Shown: positions 1 through 64,000 of the stretch, one piece after another
How the letters are laid out: each line of letters opens with the position of its first letter
How positions within the stretch are numbered: position 1 is the first letter of the stretch
Assembly: GCA_963920765.1 (NCBI GenBank)
Contig: OY987251.1
Location: 498,501 to 562,500, forward strand
Direction: 5' to 3'
DNA length: 64,000 bases
Source: Ulota crispa
Taxonomy: Eukaryota > Streptophyta > Bryopsida > Orthotrichales > Orthotrichaceae
Notes under the pieces: model-generated
The model's input: only the letters and a program-made list of their open reading frames with translations
Told to the model about the DNA's origin: nothing
Database searches by the model: none
Program-made: the position numbers and the translations under genes

Positions 1-3000
1 CTCAATGTTCTTTCATTTTCTTGTTATTACAAGCACCAACATGCTCCAGACTTTAAAGAAGTTTGTCTTTTAAATAGCACTTACGTAATTGTCATTATTA
101 AAAGATATTGAGTGCTTTCTTTTATTGAATTAAAAGAAGCCTTCACTATATTTTGTTTGAAGTCAAGTCCATTATCAAACTCTATTGTGATAAAAAGTTC
201 CATCGAGCTATGCACAAGCATGTAGAGCTAACCTTTGAGTGTTTGAACTAGAAACAATAAGTTAATTTTGAAGCAAAAACAACAATAAGAACACAAGTAA
301 TATAAATTGGAATTTGATTTTGTTTTTCACCATACATATCTCATTACTTATATTGTAATTTTGTATAATCATTTTGGACTTTTCTACATACAAATGCCAT
401 CCTTTTTATTGTTCAATTTTATTTCTTTGGAATTTCCAACTTCTATCCATTCCTTTACCCTAATAGCTTAAATAAATCTAATCAATCCTAAATGAAGGCA
501 CTTCATAATTGCAAAAGAAGAGCAATATTTTGGCTAGCATAATATAATGGTAATTCAAGTTTATAAACAATTTGCAATGATCCAAATTGCTATCTATTTA
601 AGAACAAAGTTTGTGTTTGAAAATGTTCTTGTTCAAGAATAATCAAGTATAAAAAAAATAAGTGATTCTTTTATGATGAAGTTTTTTACATTTGTAGAAT
701 GCGCATGGTCTAACATATTCCAAAATATGTCCATAATTTTTTTTGATAAATGAATTAAACCAATTTTTACCTAGAAATAATTTTCAAAAATGCTACCGTG
801 AGGTGGGACATTCAGGACTTCTATTTTTAGTCAAGTTATTTGCCAAACTATTAAAACCTCAATAATGATAATAAAAACATGCTTGAGAATTAGAAAAATC
901 ATAAAAATGAAGGAACAAGTATCTTTTCTTGTTTATTTATTTATTTATTTATTTATCCTCTTTTGAAATTATGTTTACTTACATTTTGATTTTAAAAAAT
1001 GTTTCAATATCAATATTTGATCAAATCCAACACCTAACTCAAGAGATTTTCATCACATAAACTCTCTTCTTGGCTTCTTAAGGAGTGTGAGATTTTCTAG
1101 ATTTCCAACTTGAGTTTACTATCATGAGTTACAAAGTCCTATTAGGAATAACATTTAAATGATAATTGCTCAAGAAAAAATTTAGACTATAATCCAACCA
1201 TCTCTACAATCCACGCACTATGATCTTCCATTGCACATACCAACATTTATCAATGGGATGTTACACCAAAAAGAAATTCTAATCTTTGAAATTGATTAAG
1301 AATCAAAAATGAAAAGTTTTCAAAAGAAATTACATATTTGTTTATAGTTTGTAAATTACAATTCTAGTCATTTTAACTTTTTCTAAAGTGATACTCAATG
1401 CTTTTGTACCTTAAGCAAAACAAATACAATTCACCTCAAGAATATACATTTTTAGTTCAATATTTGGTTTTTGAACAATGACTACATCAAACAAGCAAGG
1501 TTTTGATTTCATTTTCAAAAATCCAAACAACAAGAAGTGGTCAACTTCGTTCTTTTTTGCAACCTAGTTTTACAATAGTTGCACCAATGCTTCAATACAA
1601 AAGCATACAATTGGGTGTGATTACATTGCACACAATTTTGCCATGTTGTCATTTCAAAAAAAATACTAAGCAAATATGAACCAAATATGCATTTTATATT
1701 AGAAAATCAAAGTAGAAGCGCCAAAATGAAAAAGAGTCATAGCAAAACTTATAGGATAACGATTGATTCACAATGGCTACCATAAATGGAAACATAAAAA
1801 TAGAGAAAAAGCAATTGGTACTTTTGTAGGCTCTTCTAAGTATTTTTCAAACTCCTCTCTAGTAATGTTTGTCCTTTTATAAGAATGCACTCGATTTTGT
1901 TTCAACTATCACCAATTTCATCCACTCAATACCAAAATATTTTACCTACTATATCATTACCTTAGGTCAAGAGTCTTCTCATGACATGAAAATGTTGGTG
2001 TTAGAACCTAAACTACTCATTTTCATACCACCTCTAGCAAACATCAAACACAATGTGGGCCTAAAATCCTTCCAATTAACTTCTATTTGCTATTAAACAA
2101 ACCATGCATTGGGTAGACCATTGTGTGTCACTTCCTCTACTATAAAAAGAACACAAAAAAACCTAGGTAAATTGTTTTTGCTAGCAAGTTAAATTTTCTT
2201 TCATCTCATTTTGTGAGTGAGTCAAAATTGATTATAAAAAAAGTTTGTACAACACCAAATAAAATCCAAATTAGAGTTTAGGTTCTCAACTAGTTTCTAT
2301 GTAAGATCCAATACCGCTTGTTTAGCTCTATAATATAAGCCTTAAGAAAGTTGCTATGATAATCTACAAACCAAATTAAACATTACTAAAAGTCACTAAA
2401 AGAGGAATAGCCTAGAATCCACCAATAAAAAGTTAGAATAACCACTATTTTTGTTGGGTATAGTTTGATGTTTGGCCCTTGCAATATTTTCTCCATCCAA
2501 ATATCCCTTGGGGAAGTCACCATTGAATTTTTAGAAAACTAGGTGAGATTAAAAATAGGGTCAATTTCATTTGTTGGAGGTAAATTTCATATTTTTGTTA
2601 GATCTACCATAGTATTGAAAACATGTCTCTTGCTTCATTATATGTAAAATAGGGTAGTGAATGATACCTTCATTTCAATAGTTTGTAGAAAAATATATAG
2701 TAGGACAAATAGGATCTCTCTAAAAGTGCTTAGTATGATTAGTTTAACTATAATGATTTTGTCAAAATTAGATGAAAAAAAGTACAATTTGTCCATCTTT
2801 TGGATGTAATGGATGAAAATGGGATAGTGTTTACCTTTAATTAAACATGGATGCAAGTGAAAGATGGGTTTGTAAATAGTGTAAGGCTCTAAAATAAGGT
2901 TCTACTTTAAGTTATTGTTGCTACTTGCGTTGCTGAGAAGTTTGCACATTGGATTCTATGTAGTTGTTGCCAAAGTCTATGTGTTAGGGTTAGGGATTAG

Positions 3001-3566
3001 TTTTCTAGTCTAATTTGCTATATGTTTGAATTTGAGTCTTATTTGTTGCAATTTCAACTCATAATTGTATTCTTGCACTTTTAATGCTTTTAGATTTCAT
3101 TGTCTTTTAATCATGGAACTTTGCAATTTGTAGAATAAATGAAGTGCCAAAAATTTGTTCCCCAAACCATTTAGAAATAAATGTAGGTTGCTGTGAAATA
3201 AATCATAGTAGCCTTTTTTTATCTAAAGTTGGGGAAAAGAAATTACCTTAAAAAAGATAAATACCCCCTCAAAACAGCCCATTCATTGCACGTGGTTACC
3301 AAGCACAAGAAGGTGTGATCTCCCCAAGAAATATCCTTTATTTAAAAAACCCAAATTCTTTATTTGCCCATTTTCAAAGAATCACTTCTATCACTCCCTA
3401 TGTCCCCTTTGACTTGTCCATGACCAAAGATAACTTGGGATTGATGTCACTTTTGACAAGTTAACTAGTCGTATAATACAAAGTCAATTTTGACACTTGA
3501 TGTGATCCAACTTGAGTTCCAACTTCAATTTACACACATGTAACAATCCAACTTCAATATAATATT
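1..3566. other. AT-rich spacer, no gene recognised
   Basis: This stretch is strongly AT-rich and stop-dense in all frames. The only open frames are about 60-75 codons, with no recognisable domain and no codon pattern. The only defined structure is a (TTTA)n microsatellite near 930-955. I see no inverted-repeat element, LTR or exon-like block. It reads as old intergenic DNA. Confidence 0.6.
930..955. repeat. (TTTA)n microsatellite
   Basis: About six uninterrupted TTTA tetranucleotide units, a simple sequence repeat in AT-rich spacer. Confidence 0.9.
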
Positions 3567-4405
3567 TAAAGGACAGGCTTGTGACCGCAATTTGGTAGTG
3601 TTGCAAGTGATTGCAGCATACAAAAATTGTCCACCTTGTCTTTTAAGGATTAAACATCAAAAGTGCAATATAAAAAGTTTCATTCCATGCTGCCCAAAAA
3701 ATTCAAAAGCCTTTGACCTCTCCTATATCAAAAATTATGCTTTACGCAAAGTTGAGGTCTTTTTTTCCATGTAGAAGACCAAGTTAGATAAATGTGGGAG
3801 AATTTCCAAATGAATTGGAGATGTGAATTAGACTTTGTGAAATCTTGCAATGCCATAAGGCTATGAAATTTGCAAGTATACTAGGCAAAATTGGAGGAAT
3901 TATGTAAAATTCAGTAATCTGAACTACTTTGATCCAAATGGTGAAAACCTAGTCTAATACAACTTGGATAAAAAGAGTCTAAAAATAAATACACAAACCA
4001 CTCAAAAAAGTAAAGCACCAAATTTTACAATGGGCAAAAGGAATGGAGTTTGGAAGTCCCATACCTACCTGCAAACTAAAACTTCTCATAACTTTCATCT
4101 CATCAATCAAAATTGAATGATTCAAAGCTTCTTACATATATATAAATCTAAAGAACCAATTTCAGATTTTTAATTTTTTTAAATGCTTTTTTTTTGGGGT
4201 GCTCAATTCTCTCTTGTTTTTTAGTTATTCATGCATAACTTCTTCAATAAATGTCGGAATGAAGAAAGTTTAGATGTCTGTGTAGGTTTTTATATTCACT
4301 ACCTTCGATTAAAGTTTTAGAAAATCACACAAAGTAGTTTAGTTGTAAGTACATGCCCAAAATCCCACTTGGCCCTCAAGGGCCACTTGGGCCTTCAGGG
4401 GTTAA
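3567..4405 (+). mobile_element. TTAA-ended non-autonomous element, copy A
   Basis: One copy of a dispersed ~0.85-0.95 kb family that occurs at least seven times in this window. The right end reads GGGCCTTCAGGGGTTAA and the left end begins TAAAGGACAGG, a decayed form of the family terminus TTAACCCCTAAAGGACC. Shared internal blocks include CAAAAGCCTTTGACC near 3705, CATAACTTTCATCTCAT near 4088 and GCATAACTTCTTCAATAA near 4232. No transposase frame is present, so it would depend on a partner encoded elsewhere. Confidence 0.8.
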
Positions 4406-4931
4406 ATTACTATCAAAGACAACCTAATGGCAATCACTAGGGTAGATTCTTTCATCACAAGTCTATGATTTTTCAACTTTTTGGTCCCAACATAGATTGC
4501 CTTTTGGCTTTTATTTCAATAATTGAACTTGGTTATTCTATTTTGCCTATCATTGTATACATATATCAAAGCCATTAGATTAAAATTGCATGACATCATG
4601 AATGCGCAAGAAAAGACCATCTTATTTTATAAAACTAACCAATAACATGACACTATTCATCCAAATCTAAATGAACATTGTTACATTCAATGTGCAACAA
4701 AATCCAAAAACAATAGAAAGTCAGCCAAGTGAAATGGCAAAATATCCAACTAAAAACTAAATCACCCAAACAAAAATCGACCAAAATTTTGAAAAATTTC
4801 TAACTATAAGATAAATTTATAGGCAATATTTGGTGCATGCACCAAAAATTTGGTTGAAGTTGAGAAATGTAGGTTTTTTTTTGCTAAAGAAGCTCAAAAT
4901 CTCCTTGCACACTAGTTACCATAATAAATAA

Positions 4932-5325
4932 AGGGTCTTGATATTGCCACCTCCCTTTTTGATACTACCACCCCCCTCTTTAAAATCATTATTCATTTTT
5001 TAGTTGTTTTTGAGGACAGTATTTTTTTTGAATTTGAAATTAAATATGTATAAAACCAAGTGATTTTTTGGTTTAGGTTTTTCAAAATGATAAACAACAA
5101 CCAAATTTTTTGATAATAAAGATAATAGAGTATTGTATTTTCTTATCAAAAAATTTAATTATTGTTTATAATTTTGAAAAACACCACCAAAAAATCATTT
5201 GGTTTTATAAATATTTAATTCATAATTTAAAAAAACGTGTCCCCAAAAACCACTAGAAACTAAGCAATGATGTAAAAGAGGGGGGGTGGCGGTATCAAAA
5301 AGAAGGGCAGTAGTATCAAGACCCT
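4932..5325. mobile_element. Foldback MITE, 394 bp
   Basis: The two halves are near-complete inverted repeats of each other, so the whole element is a ~195-bp-arm palindrome. The ends read AGGGTCTTGATA and TATCAAGACCCT (the first arm has a T where its partner has a C further in). Inside each arm is a C-run/G-run block (CCACCCCCCTCTT against GAGGGGGGGTGG). AATAAA flanks both sides, adjoining the left end and two bases beyond the right end, which suggests a short target duplication. No coding capacity; superfamily not assigned. Confidence 0.85.
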
Positions 5326-6153
5326 GAATAAAGTTACCACTACTTTAATGCAAAACATCACCCATCAAGAGTACAAATTTCCCATTGCTCTAGAATATTA
5401 TGCCACCTAGTCTTCCATCCTAAATCCGTAAATCTGTATGAGTTTGTACACTACCATTGCCAAAGTAATGCTTTGACCATTTTCCTTTGAAATATATGAG
5501 TCTTTGATTGCTTTGTGTTCCAATTCAAGAATGGACTGATGAGTCAATATGTTATAATTATTTGATTATGTACACATTAAGAAAAATGAATACAATACTA
5601 AAAACACACTATATTGCTTAAATATTTTAATTAAGAATTTATTGTATTGATCAATCAACTAATATTAACAATACTTGAAAATCCTTCTATTTTTACAAAA
5701 AAATTGGATCATTACTTTTCACCTTTTTTGTGTGTTATCTAGATACCTCACAAGTCTTATTAAAGGGTTCCAAATAATTTGCCATGACATCTTGTATTAA
5801 GTATGTGATGGTGCTAACAATAGGATGATAAAATGTTTAAGATAACTTGAGATTACATTTGATCAATGGTTGTATTTATGAAGTCAAAGCATATATTAAG
5901 ATACTAAGAGTTTTGAGGACCCAATTATTCATTAGATTAATGTTGAGCTTCTTCTACCTAAACAATAGGAATTAATTTAATTTTGCTTTGATTGTGCCTA
6001 AAAGGTGAAATCCCTTTTTAAATCATATGTAGAGAATATTATCAAGTTCTTTTGTATTAAAATTGTTTCCTTGCGCTAACCTTTGAATGGTAGTATGTGA
6101 AGGTGTTGACCCAATTATAAGTTTTGAAACTACTTTTTCTGCAAAAGTAACAA

Positions 6154-7090
6154 TCAACTCCTACAGGACCAAGCCATTTTTTTAGTGAAAATCGCTCAAA
6201 ACTACCACTTTTGCGGGGGTTAAGAAGAAGGTAATTGTTTTTGAAAATTTGGGAAATCCAACTATAGGAATTTGCCCTAGACTAGATTAGGTACTTGTGG
6301 AAAACAAACCAGGTCATTACGGATGGACATGAGTGTGATATTTACATCTAAAGTGAAAAAAAAAGTTTTTTTCATGCTACCCTAAAATTTCAGAAGCTTT
6401 TGGCCATTCTTACATGAAAATAATTGCTCTACGCAACTTTGCGCTTTATTTTTCCCATGTAGGAGATCAAGTTAGCTATGTCTGGGAAAAGTTTCAAATC
6501 AATTGGAACTACACAATACATGGTAAAAATCAGTAAGTAAGAAGAAGTAGAGAATGAGTCAAATCACTAAATTGTTAAGCATTTGATTATTTAAATGAAA
6601 ATTGCAAATCCTAATGGTCAAAATGTTGTGATAAACAATCGACTTCTTTTGGTTTATTTTTTTTTCAAAAATAATGAAAATTGAGTAAAATAAAGGACTT
6701 CAAAGTTTATTTTAGAGTAGAGAATCCATAATTGCTTGCAAACAAAAACTCCTCATAACTTTGATCTCATTGATCAAAATTGAACGATTCAAAGCTTTTC
6801 ACCTCTAAAAAAATCTAAAGAACCAATTCCAAATTTTAATTTTTAAAATTTGAAAAATTAAAGAAGTTTTTAGGCTGCCCAGGCGGGCAGTCCTCCCCAA
6901 ATTTTCAGAAATCCTTGCATAACTTCTTCAATAATTGTTGGAATGAGGAAAAAATTAGATGCCGGCATAGATCTTTGAATATTCCACCTTCAATAAAAGT
7001 TTTAGAAAATCACACAAAGTAGCTTATCCAAAGGTACATGCCTAAACTCCCACTTGTCTCCCAAAGGGACAACGGTCCTTTAGGGGTTAA
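6154..7090 (+). mobile_element. TTAA-ended non-autonomous element, copy B
   Basis: A 937-bp copy of the family at 3567 and 9791. The left end, TCAACTCCTACAGGACCAAG, is a slightly decayed terminus; the right end, GGTCCTTTAGGGGTTAA, matches copy C exactly. The AAAACTACCACTTTTG block follows the left end, and GGTACATGCC with the CCCACTTGTC block precedes the right end. There is no open frame of note. Confidence 0.85.
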
Positions 7091-7335
7091 TGGATCTTTT
7101 AAAAAAACATAATGTAATTCCATAGTTGTAGGTGCAAAAACAAATCTATGGTCATGGGTCCCCAAATTTATTGCAAATAGTAACTTTTTTTTCCTTTTTC
7201 ATAAATTAATCTTAAAAATTTCATTTATTCTTGCATTTTTTAGAACAATCAAGTTTAAGGCTCCAAGCTCATGGAATCCACGCTAGGGGCTCACAAGCTA
7301 GTTGCTTGAGACTTACACACTAGCATTGTTGGGCA

Positions 7336-7390
7336 CAAAATGTTATGGTATGGTACAAAATGGTATGGCATGGTATGAGTTGGTATGGCA
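7336..7390 (+). repeat. GGTATGG-type minisatellite
   Basis: Short imperfect tandem array built from TGGTATGG and TGGTACAAAA units. No gene is associated with it. Confidence 0.7.
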
Positions 7391-7530
7391 ACAAGTAACA
7401 TCAGTTGAATTATCAAAGGGACACTTTTCTAAATGTGCTTTTTTTTTATAAATGTTATACGAGTCCTATAAACCTATTTACCAAGATAAATGCAAGCTTG
7501 AGCATAATTTTTAAATTTCTTTCTATCCAT

Positions 7531-7608
7531 CACATGCCCCCCATGCGCCCATGTCTCTCACGTGCCCAGGTGCCCATGTCCCCATGCGCCCATGTCCCCC
7601 ATGCGCAC
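7531..7608 (+). repeat. C-rich minisatellite (CCCATGCGCCCATGT)
   Basis: A GC-rich patch in an AT-rich setting, made of imperfect repeats of CCCCATGCGCCCATGTC with variants such as CACGTGCCCAGG. It gives a short Met/Pro/Cys-rich open frame (from about 7405) that I treat as a by-product of the repeat. Confidence 0.8.
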
Positions 7609-7844
7609 CGGTAAGTCCGATAGTATTAACTTAACAGACATGTCAGACCCTAAGTTATTTTATAGAATAGAGACAAGTGAGTGCACCCATTCAGCAAAGC
7701 TAAATGATTAGTGGGATTTGAGAATTGTTTTTGATATTTAATTTTCTATTAACATCTCAAGTTTTATTAGAGAAGGGGAAGGAAGAAAAAATGAAATAAA
7801 AAATAAAACAACCATAATTCAAGTTAGTAGACCTATTCAATCCT

Positions 7845-8164
7845 GGGCAAACTTCATGGATACCCCTTAAGATTGTAGTATTTACATAGATACCCTTACC
7901 CTTGCATTTTCAGAAACATCACAAATACCCTTGGACCAAAAAATTTAGACATTTGTTTTGTTATGCATGTCACTGCCTTTGCCCTTTGTGCACACACACT
8001 ACTCCCTTCTTGTTATGCATGCTCACCAAAGAAGAAGGGAAGTGGCATGCACAACAAAACAAACACCTAATTTTTTCTATCCAAAAATACTAGTGATATT
8101 TCTGAAAAAGCAAGGGTATATATGAAAATATTTCAAACTCCACAAGTATCCATGAAATTCTCCC
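7845..8164. mobile_element. Foldback MITE, 320 bp
   Basis: Long imperfect terminal inverted repeats of roughly 130-150 bp. The left end reads GGGCAAACTTCATGGATACC; the right end, reverse complemented, reads GGGAGAATTTCATGGATACT. Both arms share TACCCTTGC, TTTTCAGAAA and TTTGTTTTGTT blocks. Only a short loop near 7990-8030 is unpaired. The small open frame inside (7902-8093) is not conserved between arms and is not taken as a gene. No clear target duplication was seen. Confidence 0.8.
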
Positions 8165-8924
8165 TTTGATCAGTGGCACTTATTTTAAATTCTCTTTCAT
8201 GAGTTTAACCTTCTCTAATATAAAGTAATAATTGTCAATCATTGAGAGATTCTGTATCACCAAAAATTCAAATTGTCTTGCAAAGGAGGAAATTGAAAGC
8301 TCCCACTAAATAAGCAAATTTGAATTGAATAAGACTGTAGTGATAAATTTTTAAATAATGTCAAAGAAAATAATAAGTGAACGCTTAGAGCACAAATTCC
8401 GTCCATCTTTCAACATAGCCCAAATTTGTAAGGGCCAAAAAACATCAAAATCTTTCAAATTCATTAAACTTTACAAAACAAATTCTTTGAGATTTTAATC
8501 ATTTCATAATTGTAGCATAAGGATAAACTCTCTAACAAAAAATTCTTTTTACATTGAAGTACTTCAAGCTAAGACTCCCATTGTGTAGTTTTTTTTTGAA
8601 GATCTTAATGTACACCTACAAATTTGCTATAGTTCTTTGTAACATTTTAAATAGCAATCCAATTCAAAAACTTATAAAATAAAAAGAAAATTAAGTATAG
8701 TTCATAAATTTATATAAATAAAAACTAACTTTACTTCAAATTTGCCCAAATTAAATTGGTAGCCCTATTTGGTTGAGCTAAATGTATAGTGGGGTGCAAG
8801 TAGATTTTTTTTTGCAATCCACCTTATGCATAAGTTTCCAATTAAAATTATTATTGGTAATTATTAATATATATAAAATTGTCTAAGTTTATAACCTTTT
8901 TTCATTGCATTTACAAAAATGAAA

Positions 8925-9140
8925 AGAAGGGGGGTATTACAAAGAGAGAGGGCATTAGAGAGGGGATGATAATAGACAAGGAGAGAGGGTATTAGAGAAG
9001 AGGGAGGCTGTAAGAAAGGTTAATGATAACAAGCAAGGAGGGAGGGTCTTAGAGAAGGGGAAGTTCTTTTAGAGAGGTGAGAAATTCTATCAAAGAAGGG
9101 GAAATTTTATTAAAGAGAAGGAAAACCATAACAAAAGGTA
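8925..9140 (+). repeat. Purine-rich degenerate repeat tract
   Basis: Nearly all A and G, built of loose repeats such as GGAGAGAGGGTATTAGAGAAG that recur about every 60 bases (8970, 9030 and further on). A long polypurine strand like this can affect local DNA structure, but no function is indicated. Confidence 0.75.
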
Positions 9141-9261
9141 GTCAAGTAGAGAGTGAAAAGACGTGGATTTTTTTCTAAATCTTCTATCATAAGGTTGAAA
9201 GAGGAAGTCTTTCAATATAATATACATTAAATTGATTAGTACAGATTTGAATTTTATAATT

Positions 9262-9700
9262 AAAAAAAGGGAATTGATATATGTACCACCCCTTTTTGAC
9301 TATTCTACCACACCTACTATGTGTCTATGTATGACTAACATTTACAATATTAAAATAGGTGCATAGCATAGGAAAGACCTCATAAACTTAAAAACACAAC
9401 TTTACATTAAATTTACAATGTTATATTTGTCCTTTAGCTCTACATATTGTTCATAGTATTAATTGAAAACCCAAATTATGCTTAACTTACTTTAGATTTT
9501 TTTCTAAATGATACTATGAGCGGGATCCGGAATTGAAAAATAAAATTGACATTGGGGCGTCTATGTCAAGTTGTAATTTCAAATCACTGAGGTTTTTCCC
9601 GTGGTCCACACCTACATTAATGTTATAAATATTGGCCATATATAGTAGGTGTGGTAGAATAGTCAAAAAGGGGTGGTACATGTATCAATCTCCTTAAAAA
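9262..9700. mobile_element. MITE with ~50-bp terminal inverted repeats
   Basis: The left end, GAATTGATATATGTACCACC, and the right end, reverse complemented as GGAGATTGATACATGTACCA, pair through CCCCTTTTTGACTATTCTAC and CACACCTACTAT. The poly-A just outside both arms (TAAAAAAAGG, CCTTAAAAAA) extends the pairing. The interior of about 330 bp is unrelated between the halves and has no coding potential. Confidence 0.85.
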
Positions 9701-9790
9701 ACACAAATCTTGAATTGAAAATTCAAGAAATCTTAAATTTCTACCCAAAGCTACTTCAAAGAAGTTATTTACTCAAATGTAAAACTAATC

Positions 9791-10737
9791 TTAACCTTTA
9801 AAGGACCAAGCTCTTTCTTCTATGAAAATCACTCAAAATTGCCACTTTTGGGGGAATGAATAGAAATGTAGGAACAAGGTTTTTTTGGAAATCCAACCGT
9901 AGGATCTTGCCCTAGACTATGGGAGGTACTTGTGGGTAAAAAATCAGCTCATTCAAGAAGTAGAAGAGTGAGATGTTCACATCTGAAGTGAAAAAAAAAG
10001 TTTTTTTCACTGTTGCCCACAAATTTCAGAAGCCTTTGACCTCTCCTGTATCAAAAAAATTGCTCTACTCAAAATTGAGCTTTATTTTTTTCATGTAGAA
10101 AACCAAGTTAGGTATGTGTGAGAGAATTTTCAAATGAAACGGAGGTGTGGATCATACTTTGCAAAATCTTGCAATGTCATAAGGTCATGAAATTTGCATA
10201 TATAGTAGGCAAAATTGGAGGATTTATGTAAAATTTAGAAATATGAATTACATTGATCCAAATGGTGAAAACCAAGGAATATTAGTTTACTACAATCGGC
10301 ACAAAAAAAGTCTAAAAAAAACTACACAAAGAGCTCAAAAAAGTAAAGCAACAAGTTTTACAAGGGGGAAAAAGAATGGAGGTTTGGAAGTCCCATACCT
10401 ACCCGCAAACTAAAACTTCTCATAACTTTCATCTCATTTATCAAAATTGAATGATTCAAAGCTTCCCAAATTCATAAAAATCTAAAGAATTAGTTTCAAA
10501 ATTTTATTTTAAAAAATTGCAATTTTTTTTCTGCCTGACTCTCCATTGTTTTCAGTTATTCATGCATAACTTCTTCAATAATTGTCAAAATGAAGAAAAA
10601 ATTAGATGCCCACACAAATCTTATAATTTGTCATCTTCAATAAAAGTATCAAAAAATCACGCAAAGTAGTTTAGCCATAGGTACATGCCCAAAATCCCAA
10701 ATGTCCCCTAAAGTGACAATGGTCCTTTAGGGGTTAA
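9791..10737 (+). mobile_element. TTAA-ended non-autonomous element, copy C
   Basis: The best-preserved two-ended copy, 947 bp. It begins TTAACCTTTAAAGGACCAAG and ends GGTCCTTTAGGGGTTAA, so the outer ~17 bases form an inverted repeat bounded by TTAA on both sides. Interior order matches copies A and B: TTGCCACTTTTGGGGG, CAGAAGCCTTTGACC, AGGTATGTGTGAG, CATAACTTTCATCTCAT, GCATAACTTCTTCAATAA, GGTACATGCCC. No protein-coding frame. Confidence 0.9.
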
Positions 10738-11637
10738 ATAATGCTATTCCCTTAAAATTATCATGTAAGATTTAAACTTTTATAGCATATATGTGATACT
10801 TGTAAGAATACAAGTTTTGTGAGAAACTTGATTTGAGAAAAAGGAAATTCTTCAAAATACCCCATTTGAATTTAGCCATTGAATTTAAAAAAAATTACTA
10901 CTACTAGTTTTTCAAAACTTTAGGGTATTTTAACATTTATAAAAAAACTCATGATGCAACTTGTCTCTTTGGTTACCTGATATTTGGAAGATGAAAGGCC
11001 ATTCTCAATAAACCTTAATAGATAGCTCTTAACTCCTAAACGTCACAAAAGCATAGTAGATACATTGCCATATATTTGGCATTTGCTACCAATAATTTTT
11101 TTTGACTAGGGATCCAAAATAGCTCACTAGAATTGCGTTTATCTACATTCCAACTTCTTTGTTGATCTCAAATGAAATAGAGGTGAGGATCCATTCCAAA
11201 TAAAAGAAAAACACCCCGTATTGAATTGATTGCAAAGGGCCTTTCTGACATTTAAGGCTTTTAAATTGAATAAAATGGGGTGGGGAGAGAGACAAAAAAA
11301 TCCAAAAAACCCCCTTTGAATATTTTTTAAATTTTAAATTAAATTTATACCTAGAAGAGGTATAGATTGACATGAAAAAACAAATACATTGAGTCCCCAC
11401 TTAAAATCTCACCACTATTCATTTACCTTGGTAAACAGGTTCACAAGACTAGTTATAAACAAAAAAAACTTGAGCTCCATCTAGCCAAGAAATCAACATA
11501 ATCTAATTATGGCAAATAAGGAGAAGAGAACTACTTAGACACAAACAAAAAACTCAAAATAAACAAAAGTCAATTAACTTTAAAGGAACAAAAAATGCTT
11601 CATATTTACAACAAAAGAGTAAATTAAGTTCAAAATG

Positions 11638-12280
11638 TGACTCATGAGACTAATGCTTTCCAAGGGCATTAGTCACATTAACTACATCTAACTCAATTTT
11701 GCATGCACAAATTTTTGGGTAGAGGTGGGTAAATTTTCTCAGATTTTACATATATAGTATGTAGATTACACAAAACACCTAACTGCAAGATTGCTTGAAC
11801 AACAAACAGTTTTAGAAATTTTCACAATTTATTAATTCTTTTAATTTCCAACCCCCAATCAATGAAGAAATGGAATTGACATGCCCATTTCTATAAATTT
11901 GAATGCTTGTTTTGGACTTCATGCAAGTTGTGGGATGTTTTGGACCAACTTGTGAATCAAAAGGTAAATGATTTGGAGGATTTGGTAAAATGTGATTAAT
12001 GTGGCTAATGCTTTCCAAAGGCATTAATCACATTAGTCACATCTAACTTAATCTTGCAATTTTTTTGAGGTAGGATACTACAAAAAAACTATCCATAGTG
12101 ACACGTCCAAATTGACAAAAATTTGACAAAAATATGTCAAAATTGACATAAAAGCGTCCAACTCAGGATGCCCTAATTGACAAAAAATGTCCAAATTGAC
12201 ATTGCTCCTTTGTCTACTTTTGAGTAGTTTTCTCAACTTTTACATATGCAATATTTGGACTACACAACACCTAGGTGAGA
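11638..12280 (+). repeat. Pair of diverged direct repeats with hairpins
   Basis: The block from about 11638 to 11790 recurs at about 11985-12275. Both begin with an imperfect palindrome (CTAATGCTTTCCAAGGGCATTAG in the first), followed by CACATCTAACT(C/T)AAT, then TTTACATATATAG or TTTACATATGCAA and a CACAACACCTA block. The second copy carries about 130 extra bases, the CACTA-like segment listed separately. Confidence 0.65.
12075..12205 (+). mobile_element. Possible CACTA-type terminal fragment
   Basis: An insertion inside the second direct repeat starts ACTACAAAAAAACTATCCAT, close to the plant CACTA end (CACTACAAGAAAA). It is followed by short spaced repeats (AATTGACAAAAA, AAATTGACAT, GACACGTCC/AAGCGTCC) like subterminal repeats. 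No second end was found. A chance resemblance is quite possible. Confidence 0.3.
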
Positions 12281-14070
12281 TTCAATATAAAACATTTCAT
12301 TTAGATTATCTTTTAACTTATAAATATCAAGATTGAAAGCCTCTTAATTGTGTTTGTTCATAGCAACACATTCTCCATTGAAAAGATGAAGTATGTAATA
12401 GGTTTTTATTTGTATTTTCCCTCACTAAGAGCATTGTGCACTTTCAATTATGAAGCTTAATTATGGTCCAAATTCTAGGCACAAGAATTCTACTCGTAAA
12501 CATTGGTAAACACAGCACTACATTTGCACACTCATTCATTAGAATTTAACATGCCCTTGACCTTCAAAAGATAGTCTTACACATGTAGCTTGTTGAAAAA
12601 ATGATTAAATTCCTAGGAGGGAACAAAATGAAATCTCAAAATTTTAGCCGTTTACACTTCACACTTAGAAGTTGAATCATCTTTAGGGTTAAACCACAAG
12701 CGGCTGGTCTTCAAGACGCGTCGATACTTGTGTCAGACTTGGCAAAATTGGCAAAATTGGCAACTTGCAGTTTGGAGGGGGGCGAGGCAAAGGCTGCTCT
12801 CTGTGGCTGAGTTTCAACTTTGCAAACTCGGAAATAGCCCGGGAGACAGCCTCGGAGGCTTCAGCAAGCGAGTGCTTTGGTTGAACTTTGTTATCGCAAA
12901 TTGAGAGGCAGCGACAAGGTTTTGGTAGGCGCATGACTTTGGCAAGTGGGTCACGAGTGGCTATGACAAGCTGGGTGAGCGTCGGATCTTAAGAAGGCCC
13001 TCTTGTAGTGTTGCATTGCTGTAGTGTATTGCATACAAGTACACAACTAGAGCAAGAAGAGCATCACATGCAGCATTAGAAAGGGCAAGGCAAGCGGCGG
13101 CAGGTTGTTGGGCGTTTTCATGAAAGGAGGTGGCGGGGCGTTTCGGCAAAAGGAGGTGGTGGGGCATTCCGGCAAGGAGGTGGTGCATCGTAGCCACATT
13201 TTGCAAGGGGTAGAGAGTACGGCACAAGTGACCTTGCTTTTGTGATATGCTCAAGGTTCTTTTATGCATCTTTCATTCAAGTTGGAAGGAGTAGAATGCA
13301 TTTACTTGAGGCTTCCAAGTTTGGCAATTGATCAATGAATTTGCAGCCTGACTTGTCAGCCATTTGAGCAATAGTTTGTGGTTTTAGGGTTTAGCATTAT
13401 AGCCTGCCACGTCCATGTTGAAAGCATAAATTTGCAACCCCATACGCTTGTTGTAAGAGTGCAAATTTGCAATTTGGCAAGTCAACAATTGCAGTAGTAG
13501 TTTGTGGTAGGATTGTGAATTTGCAGCATGCACGTTTATTGTGAAAGTGTATATCTGCACCCAAGCACATTTGCAATTGGAGAGTCTACAATTTTGGTTG
13601 TTTGTATTTGGAGGGGAAGGTTGTTTTAGGGAGCAAGCTTCACAAAGGTGACAACAACTCTTCACAACAATTGCTAGAATTGCAATTGCAACTTCAACAT
13701 TGGGGCATCTCCAAACTTGAGGAGGTATGTGCCTTTGCTTTTGAACCAAATTTAAAAGTGCAATGCTTTTGTATCTTGGCTGCCTAGTTTCATACTCGCC
13801 TCAATAGGGCACGTGCCACAATTGGTGCACTTTGAGGCCAAATTTTTTATGTCTCTGCCCCTTCCGGATGAGCATGAGATTTATAACCAATGTAGAGGCC
13901 TACCTTTGTCAATGGTGACCGTAGACCGTGGAATTGTAGAGGTATCTCTTGTCATTTGAATTATTGAAATACATAGGGTGGCATTTGAACAAATCCAATT
14001 TTTAGTATTGTAAATTGAAAAAAAAACATATTCAATTTAAAAATATATATATATAATGACTGACCATCCA

Positions 14071-14100
14071 AATTCTAGCGACAATGTTGTTGCTAGAATT
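14071..14100. repeat. Palindrome, GACAA-core family
   Basis: AATTCTAGCGACA, a four-base spacer, then its reverse complement with one mismatch. First of four related palindromes in the 14-16.7 kb tract. Confidence 0.85.
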
Positions 14101-15175
14101 GAATTGGTGGAGGGGCAAGTTTGCTTGACCGTGGCACTGAGGATGGTGTCGTGGGTTGGCGATGCACATCTATGGGCTTTCAATCTTCATCTCTACTCTA
14201 GTTGGCAAGGTTGCACCAAGAAGAGATTCTGGAGGCAGTGCAAACTATGGCCACATTGTGGAGACTTTGTTGCTGCAACAAGTTGTGCATCAATAGGTTG
14301 GCTTGTATGAGCTTCTAATGCTGCATAAGGTCAAAGTTGTTCCACTTCTAGGTGGTGCAGATTGAGAGGCAATCCATTTGCGCAAGCCAAGGTTGGATAG
14401 AGTACAGTAAAATGAGAGCGGCTACTACTTTGAGCTTGCTAAAGAGTTTATACACAAAACTACTAGACAACTTAGACTTTAGCATCAAGCCTTGCATATT
14501 TGTTGCCATAAATGTTGACACATGCAGGAGTGGGTTGTAGTGGGAGCAAAGAGTGTGAGTTTGTAATTCAAAATGCTTGGGCGACAAACAAGGGTATGCT
14601 ACAACCATAAGCCTGCAAACCATCAAAAGTGCAATTGGAAGAGGCAGTTGGAGTAGGAGCAAGCTTGATAAGGTGGGGGTGATTCTTGGCAACAATCGCA
14701 TACTAGAGTTGTGAGCAGGATTTCAATATTGTAGCATCTCCAAACCTGAGTGGATATGTGCCTATGCACCTAAGTACGTTATGGCTAGTGGATACAAGAT
14801 AGTACCCTTGTTGATTCCAAAAAAGTTAAATGCAAGCTCATTTGCTTTTGGATTGATTTAGAGACTTGCAGTTGCAGACGTGAGGACCTTACGTTTGTGA
14901 AGCTATTTGAAAACAACAACGGTAGATGCAAATGACCATCTTTTGCTTGTAATGTGGTTTGAAAATTGCAAAGCATGTTTGTCTCTATCATGCAATGTTA
15001 TGGTGCTTGGAGTGTGGCAAGTGCCACTAGAAGAGTGGAGGTAATAGGAAAAGGACCTTTTATTGTTGTATGTAGTTGCCTTCTTTGGATAGTGACCATG
15101 GTGCGCCTGGTATAGAAATGCACATGCATATTCTTTTTGGACTTACAACAACATTGCTGTGGAATGATTGTCAAG

Positions 15176-15203
15176 ATTCTAGCAACAAGTTGGTCTCTAG
15201 AAT
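15176..15203. repeat. Palindrome, GACAA-core family
   Basis: ATTCTAGCAACAAG followed by TTGGTCTCTAGAAT, imperfectly self-complementary. It occupies the same place in the second ~1.05 kb unit as the palindrome at 14071. Confidence 0.8.
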
Positions 15204-16575
15204 TGGGACTCTGAAAGAAGCAAGTCCACCCAACCATGGCCTCAAGGACGTGGTCGAGAGTTGCCTATGCACATCTATGTTCTTTCATCTTGAGCTCTAC
15301 ATGGCAATGCAGCATCAACACAGAGGCTGAGGCTCCATTGTCAAATCATTTTGCTTGCACATAGCTGTGAATAAGGAAGCTGAGATGTATGACCTCTTAG
15401 ACTTATGGATAGCTGAATTCTTTTGTCATTGGTTGCTGCAGACTTGGAGTTGCAAAACTATAGATGGGAAGTGGCAAAAAACATGGCCGGGCAACTCAGA
15501 TCTTGTTGGCCTTCACTTGGTCATTGCAACATTGACTAGCTTTAGAGGAGTGGAGCTGGTCATTTGGACGGTTGTGGAAGAAGAATGATTGTGCAACCCA
15601 AGAGGTGTGCAAGCTGAGGAGACAATTGTGGTGGGAGGACAACTTGGAAGGAGAAAGACGCATGCAAGTTTCAATTGTTGCTATAGCAAGTGCAAGCTTA
15701 GTTTTGGAGCAACTCAAAGTTCTTGCAGGTACTCTCTTGTACTTTTGAATGGCTTGGAGTAGTGTGAGTCAACCCGGTGAAAGAATTGTCTTTTGGGGAA
15801 GTCTTTGCAATTGTGATTTAGAAAGTCAATTGATTTTCCACAATGCGTAAGCATCCAATGCATAACAATGAGATTGATATAAACATATCAAGCTCACTGG
15901 TTTTAAGTGGCAAATCAACCAATGTTTGGGAAGTCTCATGAACTAGAAATAATGAATTTTTTGTTGATCAACAACTCTAATTCATAAGAAATGCCTACAA
16001 CTATGATGTTTAGCTAGTGAGGCTTGGATTTCAAAGTCATGACACTACACTTTGCGCCTTTTTATTATAATGCTCTCTTTCAATTTCATTCATCATAGTG
16101 ATACAAATAAAAAAACCATAGAAGCATACTAAAAAATTAGAGTTGAGATCAAAGGTCTAGAGAAAAAAAGCTTTCTTCCATATATTTGTGTATAATCTTT
16201 TGAAGCCATTGATTTCTACTTGTTCAATTGGCACTTAACTTGATCTTGAAATCTATGCCATGGTGTGTTTAATATCTTCTTGTTTTTTTACATAGAATAC
16301 TCTTTTGACATTGTATATCATTTTCTTTAATTAGCTTCAAGAAAATTACAACTCTAGATGCTACAATTTGCTATATCAATGGATTTTGCGTAGAAGCAAC
16401 AACAATTTCATTGTAAATTCTCTCAAACATTTGACTAGACTGCTTTCATGATTCAATCAAAGGGAGCATTCTTTCCATGGCAAACTCTAAGATTTCCATG
16501 CTACCTAAATAAAGCACAATGAAGGCTTTTCATAATTTGAAACCAATGACAGTGGCAACAAAGGAGATCGTGGAA

Positions 16576-16603
16576 ATTCTAGAGACAAGTTTGTCTCTAG
16601 AAT
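16576..16603. repeat. Perfect 28-bp palindrome
   Basis: Arms of 13 bases, ATTCTAGAGACAA and its exact reverse complement, separated by GT. The best-preserved member of the set. Confidence 0.95.
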
Positions 16604-16631
16604 CCCCTAGGGTCAAAGTTGGACCGTGGGG

Positions 16632-16659
16632 ATTCTAGAGACAATGTTGTCTCGAGAAT
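16632..16659. repeat. Near-perfect 28-bp palindrome
   Basis: ATTCTAGAGACAA, spacer TG, then the complementary arm with one mismatch (CTCGAG in place of CTCTAG). It starts 56 bases after the start of the previous palindrome, so the palindrome is itself tandemly duplicated here. Confidence 0.9.
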
Positions 16660-19600
16660 CTCTTTGGGTAGGAGTTGGTGTGAAGGGATTTTGGATACAA
16701 ATCTGTCTATTGTTTTCCATATTGTTAAGTGAGGAATGTGTTGATTAGAGCAACAAGGTGGTTTATATAATTGGGAGGTTGCATGGATAATTTTTTTTTC
16801 ATTTGGTTTCAAAGACATGGTGATGGATTGCCTGTGCACATCATTGTTTGTTTAGCTAAATCCAATTTAAGGTGATAGATCAAGGAAGATGTATTGGCAC
16901 CAATTCATATTTTGTTGCAGCTCTTTATTGTTAATAGTCAAGCGTGGTTGTACTTGTTGGGTTTAGTTGACTCTGTAGAATTCAACAGGAGGTCGTTACT
17001 TGTACTTTGCCCATTAGTCATTATTTTTTTAGCTTGAAATTTTTACAATTCATTTTCAAAACATATCTTTGTCATTATTGCAACATCATAGATTTGTGAG
17101 TGCATGATCTGCAATTCACTCTTGCTTACCTTTTCATACGTTATATTCTTCTCTACATAATCAACAGACAATTTTTGTGTTTGAGGAGATTTCAATGTGT
17201 TAGTTGTTAGTTGCATTACAGAACAATATTGGCTATAATTCTCAAATATATTATCCTAAGATTCATAGATGGATTTGCTAAAGAGTAATAACTATATATG
17301 TGCATATTGTCTATGGTTCTTTGACATACAAAGGATGTCTTGGCTTGGTTTTGATGGTTAATTGGTCATCAAATTATTTACACATCTTATTCCGATCAAA
17401 AGTTCCTTTAAAATTGATCACAAAAGATATCATCTGATTAGAATGTAGCTAGAGAATTGGAGATCATAAAGTTCTCCAGCTTGCATTATTATATATTGTT
17501 TGTCTTGTTGTCTAGAACTTCTTTTTTCCTAGTGGCTTGTACAATAAAGTCTCTAATAGATATAGTGAGCTTCATACACTAATGCATAATGTTTTGCAGA
17601 ATGCAACGATAAAAGTAGTCTTGGCAACATCTTTTCAAGGGACAATAGCGTTAAGTATGGTTTATGGTAGACAGTCAAAGCTCTTTAGCAGTGCAATAAG
17701 TCCAAGTAGTTGATAGTTGTTGGATCTTCCTGTAGCTAATGTATTTTTAGTAGTCTACATTAGAACACTAGACTTTGCAATCCCTAGAGATGGTGGCATT
17801 GGAGTTGCAACTGGCATTTCAAGATTTGTATGTCCTTGGACTTTGTGATTGATTTTACTTGGAAAGTGAACAATTGGAAAGCAACATGTTGCATCTTTGT
17901 TGTTGTTAACTATACATTTGCAATGTCTTCATAAAAGTGTTTTGAGACGCTCCTAATGTCTACAATGGCAATACTCCAAATGTATTAGGTCAAGTCTTCA
18001 TATCCTAGAGCTCACTATAATTGCTTAGCAATGTTGATGAATTATACAACTCTAGCAATTTTGATGTTAAGATGTAATTAGAATTAAAGTAAAGTAAATG
18101 TTACAAGTAACATTGGTTAACTTACTTGCATTGGGAGAGGAGAAAGTGATTAACATGTTTAGAGTATATTGTAAAAAGTAGATATCATCATAACATGATG
18201 GTACTTGCTATAGGCAAACACTGCACAATAAAGTTTGTGAATGTGCGTGTGCATATGTTTAGAGAACTTATCAATGATATTTTTAAATGCAGATTGCAAA
18301 TCACAAAATGATGTCTTTACTAAGAAATGTTGCATTCTAAATGATTGTGCTTATGTTCTTTGCAAAGGACATGTAAATTAGGTAAGTTGGTGTTTGTAGT
18401 TATGAAACTATAGTACAAGGAATAATCAAACTTTTTCCATGCTACTATAAGTTTGAAGTGTTCAAGATCCAATTTGTTTTATTTTGATAATTGAAGTTGA
18501 GTATTACAAGAATTACCAACAATGTGGTCACAAATTTGTGTTGATAGAATAGAGATTTGCAATAGGGAATTGTGGAAGACAAAGATACAATGAACTCTCG
18601 GAGACGTTTGTTCAATACATTTTGTTGGTAAAAATGGATTAGAAAATATCTAAATGATTCTTGTAGGTGATGTTGGAATGGTTTTTTGAAAAGATTTTGC
18701 ATAATCTACAAGTTCCAATCAATATATCAAAGGCCAAAATGCTCCTAGAAAGGAAAATATGGGAGTCATCAAATGTAGTGTTGAAGAGGGAAAATTGTAC
18801 AAGTTGCATAGTTTAAAAGAGTTGTCCATCCATTACACGTTGTAGTAGGAAATATCACTCTACAATCATAAGTTTGCTCATAAGAGTAGCATAGGTTTTT
18901 TTGTAGACACTAAAAGAAAATGCGCATATTTTTTTGATAAAAAATAGATGTTATTTAGACTAACAAAATATGATAGGCTCTAGTTGACTAGACATGTAAG
19001 GAAGACTTTAACAAAAGATTATTTCAACAACTCATGCATAAACAAATTCATGTGCCAAGCTATAGCCGTTGCTAGGTTAGAGATGCACTAATCAAGCCAC
19101 ATCCATAAAATAGACATAAAGCTAGCAGTGCACCAAAGTTCATGTCATTGTTTCCACATTGAACAAAAATGGCAGTGATAGATAGTTGTTTAGTGTATAT
19201 GCAAATAAGGTGATGAACATACGGAGTGAGAGACTTTTGCTATTACAAATACCAAAAAATCTAGCAAAGCTAGGGCTGCGAGGCATATGGGCTTGAGAGC
19301 GCATCAACAAAAGTATGCCACACATTACAAAATTTGCAAAATAGGTGATTCAATCAATGAAGGTGACAATAGAGTACAATGCAGATACCATGTCACACCA
19401 CACACAAACTTTGACATTGGGAGAAAATACTGTTGCAAAATTTTAACCATTAAGGATAAATCAAGTAAAAATTCTAGAAGACGTGAAGTAGGTAACATGG
19501 CATTTTGTTGATTGATTATTTGTTAGAAATTTGAGTTTTCAAAGATAATGAAATATAAAGAGTGTGGTAAATGTGGATGCCACTAACAAATGCAAGGAAA

Positions 19601-20064
19601 TATATGTTGTAGTGAGCACATTTTGGTAGAAGGTGAAAGTTGCCATTGGTAATACAAAGGTGCAAAACAATGTGCTAGTAAAAAAAATTGGCCAAAAACA
19701 CATCATATATTTGATACCATGTTTTTGGTAAAGACATAGACACTTACAGATGAGAAAGACCAAGAAGAAGGAATGTTCATTAAACAATGTTATTTATGCC
19801 CAAGTCAACCATTTTGTATTTGATAAGACTACAAAAAAAGATACTCTATAACTATGAAAACTTCTATTGATAGTGCACATCTTGTATGGTTGAGATTAGC
19901 AAAATTATATGTAATTTTGATGTGGGCTCTCTAAACAATAACAAATTCTGCTTTCAATGGCCCAAGCTTGCAAAGAGAAAAGGCGTGGATGAAGGATTAT
20001 ACAATGGGTGGGACACAAGTCCTTCAATAAAGCGGCAAATGGACTTTGATACATTCAAATAAGT

Positions 20065-20126
20065 AGATTGGGTGAACATTGGTGCAATGAAAAGCAGATT
20101 GGGTGAACATTCATGCAGTGGTTGGT
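20065..20126 (+). repeat. 31-bp tandem duplication
   Basis: AGATTGGGTGAACATT recurs at a 31-base offset (20065 and 20096). A simple local duplication. Confidence 0.8.
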
Positions 20127-20588
20127 GCGTGGAAACCGGAAGTATATAATGTTGACAAAGTCCATTCTTACTATTCAAACTATTAGAACTTTACAGACAA
20201 TTCTTACTTTTTCTTAAAAGGAAGGGACATGGAAATAAAGACAAAAATTTGCAAATGTTTAAATGTAGGATGCAGTAGCGACAATAATTATGAGTTCTAG
20301 TTGTTGAACAATAAGTGGGCATCGCTAATGATAAATTACAATACATGCAAATATTGAATTATGTTGCATGGTGTGCAATCTCTTCGCATCAATGCTAGTC
20401 ATTGACATAGTCTAAGTGAATTGGTACGTGCTTTTGTAAAGAAGCTTTTATTATGTATAATTAAGAAAAATGGTAAACATAGCAAAGCTTTGTTGTGGAA
20501 AAATGACACATATTATAAATGACACCCTTGTAATTGATATGGAGTTAGTCAATGATTATTGAACAAAGCATGGAACTGCATTAGAACA

Positions 20589-20702
20589 ATTCTCATACAG
20601 TTACATGCTGTATAGGTAGAAAAACTCTTGGCAGACCTAGAGAATCATTCTCATATAGTTACATGTTGTATAGGTAAAAAAACTCTTGGCAAACCTAGTA
20701 GA
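20589..20702 (+). repeat. 58-bp tandem duplication
   Basis: Two adjacent copies beginning ATTCTCATA.AGTTACATG and ending AACTCTTGGCA.ACCTAG, about 90% alike. A recent local duplication with no gene. Confidence 0.85.
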
Positions 20703-23700
20703 GTTTGACAAACAAGGAAAGTATCACATTGTTTAAAGAAGTGAGTATATTTATGTCCAATGTTGAAAAATGTTTCAAGAGGATTGCAAACACTAAAAGT
20801 GATAAAATAAAAAAATTAACTTAGAAGAAAGTATGAAGTAGCATTTAGAGAAATACCTAATGAATTGAGGGAGCATGATTTTGCACCACACATTGCATTC
20901 AAAAGTAACAACTTTTGCCAATTGAGCACATGAAGATATAGACAAACTTTGCGCCTTGTAAAATTTGCCTATGGTAAAATAGTCTTTTATAACAATGGAG
21001 GTTAGATGTACAAAAATTTGAAGATATTGAATTGATGATGTCAAATGAGTGGCAAGAATATAACGTAGTAATGCATTAGGAAGATATATGTTGTGAGCAT
21101 GAAGCGGTGAGCCATGAACAATAGGGCAAGATGTTACAAGTGGGAAGTAATTTAAACTTGCAATCAATGGAAAATCTACAAAAACATCTTTTCAATTGAT
21201 TCAAACTTAAAATGTTCAAGTATGAGGCCCTATGTATACGGTTATGAGTGAAGTTTAGTATTTTGACAAGAATTCTAGGACAAAACTCATAGCACATAGA
21301 TCTCCATTTATGATATAGCAATTCCTTAATCTAACATCAAAAATATGGTTTGCAAAAAAGGTAAGATGAAGTGATTGATCTAATAATAGTATCTATTTGC
21401 AAGTGTTCCATTGAATATGTACATGTTAGTAGTTGGTTAATTACTACTATGTGGAATGGTCCATTGTAAAAGAAAATAGTACTTCAAATATTAAATAAAA
21501 ATATTACAAGTGTGGTAAGTACCTTAGTATGCACACAACATATTGGACAAAGAAGAATAAAAAAAATGTTACAATTAATGCACATGCAATAGACGCTTTT
21601 GCAATTACATGCTGATATTTATGATGGTGATGCAATTGGACAATGTACACATCAAGCAAGAATTAAGTTCCATTTTAATTTGCAAATATGTATTAATATA
21701 TACCATTTGTCCCAACTAGCCAAATTGGGACAATGATTACAAGAAGCATCTATCGGCAACAACTTTTTAAACCCCATTTATTGGGTTACATATATATAAA
21801 TAGCCAACCAAGCTATCCAAATTGTCATATACTTTTTCCAAAGTTTGTGATCACAACCTCTATTTTTGAAATAGATTGGATTTGTCTTAGCACTTATTAA
21901 CTAATAGCATATGAAAAAGCCATGGAAGTAGAGAATTATCATGTTCATGAAATGTCAATGGTTGATCTAAAGTTTCAAAACTAGGTGCACATGACTTTTA
22001 GAAATCATGTTCCTCACTATAAGTCTATAATCACATGAATAACACATCTTGGCAAAATGTGGGTAAATTGCTTCTTAAGAACACATTTTATCAGAATTTG
22101 CAATCGAATGCATTGTAAAAAAAGTATCAATACAATCAAAAGGCTTTGTCATACATGTTAGGCAATGCAACCATTGCAATTTACAAAAAAGACTAACAAT
22201 ATTTAGGGCAAGCAACTCACATGGTTGCACATACCATGATATGAGCTATGATGTGAGAATAAGGTAACAAAATGCACAATATACAATCTGAGGAACATGG
22301 AATACAAAATTATTGAGAAAAAAAAACTTTGACATGAAATGCCTTGAAATAATAACTTTGCAAGACAAAGCATGCCAAAATTTCTTTTTTAACACATAAA
22401 TGAGAATGTGAAAAGAAAATTTGCCCTTCTTAATAAAAAAAAGATAAATACTTGTTCTTTTTGTTGCATTTTACAAAGTTTGAATGGAAAATATAATTCA
22501 TAAACTTTCAAAATACATTGCAAGTAAATCATGCATACATGATAATATAACAAAAGGAAAAGTATGTAATGAAGTTTGTGGGTATACTCTTTAAGTTTTT
22601 CAAATAATTGTATAACAAAATGAAGTACTACAAAGCACAAGTGTGATTGACAAAATTGAACCAAAAAGTGAACTCCATTAGATAAGGATTTCAAAATTTA
22701 GAAATATCTAGATTGAATGCTATTTCTGAAGTTAGCAAAAAAAATATAATGAAATAATACCGAGAGGAGGCTAAATGCTTACCAATATAGCTGAAATTCA
22801 TGCTAGTTGACACTCCACATTTACCTGCATAACTCCATACTGATCAAATATCGTGTTGTAACTTTTGTTTGGTTCATGGCTGAGACACTTCTATGAGGAA
22901 TAACCACCTTTACACTTGGTTTGATCTGGACGATTTCCGGATTTATGTCTGTTGACAGGTTGATGAGGATCCACTACAGTCAAAAGTGGGGTGAACAAAG
23001 GAATAGAGTTCTTCTAGTTATCCAGTTACCAATCTCAGCCAAGGGAACTAGATCCAAATAGATCTGTTGTTGAAGTTAATCAAAGTGGTAGGGGTTTCCT
23101 GTGTGACTTGATGATCCGAAACAATTCTAGAATGGTTTTGAATCTGCCGTAAAGGAATACTTACCTCTTGTTGTCTTTGTTTTCTTTGTTGTTTTATTTA
23201 AGTGGTACTACAATCACTCTAATCTCTAGAAGGGTAGGATTTAATGCATTCTTCCTAAATTCTAAAAGTAGAACCCTCTGATATAGAGGCTAAACTTCTA
23301 AACTAGTTACCATATGGAGTAACCGCATCCAAGAGAGCTATAGGATTTCAAATACTCCTTCCAAATTGACGGATAGTTTTAGTAGTTTGTATGGGCAAGA
23401 GACAGGATTTGGAGTTAGATACAATACACAAGTAGAACTTCCGGTCTATCATTTTGTTTATGTGTGCCTTTGTGTTAGAAGGGATCATTGGATCTTGTTA
23501 TGGCTAATTCTCTAGGAGCTACAAACTAAATCCATGCGGAACAATAAACAAGTCATCTTATTGGTGTTTTTGCTTGTTTTAAACACTAGTTTGAAGATAA
23601 CTACTTTCTTGTGCTATGACACATATATGAAATTTTTAAAACTATTGACTTTTTTCTATGGAAATGGTATTTCAGAGTCTGTTATTTCAAGCTACATGCC

Positions 23701-24065
23701 ATGAGAGTCTTAGACTTTGTGGGTTTGCTTTCAATATTGTATTTTGAAAATCAAACTAATTTGACATCTAGAAATAAGTTGGCATGAAATCAAATCATTT
23801 CTTGAATCATAGATTCATAGTAGGATCTATAATTCACACTTGCACTGTATTACTATACATGAAAATTCATACATCAATTGCAATTACGATTTACCCTACC
23901 AAACATCCAAACTCTTCATACTATGTAATGTTAGGTAAGTAGGTAACTCAAAAATACTCCACACTATTTTGTACAACATTTTCACCAAGATTACAATGTA
24001 CAAGGAAATGTACGTCAACACTTTTTATTTGCATAGTCAAAATTGACAATTGTCAACCTACAACA

Positions 24066-25630
24066 TTGTCTCTCATGTTTTATTCAGTACTTTCTACATT
24101 TTGGTTCTCTCATGAGAGAAAATTAGTCCACAAAGGTTGTGGACAATCTTTTCTAACTCTATACATGTCTTTCCTTTTGTTGCCTTTGTCCACTCAAACA
24201 ACTCACGTAGCCCTTTATTCTTTGCCGCTAGATCAACATACTCATAGTCCAATAGTTTTATTCTTTGCTCATGAAATTGTACACATTTATCAAGCATTAA
24301 CACATGTTCAATTTCACACCCATATGCAATGTACTTGCTCTCTTTGTCCACCTCAAGGACCTGTTCAATGGCGGCCTCTAAATAAATTTCTTCCAATCTA
24401 TATGATTCCATATTCAAGCTTCCTTTCTTTTGTACTACATCTTCATACATGCTTCAAGCGGTTGCTAGTCTACTTTCCCATTGAGCGTAGACATCTCTAG
24501 AGATGTATTTTGCATGACCACGTCCTTCCTCACACAAGTCACGCTTTCTCTTCAATTCATTAATATCCTTCTCTCTAGTTAATGATGTCCCCCAAAGCCT
24601 TTTGTCTTTGCTTCAATACATTCATGGTGTTCCAATATGCTTCACATTCCCTTATATTCTTCAACTCCTCAATCTTGGCATGTAGAGATATCTTAGTACT
24701 CTTTATTTTTGCAATCCACATAGAATCATTGTCCTCTAAATTGCTGTCGCTACCAGTAATTACATGCTTTTGTTGCAAACTAAGTGTTCCAAGTTCATAA
24801 GCCACATTTTCCTTGATATTCTTAGAGCACTTGGAAGTATCATTGAATCATCTTCCCACTTCCTCTTTTGCTGGGTTGCACAGTTCTCTTTGTCTTCTAT
24901 ATTCATGGCGGTGTTGTCATCGTCATCATTGCTAAAGAAAGAGTAACCATCCTATGGATGGGTGTGCTCATATTTGCTAGAAAAAGGTGACCATTGCACC
25001 AAATCATCTAGAACAAATGATTTTCTAGGCTTCACAGAAGACAACATCTCCTTCCAAACAGCACGTTCTTCACCCCTCAAAATTGATGCTTCCATTGGAT
25101 GCACTGCAATTGGAAACTTATTTCATGTTGTCCAATCCACCTTCTTCTATAATATTAGTTCAGCATACACCATTCTTAGAAGAAATAAATTGAAATTATC
25201 CTTTCTATAAGTTGAGGCCTCCAAATATAACTGCCGCCACACTTTGCAACATTTGTTCTTGAATTCTTCATCTTTGGCATATCCAAAATTTGCTTTATTC
25301 TGGTTCAAGTGCCACTTGTGGCAACAGAGAGGAAGCCACTTGTCAATGTGGCACTAATCCACATATTTCTTGACTATTTTGTACCTCCAAGTTTCTAGTT
25401 TTGTTTTCCAACCTCTAAAAGCCTTCATCTTCAGATTCAACAAAATTGGCACACTCTTCTTCTATGTTTTTCCTTTACAATCTTGTATCTTGTCTCAAAT
25501 GGCATTCCTCTCTAAGGCTATCATTGCTCTTGGTCTAGAAGGACGTGATTCTTCCATCACATTCACCATAATGATCATTGAAATACCTTAGTGCTATTGA
25601 AAACACTAAGTCAAACCTCTGATGTGTTGG
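24066..25630 (-). pseudogene. Decayed coding relic, unknown family
   Basis: The minus strand shows a run of protein-like blocks. Near 25.25-25.35 kb is a Cys/His/Trp-rich block (DKWLPLCCHKWHLNQ, then CCKVWRQLYLEAS). A charged helical block with heptad spacing lies at 24575-24805 (SLHAKIEELKNIRECE, LKQRQKALGDI), and another Glu/Lys-rich helical block at 24094-24450 (EAAIEQVLEVDKES, LRELFEWTKATKGK). The blocks are in line but not in one continuous frame, so this is a decayed copy or a multi-exon gene; decay is more likely. I do not recognise the family. The longest plus-strand frame here (24066-24500) is antisense to it. The GC-rich array at 25.64-26.16 kb lies upstream. Confidence 0.55.
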
Positions 25631-25639
25631 CCTTGGACC

Positions 25640-26160
25640 CTAAATGCTAGTGTAGACCAAGATGTGGTAAAAAAGGGCAAAACTTCCCCCCTCCCAAAAG
25701 AGTCTTTATCCCCCTCACGTGCGCGTAGTTGGCCACATCAAGGCAAGTGAAAGTTGTCATGCAGAGGGGAATAGCTGAGACCCGTAGTCCCTTGTATGTG
25801 GTCCTTATGTACCCATAGTTGCAAAGTGGCACCAGTTCATTTACTCGCGATTGCCTCGGGCAAGTGCGGATACATATTGGCACTCGCCTTGGGCAAGTTT
25901 GGGTTGGTACCCTAACCCGCTCAATCACATGTGCACATGGGAGCATCCACTAGTCGCGAGTGGGGCGATTGCACATGGCAGCAATTGTTGGTTCTTAAAG
26001 GGACGAGTGCACTTGGGCGGTCCTGCAAGGGGCGAGTGCACATGGCAGCAACCGTTGCTTGTGGAAGGGGCAAGTGCACATGGGCAGTTGTGGAAGGAGC
26101 GAGTGCAGAGGGCAACAATTGCTGGTTGTGAAAAGGGCAAGTGCTGATGCAAATCAATTG
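25640..26160 (-). repeat. GC-rich 67-bp tandem array upstream of the 24-25.6 kb relic
   Basis: GCGA(T/G)TGCACATGGCAGCAA starts at 25965 and 26032, and a variant starts at 26099, giving a 67-base period. Each period contains two related ~33-base halves (GCGAGTGCACATGG..., GCAAGTGCACATGGG...). The rest of the segment is GC-rich without clear periodicity. It lies directly upstream of the minus-strand relic, as similar GC-rich patches do for other relics in this window. Confidence 0.75.
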
Positions 26161-27104
26161 CTAGTCGCCTGGAGGCCATAATTTTTGTTTTTGGCAATTT
26201 AGAGGCAAAATTGCACCAATTTCTTTTTTAATGGAACCAAGAGCAGCGGAAAAAAACCACGTTTTCTTGGATGAAATTGCCAAAAAGCTTCAAAGTTTCA
26301 AAAAGAACTTGGATGAAATTGCCACAATGTGGATGAAAACCAATTTCTAGACATATAATATGTGCTTATTTTATATGTACTATCCAGTATGTTGATGAAT
26401 GTTGAAACATGAAGCACCATTATAGCATTTTAACACTTAATGGTCACTATATCCAAAAAGTGGATGCGCATTTTTCAACCATGATTGTAACTTGCAGAAT
26501 AGCAATATTTAGTACGCAGTTCAATTTGAGAAAAGGAAGTTTGACAAGATTTATTCATAAACCATGTATTTTTTTTGAAAAAAAGTCAGAAATCAAAAGA
26601 GTTAATGTCAATAACAGCTACAAGCTTAGATTCCAAATATGAGAACATGGTGTGTTTTTCATTCATATTTTATATTCATTAAATTCATTTTTAAGTACAA
26701 AACTATGTTTCTCATTCAACCATTCATTTTTGGTTGAAATTACATATTGTTTTAAATAGTCAATCTAATTGATATGATTTTATTTCCACATTTAGCTTCA
26801 GAAAATCACAATAATTTGAGTTTTCCATCAAACTTATCAAAAAGATAAAGTGTATAGAAAATGAATGTGTCTTCTAGCAAAACATATCAAAATTTTATAA
26901 ATTTATTAAATGTAAGGATGAATTTGATTGAAAGTGAATTTTGACTTTAAATCATTTGTTGTAGTTGTTTTGGATGTGAGAATTAAAATAATCCTTTCAT
27001 ATATTCACCCAAATCTCCGGTAGTGCATGTATCTCTTCATAATAATTCAAGTACAAATTAAGAAAATGCAATGTCCTATACATTAAGCTACGGGATTTGC
27101 ACTT
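26161..27104. other. AT-rich spacer, nothing recognised
   Basis: The sequence is AT-rich with stops in all frames. The longest frames (about 60-77 codons) show no motif. Confidence 0.6.
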
Positions 27105-27303
27105 ACTACTTAATTTTTCATGCATAACTGCTTCAATAAATGTTGGAATGAAGACAAAATTAGTTTTCCAATTTCCCACTTAGATCTTTTAATTCTCCAT
27201 CTTCCATAATAGTTTTAAAAAATCACAGAAAAAAATTTAGTTGTCAAAACATACCCGGATCTCCACATGGCCCCTAAGGGACCATTAGGGCCTTAAGGGT
27301 TAC
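27105..27303 (+). mobile_element. TTAA-ended element, 3' fragment (copy F)
   Basis: Only the last ~200 bases of the family are present: TTTTTCATGCATAACTGCTTC near 27113, GTTGGAATGAAG, then the right end GGGCCTTAAGGGTTAC. The left three quarters are missing. Confidence 0.75.
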
Positions 27304-28300
27304 AATAAATTCCAAAACTATGACATGGCTGAGAAAGAGAATTTGCAAAGCTTCATTTTCTTTGTTTGAACCACATACCAGCTTCTTATATTGTTGAAGA
27401 CATGATTTTTGTTAAATGATTTAAGGTTTTTCTCAATTTCTAATGCATGAATTTACAATTTCTTTAAAAGATGGAGAACAAGTAGTTTTATCTATTAAAT
27501 TATTCCAACAATAAGTAACTTCATTTTCTATAGTATGAACAATAACTTCAAAAGAACTTGCTTAAAAAATTAGAAGTTCACAAATCTCATGTCAGATAAT
27601 CAAGCAATGTATGGAACTAAATTTTTTGGTTTTGACACTTTAAATTAATCTTACTGCAACCTATGTATTAACATTTCATGATTTTTCTATTTTGTTGTAT
27701 TCTATTAGTATAGAGAAAAATCTTGCACTGAGATATTCAAAAGTAGGTTATTTCAAAACTTCATGATATTTGGAACAAAAGCAACCATTCTATTTGAACT
27801 TTAAACCCTAAATGCAAAACCCTTTATGGGTTTAACATGATATATTCATTCTCTACGATATCATTCTATCTCAAATACACTATGTTATTATCACACTATT
27901 GCACTACTAATACTACCCACTGGTTGGGAATTTGACAAAATCCAAACCCTTTACAAACATGCCCTTATGTATAATATTAAATTGCCCATCCCCAAAATTG
28001 TCCTTGATAATGTACATAAAGAACTCAATCACTTGTAATGTCAAACACTCATTAAATAATGCATATAATTATAGTACCCTGCACTCTCATTTTTCAACTA
28101 CATTGTCCCTACATACAACAACACAATAACTCCATCATTCATCATCCACAATATTCAAAAATGAGCAAATCATGTTAAAAAAATAACAAATTTCCACATT
28201 GCATTTATACAAATGCTTTAGATCTATCCAAAAACTATTTGGTACATATTTGTCTTTACAATAATCAATGAAACTATGTCCTAGTTCTATACTATAGTAC
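27304..28300. other. AT-rich spacer, nothing recognised
   Basis: No repeat pairs or coding pattern were noticed. The short open frames here have no domain. Confidence 0.55.
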
Positions 28301-28308
28301 AGCATCTC

Positions 28309-30184
28309 AAAAAACAAATTCAAGAGGATTCATGAACCGCGGAGGGCCCATGAGTTGGGCCACCAAGTCATGGCAAGTGGGTCTTTTTGCAACGTCACGC
28401 TTCATTAGTTCCCTTAACTTCATTACAAAGTAGCTTTGTGTCACAACATTTCTGAATAAGTCCTTGTTGTACTTGTGATCAATTCCAACCCTCATCTTTA
28501 ACACCAACTTCCCTATAGAAAATAAGTCTAACTTCAGCGTAAACTTGTGCGTCGCCCGCATCATCTCTAGGCTTTTTTCTAGGTTTCCTTTCCAAAACGT
28601 ATAAAAAAACTCTGGAGCTATCCACCACTTACCCTTGACTAAATGGTTTTTCTCTTCTTTTGATTTGTATATGTAATGTGAAGTATACCCTTCCTAAATT
28701 TGACTAGATATCCTTCAATCACAAATTCCAATGTTTACAACCTTCTTTGAATATACTAGGAAATGGAAAAGTATTGGAAACATAGGGAAGATAGAAGAGC
28801 AAAGGCACACATGGTATATTCAAATGTATAAGATACAAATGGAAGAGAAGAGAGTGTTTCCAAACCCTCTCATCTATGTACTCTTCCAACCACTCTCCCT
28901 TCATTTAACTATATAGGATAACTACGCCCATGGTCTAATGCTCTCTATGAAGTGCTTCCTACCACATGCTCTCTCTCCAATGCTAATTACCTCATGTAGC
29001 ATATCTCCTTTGGCTTAGAACAAACTCCTAATGCCCTATTCTAACCTTTCAACAAAAAGTATATTTGATGAAGACAAATCATTGTGTAGCACCTCTGCCT
29101 TGTGCACAAGACTTGTGACATACACCAAAGTCCACATCAACTTTGCCTTACGCCTTTGATGCATGCTAACATTTTTCACTTGTTTTGCGTCAAATTCCTT
29201 CACTTTCTTGATTTCATGCTAGTCAATAGTTGAATACACCATGTCGTTCAAGACAATCATGTCCTTGAAGTTACCACAATTCTACCATAGCGTATATGCC
29301 TCCATTGTTTGGTCATGGACAGCTAGAATTTTGATAATGCTTGGATGATTCAACGGAATCACCAGTGCCTCAGTGGAACGTCCAATCTTGGCTTGACGCA
29401 AGTCTACTGTCTTTGAAACTTTCCTTGCAAATTCTATGTGTTCTTTGATATTACTCATTCCAAAAATGCGTAATTTGCGCACTTTCTTGTATCCACCTTG
29501 GCTCTCAAATCCAATGAAGGCCTCTAGCCAAGCTTGCCTAGAGATCCAAGTTACACAAGATGGACTATCCTTTGACAATTGAGCTTTCAAAGCAGTAGCT
29601 TGCCACTCAAGACCCCAAATATTTGTCTTGGACAATCTTCTCACTGCACTTTGCTGCCAGTCCATCTTTTGACAAAACTCCTTTTCTGCTTCTCCCTTGA
29701 TATGCTTTGGCAATTCAAGACGGAAGTCTAGCATGAATTTCTTGATGTTGAAAATGCATACTTGTATACAATTTGCCATCCATGCCCTAAACCAATTGTA
29801 ATACATATTTTGCACGTCCATGAATTCCTCACTGTTGTTGCATTTATGTAGAAATAAGGCCGTCAGTTTGTCCTTCAATTAGTTAATGCTGGTATCTAGA
29901 TGTCTCAAATACCTTCTCTCCAACTCATCAGTGCTTTTATGTTTGTACCATTCCACGGCCATGCGGTACACGTAATTTGAATATTTTAGCATAAGGTAGT
30001 TTGAATCCTTTGCGTTAGCTGACTTTGCTTTCTTCAAATTTGGTACAACCCCGCCCCCAGTTTCCGCATGAGCTGATATTTGTGGAACAAATTGATAAGG
30101 ATGATTGAGGTCCCAATCTAAACTCGGAACATATGCGTGATGTGAAGAACTACTTCCTTCCTTTGGAGCAGACATGGTCACCAT
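28309..30184 (-). pseudogene. Protein kinase pseudogene (HNDL/ICDW type) split by a solo LTR
   Basis: Would encode a cytosolic protein kinase of ~530 residues. The start is the ATG at 30184, or the one at 30175. N-terminal to the kinase domain is a ~230-residue helical Trp-rich region (MYYNWFRAWMANC, KMDWQQSAVRRLSK). Kinase landmarks follow: the beta-3 Lys candidate in EFARKVSK (~29414-29433), ALVIPLNHPSIIKIL (~29330-29375), catalytic loop VLHNDLSSSNILF (~29055-29095), VNIGICD (28718-28738, the DFG equivalent, with Trp expected after Asp), activation-loop end KWWIAPEFF (~28605-28632), KLDLFSIGKLVLKM and KRPTCHDLV (~28361-28388). One in-frame TAA (29879-29881) lies between the first two long blocks and further stops and frame changes follow, so it is dead. 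An LTR (28772-29054) sits between the catalytic loop and VNIGICD. Confidence 0.85.
28772..29054 (-). mobile_element. Solo LTR of the Ty1-copia family seen at 35.4-40.9 kb
   Basis: About 283 bp, minus strand. It starts TGTTGAAAGG and ends TTTCCAATA, and matches the LTRs at 35384 and 40612 throughout (GAGTTTGTTCTA.GCCAAAG, CACTCTC.TCTCTTCCAT, CATGTGTGCCTTTGCTC). It is flanked on both sides by CTTTT, a perfect 5-bp target duplication, so it inserted as a whole element and later recombined to a single LTR. The insertion lies within the kinase pseudogene. Confidence 0.92.
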
Positions 30185-30239
30185 TGTGTAGAGAAAGGGT
30201 GCAAATATGTCGTACGTAAATAAAGCAAAAACTCCTATT

Positions 30240-30770
30240 CCAAATTTATAGAATCTCTAGGCCACGTGCACGCATCCAGCAACTAAAAGGTTGTTGGAAG
30301 TCATTGCACATGGCCAAAGGTAGGAAAATGGACTTTGGTGCGCCTTGGAGCCCTTAAATATTTGCGGTTGCACGTGGGGCACATGGCGTTCAAGGCATGA
30401 CCACTGATAAGGACGACAATGGGTAGGTGCAACCACAGGTGCCGATTTTGATTGCTGACCCAAGCGCATGCACAAAAATAAGGGGTCGCAAGAAAAAGAC
30501 CATGAGAATAGTTGGCCAAGGCAACCGTTGATTAGAACGACTAAGGGTTAGGGGGCGCATGCATCATTGGATGCAAATAGGGAAAAAGAGGCAAGTGCGC
30601 AAGACTAGGATCATGGGTATTGGGCAATTAAAAGTGGGGCAACCGCGGGTACTGAAATGTTTTGGAAAAAACAACAAAGAGAGATGTGGTGACCTCAGCT
30701 TAGGTTGACAATAGGTGAGGGCAATTGTGGGTACAAGCGCAGGAGATGCCTTTTCCTCTCTTTCACCAAT
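30240..30770 (-). repeat. GC-rich segment upstream of the kinase pseudogene
   Basis: Abrupt GC-rich patch with recurring GCACGTGG, GGTTGCAC, GGTGCAACC and GGGGCACATGGCG words, similar in flavour to 25.64-26.16, 31.44-31.86 and 34.70-35.25 kb. It lies immediately 5' of the kinase start. Short open frames on the minus strand have no domain. It could be a decayed promoter region or the subterminal part of a transposon. Confidence 0.5.
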
Positions 30771-31439
30771 TTAATTTGAATCCGCCTCTCTACCAAATTT
30801 GAATTCTACCGCCACTTTAACAAAAGATACCCAAAAAGGATGTACAATTTTGTATATATCATTAAATTCCCCAAACAAGCCCATGTGGACCTAAACTTAA
30901 TTGTAGGTAAGTGCAGAAATGACACATTGACATTGTAATTGCTCAAAATTTGGGGATCACCGCTGAAAATGAATCCCATGACTATAGTAAATGTAAATGA
31001 GGGTCATATTGGTATCCAATATAAATCATTGAGATTTCACTAAAATCATAACTTAAATAATATATGTACTCATAAGTGGTTGCAGAGTTGAAACATTTAG
31101 TGCATTGTGACCTCCTAAAGGGTCACATTGATCCATGCTTCATTAAAATCCCAAAATATTCCCACAAATCTCTTATCCTCATTAAATTCCGTTGTTCATA
31201 TTTCTTTTCATTCAATTTTAAATCTTGGTTGTCATATGTTAGAGCGCTGCTAGAGCTGTGCCAAGTAGCATTCCTTGAACTATCTAAGTTTAGCAAGAAT
31301 GTTGACAATTATTAAATGCAGCTAAAAAATATGTAAACTTTTCAGTGGTAAATTTAAATATTTTAGCTTGTTAGCATTGTATTTAGCAGCTTGTTTTGAA
31401 AGTGAAAATCATTTTTTGGATCACTGGTGCCAAGTGGTT
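30771..31439. other. AT-rich spacer, nothing recognised
   Basis: Separates two GC-rich patches. The opposed open frames at 31076-31315 (+) and 31123-31308 (-) mirror each other and neither has a motif. Confidence 0.55.
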
Positions 31440-31860
31440 GTTTAATAAGGGCCAAAGAAACAGCGGTTGCATGTGGCGTGGTCACGCGCTCAAAGACCCT
31501 TTATTGAGTGGGGCTTGTGCACTTGCTGGTGGACTTGTGGATGGATAGGAGGTTTGCACTTGCCTTGCCGGACCTCCGATCTCCCTATTGACCTGCACGA
31601 ATCCTTGAGACCCTCATCATACGTGACCTGTGGTCACCCTCTCAACACGCATGCGCCCTTTGTCATTGTGTCATACCAAGATTGGCAGTCTCTCCATCCG
31701 CACTTGCCCAAGGGCTATTGCGAGTACTTGAGTTTTGGGCTGCCCTTGTGAAGCCCATTTTTGTCACTTCTTGCACTATGCAACGACTTCCAAACGCCAC
31801 CTAGCGTCTTGATACGTGCACGTGTGCAGGGAGTTAGGGTCTAAGTGGCAACCTATTGCC
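31440..31860 (+). repeat. GC-rich segment upstream of the 31.9-33.2 kb relic
   Basis: GC-rich patch with GGTTGCATGTGGCG, TGTGCACTTGCTGG and TTTGCACTTGCC words. It resembles the other GC-rich patches and again lies 5' of a decayed coding region, this time on the plus strand. Confidence 0.5.
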
Positions 31861-31947
31861 AATTTTTCATGTAATCTATACCTATCAAGGTTAGTGTTTT
31901 TTGATGGAAGACAAATTTTACTTATGTTGTTTGTTGAGCAAATTGCA

Positions 31948-33230
31948 AAGATGGATCCAAGCTTGAAAAAGAAGAAACCAAAAGGAGATCATCTCCATAG
32001 GCAACAAGAAGTTTTTGTAGACCCGTTAGCGGTGGCATTCCTTGGTTGGCGCGGCATGCAAGGAGTTTGGACATTGTCAATCTGCAAGGAAGTTATTGGA
32101 TGGTGCCACGTTGACAAGCTTTTTCCTTACCATTGACACAAAGTACATGCAAAACAAAACTATGCAAACTTGCATTATTGCAGGAACGACGCATTTGTGC
32201 AACAATGTGTTGAGGTGTAGAAAGTGCTTTACAATATACAAAGAATTCCACAAAGCGGAGTTGGTTTGAACATATGTCCAATGGTATACGCAGAGATCAA
32301 GCTAAACCAAACGGTGGATTGGAGAACAATGAAGGCATCAAAGAAAATTACCGTGCCAACTACCATGGAGATAGCACATGCAGGTCCTTCAACTAATCCA
32401 CAAGATGGGTTGGGGCCTTTGAAGAATTTCAAAGACAAAGTGGTTAATGTAGACTATGAGTTGTCAGATTCATTTAATGAACACAGCTTGGATGATGACA
32501 ACTGTAAGGAATTCTTGGCTAGGACAAAAGAACCACTAGTGGAAAGGAATGTATCTATACTAGTACCAAAAGTGGTGGTCGTGGAAGGTGAAGAATAGAT
32601 TGATATGGAACTAGTCGAACCATTGGAGCATGTGCAAGGCCATAAAGCAAATGCGGATGAATCAAATGAAGCTAAAGTTACACAAATGCAAATGGATATG
32701 GAGAACAGAGTGGAGGGTGAGTGTAGGTCACCAAACAATAATCAATGAACAAGAAGATATTATAGAACCATTATGAACAATCTTTTGAAAGAGTTCAAGG
32801 ATACAAAACGCAAGTGTCAGACTCTCTGAGAGTGGATTGGAGTGAATGTAGAGGAGAATGATGCCAAGGCTCTTGAGGCACTTACTGAAACGAGAGAAAT
32901 ACATTTGGACGTCTTGCATAGGCAGATGGAAGAGAATCAGACAATGGAAGAGCTAGATTACCTAGAGTTAGCAATGGCACAATTCAGTAAAATGAAAGAA
33001 ATCAAGGACCATCTAGACATTGATTGGGGTTTGCATGTGGACAAAGATTAATTAGGGGTGAATCAACATATTGCTACAAAGGAAGTGCAAGAATTGAAGG
33101 AGCAGTTGGTCTCTTTGAAGAAATTGGAAAAAAAGAAAAGAGAGGGTATTGCACTTGAAAAACAAAAACTAGAGATGCGGGAACAAAACAAACAAGTTAT
33201 AGAGCAGCTGTTAACTATAAACATTTAATG
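31948..33230 (+). pseudogene. Decayed coiled-coil protein relic, unknown family
   Basis: Protein-like blocks run left to right. Near 31950 is a basic start MDPSLKKKKPKGDH followed by QQEVFVDPLAVAFLGWRG. From about 32275 a hydrophilic acidic region runs through VYAEIKLNQTVDWRTMK to EHSLDDDNCKEFLARTKE. From 32842 there is a Glu/Met-rich helical block (EIHLDVLHRQMEENQTMEEL), and from 33060 a strongly charged heptad region (VQELKEQLVSLKKLEKKKRE, LEKQKLEMREQNKQVIEQL) that should form a coiled coil. The blocks are interrupted, so the copy is dead or split by introns. I do not recognise the family. A basic N terminus and a C-terminal coiled coil suggest a nuclear or DNA-associated protein, but that is inference. 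Confidence 0.55.
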
Positions 33231-33589
33231 CAAACTATATGAATGTTAGTATGCTACAAAGGAATAGACAGTAGGTAATGAAACTATAGTAAGGAATAAC
33301 AATTTAAACAAGGCAATATTGATGTTTCATGATATTAGGGACTACACTTTTTTTGTAGAGTTATGTATGTGGTTATATAAACATGAATGTACTAAGCAGA
33401 TTTTAATGTTATAAAGTTTCAATTGGGCTTACTTTGAGTTATGTATTGCTAATACTTGAATGAATATTTGTAGTAGAAGATGGTAGTATTTCTATTATAT
33501 GAAGTGGTGATTAGTTGTAATTAACATGTAAAAGTTCTTTTGCTGCCAAATCCCTAAAAATGCTATTTGTAGTAAATTTAGTACATAGG

Positions 33590-34205
33590 GATTTCATGTT
33601 GTGTTTATGGGAAATTCAACCGTTGGGTGTTGCCAAAATGCAGAAGTGGTATTTGTGGAAAGTTAATGAAGTCATTCCACGTGGATAGGAGTGACGTATT
33701 TACATGTAAAGTTTAGGTTTTTTCTTTGTTTTGTGATGCCCAAAATTTCAAAAGCCTTTGACTACTAAAATAACAAAATCATTGCTCTATCCAAAGTTGC
33801 ACTTTATTTATTCCATGTAGGAGTTTATGACTTGTAGTTAGGTATGTGTGAGGGAATTGTTGTACAATCTAAAAGTATACAACACATGAGAATATATAGT
33901 AAGCAAAAAGAAGTATAGAATGAGTTGAAACTATTATGAATCTAAACATCAAAGTGACATGCAAATTACAATAGTTCTAATGTTATTTCAAATAATGTCC
34001 TACCTTTGGTTTGATTTTATTTCAGAAATATTGGAGAATAATGTAGTAAAATATGAAAATTCAAAATTAAGTTTAGTGTATACAACCCATAATAGCTCAC
34101 AAACAAAACTCCTCAGATCTTTCATCTCAATGATTAGAATTGATTGATTCTAAGCTTTTTATGTATAAGAGAACTTGAAGAACTAATTTAAATTCTTTAC
34201 TTTTA
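33590..34205 (+). mobile_element. TTAA-ended element, diverged partial copy D
   Basis: Recognised by internal blocks in the family order: ATGCCCAAAATTTCAAAAGCC near 33744, TTCCATGTAGGAG, AGGTATGTGTGAGGGAAT, CTTTCATCTCAATGATTAG near 34118 and GATTGATTCTAAGC. The terminal third is missing and the left end is decayed. The small open frame at 33959-34147 is inside it and not a gene. Confidence 0.7.
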
Positions 34206-34699
34206 AATAAAGGTAATATTCATGATAGTCCATACATCTATATCTATGAATATGAGGATAGGTATAAAAATGCAAAAGCAAAAGCAAAGACTTTGTAAAA
34301 GAACATGACTAAATTTGGTCATGTTCTATTTGGCATTTGTATATACATTTATGGAAACATGATCATTTTGAAGATGATTATCAAAAGAAATTGTTTACGG
34401 ACAAGTGTGTAATATATTTAGATGAAAGTAATTTCAATAATATATTATCGTTGATTTGTAATCAATTGTTGCAAAAGCAATATTTTCATTCCAACAACTC
34501 AATCCAAGAAAAGATTTTTGTATGTAGTAACTAAATTTTGGTTTTGTTTGTTGTGATTGCATTAACATTTCATACTATGAAATTGAAATTATTTAGGTTT
34601 GTGTTTCATGTTGTATGAAATTGTTTGGAATGCCATGGTGGAGAATGTGAAATTGGGTGATTTGAAGTCATGCTATGCCCAGAGCATCTGGGACAATTA

Positions 34700-35260
34700 C
34701 ATAACTGCTAGGATGTGCTGGCGCGCCTTGAATGGGAGGATATTGGGTCGCCCTTTCCGCACCTGAAGTCAGTGCTTGTGGACCTTTGATCCCACTTTTT
34801 GGAGCCGTGGTGGCCCTTTTCAAAATTGCAATCGCCCCTTGCGTACATGCAGGTGCCTCCTCCGGATTTGCAAGCGCCTTCTACGTACCTGCGGTAGCCC
34901 TTGCTTACCTACAGTTGCCCTTGGGCGACCTCTGGTGGTAACTAGCAATGCTCTTGCCGCCTTCCAGGAGCAGCAATTGTCCTCCATGAAGCTGCAATTG
35001 CTAGTGCTGGACCCATGGTGGCCTTGGAAAATCCCAAAGACGCCTAAGAAAGAGACAAAGTTGCCCTGCACAAACCTGTAGTTGCTCCTTAGGAATCCGC
35101 AGTCGCCCAAGGATGACTCGCGATTGTGCCGTCAAACAAGCATGAATATGGATGAGATTCATGGAGATTTGCCCCTAATAAGCCGTAGTTGCTGATTGGG
35201 CAACCTCTAGTGCAAACGAGAGAGGGACTATAAAGCTAGAAGAACACTAAATCCTAAACT
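34700..35260 (+). repeat. GC-rich segment upstream of the copia/hAT nest
   Basis: A GC-rich patch with repeated GTACCTGCGG, GTACATGCAGG, TTGCCCTTG and CAGCAATTGTCC words, the fourth such patch in the 25-35 kb part of the window. Both strands give overlapping open frames (34732-35110) that I attribute to composition. If the copia element is set aside, this patch lies 5' of the hAT transposase relic at 40.98 kb. Confidence 0.5.
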
Positions 35261-35383
35261 ACCTTTGCCTTATTGATGAACTCACGACTTGAAACTTTGA
35301 AAGAGGGTTCAGGCGGACCTCAGTTCTTTGAAAGGCAACAACCTTGCATTGTGGGGTTTGAAAAAACCCTTCAAGGCGGTGGC

Positions 35384-35667
35384 TAATGAAAGTTTAGATT
35401 AGAGCATCGAGAGTTTGCTCTAGACCAAAGTAGATTGCTAAAAGTGAGTGTAGCATTACAAAAGAAACATGTGGTAGAAGCCACCTTTTAGGAAAGAGAA
35501 TACCATATAGGCAATTTTATCCTATATGGTTTGGAGAAGAGGTGAAACCATAGATGAGTATATAGATAAGAATATTAGAAAACACTCTCACCTCTTCCAT
35601 TTGTATGTTATGCATTTGAAGAATCCATGTGTGCCTTTGCTCTCCTCTCTTTCATATGGTTTCAATA
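35384..35667 (+). repeat. 5' LTR of the copia fossil (284 bp)
   Basis: Matches 40612-40895 over its whole length. It ends TTTCAATA. The family terminus is TGTTGAAA, so the LTR carries a short inverted repeat (T-G/A-TTGAAA). A GGTTATGGG stretch follows where a primer-binding site is expected, with only a weak resemblance to the initiator-Met site. Confidence 0.92.
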
Positions 35668-36240
35668 GGTTATGGGTCCACGACTTGGAGTGTAGAGGTG
35701 CATGCGGTGAGGAGGGATCATTCTTGAGGTAGATGAGACCTTAGATTTTGAATTGGAGTATATTTGTGGTGGAAGAGGACCTTTGTGGAGCTACATCTCT
35801 CTTTGCATGCCTTTTGGAGTCTTGGAAGATTTTGTTTTGCCTCTTTGAAAGTTGTTGATCCTCATTTAACTTAGTAGAAGACCAAATTCAAGCTTTTGGA
35901 GTGTTGGATCTTGTTAAAGCTTTTTGGAGGACCTGGTCTATCATTTGGGAGGGGCTCATCCACTTTGGAGCTGATTTGGACTTCTATTTGGTGTTGCACA
36001 AGCTATTGGAGATGTGGCATTGCTACGGCTGAAGGTTGTACCATCAAAGTGCTTGTTAGAAATACAAAGAAGTGATTCATGAGTTGCTGTTTATGCATGC
36101 TTTGCTTTGGCTTTTATCCACCCTTGCTTGAGTTGTTTTGCTCAAGTGGAAGCATAGCATTTGCTTTGAGGGTGTGGAGAGTGCAAGTAGTGAGGTTATG
36201 GATGGGGTTTGAGTAATAACTATATATTTGGATAGATCTT

Positions 36241-36570
36241 GAGTTCTTTTGAGGGTTTGGGTTGCATTCTTCAACTCCTTGTGTGTGGAGAAAACTAGGG
36301 TTTGCTAAGGAGGTGGTTGAGTGGTATACTTCAACCCCTTGAATGTGGAAAAAACTAGGGTTTGTTTGGAAAGAGATTGAGTTGCATACTTCAGCCCATT
36401 GCCTTTGAAGCAAGCTAGAATTAGCTTTGAGAGTGGTTGGATAGTATACTTCAACCTTTAAATGTGTGGAGAGAGGTACACTTTGCCTAGGAGATGATTT
36501 GAGTTGTGTATTTTAGCCCTTATGCATTTGATGAGAGTTTTGAAAGAGTTTGTATTACACACTTTAGCCA
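36241..36570 (+). repeat. 60-bp tandem repeats in the copia leader
   Basis: Units centred on GTATACTTCAACCC recur at 36265, 36325, 36385, 36445 and 36508, with a shorter last one near 36556. Each is followed by an AAACTAGGGTTTG-like or equivalent block. The array ends directly at the gag start, so it is part of the element's untranslated leader. Confidence 0.85.
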
Positions 36571-39500
36571 TGTCTACCTATGAAGGTGACACCCCTTGTG
36601 TTGTGGACAAGTTCAATGTAGATAACTTCTCTTTGTTCAAATTCAGGATAGAGATCAATCTTGATGAGAATGATCTTTAGTACATTGTGAAGGGTATCAA
36701 GAGTACTCCTTCAAGTGATAGTGACTCCAATGTCATCTTGACCTTCAATAAACATGGGAAGATGGCGTTTTGCATCTTATGCACTCACATAGTAGATGCT
36801 CAAATCCAACAAGTCAAGTCTTACAAATGAGCTGTGGAAGCATGGAAGACCCTTTGTGGCATGTACAAGACCAAGGATTTTGCCAACGTATTGTTCTTGA
36901 GGCACAAGTTCTTCACCATGAAGATGCAAGAGATGGACAATCTTTTCCAACACATGAACAAAGTAGAGACTCTTGTGGACCAACTCAATGCACTTGATGT
37001 ACTCGTGACAGAAGGAAACATTATCATACTCATTATGGAGAGCTTGCCACCATCTTTTGAGAACTTGATTGTAGCTATAGAGACTAAGGTTATGAAGGAG
37101 CTCACCCTTACCTACGTGACCTCTTGGTTGATGCATGAAGTGACAAAGAAGTAGGATCATCAAGTGGTGGCCACAAAAAATGTGGCGTTGGTGGTACGCC
37201 ACAAGAGTACTGAAGACACAAGCAATACACAAGGTGAGCCTCTTATTTGCTTCTATTATGGCAAACCGGACCATTATGTTTGCAATTGTTTTAAATGCAA
37301 GGGTGGACAACGAGAGAAGGCTCAAAAGACTAAGGAGGATGAGAGTGGTAATGATTTTGCTTTCAAGGCTTCTCATGAAGGTCCATTGAGTTTGGATGGT
37401 GACTGAATCATGGATTTGGGAGCCACCATCCACATGTCAATTCATAGAGACCACTTTGACACCTTTGAGGCCATTTGGACAAAGAAAGTGCTCAAGAGTA
37501 ATGATTTGGTGTTCCAAGCCATTAGTAGGGGTTTTATTTTTGTGGATATTATGGTAAAAGGGTGCACCAAGAGGATTTTCTTCAAGAATGTATTGTTTGT
37601 GTCCAAGTTACAAAGCAATCTCTTTTTGGTGAGCAAGATAGTGGAGGGAGGATTGAGTGTGCAATTTGAAGGTAGTGGGTGCCTTGTCAAATCACCCTAT
37701 GGAAAAACGCAGGCATTGGCATTACGTGAGAGCAACTTGTATCTTTTGCAGTGGAAAATTGTGCTTAGAGGTGAAAGTGCACAAATTGCAATTTCAAGCA
37801 AGGAAAGACTGATTTTGTAGCAACGGTGTATGAAGCATTTGTATGTACAAAGCTTGAAGGTTCTTCCAAGCTTGGTGAATAGCCTTGAGCTTCCCAAATT
37901 GTATGGTGATGGCTTGTCTAATGCTTGTGAGAGTTGCATTGAGGGCAAGCAACAACGGCACTCATTTTCAAAAGAGGGTGTGACATGGGCCACCAAGGTG
38001 TTGGGCATTGTGCACTCCCGTGTGTGTGGCCTTATGAAAACTTTGAATGAAGGGAGGTATTTCTTAACCTTCATTGGCAACCTTTTGAAAAAGATGTGGA
38101 TGTACCTTCTCAAGGCCAATAGCAAGTGTTTTGAGCTGTTTAGGGAGTTCAAGGCTTAAGCAGAGAAAGATGCGGCCTATTCCATGAAAGTGTTGCAATT
38201 GGACATTGGCGGAGACTACAACTTTAACCAATTTGGAGCCTATTTGAAGACTCAAAGTATTGTGCACCAAATTTCTATCCCTCACACTCCACAACAAAAT
38301 GGAGTTGCAAAAATAGCCAATTAAATCATTGTGGAGATGGCAATGAGCATGATGTATGGCCAAAAGTTTGGCCTAGAATACTAGGCCAAGGTGGCAAATA
38401 ATGCAATATATATCCGCAATCAGTGCACAATGAGTGCGGTAGATGGTAAGACTTTACAAGAGGCATGGAGTGGGAAGAGGTCATCTATAGTACATATTAA
38501 TGTTTAGATGTATTTCTTATGCCAAGGTCCCCAATACATCAAGGACCAAGCTTAATGTCAAGTCGGTGAGTTGTTTGTTTTTAAGATATTGTGAGGGTTC
38601 CAAAGCCTATAGGCTAATGTGTTTGGAGTCCAAGAAAATCATTTGATGTTGTAATGTGACCTTTTAAGAACATGGAAAGTTGCAAAAGAAATTGGAATTA
38701 GGTCCAAGGGAGTAGTGGAAACTTTGATGTTGTAGATACATCTTCCACGCCTTTGGACAATGACAAAGAGGATGGAGAGGAGGACAACCAGCCTCTTGAT
38801 GATGGAGATGGTAGACATACAGAGGATGTAAGAGTAAGCCAAAGTAATGAAGGCTCCAAGCTTAAGAAGGCACAAGGATTTGTTCCAAGCGCTTAAGTAG
38901 GAAGTAATCAACATGTAATAGGCATGCGGCAATTTACGAAAGTAAGCAAGCCATTGGAGAAGAGGTGAGGAACCACATCTTTTTCTAACCATACTCAAAT
39001 TTAGACTATGCTAATGTGATTTTTGTGCATGACTCCACTACACTTAGAGAGGCTTTGGAGTCTTGGGATGCAAACAAGTGGGAGGCGGCCATGAAGAAGG
39101 AGTATCACTCCCTCTATGCCAACAGCACGTGAGAATTGACCATCTTTCCTCCATCTCGCAAAGTCATAGAATGCAAGTGGGTGTTCAAAACTAAGAAAGA
39201 TGCTACAAGGGAGATTGTGCTCTACAAAACAAGGTTGGTGGCCAGAAGATTCTTTCAAATGCAAGGAGTGAACTTTAAAGAGACATTTATTCTTGTGACC
39301 AAATTTACCACCATACGGTGCATTGTAGTGCTTGGAGCTTCATTTGATTTGGAGATGCACCAAACGGATGTAAAGATGGCCTTCCTCAATTGAGATTTGA
39401 AGAACAATATCTATATGGAGCAATCTAAGGGTTTTGTGCAACGGAGTTATGAGCACTTCAATACAAGCTCACAAAATATTTGTATGAGTTGAAACAAGCA

Positions 39501-40611
39501 TCAAGGACATGGTACCAAAAAATTGATACAAGTCTTTTGGGTTTTGGATTTTGGATTTGTGATGAGTGTGGCAGACCATAGCTTGTATTTTATACAAGTA
39601 GAAGCCTATGTGATACTTGTGCTTGTGTATGTTCATGATTTAATCATTTTCTCAAGCATTGTAAAGACTATGGGTGCATTAAAGGCCAAAGTGGAGGCAA
39701 AGTATGATATGATGGTCTTGGAGGAGTTGTACTATTGCTTTGGATTTGAGTTTGCAAGAGATTAAAGTGCAAAGAGTATCACCATGAGTCAAGCCAAGTA
39801 TGTGGAAGAGATGCTCAAGTGGTTTGACATGGAAGATTTCAAATCCATTGTCACTTTGTTAAACACCAATGTGAAGTTAGAGAAGCTTAGCACGAAGGAT
39901 TACAATGCGGATGCTTCAAGGATGGTGAGTGTGCCTTACAAATCAGCGGTTGGATCCTTAATGTATGCCATGGTGGCAACAAAAGCTGATTTGGCCTTTG
40001 CCATTGGCATGGTGAGTCAACACATGGCAAAGCTAGGTTGGAGCCATTGGATGGCAGTGAAAAAAATCATGAGATACTTCAAAGGCATTTTCTACATGAG
40101 GTTGCAATTGGAAAGGCAGTACATACGTTTGATGAGGTGTTGTGATGCAGATGGGCTGGAAATGCAAATGATAGAAAATCCACTACAAAATACGTGTTGC
40201 GCCTTGGAGTGGGCATGGTGTTGTAGAGTAGCTGAAGCAACTCATGGTGGCTTTATTGATAATAGAGGCTAAATACATGGTGGCTAGCCATTGCACAAGA
40301 GAAGCCATATGGCTAAGGTAATTATTAGAGGGTGTAGGATATGAAGACGTGGAGGGCACCTTAATTTTGTGTGAAAATCAAAGTGCCATAGCTCTTGCCA
40401 AGAACTCAATGTATCATGCAAAGACAAAGCACATCAAAGTGCAACACCTCTTTGTACAAAGGAAAGTTGTGAGGAAAATCATCACATTGGAATATTGTTC
40501 AATGGAGGACATGTTGGCGGAGGTGATGACAAAGACATTAGCAAGGAATAGGCATGAGCATTTGATGAGAATCATGAGCATGTGAGACTTTGGCCATTTG
40601 CAAAGTGGGAG

Positions 40612-40895
40612 TGTTGAAAGTTTAAATTAAGGCATCTGGAGTTTGTTCTAGGCCAAAGTAGATTGCTAAAAGTGAGTCTAGCATTAGAAACAAAGCATGT
40701 GGTAGAAACCGCCTTTCAAAGAGGAAAAATTTGTATGGGCAATTTTATCCCATGTAGTTTGATGAAGAGGTGAAACCATAGATGAGAATATAGATAAGAG
40801 TGTTAGAAAACACTCTCATCTCTTCCATGTGTATGTTATGCATTTGAGGAATCCATGTGTGCCTTTGCTCTCCAATCTTCCCTATGGTTTCAATA
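40612..40895 (+). repeat. 3' LTR of the copia fossil (284 bp)
   Basis: Begins TGTTGAAAG just after the polypurine stretch and ends TTTCAATA. It has the same length as the 5' LTR. A third member of the family is the solo LTR at 28772-29054. Confidence 0.93.
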
Positions 40896-40978
40896 GTTGT
40901 TTTGTCTCTATTCCTTTCCACACTTCACGTTGTTGGATTCTCCGATTTTGAGTGTAAGATCTTGTGGACATTGAACAA

Positions 40979-41960
40979 CATGGCTGCACAACTTGTTGAA
41001 AGGGCTACTACCAACGATACACGGAAGGCCACAAAAGAATGGAACTCTTGGTTGCCTTTAGAGAGTAATCATAGTAAAAGCGTGAATTTAAAAACATGTG
41101 TTTTTTGCGGCTAGAATTATGTCTTTGTATGGAAAAGGGCTCTCATGTACTTTGAATATGGCAGCAATCTTTCTTCCAATTGTTCTAAACGTGCTCCAAG
41201 GTTGGTGGTGGAGAAATTCAAGAATTGTTAAGGGATTGTTTAAAAAGAAATGTTCTATTTGGACATGTTTTGGTTGAGTGAAGAAGGTGACGGTATTGCT
41301 GAGTCAGCGGCCAAGCCCACAGCAAACCATGTAGTGGTTTTGTCACAGGAAGAATCCGCAAATCTTGTAAGTTCAGAGGAAGTATGCCCTTCTAATCTAG
41401 ATTCAGTGGATTTTATTCCAGCATCAGCTGAGAGAAGGAGGTTTACTCCTTCTAGTTCTTGCCATATGAGCATGGATAAAGCATTATAGGTGGGTGTCAA
41501 GTAGAAGTTGGATATGATGGGGCCGTTTTGTTTCTACTAGGCAAACATTATTTTCAATGACGTGCGACATCTAGCTTTCATGAAGGCAATAAAAGAAACA
41601 ACGGCGTCCGGTTTGATGTATCAACTGCCATCATATAATGCTATGCGCACTAAAATGATAGATACAAAGAAGGATGCAATTTCAAAAATGGTGTTGGAGC
41701 GGACGAAGTAGTGTATTGAGTTGTATGAAGCAACCATTTGTTTGGACAGAGGGTTTGATACCAACTTATGCCCGTAATTAAACCTAATGCTTGTATGTCC
41801 AGCCGGCGATGTATTTTTGGGATGTGTTGACACCATCAGAGCAAAAAGGGACATTGCGTGTATAACAAGTTTGATGGCAAAATGCTTAAAGGAAGTTGGC
41901 CTTTAAAGCGTGGTCCAACTATGTATTGACAATGCGGCAGTGGAGTGAAAGCACACTACG
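40979..41960 (+). pseudogene. hAT transposase relic (zinc finger + DUF659 region)
   Basis: Starts at the ATG at 40979 (MAAQLVERATTNDTR). A CVFCG half-finger near 41100 and a following ALMYFEYGS...CSKRAP block have the spacing of a BED-type finger, with the His positions altered. After an acidic linker (41250-41490) comes a DUF659-like region: NIIFNDVRHLAFMKAI (~41540), YQLPSYNAMRTKMI, ICLDRGFDTNLCP, LMLVCPAGDVFLG (~41790) and VQLCIDNAA (~41915). In intact relatives the catalytic region and the C-terminal dimerisation domain follow; here similarity stops at about 41960. Several in-frame stops (near 41115, 41228, 41487, 41710 and 41776) show it is dead. Terminal inverted repeats were not found. 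Confidence 0.8.
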
Positions 41961-43820
41961 GTCACCCCTCCAAAGGTCCAAAAATTGGTACAAAATGTAC
42001 ATTTTTGGTACAAAAGTTACACATTTTGAAACTAAATGGAGCCAAAACATCAATTTTAACCAAAATGCAATGGTGGCCCATCTCAACAACAACGCTTTCT
42101 ATCAGACAATCCAAAGAAAAAACTTTAAAAACCAATTTAAGGTCAATAATTGGCCTTCATACTAAAATTACACATGTGTTAGGATATTTCCTTATGTAGA
42201 CTCTAAAGCACTCATTAAATGTCTAGTCTAAGTACCTAAACACAAGAGCATTGGATTTAGCTTTTTGAATTGTGAAAATCATTATATTTCTTTGTACTTG
42301 CATTAATTTGTAATGTATAGATTTCCAAAAAAATAACTACAGCTTCCCTTAAATGCTTCTAATATATATGAAAAAAATGCATGTGATGATTGTATATACT
42401 TCAATTTCAATATTAAAAAGGCCCTAAAGATACACTCATGTATTTAGTATCTAATTCAATTAGAATGATATAAGCAATTTGTATATTCAAACCCTCAAAA
42501 TAACAATATTCAAAATACATCTCTATAAGGAGACATCAAGAGTAAATTTAATATCAAAAACTTAAAGTGTATTAAACATGTTATATTTACAAAACAAACA
42601 TGTCTGCTCTAATGTGCTCAAGGGATTTTTAATTCTTCAATTATATTTCAATTTGACAATTATAAAACTAATCAATTCAATTCAGGTGCATAAAATACAT
42701 GCTTGATGAATTACTTTTATATTATTGTTGTAGTATATTAAAACACTTTACATATTTATGAAATAGAAAATTGTCATAGGCTTGAACTTATGCAGTAAAG
42801 TTTTGATATTTTCATATTGTTACATTGTATGTGTTCAAGTGGTTGTTATAATAATTTTCTACTAGTAGTATGAAATATTAGTATTTTATGTATCTTAGAA
42901 AATGTATAAATTAGGTATGAGTACTTTTAGCTCATAAAGGACTGGGCTTTTGTTTTGACAAACAATACTCATGACTCCCATGTTTGTAGCAAATAGTGGG
43001 AGTGTTTAAAAAGTGGCATTTTTGCATATCTAACCGTGCAATTTTATAATAGATTTTAAGAAGATTGAGGGAAATAAAATTCAAAGTTCTGTACTACACA
43101 AATTTTTTGATATTTATGTTCAAACTCTTGAAAACAAAAAAATTGCACCTTGCATGACTAAATTAATTGCATTCAAATTTTCTACATTTAAAATTTTTAA
43201 ACTTAAATTTGAAAGTTCTAATTTATGTCTTATGGAAGGTTGAGTTGATGTTATTAAAAAACAAATCTAAACTAAAAATATGTACTTTTTTGTCTTAAAT
43301 AGAACATTGTATAGAAGTACATCTGAGATTGAAGAACAAAATTTGTAATTGTTATTAACTTTACAATGAAATCAAAATACAATAACTCCAAGGTCAATAG
43401 TGTAATTGTGAATAAACTCCTTGCTTTTTAACAATGTATTACAAAAATAAGTCAACATTGCATTCAAAAATAAAGTTTAAAAGTTATTTAGCCAAGAAGA
43501 TGCCTAAATTGCTCATTTTCCAACAGTGTCCATCACCTTGTACTAATAAGTTGTAATAGATTGAATTGGAGCTTCAGATTTAGAGAAAATTACATCTTTT
43601 CACAAAAAATAGTACAATAATAGAATTGAAATTATTGGAAAAATAAATTATATTTGCTTTGCCTAAGTCAATGCTTACCTAGACATTAGTTTTGCTCTTG
43701 AGCAAAACTTGAAATTTGAAATATAAACTATACTCACTAAAATAGAATTTATTTTTGTTATCTAAACCTTCATCTTGCATGACATGCAATCCCTTCATTA
43801 TACTTACCAACATATTACTA
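41961..43820. other. AT-rich spacer, nothing recognised
   Basis: After a short stretch with GGTACAAAA.GTACA repeats (41985-42020) the sequence is AT-rich and stop-dense, with no coding pattern and no element ends noticed. Confidence 0.55.
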
Positions 43821-43821
43821 A

Positions 43822-44835
43822 CTTGCACTGATGTTCTTAACCTTGTAAACCCACACGTGGTTAGAGATAGAGCGGTACAATGAAAGTCAGACCTACCCCT
43901 CTATATAATTTCTACAATACCGTCCAAGCGTTGAAGTCCACAAACGCTTTGTAACTACCCAACACAAACTCTCCCCCTTTGCTTTCAAACCCGTCTTTTT
44001 GAGTTTTCAATTCTCCTAAATCTTCATCTTTAAGAGAAACTAGAAACCAAATTCCAAAAGCATAGGAATTGTTATCTCTATCACCATGAAGTAAATTGTA
44101 AAAATTACTTGTGATATACATTAGGAAACTACCAAAAGAACCTTATGCTTTACAAATATCATTAAATTCAAGTTTTTCTAATGCGGGAACTTCCACCTTC
44201 AGCATCTCATTCCTTGTACCATTAACAAAGTACGGTGATATTGTGGAAACTTTTTTACCATATACAGAAGAAACCACTGATATCAAAATCTATTGATGTG
44301 CCTAATTTGTAATAGCCAAAACATCACGCTGTTCATTCTTATTTGGACAATATTGTTATAATGACATACCTTTGTCTGTTCCTGCATGTTATATAGCAAT
44401 AAGATTCAAGTTATAACGAATTTTTTGGAATATCAAATAAAAAATATATAAGATTAACAATAAACATATTCTAAATCAATAAAACCAAAATTGAAAGAAA
44501 AATATAGCCTTAATTTCCAACCAACCGCATACATGTCTCCGTTCAATTGTGCCCAATTGCAATCCACGTAACTAGCTCCTTTTTATACACCCATAAGGGT
44601 TTTAGTTTAATTCTTGTACTCCTCAAGTTCAACATTGTTCGTCTTATCAAAATGGCAAAATCTTACTACCAACACAATCTCCTTGGAGGATTGATCTTGA
44701 ATCACCGTGGTGCCCCTATGAATCCAATGAAAATCCTTTGGAACTTTGCATAAATACTTACCATCAAGATTTTCTTTTATTTTTTGCCATTGAATATTAA
44801 ATGCCCATACAATATATAAAAACTATTTATTAATG
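43822..44835 (-). pseudogene. TET/JBP-like 2-oxoglutarate/Fe(II) dioxygenase relic
   Basis: On the minus strand the fold's signatures occur in order. First, HWIHRGTTVIQDQSSKEIV and LVVRFCHFDKTN (~44620-44720, the N-terminal strands). Then NGDMYAVGW (~44518-44545), PYFVNGTRNEMLKVEVPALE (~44170-44235) and SNFYNLLHGDRDNNSYAFGIW (44058-44121 region), where HGD fits the iron-binding HxD. Then KGGEFVLGSY, DGIVEII followed by RG, and DFHCT (43874-43888), which fits the distal iron ligand His, with CGFTRL after it supplying a candidate 2OG-binding Arg. Intron-like signals occur (an AG acceptor near 44400 before GAACAGACAAAG and GTATGT). A frame change near 43925 and a few stops, including one where W is expected, indicate a dead copy. 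Family members oxidise methylated bases in nucleic acids, or are suspected to; substrate here is unknown. Confidence 0.7.
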
Positions 44836-45041
44836 TAAGTCAAAAATATAATATACCATCAATAACTACAATAATAAAAATCATTAGAAAAAATTAAAAA
44901 CTATACTTCAAATTAAAAACTATAGTCTTTTCAACATAAAATCCAAGAACTAAAGAATTGGAAATCAGAACTATTAAAAAAACAATGAAATGGAAAAATT
45001 ACAAATTCAAGGTATTCAAATGGAAAAGATATGAAACTCAC

Positions 45042-45150
45042 CTTTTACTTTCATTCAAATATCTTGACATTCTCAGAAAAACTTTTTCTTCTTTGAAGCT
45101 TTTACGTATGCCTTCTAGGCTTTTTTTTTCTTTTCTTGGATTTCAATAGG
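45042..45150 (-). other. Possible upstream lysine-rich exon
   Basis: On the minus strand a Lys-rich stretch (EIQEKKKK, YVKASKKKK) is followed by a consensus 5' splice site, AAAAG/GTGAGT, at 45041. It lies 200-300 bases upstream of the dioxygenase relic and could be its basic N-terminal exon, but it contains stops and the AT-rich context makes Lys runs common. Confidence 0.25.
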
Positions 45151-45261
45151 ATTTTGCAAATACAACATATTTAATACCTCTATAACAAATCAAAAAAATA
45201 TCAAATTACTGAAATCTATAATTTTTCACCTTTATCACAAACAACTCATATTCAAAGATTG

Positions 45262-46210
45262 GTTGATATTTTGTTGCATATGGATTCTAAGAATGATTTA
45301 AATAACCTTAAAGGCCAATATTGCTCTATTATTTGTGGAATCAAGTTTGAATACCCAATCCTAATTTTATTATATTATTATTTTGTTGCATATGGATTCC
45401 TAAAATGATTCCCAAAAAACTTAAAAGCCAATATTGCCTTATTGCTTTTTGAATCAAGTTTGATAACCTAACCCTAATTTTAGCTTGATAATCTCTACCT
45501 TATGGATTCCAAGAATGATACACAAAACCTTAAGGGCCAATACTGCCCTATTATTTGTGGAATCAAGTTTGAATACTCAACCATAGTTTTGGATTAATGT
45601 TTTGTTGCATATGGATTCCTAAATTGATTTCCAAAAAACTTAACCTAACTCTAATTTTAGTTTGGTATTTTAATGTATATGGATTCTTAAAATGATTCTT
45701 GAAAAACTTAACATAACCCTAATTTTAGTTTGATATTTTGTTGCATATAGATTCCTAAAATGATTCCCACAAAAAATAACCTAACTCTAATTTTAGTTTG
45801 ATATTTTGATGCTTATGGATTCCAAGAATGATTCACAAAATCTTAAGGGCCAATATTGTCCTATGTTGGTGTAATTAGGTTTGACTACTCAACTTTAGTT
45901 TTGGTTTAGTATTTTGTTGCATATGAATTCCTAAAATGATTATCAAAAAACTTAAAGATCAATATTGCATTATTGCTTTTTGAGTCAGATTTGATAACCT
46001 AACCCTAATTTTAGTTTGATATTTTGTTGCTTATGGATTCCAAGAATGATTCACTAAACCTTAAGAGCCAGTATTGCCCTATTGTTTGTGGAATCAAATT
46101 TGAATATCCAACCTTAGTTTTAGTTTAATATTTTGTTGCTTATGGATTCCTAACTTGATTTCCAAAAAACTTAAAGGCCAATATTACCCTATTGCTTTTT
46201 GAATATAGTG
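45262..46210 (+). repeat. Tandem array of ten ~110/68-bp units, two alternating types
   Basis: The anchor TATGGATTC recurs at 45281, 45393, 45503, 45612, 45680, 45749, 45817, 45924, 46034 and 46143. Most spacings are 107-112 bases, and three successive ones are 68-69. Type A units contain CCAAGAATGATTCAC and end in TTGAATACTCAACC. Type B units contain CCTAAAATGATTCCC and end in CTAACCCTAATTTTAG. The order is A-B-A-B(short)-B(short)-B(short)-A-B-A-B, a dimeric higher-order repeat with a shortened B unit triplicated. Confidence 0.9.
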
Positions 46211-46370
46211 GGAATACCATACTACCAAATAAAACAAGTTTTGCTTTATTCAACTAATACAATAAAATTTAAAAAGAAAATATGTTTCTAAATATATTCC
46301 TAATAGTTCCAAGGAATAATAGTAAGGTTTTGTTAAGGTCATTGGAATAATTATTGAAACAAACAAGTAC

Positions 46371-46430
46371 CAGGTGTTGCCAATACCAACGTTGCCATCG
46401 ACCAATGATTCCATTCTTGATTTGCAATCT
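46371..46430 (-). other. Possible 60-bp exon
   Basis: On the minus strand a pyrimidine-rich tract ends TTTGACAG at 46431 (acceptor). GT follows 60 bases later at 46370 (ACCTG/GTACTT). The 20-codon interior is open in more than one frame. It could belong to a gene extending toward the dioxygenase relic; evidence is splice-like signals only. Confidence 0.2.
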
Positions 46431-46486
46431 CTGTCAAAAGAAAAATCATACAAAAGTACAATACAAAAATCACAACCATTACTCAT

Positions 46487-47734
46487 ACTTAAAAATACTT
46501 CTCAAATTCCAACCTTTGACAATTAGCCCCAATGCAATCTTAGAAACAAAGAACATATTGCAAACTCACACAGAATTTAATGAAACGCACATTCGGATTA
46601 AACTTTGAAAGTTTAGTCCTTGGATGTTTAAATAGAATTACTCCCATGCTTGTATAATACAACAAGTCCTTGTGAAATCAAAATAGGACTTAACCCTAAT
46701 TTTCTACTATAGCAGATGAGTAGAAATCTGTTTTTTCTACAATATCAAGATTAACTTTAGTTTTGAATAGGTAGTATTATGCAAAATTGTTCAAGGCTTG
46801 AATGAATACTATGTTTGGCCATATGAACTACTTTATGTATGCATGTGGAAAAAGTGAAATAATAATGGGCACACTTATTTTAGCAAGGAGTCATGTAGTT
46901 TACAAATCATCATTCATTTATCGCCACAGAAATTAATATTGTTTTCCAAAAAATGACAATGAGCGGACCATGCAGCCATGCAGATGTGTCTACACAAATG
47001 TCCTACAATTGTAGAGGATTTGTTTACTGGATAGAAGCGCCGGCAATTGTAAAAAAATGCATTTGACAAAGCTTGGGACAAATATGTCTTATTTCCTAGA
47101 AAACTCAAGCAGTAATTCTAAATAAACCAAATATGAGACTTTGAGAAAGAAGGTTGAGAAATGATGCAAAGTATGAAGCTTGTGTTTGTCAATTTTGCCA
47201 AGAGGATATGGGCCTCATCCATGTCCATCCTAACAACAAAACAAACAATTGTTTTAGTTAGCAAAGATGCATGAGGTGTCTTCAACCTTAAATTGCTTGT
47301 TATAGCTTTCACAAGGTTTAAAAGAGACAACAAAGCATCAAAATTTATAAACAAGACATCAAGATTATAAAGTAAGATAACCTTGGTGGCATTTTGAGTA
47401 GAGGCCATGATTGCCATTTACTTCAATGGTCTCCAGAACTAGCTTGCACCACGGGCGTGCGTGTTGTAGGCCGGTGAATAAGGAAAATGAAGTATGGCTT
47501 CTAAGTAGGCTTAGCTATCAGCCAAGATCAGCATTGGTAATGCCAATGCAGACTTGGATATACAAGTGAAGCCAAGAAGAGGAGTGGGAATTATCCCACA
47601 TATTTTTAAAGGAAAGTTCACATCTAATTGCAGTTGTAGTGCATGTTTAGCATGTGTTAATTAAAAGCATGGTGGTAGAACTGCAAGTAAAGTAGTGGTT
47701 TCAACATCATTTATAGACTAAAAGATTATAAGAT
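46487..47734. other. AT-rich spacer, one unassigned open frame
   Basis: The longest frame is 47118-47417, minus, 99 codons, hydrophobic with no motif or homologous block elsewhere in the window. I do not claim it as a gene. Confidence 0.5.
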
Positions 47735-48515
47735 TTTGATCATGACGGTGTTAAAACTATGAAAGTGATTTGAAATCTTCTATTTGTCTTTGCACATCTC
47801 AAATTTGAAATTGAGGATACCAAATGAAGATGAGCATGTGAAGTACAACATGCACAACCCTAATCAATTACGGCCTCTCAAAATCTATTCTACAACTACT
47901 TTAGTTAAAATTTCAATGTGATTATTTCTCCAAGTTCAAGTGTACTTGAGGCTCATTTCCAAGAGCCATCAATAGTAGAAAGTGAAAATTTACAATGGAC
48001 ATCTTTGCACAAAATTTTGATTAGACAAATCATAATCATTCACTTTCAAGATCATATTTTTGATATTTAATCTCTAGATGCCCAAGGCACCCAAATTGGG
48101 TGCTTGCAAAACTTTGAAGTCAAACAAAATCTTATCAAATCACTATTATTTCTTTTGGAAACAAGTTTGTTTTGAAGTCTATTTTTAGCATCAAAAATTT
48201 GACTTTGAAAATGAATGTTTATGATTTTTCTATTCAAGATTTTGTGCAAGGGTGTCCTCTGCAATCTTGAGTTTTCTATTGTTGGAAGATCTAGAAAATA
48301 AGCCTCAAATGCACTAGAGCTTGGTGAAAAAACCCCATTAAAAATCCATTTAAAAAGAATGTAGGAGTAGATTTTAAAAGCCCTAAATTGGTTGAGGTTA
48401 AACAAGTAATGACCAAAAACCTCATATTTTTTTGATGACCAACTTTTTAGATTTGACATGTGAAATGAGGATTAGAAAACTTCAAGTCACTTTTGTAGTT
48501 TTAACATCCTTATTT
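47735..48515. mobile_element. Large foldback element, ~320-bp arms
   Basis: The left arm (about 47735-48060) and right arm (about 48205-48515) are inverted copies. For example, TTGATTAGACAAATCATAA on the left pairs with TTATGATTTTTCTATTCAA on the right, and TAAAACTATGAAAGTGA with TCACTTTTGTAGTTTTA. The loop is about 140 bases. A third copy of the left arm in the same direction lies at 49670-49960. No coding capacity is seen; frames on both strands mirror the palindrome. Confidence 0.75.
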
Positions 48516-48540
48516 TTAAACATTAATCCATTTGTAGTGA

Positions 48541-48594
48541 GTTGCCCAAAATGTCTATGTTGCCAAAAACAAGTGTTTAGGGCTTTAGGGGTTA
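48541..48594 (+). mobile_element. Terminal scrap of a TTAA element (copy H)
   Basis: GCCCAAAATGTCTATGTTGCC followed by GGGCTTTAGGGGTTAA matches the right-hand terminus of the family. It lies just outside the foldback's right arm. Confidence 0.55.
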
Positions 48595-48772
48595 ACATTA
48601 CAAATATCTTCTTCTAGCATTGTAGATTTTGAGCTTGAATTTTTCTAATTGAATAATTCAATAGAAAAATGTTAAAAAGAATTGTTACATATTGTTAATT
48701 TTGCTTACTGAAATATTTGCTTTGTTGATTATTACCATGTTTTAATTTTAGCTTAAATTGGCTAATTATGGT

Positions 48773-49670
48773 TTAACCCCTAAAGGACCAAGCCATTTTT
48801 TTTGTGAAGAACAAAGAAAACTGCCACTTTTGGGGAAGCTAGTACAATGGTAAGAAAAAAAAGCTTTTTACAAGAATTCAACTATAAGATCTTACAATAG
48901 ACTACAAAAGGTACACGTGGTAAGAAATTCAGCTCAATCTACACAAAAGTGAGTGAGATATTTACATTTGAATTGCAAGAATGAGTTTTTTTGGGCTGCT
49001 GCCCAAAAATTTCAGAAGGCTTTTACCACTCTTAGATCAAAAAAATTACTTTACACAAAGTTGAGGTTTATTTTTCCCAAGTAGGAGACCAAGTTAGGTA
49101 TGTGTGGGAGAATTTTCAAATCAATTGGAACTATACAACACATGGGAAAAAATAGGAAGGAAAAAGAAGTAGAGAATGAGTCACAAAACTAAATAGTTAA
49201 GAATTTAATTATAAAAATGAAAAATGCAAATCCCAATAGTCATAATGTTGTGGTAAACAATCTACATCCTTTGGTTTTGTTTTTTTTCAAAATATTGAAA
49301 ATTGAGTAAAATAAAGGACTTCAAAGTTTATTTTAGAGTAGAGAATCTAGAATTGCCCACAAACAAAAACTCCTCATAACTTTCATCTCATCTATAAAAA
49401 TTGAACGATTCAAAGCTCCCCACATCTATATAAGTCCAAAGAACCTATTTCAGATTTTTATTTTAAAAAATGAAATTTTTTAAGAAGTTTTTGGCTACCC
49501 CTTGAACACCATTTTTCATAAATTCATGCATAACTTCTTCATCAAATGTTGGAATGAAGGAAAAATTAGATGCCCACGTAGATCTTTGAATTCCCCACCT
49601 TCCACAAAAGTTTTACAAAATCACAAAAAGTAGACTAGCCATAGGTACATGCCCAAAATCCCATTTGTCC
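48773..49670 (+). mobile_element. TTAA-ended element, copy E, right end lost
   Basis: Starts with the best-preserved left end in the window, TTAACCCCTAAAGGACC, and runs through the family's interior blocks (CAGAAGGCTTTTACC, AGGTATGTGTGGGAGAAT, CATAACTTTCATCTCAT, GGTACATGCCC). It stops at CCATTTGTCCCCC about 30 bases before the expected end, where a copy of the foldback arm begins. Confidence 0.88.
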
Positions 49671-49960
49671 CCCTTGCATCTCAAACCTAAAAGTGAAGGT
49701 ACCAATAAAACATGAGTATGTAAAGTACAACATGCATAATCCCAATCAATTTACAGCTTCTCAAAATCTATTCTACAATTTTTTTAAATGAATTTTTAAT
49801 GCAATGTCTTCTCCAAGTTCTAGTGTACCTGAGGCTCATTCTAGGAGCCTTCAACACTAGAAAGTGAAGATTTGCAATAGACACCCTTGCACACAATCTT
49901 GAATAGGCAAATCATGTTAATTCATTTTCAAGATTAGACTCTTGATGCTAAAACTAGACT
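49670..49960 (+). repeat. Third copy of the foldback arm
   Basis: Same direction as 47795-48075 (GTAAAGTACAACATGCATAA, TCTCAAAATCTATTCTACAA, CACCCTTGCACACAATCTTG). It abuts the truncated end of copy E, which suggests that a rearrangement joined the two families. Confidence 0.75.
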
Positions 49961-50351
49961 TCAACAACAATTTACATGTAATAATAATCACAAAAAAAAT
50001 CTTGAAAAGACCTTTGGCATCTTTGAACAAAATTCAGAGGGGTGTAGAAACTGCCCCTTGGGCGTTGAGGGGCTAAGGTCTTTTCAAGCAAAGCTTGAAT
50101 GAAGCAAAAAGATCAAGAATCACCTAGGCATGCAAATGAAGAGATTATCCACCTGTAGCTCACTCAATTACTGTAGAATTTTGCCTCCATTGATAGGTAT
50201 AGTTGAAATTTTGGTAGTTAGTAGTTAATAATGTTTTCTCCCCATTTGTATAATGAGATTATGCAAAGTTGTTCCACATTTGACTGAACTACACATTACA
50301 ATTTAATACCTTGGCTCCTAGTGGATTATGCAATTTTAGGGCTGTTCTTTA

Positions 50352-50945
50352 TCCTGTAAAGGACCAAACCCCTTTTTTTTTGAAACAAAGCAATTTTGGG
50401 CAGATACCTGTGATTCTAGCTTTTTGTATTTTAGGCTGAAATTCTAAAAGAATGTGGGGATGAGGTTTATCTTTCATATGCACTAAATTTCTTGACATTT
50501 GGCATTATGAGGAAAAAGTTATGGCCTAGTATGTTCTTTTCTACGCTCGTTGGGTAGCTTGGGCAGATTTTTTAAAATCACCTTTTTCAAAAACAAAAAC
50601 TTTAAACTAGTTTAGGAGATTTATGTGAATGTAGGAAGCTTTCAATCATTCCGTTTTGATCGAGGAGATGAAAGTTGTGAGGATTTTTTATTTGCAGGCA
50701 GTCATGGATTCTCTACTGTAAAACAAACTTTGAAGTCCTTTATTCTACTAAATTTTTAATGTTTTCAAAAAAAACAAAGCCAAAGGACTTAGATTTTTAT
50801 GACAACATTATGACCATTGGGATTGGCATTTTTCATTTCCATTTTTACATTCTCAACAACTTAGTGTTCTAAATCATTCTCTACTTCTTTTTACTTACTA
50901 TTTTTTTTCCATATGTTATACAATTCCAAATCATTTGAAACTTTG
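50352..50945 (-). mobile_element. TTAA-ended element, inverted partial copy G
   Basis: Minus-strand copy facing copy E. The outer end reads TCCTGTAAAGGACC. Interior blocks match in reverse (CTTTGAAGTCCTTTATTCTA, TTATGACCATTGGGATT, CATTCTCTACTTCTTTTT). The inner end stops near 50945 before the family's other terminus. Confidence 0.8.
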
Positions 50946-51333
50946 TTGACATGTACTTTACTTAGGTGGAATAAGGAATATAGAGAAGTACCACCCACAT
51001 GTCCTTTTTTCCTTAGGAATTTCACCTTTTGAAGGGTAGTTGCCCAATTTTTCACAAGATGTTTTTGAATATTCAAACCATTCTATCTTCCACTCCACAT
51101 CGTGGAATAGTGTGAAATTTTTTCCACATCTTCTAAAACTATTCTTGTACAAGATCCTACAAACACATATGCATAAAAACTTTTTTGTTTTCAAATTTTG
51201 TTGATGCGCTAAAAATAGCAATTTTGGAGAGTTTATGATGAAATATTTGCTTGGTAAGGTAGGGACATTGGGTTTACATAACCCTGATGTTAATTCATGG
51301 CCATTCATCTTGTATGCTCTCAAGGGTACCCCG

Positions 51334-51430
51334 GGTATATAAATATTCCCCCCCCCACCCTAAACCATTAGTGTACTGCGCACCCACCCCCCATTAATTA
51401 CACATTGATACCCCCCCTTTCTCTTCCACC
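51334..51430 (+). promoter_or_regulatory. TATA-like box and C-run region
   Basis: GGGTATATAAATA at 51334-51346 is a strong TATA-type match, and composition turns sharply GC-rich just after it. Several C-runs (up to nine) follow, before the first coding-like block near 51430. It would suit the promoter of the plus-strand gene below, but no transcription start can be shown. Confidence 0.4.
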
Positions 51431-52260
51431 CAGGTGGCAGCCATCAATGCCCTCGATTGCAAATCTGCAAAGGGCGGCTCATGCGACTGACGTGTTTCAT
51501 TCCCGAGAAATCACCGCCGCCAAAGCCGGGGAGAGCCCTTCGATCGTGTTGGTCTGGCGATGCTGATAGCAGGAACAGATGTTTGTGTTGCAGTCGGTCG
51601 AGCAGACGCTGGTCCCGTTGGTGAGGAGCTAGATTTTGCAGGAAAATGGTTGCAATTGTGTATGATGGACGTTCCGATGTTGCACAAGGCGGAAGTCTGT
51701 GACGCTTGAGCGTAACGTTTGGAGCGGATTCGTGTACTGCAGTTTTGTAGGATTGCATGTTTTGTAATAGAAGTTGTGGGGATGCAATGACAATGATTGA
51801 CAAAGGAGTAGTTCCGTCTACCTGGATTTGCCTGATCTGCGTTTATCGAAGTTTGTATTGTGAGCACAATTGGGCTTGAGCACAACAAAGCATTGACCTT
51901 GGGCGAGTGGAACAGCCCTGCCATTGCAAAGGAGAAGATGCGCTGAAGTTGGGACTAGAAACGGGAGAAAGGAGACTAAGGGGAGCGACTTCAGAACGCG
52001 GCAGTGTAGTTGACGTCCATGTTAGCAACTGTCTTGCAGTTGTTCTTTGCAAAACATTGCACGAGTGCACCAAGCATGCAGAGGACGCAGTAAAATTGCT
52101 GATCAGAGGCTGTGACGTTGCAGAGCGGAATATTGCTGAAACATCAACAAATTTGATGATTTTGCGGCAAACGAAGAGGGGAATACGTGGTGGACTTGTT
52201 CCAGAAGTAGTGGCGGGCAATGCCAAATTGTGCAAACATCACTTGGATTGAAGGTTGATG
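51430..52260 (+). pseudogene. First coding-like blocks of the 51-63 kb gene relic
   Basis: A GC-rich plus-strand stretch with protein-like character. About 51535-51710 reads DRVGLAMLIAGTDVCVAVGR, then DFAGKWLQLCMMDVPMLHKA. About 51940-52250 reads GLETGERRLRGATSERG, SNCLAVVLCKTLHECTKHAE, RGCDVAERNIAETSTN and RGIRGGLVPEVVAGN. A consensus donor CAG/GTAAGT occurs downstream at 52505. I do not recognise the family. The overlapping minus-strand frames (51444-52235) have Ser/Thr/His-rich mirror composition and are taken as shadows. Confidence 0.5.
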
Positions 52261-52974
52261 CCAAAGAATTCCGGGACAACTCAAGGTATTTTTTTGAAAT
52301 TTTGCATGAACCCTACAACTTTTTTGCTGTGCAAGAAATAACATGTTTTTTTGCAATTAGACCACTCAAGTACATTGCCCTTTGTAGATGTTAAAGCACT
52401 GCCTGTCTATAAAATTCTAGTAGCAACTTCTCCATAGCACTTGGACATGATGGTGCTGTGGATTTGTGTCACTTCTTAACAAATTCCGCAATGTCTTTAT
52501 ATTCAGGTAAGTAATGTCATTCATGTTGTCTTCAAGTGAAACCTGAATATATTACACTTAGTACATGTGTGGTATTTTTGTACTAGACAAAAACATGTGG
52601 ATGGCTTGGGTGGCAAAGGGTAATTTTGTAGAAGACATTGTAGGAGATGGCACTTCCAAGTACCATAAAGCAGATAGTTGGTTTTATAATTTTGCATGCT
52701 AGTCTTCCTTGGTTAGTAAGTAGCTTAACATTATCTACTGCAATCGTCATGGAATTCTCAATGGAGAGGTCATGAACATGAAAAACCACTGCCGCTTCTT
52801 TACGTAGAACCGTATCCCGCGTCATTGTATAGGACGTAGGCACGGTTATAGCAGAATGTATAAATGTGTAGATGGTAATATTTGAATTACTTGGAATTAT
52901 TAGTTGGCAAGAATTTAAAAAAGAAACCAATTGTATAAGATATTCCAAAATTGTTAGTAGGGTTAGGTGTTTAC

Positions 52975-52998
52975 TTTGAGGACAACATTATCTTCAGA
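52975..52998. repeat. Palindrome, GAGGACAA-core family
   Basis: TTTGAGGACAAC and ATTATCTTCAGA, an eroded member of the family seen best at 54206. It lies in a non-coding gap of the 51-63 kb relic. Confidence 0.6.
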
Positions 52999-53289
52999 GT
53001 AGGTAGGTCTCATGGTCTAGTAATATTGCTAGAGGTGGTTGATGGTTAGAACATGTTCAACCTTGACAGTGGAAATGCATGGAATTGACAATTTGTAGAT
53101 GCTACCAATGGAGTTGAATGTTGTTAAATTTTATTTCTTTTCTAGGTTTGGGGTGCAAAGGGGTTGGATGTCTAATTGTTCCGAGCAATAAGTTTTAGTG
53201 TATCTTGTCCAGAGACATTTTGTTTGTGAGCACAATAGCAAGCCAAGGCGTGGTGGTTTGAGTAGGTCCTTGTCATTCTAGCAGCTGCT

Positions 53290-53440
53290 AACGAGTGGAG
53301 GAGGTCGCAAAGGACAACAGAAGGGCGCCCCATGAGCAAAGTACACGGGTGATCAAAAATCAATTCTTCCAATGAAGGCCTGGCATTTAACAGTGTTAAG
53401 ATCCTAAGCTCTCTAGCAATCACAAGGTTTGGCCTGCAAT
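53290..53440 (+). pseudogene. Short coding-like block of the 51-63 kb relic
   Basis: The plus strand reads LAAANEWRRSQRTTEGRP then SNEGLAFNSVKILSSLAIT. Composition is protein-like but the block is short and interrupted. A minus-strand frame (53172-53423) covers the same bases and cannot be fully excluded. Confidence 0.25.
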
Positions 53441-53442
53441 GA

Positions 53443-53505
53443 ACCCCATAAACCCTCCCACATGCAGATGTCTACCCCATAAACCCTCCCACATGTAGAT
53501 GTCTA
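53443..53505 (+). repeat. 31-bp tandem duplication
   Basis: ACCCCATAAACCCTCCCACA occurs twice, at 53443 and 53474, differing at one position in the following AGATGTCT segment. A recent slip-type duplication. Confidence 0.9.
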
Positions 53506-54205
53506 AAAGTTTAACTGCAAAATTGAAAAAGGAATTTGTCATGTGTAGGCTATGTGGTGGTGTAAATCAAGTATGGTTTGTAGTCGGACAATGGATTAGG
53601 ATGTTTTTTCTAGAGTTTAATACATTTCTCAGAACTTAACTTTATAAACCAACACAAATAGCAATTGATTGGAGCTTGTATGTAGAATAATGGCAAGATG
53701 GAGTGGTCGCAAATAAATGTCCAATGAGAGAGAGACTGATGTCAAAACCAAATGAATGAGTTCATTACCATCAATGTTAAAAGTTAGTAGAAGGACATGA
53801 TTTCTTGAACCATCAATAGCTGTGTGTGGAAGAAAAGTTTACGTTGTTATATAGGTTGCAGCAGCCTTGTGTCTTCAATGTATAGTGGTGGACGATGTGA
53901 ATGGTCACTAAAGTAATATTTGCACACAAATCTAAGAAAAGCTCAACCTAGAAAATGAGGCTTGGAATACTTGAAGATATTATTTCACTTTACTTGAACT
54001 ACGTTAATTATATTTAGGTATACCTCTTGATGTGTTCTAGGTTGGTTGGAGAAGGACAGCAACAATTAAGAGAGAATGCATCATTGTACTATAACCTTGT
54101 TTCAGATGTTGGTGAAGGTATTGAATTGAACCAAATTACATTAAGGTAGAGACAGGACTTTTTGTTAGAACATACTGAGCTTGACAAGTGCCTTAAGTGT
54201 ATACA

Positions 54206-54227
54206 TTGAGGACAACATTGTCCTCAA
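54206..54227. repeat. Perfect 22-bp palindrome, GAGGACAA-core family
   Basis: TTGAGGACAA, spacer CA, then its exact reverse complement, followed by AATGG. Related copies lie at 52975, 59638 and 61311. Confidence 0.95.
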
Positions 54228-54803
54228 AATGGCCAATGCTGCTACGTGCTAACGTGTGCGGACATCCTTCAATACATTAGTAAGTGATGTGCTTATGAGC
54301 AACAAAGATAGCAAAGGATGGGTGAAAGTTTGCATCCTATGCAGTAGAAGGTGCATCGTGTTTGTAATGGAAGATTTCAAGAAAGAATTCTAATTCAAAC
54401 ATCCTAAACTTGCAAGGATTCATAGAGCACAAGAACTCCTTGAAGAAATCATTTAAGGCGTTGGCCCATAATGTAACATGAACTTCAGAAGTCCACGGCA
54501 TATGCTTCAAGTCTTTGCATGAGTATTCCCTACTTTATTTAAAACTTCATGAAGAAGAAGGCTACCAACAATCTTTTAAAGGCGCCAATATAGAATGCTG
54601 GTGGAAACAAATACTTTCTGTCAATAACAATGTGTATATGATGAAATTGTGCCATCTATTAGAGAACACTACTCCCTGTTAGGAATTGGGGAGAGGTATA
54701 GAAAATGGACAAAGGATGGATTGTTTTGCAAAGTTCTTACTAACAAAAACGGTGGGACTGCTCAAGTGGCAGTGCACCTAACATGTCAACTTCCCGTCTA
54801 AAC

Positions 54804-54875
54804 ATGGCACGCATGAAGACAACCGCTCAAAAGATTGGGCCAGCCAGTACGGTTATGCAAAAGATGGCAACTTAG
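54804..54875 (+). pseudogene. Histone-H3-tail-like N-terminal peptide
   Basis: A 23-codon frame opens MARMKTTAQKIGPAS and ends QKMAT before a stop. Histone H3 begins MARTKQTARKSTGG and continues to RKQLATK, so the positions of the A-R, K, T-A and K residues and the closing AT agree. The rest of H3 is absent. It lies within the plus-strand relic just 5' of the helical block at 54973. It may be the N terminus of an H3-tail-mimic protein or a chance match over a short peptide. Confidence 0.35.
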
Positions 54876-54972
54876 AAATAGTCCATGGTATGTAGAAACG
54901 TGTAGTTGTTTTGAATTCAAAATTGATTTCATTATTTGCACGTTTCATAGAGTCCAATTAAAATAGTCTTAT

Positions 54973-55665
54973 TTGGAAGTTGTGATGCAAGTTGTGAAAG
55001 AAATAGCTCTAAAACTTCAAGGCTCCTTAAAGGAAGTATTGCAGATCGCTTCCAAGGAAGTCAATTCCATGACAATTATGGAACCTAGATTAAAGATGTT
55101 CAACCCTGCCCAAACACTTGGTATGCGTCAATGGTCAGTACGGGTGCATATTTGCAAGAAGATATCTTTGCACAACTTTTGACTTTGGCCCATGTTAATG
55201 CTGTTGAAGCTTAACTAAGTGGATGTTCACCCAAAGCTATGTTTTGTAGATTGTATTCACATAGTGGCAGTACAAGTAGAGAAGGGGGTGGTGGTATTAG
55301 ACGTGTCCAACTTGGGTGATGGTTGCGGCAGTATTCTCCTCTAGTTTCCGTTAGATGCATTTCAACGTAGTACTTTTGAAGATAGTATAGGTATTGTTGA
55401 GGAAGGTTTTGCATCATAAAGCATACTTCGGGAGTTTTTGCACTTTTTGAACAAAGGTTTTGAAACACATCTGGCCACATTCACTCGTGTTTTTGTCCTC
55501 CTCTTTGACATATTATCAGTGATGAATAAGCAGGCTGCGTTATCAACATCTGAAGATCCCAGGATCAGGACATGGCCGGGAGGACTACTACCTAAACGTG
55601 GCCGCTCGGTAGCTCCTAGAACAGGACCTGTTGCGGCTACAAAGACAAACAAAACAGTCAATTAA
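54973..55665 (+). pseudogene. Coding-like blocks of the 51-63 kb relic
   Basis: A first block (54973-55180) is amphipathic: VVMQVVKEIALKLQGSLKEV, then QIASKEVNSM. A second (about 55420-55665) reads LREFLHFLNKGFETHLATF, LLFDILSVMNKQAALSTSED and a basic tail LLPKRGRSVAPRTGPVAATK. The gap between them holds further short protein-like pieces. No domain recognised. The basic Pro/Arg/Ala/Lys-rich tail resembles chromatin-binding linkers in composition only. Confidence 0.45.
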
Positions 55666-55669
55666 CCAC

Positions 55670-57490
55670 TTACTAGCAGCCTTCAAGCAAGCGCATTCAA
55701 AGCTTGTGGAAAAATGCCACCGGCAACACTGGGTGTTAGTGAAAAATAGCGGACTTGGAAAGCAAACGTTATTGGATTGAGAAGAGCACACCTTGGGAAC
55801 ATGCAGGATGTATTGCTACGATTGTGCATTGTTGATTAAAATTTGTTGTTGGTTTTGATCTTCACTCTTTGAATCTTCTGTCTACAATCTTTCGTTGACA
55901 TATCTTGTGGCTGGTTCTAGAGGTATAAGGGTCAAGGTAGAAATAAGAGCTCACTGGATAAAGGATGATTAGATCAAGACAGCAGACACGAGCTGCCGAT
56001 TGTATGACAGAATTCTAAAATCAAATTCATGATTTGTTGGCTAAAATTCCAGATTGTAAGAACAGAGCAAGTCTCAACCATGTAGGTGATCAATTCCACT
56101 TTGTTACCATGACAATAAATGGGATTAAGTTTGGTTTAACCCAAACTACCCGCAACAAGGCTTTCAAAACAAAACGAAATAAAATAACAAATAAACTTCA
56201 AAAATTGGTTAAGAATAAAAAAGCCACATCTCATACATACATAAAAAATAAATCCAATACACTCCTCTTGAAGTCTTCAAGTTTTCATGTTTTAATAAAA
56301 ATAATAAAAAAAATCATAAATAACAAGTCCTAAAAAGGCTGTGACCTTCTATCTAGTGCTACAGATGGCTCAAAGATCCAAATGCTAAGTGTAATAGCTT
56401 TTTGGAAAGTTCTTCTAATATTATAACATCTCTTCAAATTTCAACTCAATCTAAGGTATTGTCAAAAAGATATGTAGGTTGAAAGTAGAGACTTTTTTTT
56501 CTTCCTTACAAACTAAGCACTGCCTCTTTAAACCTCTATAACTTTTGTTTCACATATTTCCATATAAACATAATACCAACTTAAAAAGATAATACCACTA
56601 GCTACAATCTGTAAGAATTTCATTACAAACTAAAATTTTGTCCGAAAGTTCTAGTCAATCAAAGTTTAGATCTCAATGTTTTAGAGTGCATTCAACTTTT
56701 CAACTTCTACGTACTATAACTTCTTCAATAAAACTCCAAATTGATTGATTGAAGACAATTGAAAAAGTTACAATAACAAGCTATCACTTTTAAAAATTTG
56801 AAAACAAAATATTAAACTACCCAAAAGTTGTAGCTCCTCAAAGTTTTGGTTTTCTCCCAACAAAAAGGCAACCACCTCTAATACTACACACCTTCATAAT
56901 TTTTTGCTCCAAGCTCCAAATTACAAGTTTAAGGACTTTTTAGAAAAATAAGACTAAAATGAATATTCCCTCCAACATTCAAAACTAACTTCTAACATAC
57001 TAAGGAATCTTTCCTTCTTGATTTCAACCTTAGGTAAAATAGGGGGGGTGGGGCACATCAGCCCTTGTTCCTCTCCATCTTTATCTTACCATAGATGCCA
57101 AACCCCTTTTCTTTTCACACTTTTACATTCACTTCTAAATCCTTAGTATTTTTATTCAAATAAAAGCAAAATATATGAAACTTCTAAAATACTTAGATAA
57201 ACAAATAAAAAGAATAATCACAAGATAAACTCCATTGTTAAATGGCCACGTGCCTTTGCAAACATATATCAGCGTGAAACACTTATCTTCGGTCGCCAAG
57301 TCGTGGATTTGATTGGTTGGTGAAGTAATTGTCTTTGGCCGCCCCTTTTGCCTCAAGTACTGATTTATTCAAATCAACAAAAAACTAGATATATAACACA
57401 TATTTATATGATGGAGAAGTCTCCATCAAGATAGCACATCGACGAGTAAGAGGGCAAGGGCGCATGACTTGGTACATACAGCCGTGCCGG
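55670..57490. other. Intron-like or inserted AT-rich gap
   Basis: Sharply more AT-rich than the coding-like blocks on either side, with no open frame of note except a Lys/Asn-rich stretch at 56034-56333 that reflects composition. A GGGGGGGTGGGG run lies near 57041. It may be a large intron or an insertion. Confidence 0.45.
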
Positions 57491-57499
57491 CATTGTCTT

Positions 57500-58340
57500 C
57501 TGCTCAAGTATCTTCTTTGCCGCGAGCCGTTCAAAGGGATTGTACTCCAAGTATTGTAGCAGCGCGGCCAAAGTTATTAACTAAGCTTCTACGTTTTCTT
57601 CTATCAAAGCAGAACTCAAAGGACTGACCAGCCAAAGTGCATGTTGTCCAGCTTGCTGCAGCTTGTGGTACTAAGAGCAATAAGGCTGCTTTGTTAAGTA
57701 AAGAAGTACACCTAGCGAAACGTCTAATTTCAACTACTGGTATCAAGCAGAGGCAAGTTCTTATTGTCACTCTTTTGGGCGTGGTCTTTTCTATGGCTGA
57801 AGCAGCTACTCCCCCAATAAGTAATGCTTCTAGTAGAGGTGCAGTAGCAAGAAAGCAGAAGAAAGGAAATCCTTCTAGGTTAGAAGGGACTATAGAGTGC
57901 CGGTCTAAAGACACAATTTGACATGTGAAAGGGAAAGGGATGGCCAAACCAGAAGCAAAGCAAGCGGGGAGCTCTGCTAAGTGTTTGCCACCTCCCTCTG
58001 CAATTGCCACGACAACTCGGCTTCAACAGAATAAAGTCACTGACTAGACCAAAAAGAATGATGAAAGAAGGACTAGCAATTGTGAAGGGCTGGCTAATGC
58101 AGAAGATGACAATGGCAGCACCAAAGAGCCAGTTTTCCAAGGCAGCGGAGCAGTGAAGGAAAAATCTAGGGAGCAAAACCAATCAACTAGCAAGGATGAA
58201 GATGAATCTGATGAAGCAAACGGCAGAGACCTAGACAAATGCAAAAATGACAAAAACATGGAGGTTAACAACAGGGTTGATGGTGTAGATGTTGAAGACA
58301 ACAACAAGGAAGAATCGCACAGCAAAGCGGGCAAGGAGAG
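57500..58340 (+). pseudogene. Basic Ala/Ser/Lys-rich coding block of the 51-63 kb relic
   Basis: A nearly continuous plus-strand frame: SLPRAVQRDCTPSIVAARPK near 57515, VVQLAAACGTKSNKAALLSK, STTGIKQRQVLIVTLLGVV, SRGAVARKQKKGNPSRLEG, then KPEAKQAGSSAKCLPPPSA and an increasingly acidic run (STSKDEDESDEANGRD near 58190). Low-complexity, alternately basic and acidic, without a fold I recognise. One or two interruptions are visible. The Ser/Leu-rich minus-strand frames here are shadows. Confidence 0.5.
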
Positions 58341-58880
58341 GACATTTAGAATGATAACGTTTACAATGAGGAAAGTGAGTCGATTGGCGATGGCAACAAC
58401 AACAACGTTGATGGTGACAATGACAACAAAGCCAAAGACAACAATGAGGATGACAAAGCTAAGGACAATAATGAAGACAACAAAGCTGAGGACGACAATG
58501 AGGTTAACAATGAAGACAAGGTCGATGGCGACGACAACGACATTGATGATGACAACAACATCAATGATGATGATGCCAATGTCGATGACGACAATAATGA
58601 AGGGAGGAATGAATAGGAGGCTACTGGAGATGACAAAAGGGCTGATGACTCCAAAGAGGACAAAGGCAGAGTGAATGAGGAGCTATTATACATGACAATA
58701 GAAACAGGGCTGAGCATTGACGGTCTAGGCAAGGTTCCAAAGACAAAGACTAGGGTTCCTAAAGAAACAAAAGCGCAATTTGCGTACGGAAAAAAAATCA
58801 ATCACGTTGCTATGCTCACGGAAAGGCAAGAAGCTCGTAAAAACATCAAGGACCTTTACATATATGGCTACAAATAGATG
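58340..58880 (+). pseudogene. Acidic Asp/Asn-rich repeat block of the 51-63 kb relic
   Basis: From about 58350 the plus strand reads an Asp/Asn-rich tract with three ~30-bp DNA repeats (AAAGC.RAGGACAAYAATGA; protein KAKDNNEDDKAKDNNEDNKA) at about 58420-58510, then DGDDNDIDDDNNINDDDANV. A better-mixed segment follows: EELLYMTIETGLSIDGLGKV, QFAYGKKINHVAMLTERQEA and IKDLYIYGYK. This leads into the DGQH block. The repeats can expand or contract by slippage. Other frames through it (Met/Thr-rich plus, Ser/Leu-rich minus) are shadows. Confidence 0.5.
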
Positions 58881-58889
58881 TTTGATATA

Positions 58890-59412
58890 CCTCTCTTGAA
58901 GTTGACCCTAGCGCCATCATCCAAGAATTGTAGGCCGCTGGACGGGTTACACGTTGCGTCAGTGTAGAGGCTGATGCAACTGGAGTTTGGCATGAAGAAG
59001 CATGTTCTAATAGTGATGCCAAGTGGGCAGAAGCTGGCCCTTGTAGAGGGTGTCTTGTTCTTTTGGAATAAACTTATGATCATTGATGGTCAACACTCCT
59101 TTCAAGCAGCTAAGGAGATAGTGGTTGACCATACTATTTTTGAACCGCTAAAGAAGAAATATAAGAAATTCACCTGCCACATTGGATACTCCCGGAATGA
59201 TTCTTGGCTTGTAGCGCATTCACAACAGCTGAAACTAACCAATGCAATTGACCCACCCAAGCCGGACCCAACCCTCTACCTCTATCTTGCTCAAGAGATG
59301 TGGGAGAGCATGAGACGACCCAGAACCAAGCAAGTTTGCAAAACTAACCAGATAAGGGACGCCAAAGTTGCGAGATGGAATGTAAGTAATACCAAAACCT
59401 ACCACCACATCT
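58890..59412 (+). pseudogene. DGQH-motif domain block (ParB/DGQHR-like), 51-63 kb relic
   Basis: After LEFGMKKHVLIVMPSGQKLA comes ALVEGVLFFWNKLMIIDGQH followed by SFQAAKEIVVDH (motif near 59078-59115), then KFTCHIGYSRNDSWLVAHSQ, TNAIDPPKPDPTLYLYLAQE and MWESMRRPRTKQVCKTNQI. The pattern of a hydrophobic strand, IDGQH and xxxAA is that of the ParB-superfamily DGQHR motif, with Ser replacing the usual Arg. The block ends at a good donor, AAT/GTAAGT, at 59382. Role unknown; an N-terminal stop or frame break near 58880-58970 separates it from the previous block. Confidence 0.55.
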
Positions 59413-59637
59413 AAATTATATGGTGAAAAATAATTGAAATGTAGTCCAATGGTTTCATCAATTTCTGCACATTGGAGCTAGTTGTATACTAGATTTGACC
59501 ATAATGTTCTCCTTACAATCATTGGCAACTTCATCAATTAGCAACTACTGTATAATTTATGATAGCTTGAAATATTATAGATGGCAATGTCCATGCCATG
59601 AACAGACAATTAGATTTGAGACATAGACACCTCATTC

Positions 59638-59657
59638 TGAGGACAATGTTGTCCTCA
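59638..59657. repeat. Perfect 20-bp palindrome, GAGGACAA-core family
   Basis: TGAGGACAA, spacer TG, exact reverse complement, then AAAATGC. It lies in the gap after the GTAAGT donor at 59382, thus probably intronic. Confidence 0.93.
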
Positions 59658-59879
59658 AAATGCAAAATACTGTGTAGATGTTGGAGTGGTTTCCGTTAGT
59701 GTTATAATGGAGTTAAGTGATAACTTTCGACTCACTGGCATTCACCTGTCTTTGAAAATATTGAAACTTCCGTATCTACTATTTAGACATTCATGCAAAG
59801 TATGCGGCATGTTTTATCCCAAGCCTTGAAAACGAACTGCTCGAGCAACAACATACAAGGCGAGATTTGACAAGCAACC

Positions 59880-61215
59880 TCTGCAAACTGTGTGTGGGAA
59901 ATGTGGCTCAAGGTCCTTAAAGCCCACATCGAGGGAAGGCTGTACAACGTATCTATAGAAGATTACCACTTGAAGAAGATAGACAAGGAGTTGAAAAAGT
60001 TTCTTCCACAGTCATTGGGGACTAATTTTTTTAAGGTGCTGTTTGCCATGGATGATGAGGCCATGATGGAATGCGCGCAAAAAATTCTCTCAATGTGCGC
60101 TGTCGACAATCCTAGAGGGAAGGATTGGGATTCCTGACTAGCAAAGGTCTACTTAGGAAAACTTAGAAGATATGTTATGGAGGCGGTAAGCTTAAATGGA
60201 TAGACTGATTGGAAACCAGCAAAGATAACCATCATTCGGACAATTGCGAGGTTGTTGAATGATGAGAACGATTGGCTTATTGGGAAGGACAAGTCGGTGA
60301 TCATGGGTCGGTGGGTTAGATTAAAACAAGAGCTTGGCATCACTGCGCTTCATATGTATGAGTTGATTAGGCAAGCAGGGGTGGAGTATCTTTCTCAATT
60401 GAACTTTTTAGTGGAGAGAAAGATGAAAATAATGCTCTTGGATGAACGCCTAGCAGAGTTAAACCATGTACTATATCCAAGGCCACTAGAGAATCCACCA
60501 CCCCCTCTAATGGTGGCGCAAGTGGGAAGCAAGGGGTTGAGCGATCAACCAATGTTTTACACAATGGACCCGTCTACCTCCTGTTTGAAATCAGTTGACA
60601 AACCAATTGGTTCATCCAAATCAATTTGCAAAGGAATAATGGATTTGTATGGTGTTTTGGCAGATTCAGATGGCCGTGGTCTTAGAGACAGTATGGTACC
60701 TTGGAATGAAGTATTCAGTACTTTCACACCAGCCCTAAGGCAGTGCATGGATTGAACTTCACAGAGTTCCGCAACGGATGATATTATACCACACAAGTGA
60801 CGAGGCTTACTTCCAAGCAGTAGTCAAAAGACTTTTCTCAAACTATCAAGTGATGCAAAGTTGATACATACTTGAAATAGCTGAGAAGAATGTGTTGGCT
60901 TCAAATTTTTGACTAGACAACAAAGGAAGTACAACAGTGGCAGTTGTCTTTGCCTGAGGCATTGAGATTCTAGAGCAATGGCCTCTACTCTTGGATACCA
61001 GAGATCCTCGGTTCCTCAATTTAGACACGCATTGGGCAGAGTGTCAAATTGGAGCCGCGAAGACTGAATTGCACATGGAGTCGTACATTCGATTTGTTTG
61101 TCAGGTCATAGTTCCCAGTGCGACACTCTGCACAGTACTTGCTAGATGGAAAGCAATGCTTTGTGCGGCACTAAGTTTATTCTTATCAATGAAGTACTTA
61201 CTACGTGCATAGGTT
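59880..61215 (+). pseudogene. Helical coding blocks of the 51-63 kb relic
   Basis: 59892-60137: MWEMWLKVLKAHIEGRLYNV, EDYHLKKIDKELKKFLPQ, DDEAMMECAQKILSMC. About 60150-60755: GKLRRYVMEAVSLNG, WKPAKITIIRTIARLLNDEN, RWVRLKQELGITALHMYELI, VERKMKIMLLDERLAELNHV, then a Pro-rich linker and GIMDLYGVLADSDGRGLRDS. About 60780-61210: HTSDEAYFQAVVKRLFSNY, LEQWPLLLDTRDPRFLNL and a Cys/Leu-rich helix. An in-frame stop near 60202 and others show decay. Mostly helical with no catalytic motif I can name. The order after the DGQH block suggests the C-terminal part of the same protein. Confidence 0.5.
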
Positions 61216-61310
61216 GATGCAAGAAAAAAATGATAGGCCAAATAGTGGGTCAGGGGGTTTATATGCATGCTTGTCCGTTGAGGGTCTTTGTGGTGTAGTG
61301 TTGGAGACAT

Positions 61311-61331
61311 TTGAGGACAATTTTGTCCTAA
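61311..61331. repeat. Palindrome, GAGGACAA-core family
   Basis: TTGAGGACAA then TTTTGTCCTAAG, imperfectly self-complementary, again in a gap between coding-like blocks. Confidence 0.75.
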
Positions 61332-61899
61332 GAAATTAGGAGACGTATCCTACATGGAATAGTAAATTTGAGTTTTTTGAAGGGAATCTCAAAGATCTAA
61401 TGACTTATGTTTTTTCCGTGGTTTGAATGTATGGTCTTTGTAACATAGGAATCATGCGTGACTTGGACGTTTGCCCCTTTGATACCCTCCCATTCTACAT
61501 TCTCAAAATGCGTAAACTTGGACTCTTTGACCTAACTTCTTTGACGCAAGCATTTGGACAAATGATGTTGTAACTAACAAAATGCACAAGAGGGATCGGG
61601 CTGGGTTTCAACCGGGTTCAGATGCATTAAGGCAAGCTATTGTACCGGTGCTACAAATTGAGGGCGTTTTGTGTGTGGAAAAGGCAACACATGATGGAGG
61701 CCCCATGGTTGTTCTTGAGGGTGTCATCCCAGCAAGTGCAAGCCAACCCGCGCTCAAATAGGAGCAGATACAGAGCTAGTTGAGTTTTGGTGACCTTAAT
61801 TCCACACAGTGGTAGCTTAACATGAACTTCTTGACTACCAGCATAGCAGACCCTGGCATCAAATGCATTGCTAGGACAACCAAGCAACACGCATTGCAG

Positions 61900-63310
61900 T
61901 CAGCACTAGTAATATCACCCCGCGCTTGATCAGATATACCCGGCCTTTGTAACGTTGCGCTCAATGACAATGAAACTGTGGATGAAGGCCCACCACTTGC
62001 TCATAGGATTTGCAACATACTAAGAATTGTGGACAATGTGGTAGGCCTCATTTGTAGGCTGGACAAGATGCAGTGGACTAAGGGCGTACTCTTTGACAAA
62101 CATGGAAATAGTAGAGCGGTCATCAAACATGTTCCATGCACATCTTAGCCTTTTCCCAGCGTAGATGGTGACCACCCCATCTAGGAGTCTGTCAAAGACA
62201 ACTCCGTATTCAAAGGCTGCACAATCATGGACGTAGATGGCATAGTCGTGGGATCACCATGTCAAGCAATTGACATAGTACCTTTGTCCATGCTTTTAGA
62301 GCAATTGTCTAGTACTGCCACGTTATGCACCCCGTTGGAGGAGATGGGACAGCTGATTACATCCGCCCGGACCCTTGATTATTTTCCCGTCTCTATTGAC
62401 CATGCAAAGGTGCTCAATTCTCTTATAGAAGTATCACGGATATGCAACACCTCGCCCGGCACTACCAAAATGGTAGGTTGTGCATTGAGTGTTGCTATGG
62501 TGGGCATTGTCATAGCATCAGCTGATCTCTTGCCCATTCCTTGCAATGAAAGACCCAGATCTCTCCGCCACTTTGTCAGTACATCAAGACATGGCATTTA
62601 CCCTTGTGGTTGACCAATCTACAGCAGAGGGTGATGGAGTAATGTCTGAATTGTCCTTCCGCGCCGTGAGTAGGGGAAGGAGCCCCTTGTGCAATATCAT
62701 CTCTGAAAGGGAATCAAAGCGCCAACACACATTCAAGGAGGTGAAAAAAAAGAGGATCAGCTACGGCATCTTCAATTTCACCAACAGGAAGGAAGACGCA
62801 ATCAACTGTGACAATTTGGACAATGAACCTATCACGGGCAAAGACCCTCTATTCTAGAAGATGGAAGTGGATAGGAAGCCCTTCTTACCTTTAACAGAGG
62901 TAGCTGAGCATATGCAAAGTGACACTAATCGTTGTAATGAGGAGGCACATTTGCAAATGAAGGTTATGTTGGACAAAGCAAATGCGCAAAATTGTGAGCA
63001 ACAAAGGATCTTAAAGGAGACACAAAAGGAGTTGGTGCGACAAAAAGGAAGAGAGGATGGAGTTCCAGCGTGCAATAGAGAAGAAACTATCAAGTATGGT
63101 GCAACATGCAGTTTGTAATTTGCTTAAGGTCCCCTAGTCGATCACAAAGAGGGGTTGGCGTTAGTGAGCGTACAAGTGCAAACAGGGCTGCTTGTAGAGG
63201 AGGCTATAGTTACTCCACTGCTGTGTGGTGATGTTCTGGTTATGCCACCGTCACCTTTGCCGGTTAGCAACATTGTCTTGGTTGTAACGGCACACAGGGA
63301 ATAAGAGCAG
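61900..63310 (+). pseudogene. C-terminal blocks of the 51-63 kb relic, with coiled coil
   Basis: 61960-62145: LNDNETVDEGPPLAHRICNI, VVGLICRLDKMQWTKGVLF. 62227-62613: MDVDGIVVGSPCQAIDIVPL, LEEMGQLITSARTLDYFPVS, VSRICNTSPGTTKMVGCALS. 62546-62857, in another frame: FTLVVDQSTAEGDGVMSELS, ERESKRQHTFKEVKKKRISY. 62861-63118 is a coiled coil: CNEEAHLQMKVMLDKANAQ, QQRILKETQKELVRQKGRE. 63150-63300: LALVSVQVQTGLLVEEAIV, CGDVLVMPPSPLPVSN. The protein-like flow passes between frames, as expected of introns or decay. No family recognised. Confidence 0.5.
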
Positions 63311-64000
63311 CACATTGATACAAACACCTGCATTCCTTGTACTCTGGTAAGAAAACCTTAATCAAGAGCTTTTCAAATTGGAGTGAGGGTGCGTGCAATG
63401 CCGGTAATTATGGAATACTAACATGGAAATGTTGTTCACCAATGCAGGTAGACATATCAGCAAATGTAATAGCTGGGGAGGGAGGCTCTACATCTCTTGT
63501 GAGTGCAGCCGCACCAATGGATCAATTAGATGTATAGGTAGGCGCATATCTGAGCATAGAGGAGGAGATTTTCACATTGTAGAGAGTGTGCATGGTAAGG
63601 AAGACTTTGCAAGTATGTAAGCAATTGATGTTGAACCGTCATTTTCAATCATCAACACTTGCACTTCCATCACTCCTTTGCTGTGTGAATATTGTAATTT
63701 GTTAACCCTTAGCAATGACCGTAACATACATTTCACAATAAGAGTCAATTGTAAATGGCAATCTAATAGATGAGAGTAATATTTAATCAAAACACCATGT
63801 TATAGTGTTATAACGTAGATGGGTGATGTATCTTAACAGAACATGTGTGCTAATGGAACTCTTGAAGGCATGACCCAAGATGCCTAAATCCTAATATTGT
63901 GTAAGTAGAGTAGAACAATTTTGTTGGCCACAATAGAACATTTGGGCAATCTATGTGGAGAATACTAAAATGAATAAAGTGGGCGGGGACTGCAAACTAT
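63311..64000. other. End of window, no further gene recognised
   Basis: Short frames at 63337-63620 (+) have mixed composition and might be a last exon of the relic (CNAGNYGILTWKCCSPMQ), but the pattern fades. From about 63620 it is AT-rich with no motif. Confidence 0.4.

Follow-up and report, generated by a model that had tools for sequence, protein, structure and literature searches.

Here, we report that the minus strand of a 64,000-base stretch of plant DNA (C10:498501-562500, hereafter the window) carries at 43751-44804 the remains of a broken two-exon gene for a Tet-like 2OG-Fe(II) oxygenase. This relic is, in our judgement, probably a dead member of an old PF20515 family that was amplified to about 45 dispersed loci of a moss genome and has nearly died out since. 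The comparisons below establish five subfamilies, one intron place shared by three of them, a wide dispersal of the loci, damage in 27 of 28 aligned copies, constraint on the old lines and near-neutral decay of most of the close copies. TET-like oxygenases are best known from fungi and animals.

Layout of the relic gene

The features of the relic and its surroundings are collected in Table 1. The original prediction had placed the gene at 43822-44835, which is close, and 43751-44804 is the better fit. The motifs that it had named on the minus strand do follow one another in its order, divided between two exons and not all in one reading frame: the first frame of exon 2 contains NFYNLLHGDRDNNSYAFGIW, H-x-D (first iron His codon at 44088-44086, Asp codon at 44082-44080), YAFGIW and GGEF, and the piece past the frameshift contains DGIVEII running into a stop, DFHCT with the second iron His (43885-43883) and CGFTR with the 2OG-type Arg (43843-43841). 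The catalytic set (HDHR, i.e., H-x-D, the second His and the 2OG-binding Arg) is therefore complete in this copy, which is labelled L017 and falls into group D, but it lies across the frameshift. The copy had been described as decayed, and indeed seven stops and one frameshift in total leave it without a working open frame, i.e., as a pseudogene of the PF20515 family. The promoter scan gave no signal, with 15 promoter-like sites where 17.8 are expected. The fold predicted for the fragment 43912-44289, modeled without relatives and with Q in place of its one TAA, has a mean pLDDT of 47.4 and is uninformative.

Table 1. Coordinates of the relic gene and its context (window positions; bit scores are for a family profile lacking the relic's own subfamily)
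Feature	Position	Strand	Remarks
Segmental duplication carrying the relic	42276-60131, right end approximate		Twin at C10:376440-394316
Exon 1 relic, N-terminal part of domain region	44496-44804	minus	Two in-frame stops; family profile positions 2-104; 83.9 bits; tblastn with L011 exon 1, E 2.5e-14
Intron relic, common to relatives	44382-44515, approximate bounds	minus	gcag acceptor kept, donor lost; position shared with the GT donors of L011, L012, L013, L014, L020 and others
Exon 2 relic, first frame	43912-44381, start about 44381	minus	Four in-frame stops; family profile positions 96-252 at 43918-44370; 110.4 bits
Exon 2 relic past the frameshift	43751-43930	minus	Family profile positions 249-308; 42.7 bits; no Pfam match alone
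Tandem array upstream of the relic, units about 68-219 bases (context only)	45266-46202		Tandem Repeats Finder

Family assignment

The 76-residue piece encoded at 43912-44142 matches Pfam PF20515 with an E value of 6.3e-16 (59.5 bits, cut-off 27), and PF20515 is 2OG-FeII_Oxy_6, a family that the original prediction had named. In the Pfam search of window pieces, the one directly upstream (44143-44289) gave a weak PF20515 match under the cut-off (E 0.079), and the exon-1 and C-terminal pieces alone gave none. That 43912-44142 is the sole window piece over the Pfam cut-off by itself speaks for a chance resemblance, or for a different 2OG oxygenase family; however, with a profile made from the other subfamilies only, the three window pieces score 110.4, 83.9 and 42.7 bits, compared with a best score of 5.9 bits for ten windows shuffled in six-base blocks (profile lacking the own subfamily). 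All ten members of alignment A2 match PF20515 (best E 6e-41), and no other Pfam family passes the cut-off there; a better match to an unrelated family, for which the original prediction had allowed, was not seen. We consider chance or a different family hardly credible. As judged by sequence comparison, the relic is a PF20515 member. The family profile found no second copy in the window and none in a control of 12 of the 39 light-harvesting loci.

A search with both the PF20515 and the strict TET/JBP models had been proposed, and only the former succeeded: PF12851 (Tet_JBP) gave no match over its cut-off of 34.9 bits genome-wide, the best of three places at E up to 1 having 22.6 bits, and E. 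coli, used as a control, likewise gives matches under the cut-off. Solved relatives in this field are TET2, NgTET, CcTET and CMD1, according to PMC12730594. The moss family presumably shares the Fe(II)/2OG oxidation chemistry of these TET/JBP proteins proper, but it differs from them in that it has no PF12851 match over the cut-off and no match by sequence to any PDB chain at E up to 10. With PF20515 itself the likeness lies in the significant match of the window and A2 and in H-x-D...H and Arg standing in the expected order; the difference lies in the moss-like plant host and in the copies, which are nearly all broken and known from sequence alone.

The host genome

The genome comprises 274.8 Mb in 157 contigs, with at least about 271 Mb in C1-C11 (C7 reaches at least 21.7 Mb). 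The plant-like host of the original prediction is borne out by 39 chlorophyll a/b-binding matches genome-wide at E 1e-10 or better. An LHCII protein of this genome has its top score, 524 bits, with a 620-residue chain named LHCI-2, matched in two stretches; 8HTU and 7XQP, at 464 bits, are the best of the ordinary LHC chains, and the next reaches 432. Both are Physcomitrium patens chains, according to PMC10005731 and PMC12589708. Since these moss chains are the closest ordinary ones, the host is very probably a moss, i.e., a green plant without seeds, as had been suggested. Its eleven chromosome-scale contigs would suit a pleurocarpous moss.

Contamination or a viral insertion, in which the matches would stem from assembled DNA of a fungus or a virus, deserves consideration, as moss assemblies are often contaminated according to PMC11228847 and as the single KDZ transposase match of the genome (C152:16677-17060, near none of the family loci) is on a minor contig and possibly represents fungal contamination. 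Nonetheless, the family loci sit on the large contigs C1-C11, are diverged and separately decayed, and some stand beside a repeat that is also present in the window, so that contamination is very unlikely. For a viral or prokaryotic source, 325 stretches of IMG/VR and 23 stretches of prokaryote genomes (GTDB contigs) fitted the patterns and none was confirmed as a relative; the best PHROGs match had an E value of 0.021, and each such match was made by one member of ten.

A dispersed and nearly dead family

In the genome contigs, the PF20515 profile found 49 places with E values of 0.01 or lower and the L009 protein as query found 70 with 0.001 or lower; merged by hand, the two lists give about 45 loci on C1-C11, among which the window copy and its duplicate enter separately. 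Some of the 45 are weak, namely the one match on C7 (3.2e-5) and those at C4:11563366, C5:17436672 and C11:5250434 (1.9e-5 to 4.9e-4, the last at 4.9e-4). Apart from two pairs 4-5 kb apart, the loci lie far from one another: 43 of the 45 are more than 100 kb from the nearest copy or are sole on their contig, and the smallest gap after those two pairs is 138 kb.

We aligned 28 distinct loci frame by frame. The 17 loci left out are mostly weaker ones and include the duplicate of the window copy and both partner genes of the head-to-head units (see below). Damage, i.e., a stop, a frameshift or a lost iron or 2OG residue, was found in 27 of the 28 aligned loci, a count that is unchanged if the intron-adjacent columns are omitted, and all four catalytic residues are kept in six. 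The sole undamaged domain is that of L011 (C4:11296916-11297404 plus an upstream exon), which is open, has H-D-H-R and the usual splice sites, and whose frame ends in a stop shortly past the domain. L011 may be a living gene. The original prediction had expected intact paralogs elsewhere in the genome: paralogs are indeed many, but intact ones amount to this one locus of the 28, with its frame stopping early. The longest open frame among the stop-free PF20515 places, with 325 residues, belongs to L009, in which the Arg is lost and a stop stands upstream.

The aligned copies fall into five groups in the FastTree analysis. Groups A and B have a joint support of 0.98, C and D have 1.00 each, and E has 0.86 with L011 included. 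A and B are without an intron; in C, D and E, several members have their donors at one common place, and other members have lost them. At the second position of the H-x-D pair, the 28 copies have Asp in 23, Asn in four and Glu in one, a decayed row.

Two TET-like genes, one intron-less and one intron-bearing, stand head to head about 3 kb apart at L064 (C9:8488300-8493700) and L065 (C2:25163900-25169800), so that a unit of about 5 kb occurs twice in the genome, with 75-85% identity by piece. We considered this two-gene unit as a general structure of the family and rejected it: it is real at these two loci only, and no further pair within 5 kb was found among the 45 loci.

Selection and decay

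The identity between groups is 0.48, 0.54 and 0.35 at codon positions 1, 2 and 3, respectively (305 pairs), and therefore the old lines evolved under constraint. Close pairs give a different picture. In 14 of 17 such pairs the exons surpass the non-exon sequence in identity by no more than 2 points, and in five C-group pairs they are 5 to 9 points worse kept than the remainder; since exons and non-exon sequence are about equally conserved in most close pairs, most copies have decayed almost freely since their last duplication. In three pairs (L009/L026, L018/L037 and L021/L038) the exons are better kept by 2.4 to 6.7 points, and the ten closest pairs have pN/pS values of 0.52-0.88, from which stop codons were omitted, which lowers the ratio. 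On these sequence comparisons, some lines may have remained under weak selection.

Transitions to transversions in close pairs range from 1.0 to 3.4, with values up to 3.4 in group C and 201 to 200 in L010/L037. The observed/expected ratio of CpG is 0.34 in the window, 0.23 around the relic, 0.62 in the family exons and 0.81 in the light-harvesting loci. Some of the lost catalytic codons are of the type CAT/TAT or CGN/TGN and CAN and others differ; please note that these are undirected differences between copies. As the transition bias is strong in group C and absent elsewhere, methylation-driven mutation would fit part of the family only.

How the copies moved

The latest move of the window copy was as part of a segmental duplication of about 18 kb (Table 1), which shows two levels of identity: 99.25% over 7,725 bases, then 94.3% over 10,015 and 94.8% over 153. 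For the family as a whole, two accounts have to be weighed, each of which we hold to be possible rather than probable.

In the first, a special case of the preferred explanation, a TET-carrying DNA transposon from a fungus, e.g., a moss-parasitic Pucciniomycete, would have entered the moss line, spread and died, its transposase and ends being lost or too decayed. This would agree with the TET/JBP genes of fungi, which ride in DNA transposons of many lineages according to Kojima 2025 (PMC12730594), and with what is seen here, i.e., dispersed copies, dead offspring and constraint on the old branches only. In the stretches tested, however, the moss copies have no transposase, inverted repeats or target duplications. 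Besides the absence of KDZ near the loci, none of the listed places of hAT (39), DDE_Tnp_4 (150 of 278 candidates) and Transposase_21 (150 of 597 candidates) was seen by eye to come closer than 10 kb to any of the 45 loci; the closest listed place is about 10.6 kb from L009. As only about one place within 10 kb is expected by chance, this excludes only a strong association with transposases. Searches at single loci agree: no Pfam domain over the cut-off and no transposase in six frames in the 3.2 kb between the two L065 copies, and no transposase domain in three frames of one strand in the 1.9 kb upstream of L060. Self-inverted repeats were sought in 30 loci, with the flanks of most loci covered to 1.5 kb, and the ends of four copy pairs are ragged and show neither inverted repeats nor target duplications. 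Carriage by a transposon, which the original prediction had raised, thus found no backing from transposase or element ends in the stretches covered.

In the second account, the family would be an ordinary host family of green-plant ancestry: an old TET-like gene, multiplied by segmental and unequal duplications and now disappearing from this moss, in which L011 would be the last copy to work. The spliceosomal intron whose place several members share, the purifying selection on old branches, the plain segmental duplication that moved the window copy, the copy units free of inverted repeats and target duplications, and the open frame of L011 with all four residues are all in line with it. It accounts less well for the scatter of the loci, 43 of 45 of which are far apart or alone bar the two pairs, as gene families usually form tandem arrays, unlike the moss loci, and for the nearly total death of the aligned copies.

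The preferred explanation, a once-amplified and now nearly extinct PF20515 family, can be put mechanistically as follows. The living ancestors would have bound Fe(II) and 2-oxoglutarate via H-x-D...H and Arg and, by analogy with TET enzymes, may have oxidised methylated bases of DNA or RNA. A few working sources and many dead offspring would be the trace of a mobile or selfishly amplified gene, which may have spread through capture by transposons, as happens in fungi, or through duplication at the DNA level, time and again; the ride in the 18-kb segmental duplication was the latest move of the window copy.

At L009, inverted repeats of 32 bases stand to either side of the gene (positions 670-701 and 2403-2434), and a CACTA-like element carrying the gene was considered for this locus. 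It was rejected: in other parts of the genome, CACTA marks the outside of short elements of about 130 bases that come with paired ends, and the L009 ends face away from the gene. We read the L009 repeats as belonging to short CACTA-like elements that inserted nearby, one of which is interrupted by a further repeat, rather than as the termini of a TET element. The exact pattern CACTACAAGGAAA, which was picked after L009 had been seen, occurs five times in the 95 kb of 28 loci versus 896 times in 275 Mb, about 0.3 being expected, and not at all in the window plus 50 kb of neighbouring C10. Such short CACTA-like element ends (CACTACAAGRAAA) are enriched beside the TET-like copies L009, L012, L014, L015 and L022.

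Comparison with fungal systems, origin and significance

The moss family resembles the fungal TET/JBP transposons in having many dispersed and divergent Tet-like copies in one genome. Among the fungal types described in PMC12730594, PE has HxE, PU and AG have H-x-D, and AG has in addition an Asp 11 residues past the first iron His (CcTET Asp337). With its Asp in 23 of 28 copies the moss family is like PU and AG; it differs from PE, as HxE is missing except in the one decayed row, and from AG, as none of the 28 copies has Asp at H+11 and 22 have Gly there, assuming that the columns correspond without gaps. Therefore, with the hallmarks of PE and AG missing, PU or a type of its own is left, which agrees with the fungal-transposon account. 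Fungal genes have entered mosses before, i.e., NAS (PMC12454661) and KP4 (cited in PMC11228847), and the Pucciniomycetes include a moss parasite, Eocronartium muscicola (PMC3783982). Transfer from a moss-parasitic Pucciniomycete is a lead for us, not a result. We offer a fungal origin and a base-oxidising activity as inferences; it is not our intention to carry either beyond that.

A more specific scenario is that mosses gained a transposon-carried TET-like gene from a fungus living on them, that it served as an anti-silencing tool and came to occupy dozens of loci, and that it was then killed by methylation-driven mutation, the very process from which it was to offer escape, with L011 perhaps as the last near-working copy. 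We regard this scenario as unlikely. If the fungal transfer and the anti-silencing reading were true, a plant genome would hold the fossil record of an epigenetic arms race with a TET-like enzyme.

Removal of 5-methylcytosine in plants is the work of glycosylases according to PMC6801703, and a TET homologue in plants is a matter of open dispute, as PMC6949463 describes it. Our literature search on TET in plants and mosses, which covered few subscription papers, found no earlier report of a PF20515 or TET/JBP-like plant gene, and automatic annotations in other mosses may exist; no paper using the Pfam family name was found in it. A large moss Tet-like family, even a nearly extinct one, gives the search a clear starting point: other mosses may hold living copies, in which case oxidised methylcytosine in land plants would become directly testable. 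The moss family is also a natural example of how a putative base-modifying enzyme was gained by a plant genome, multiplied there and died out.

Neighbouring repeats of the window

The original prediction had put the relic next to plant copia and hAT elements. No hAT dimerisation match lies in the window, the nearest being at C10:585274, about 42 kb from the relic. The copia part stood: the stretch 35387-40896 is an old element with 282-base direct repeats, 85.6% alike, at its ends and a Pol_BBD domain at 37407-37820, which we take to mark it as copia-type. A dispersed repeat of about 0.75-0.95 kb, whose copies are about 76-86% alike, occurs in the window at 3654-4407, 6330-7062, 9979-10739 and 48950-49673; the same repeat is found beside or inside the TET-like copies L009, L015, L021, L026 and L029.
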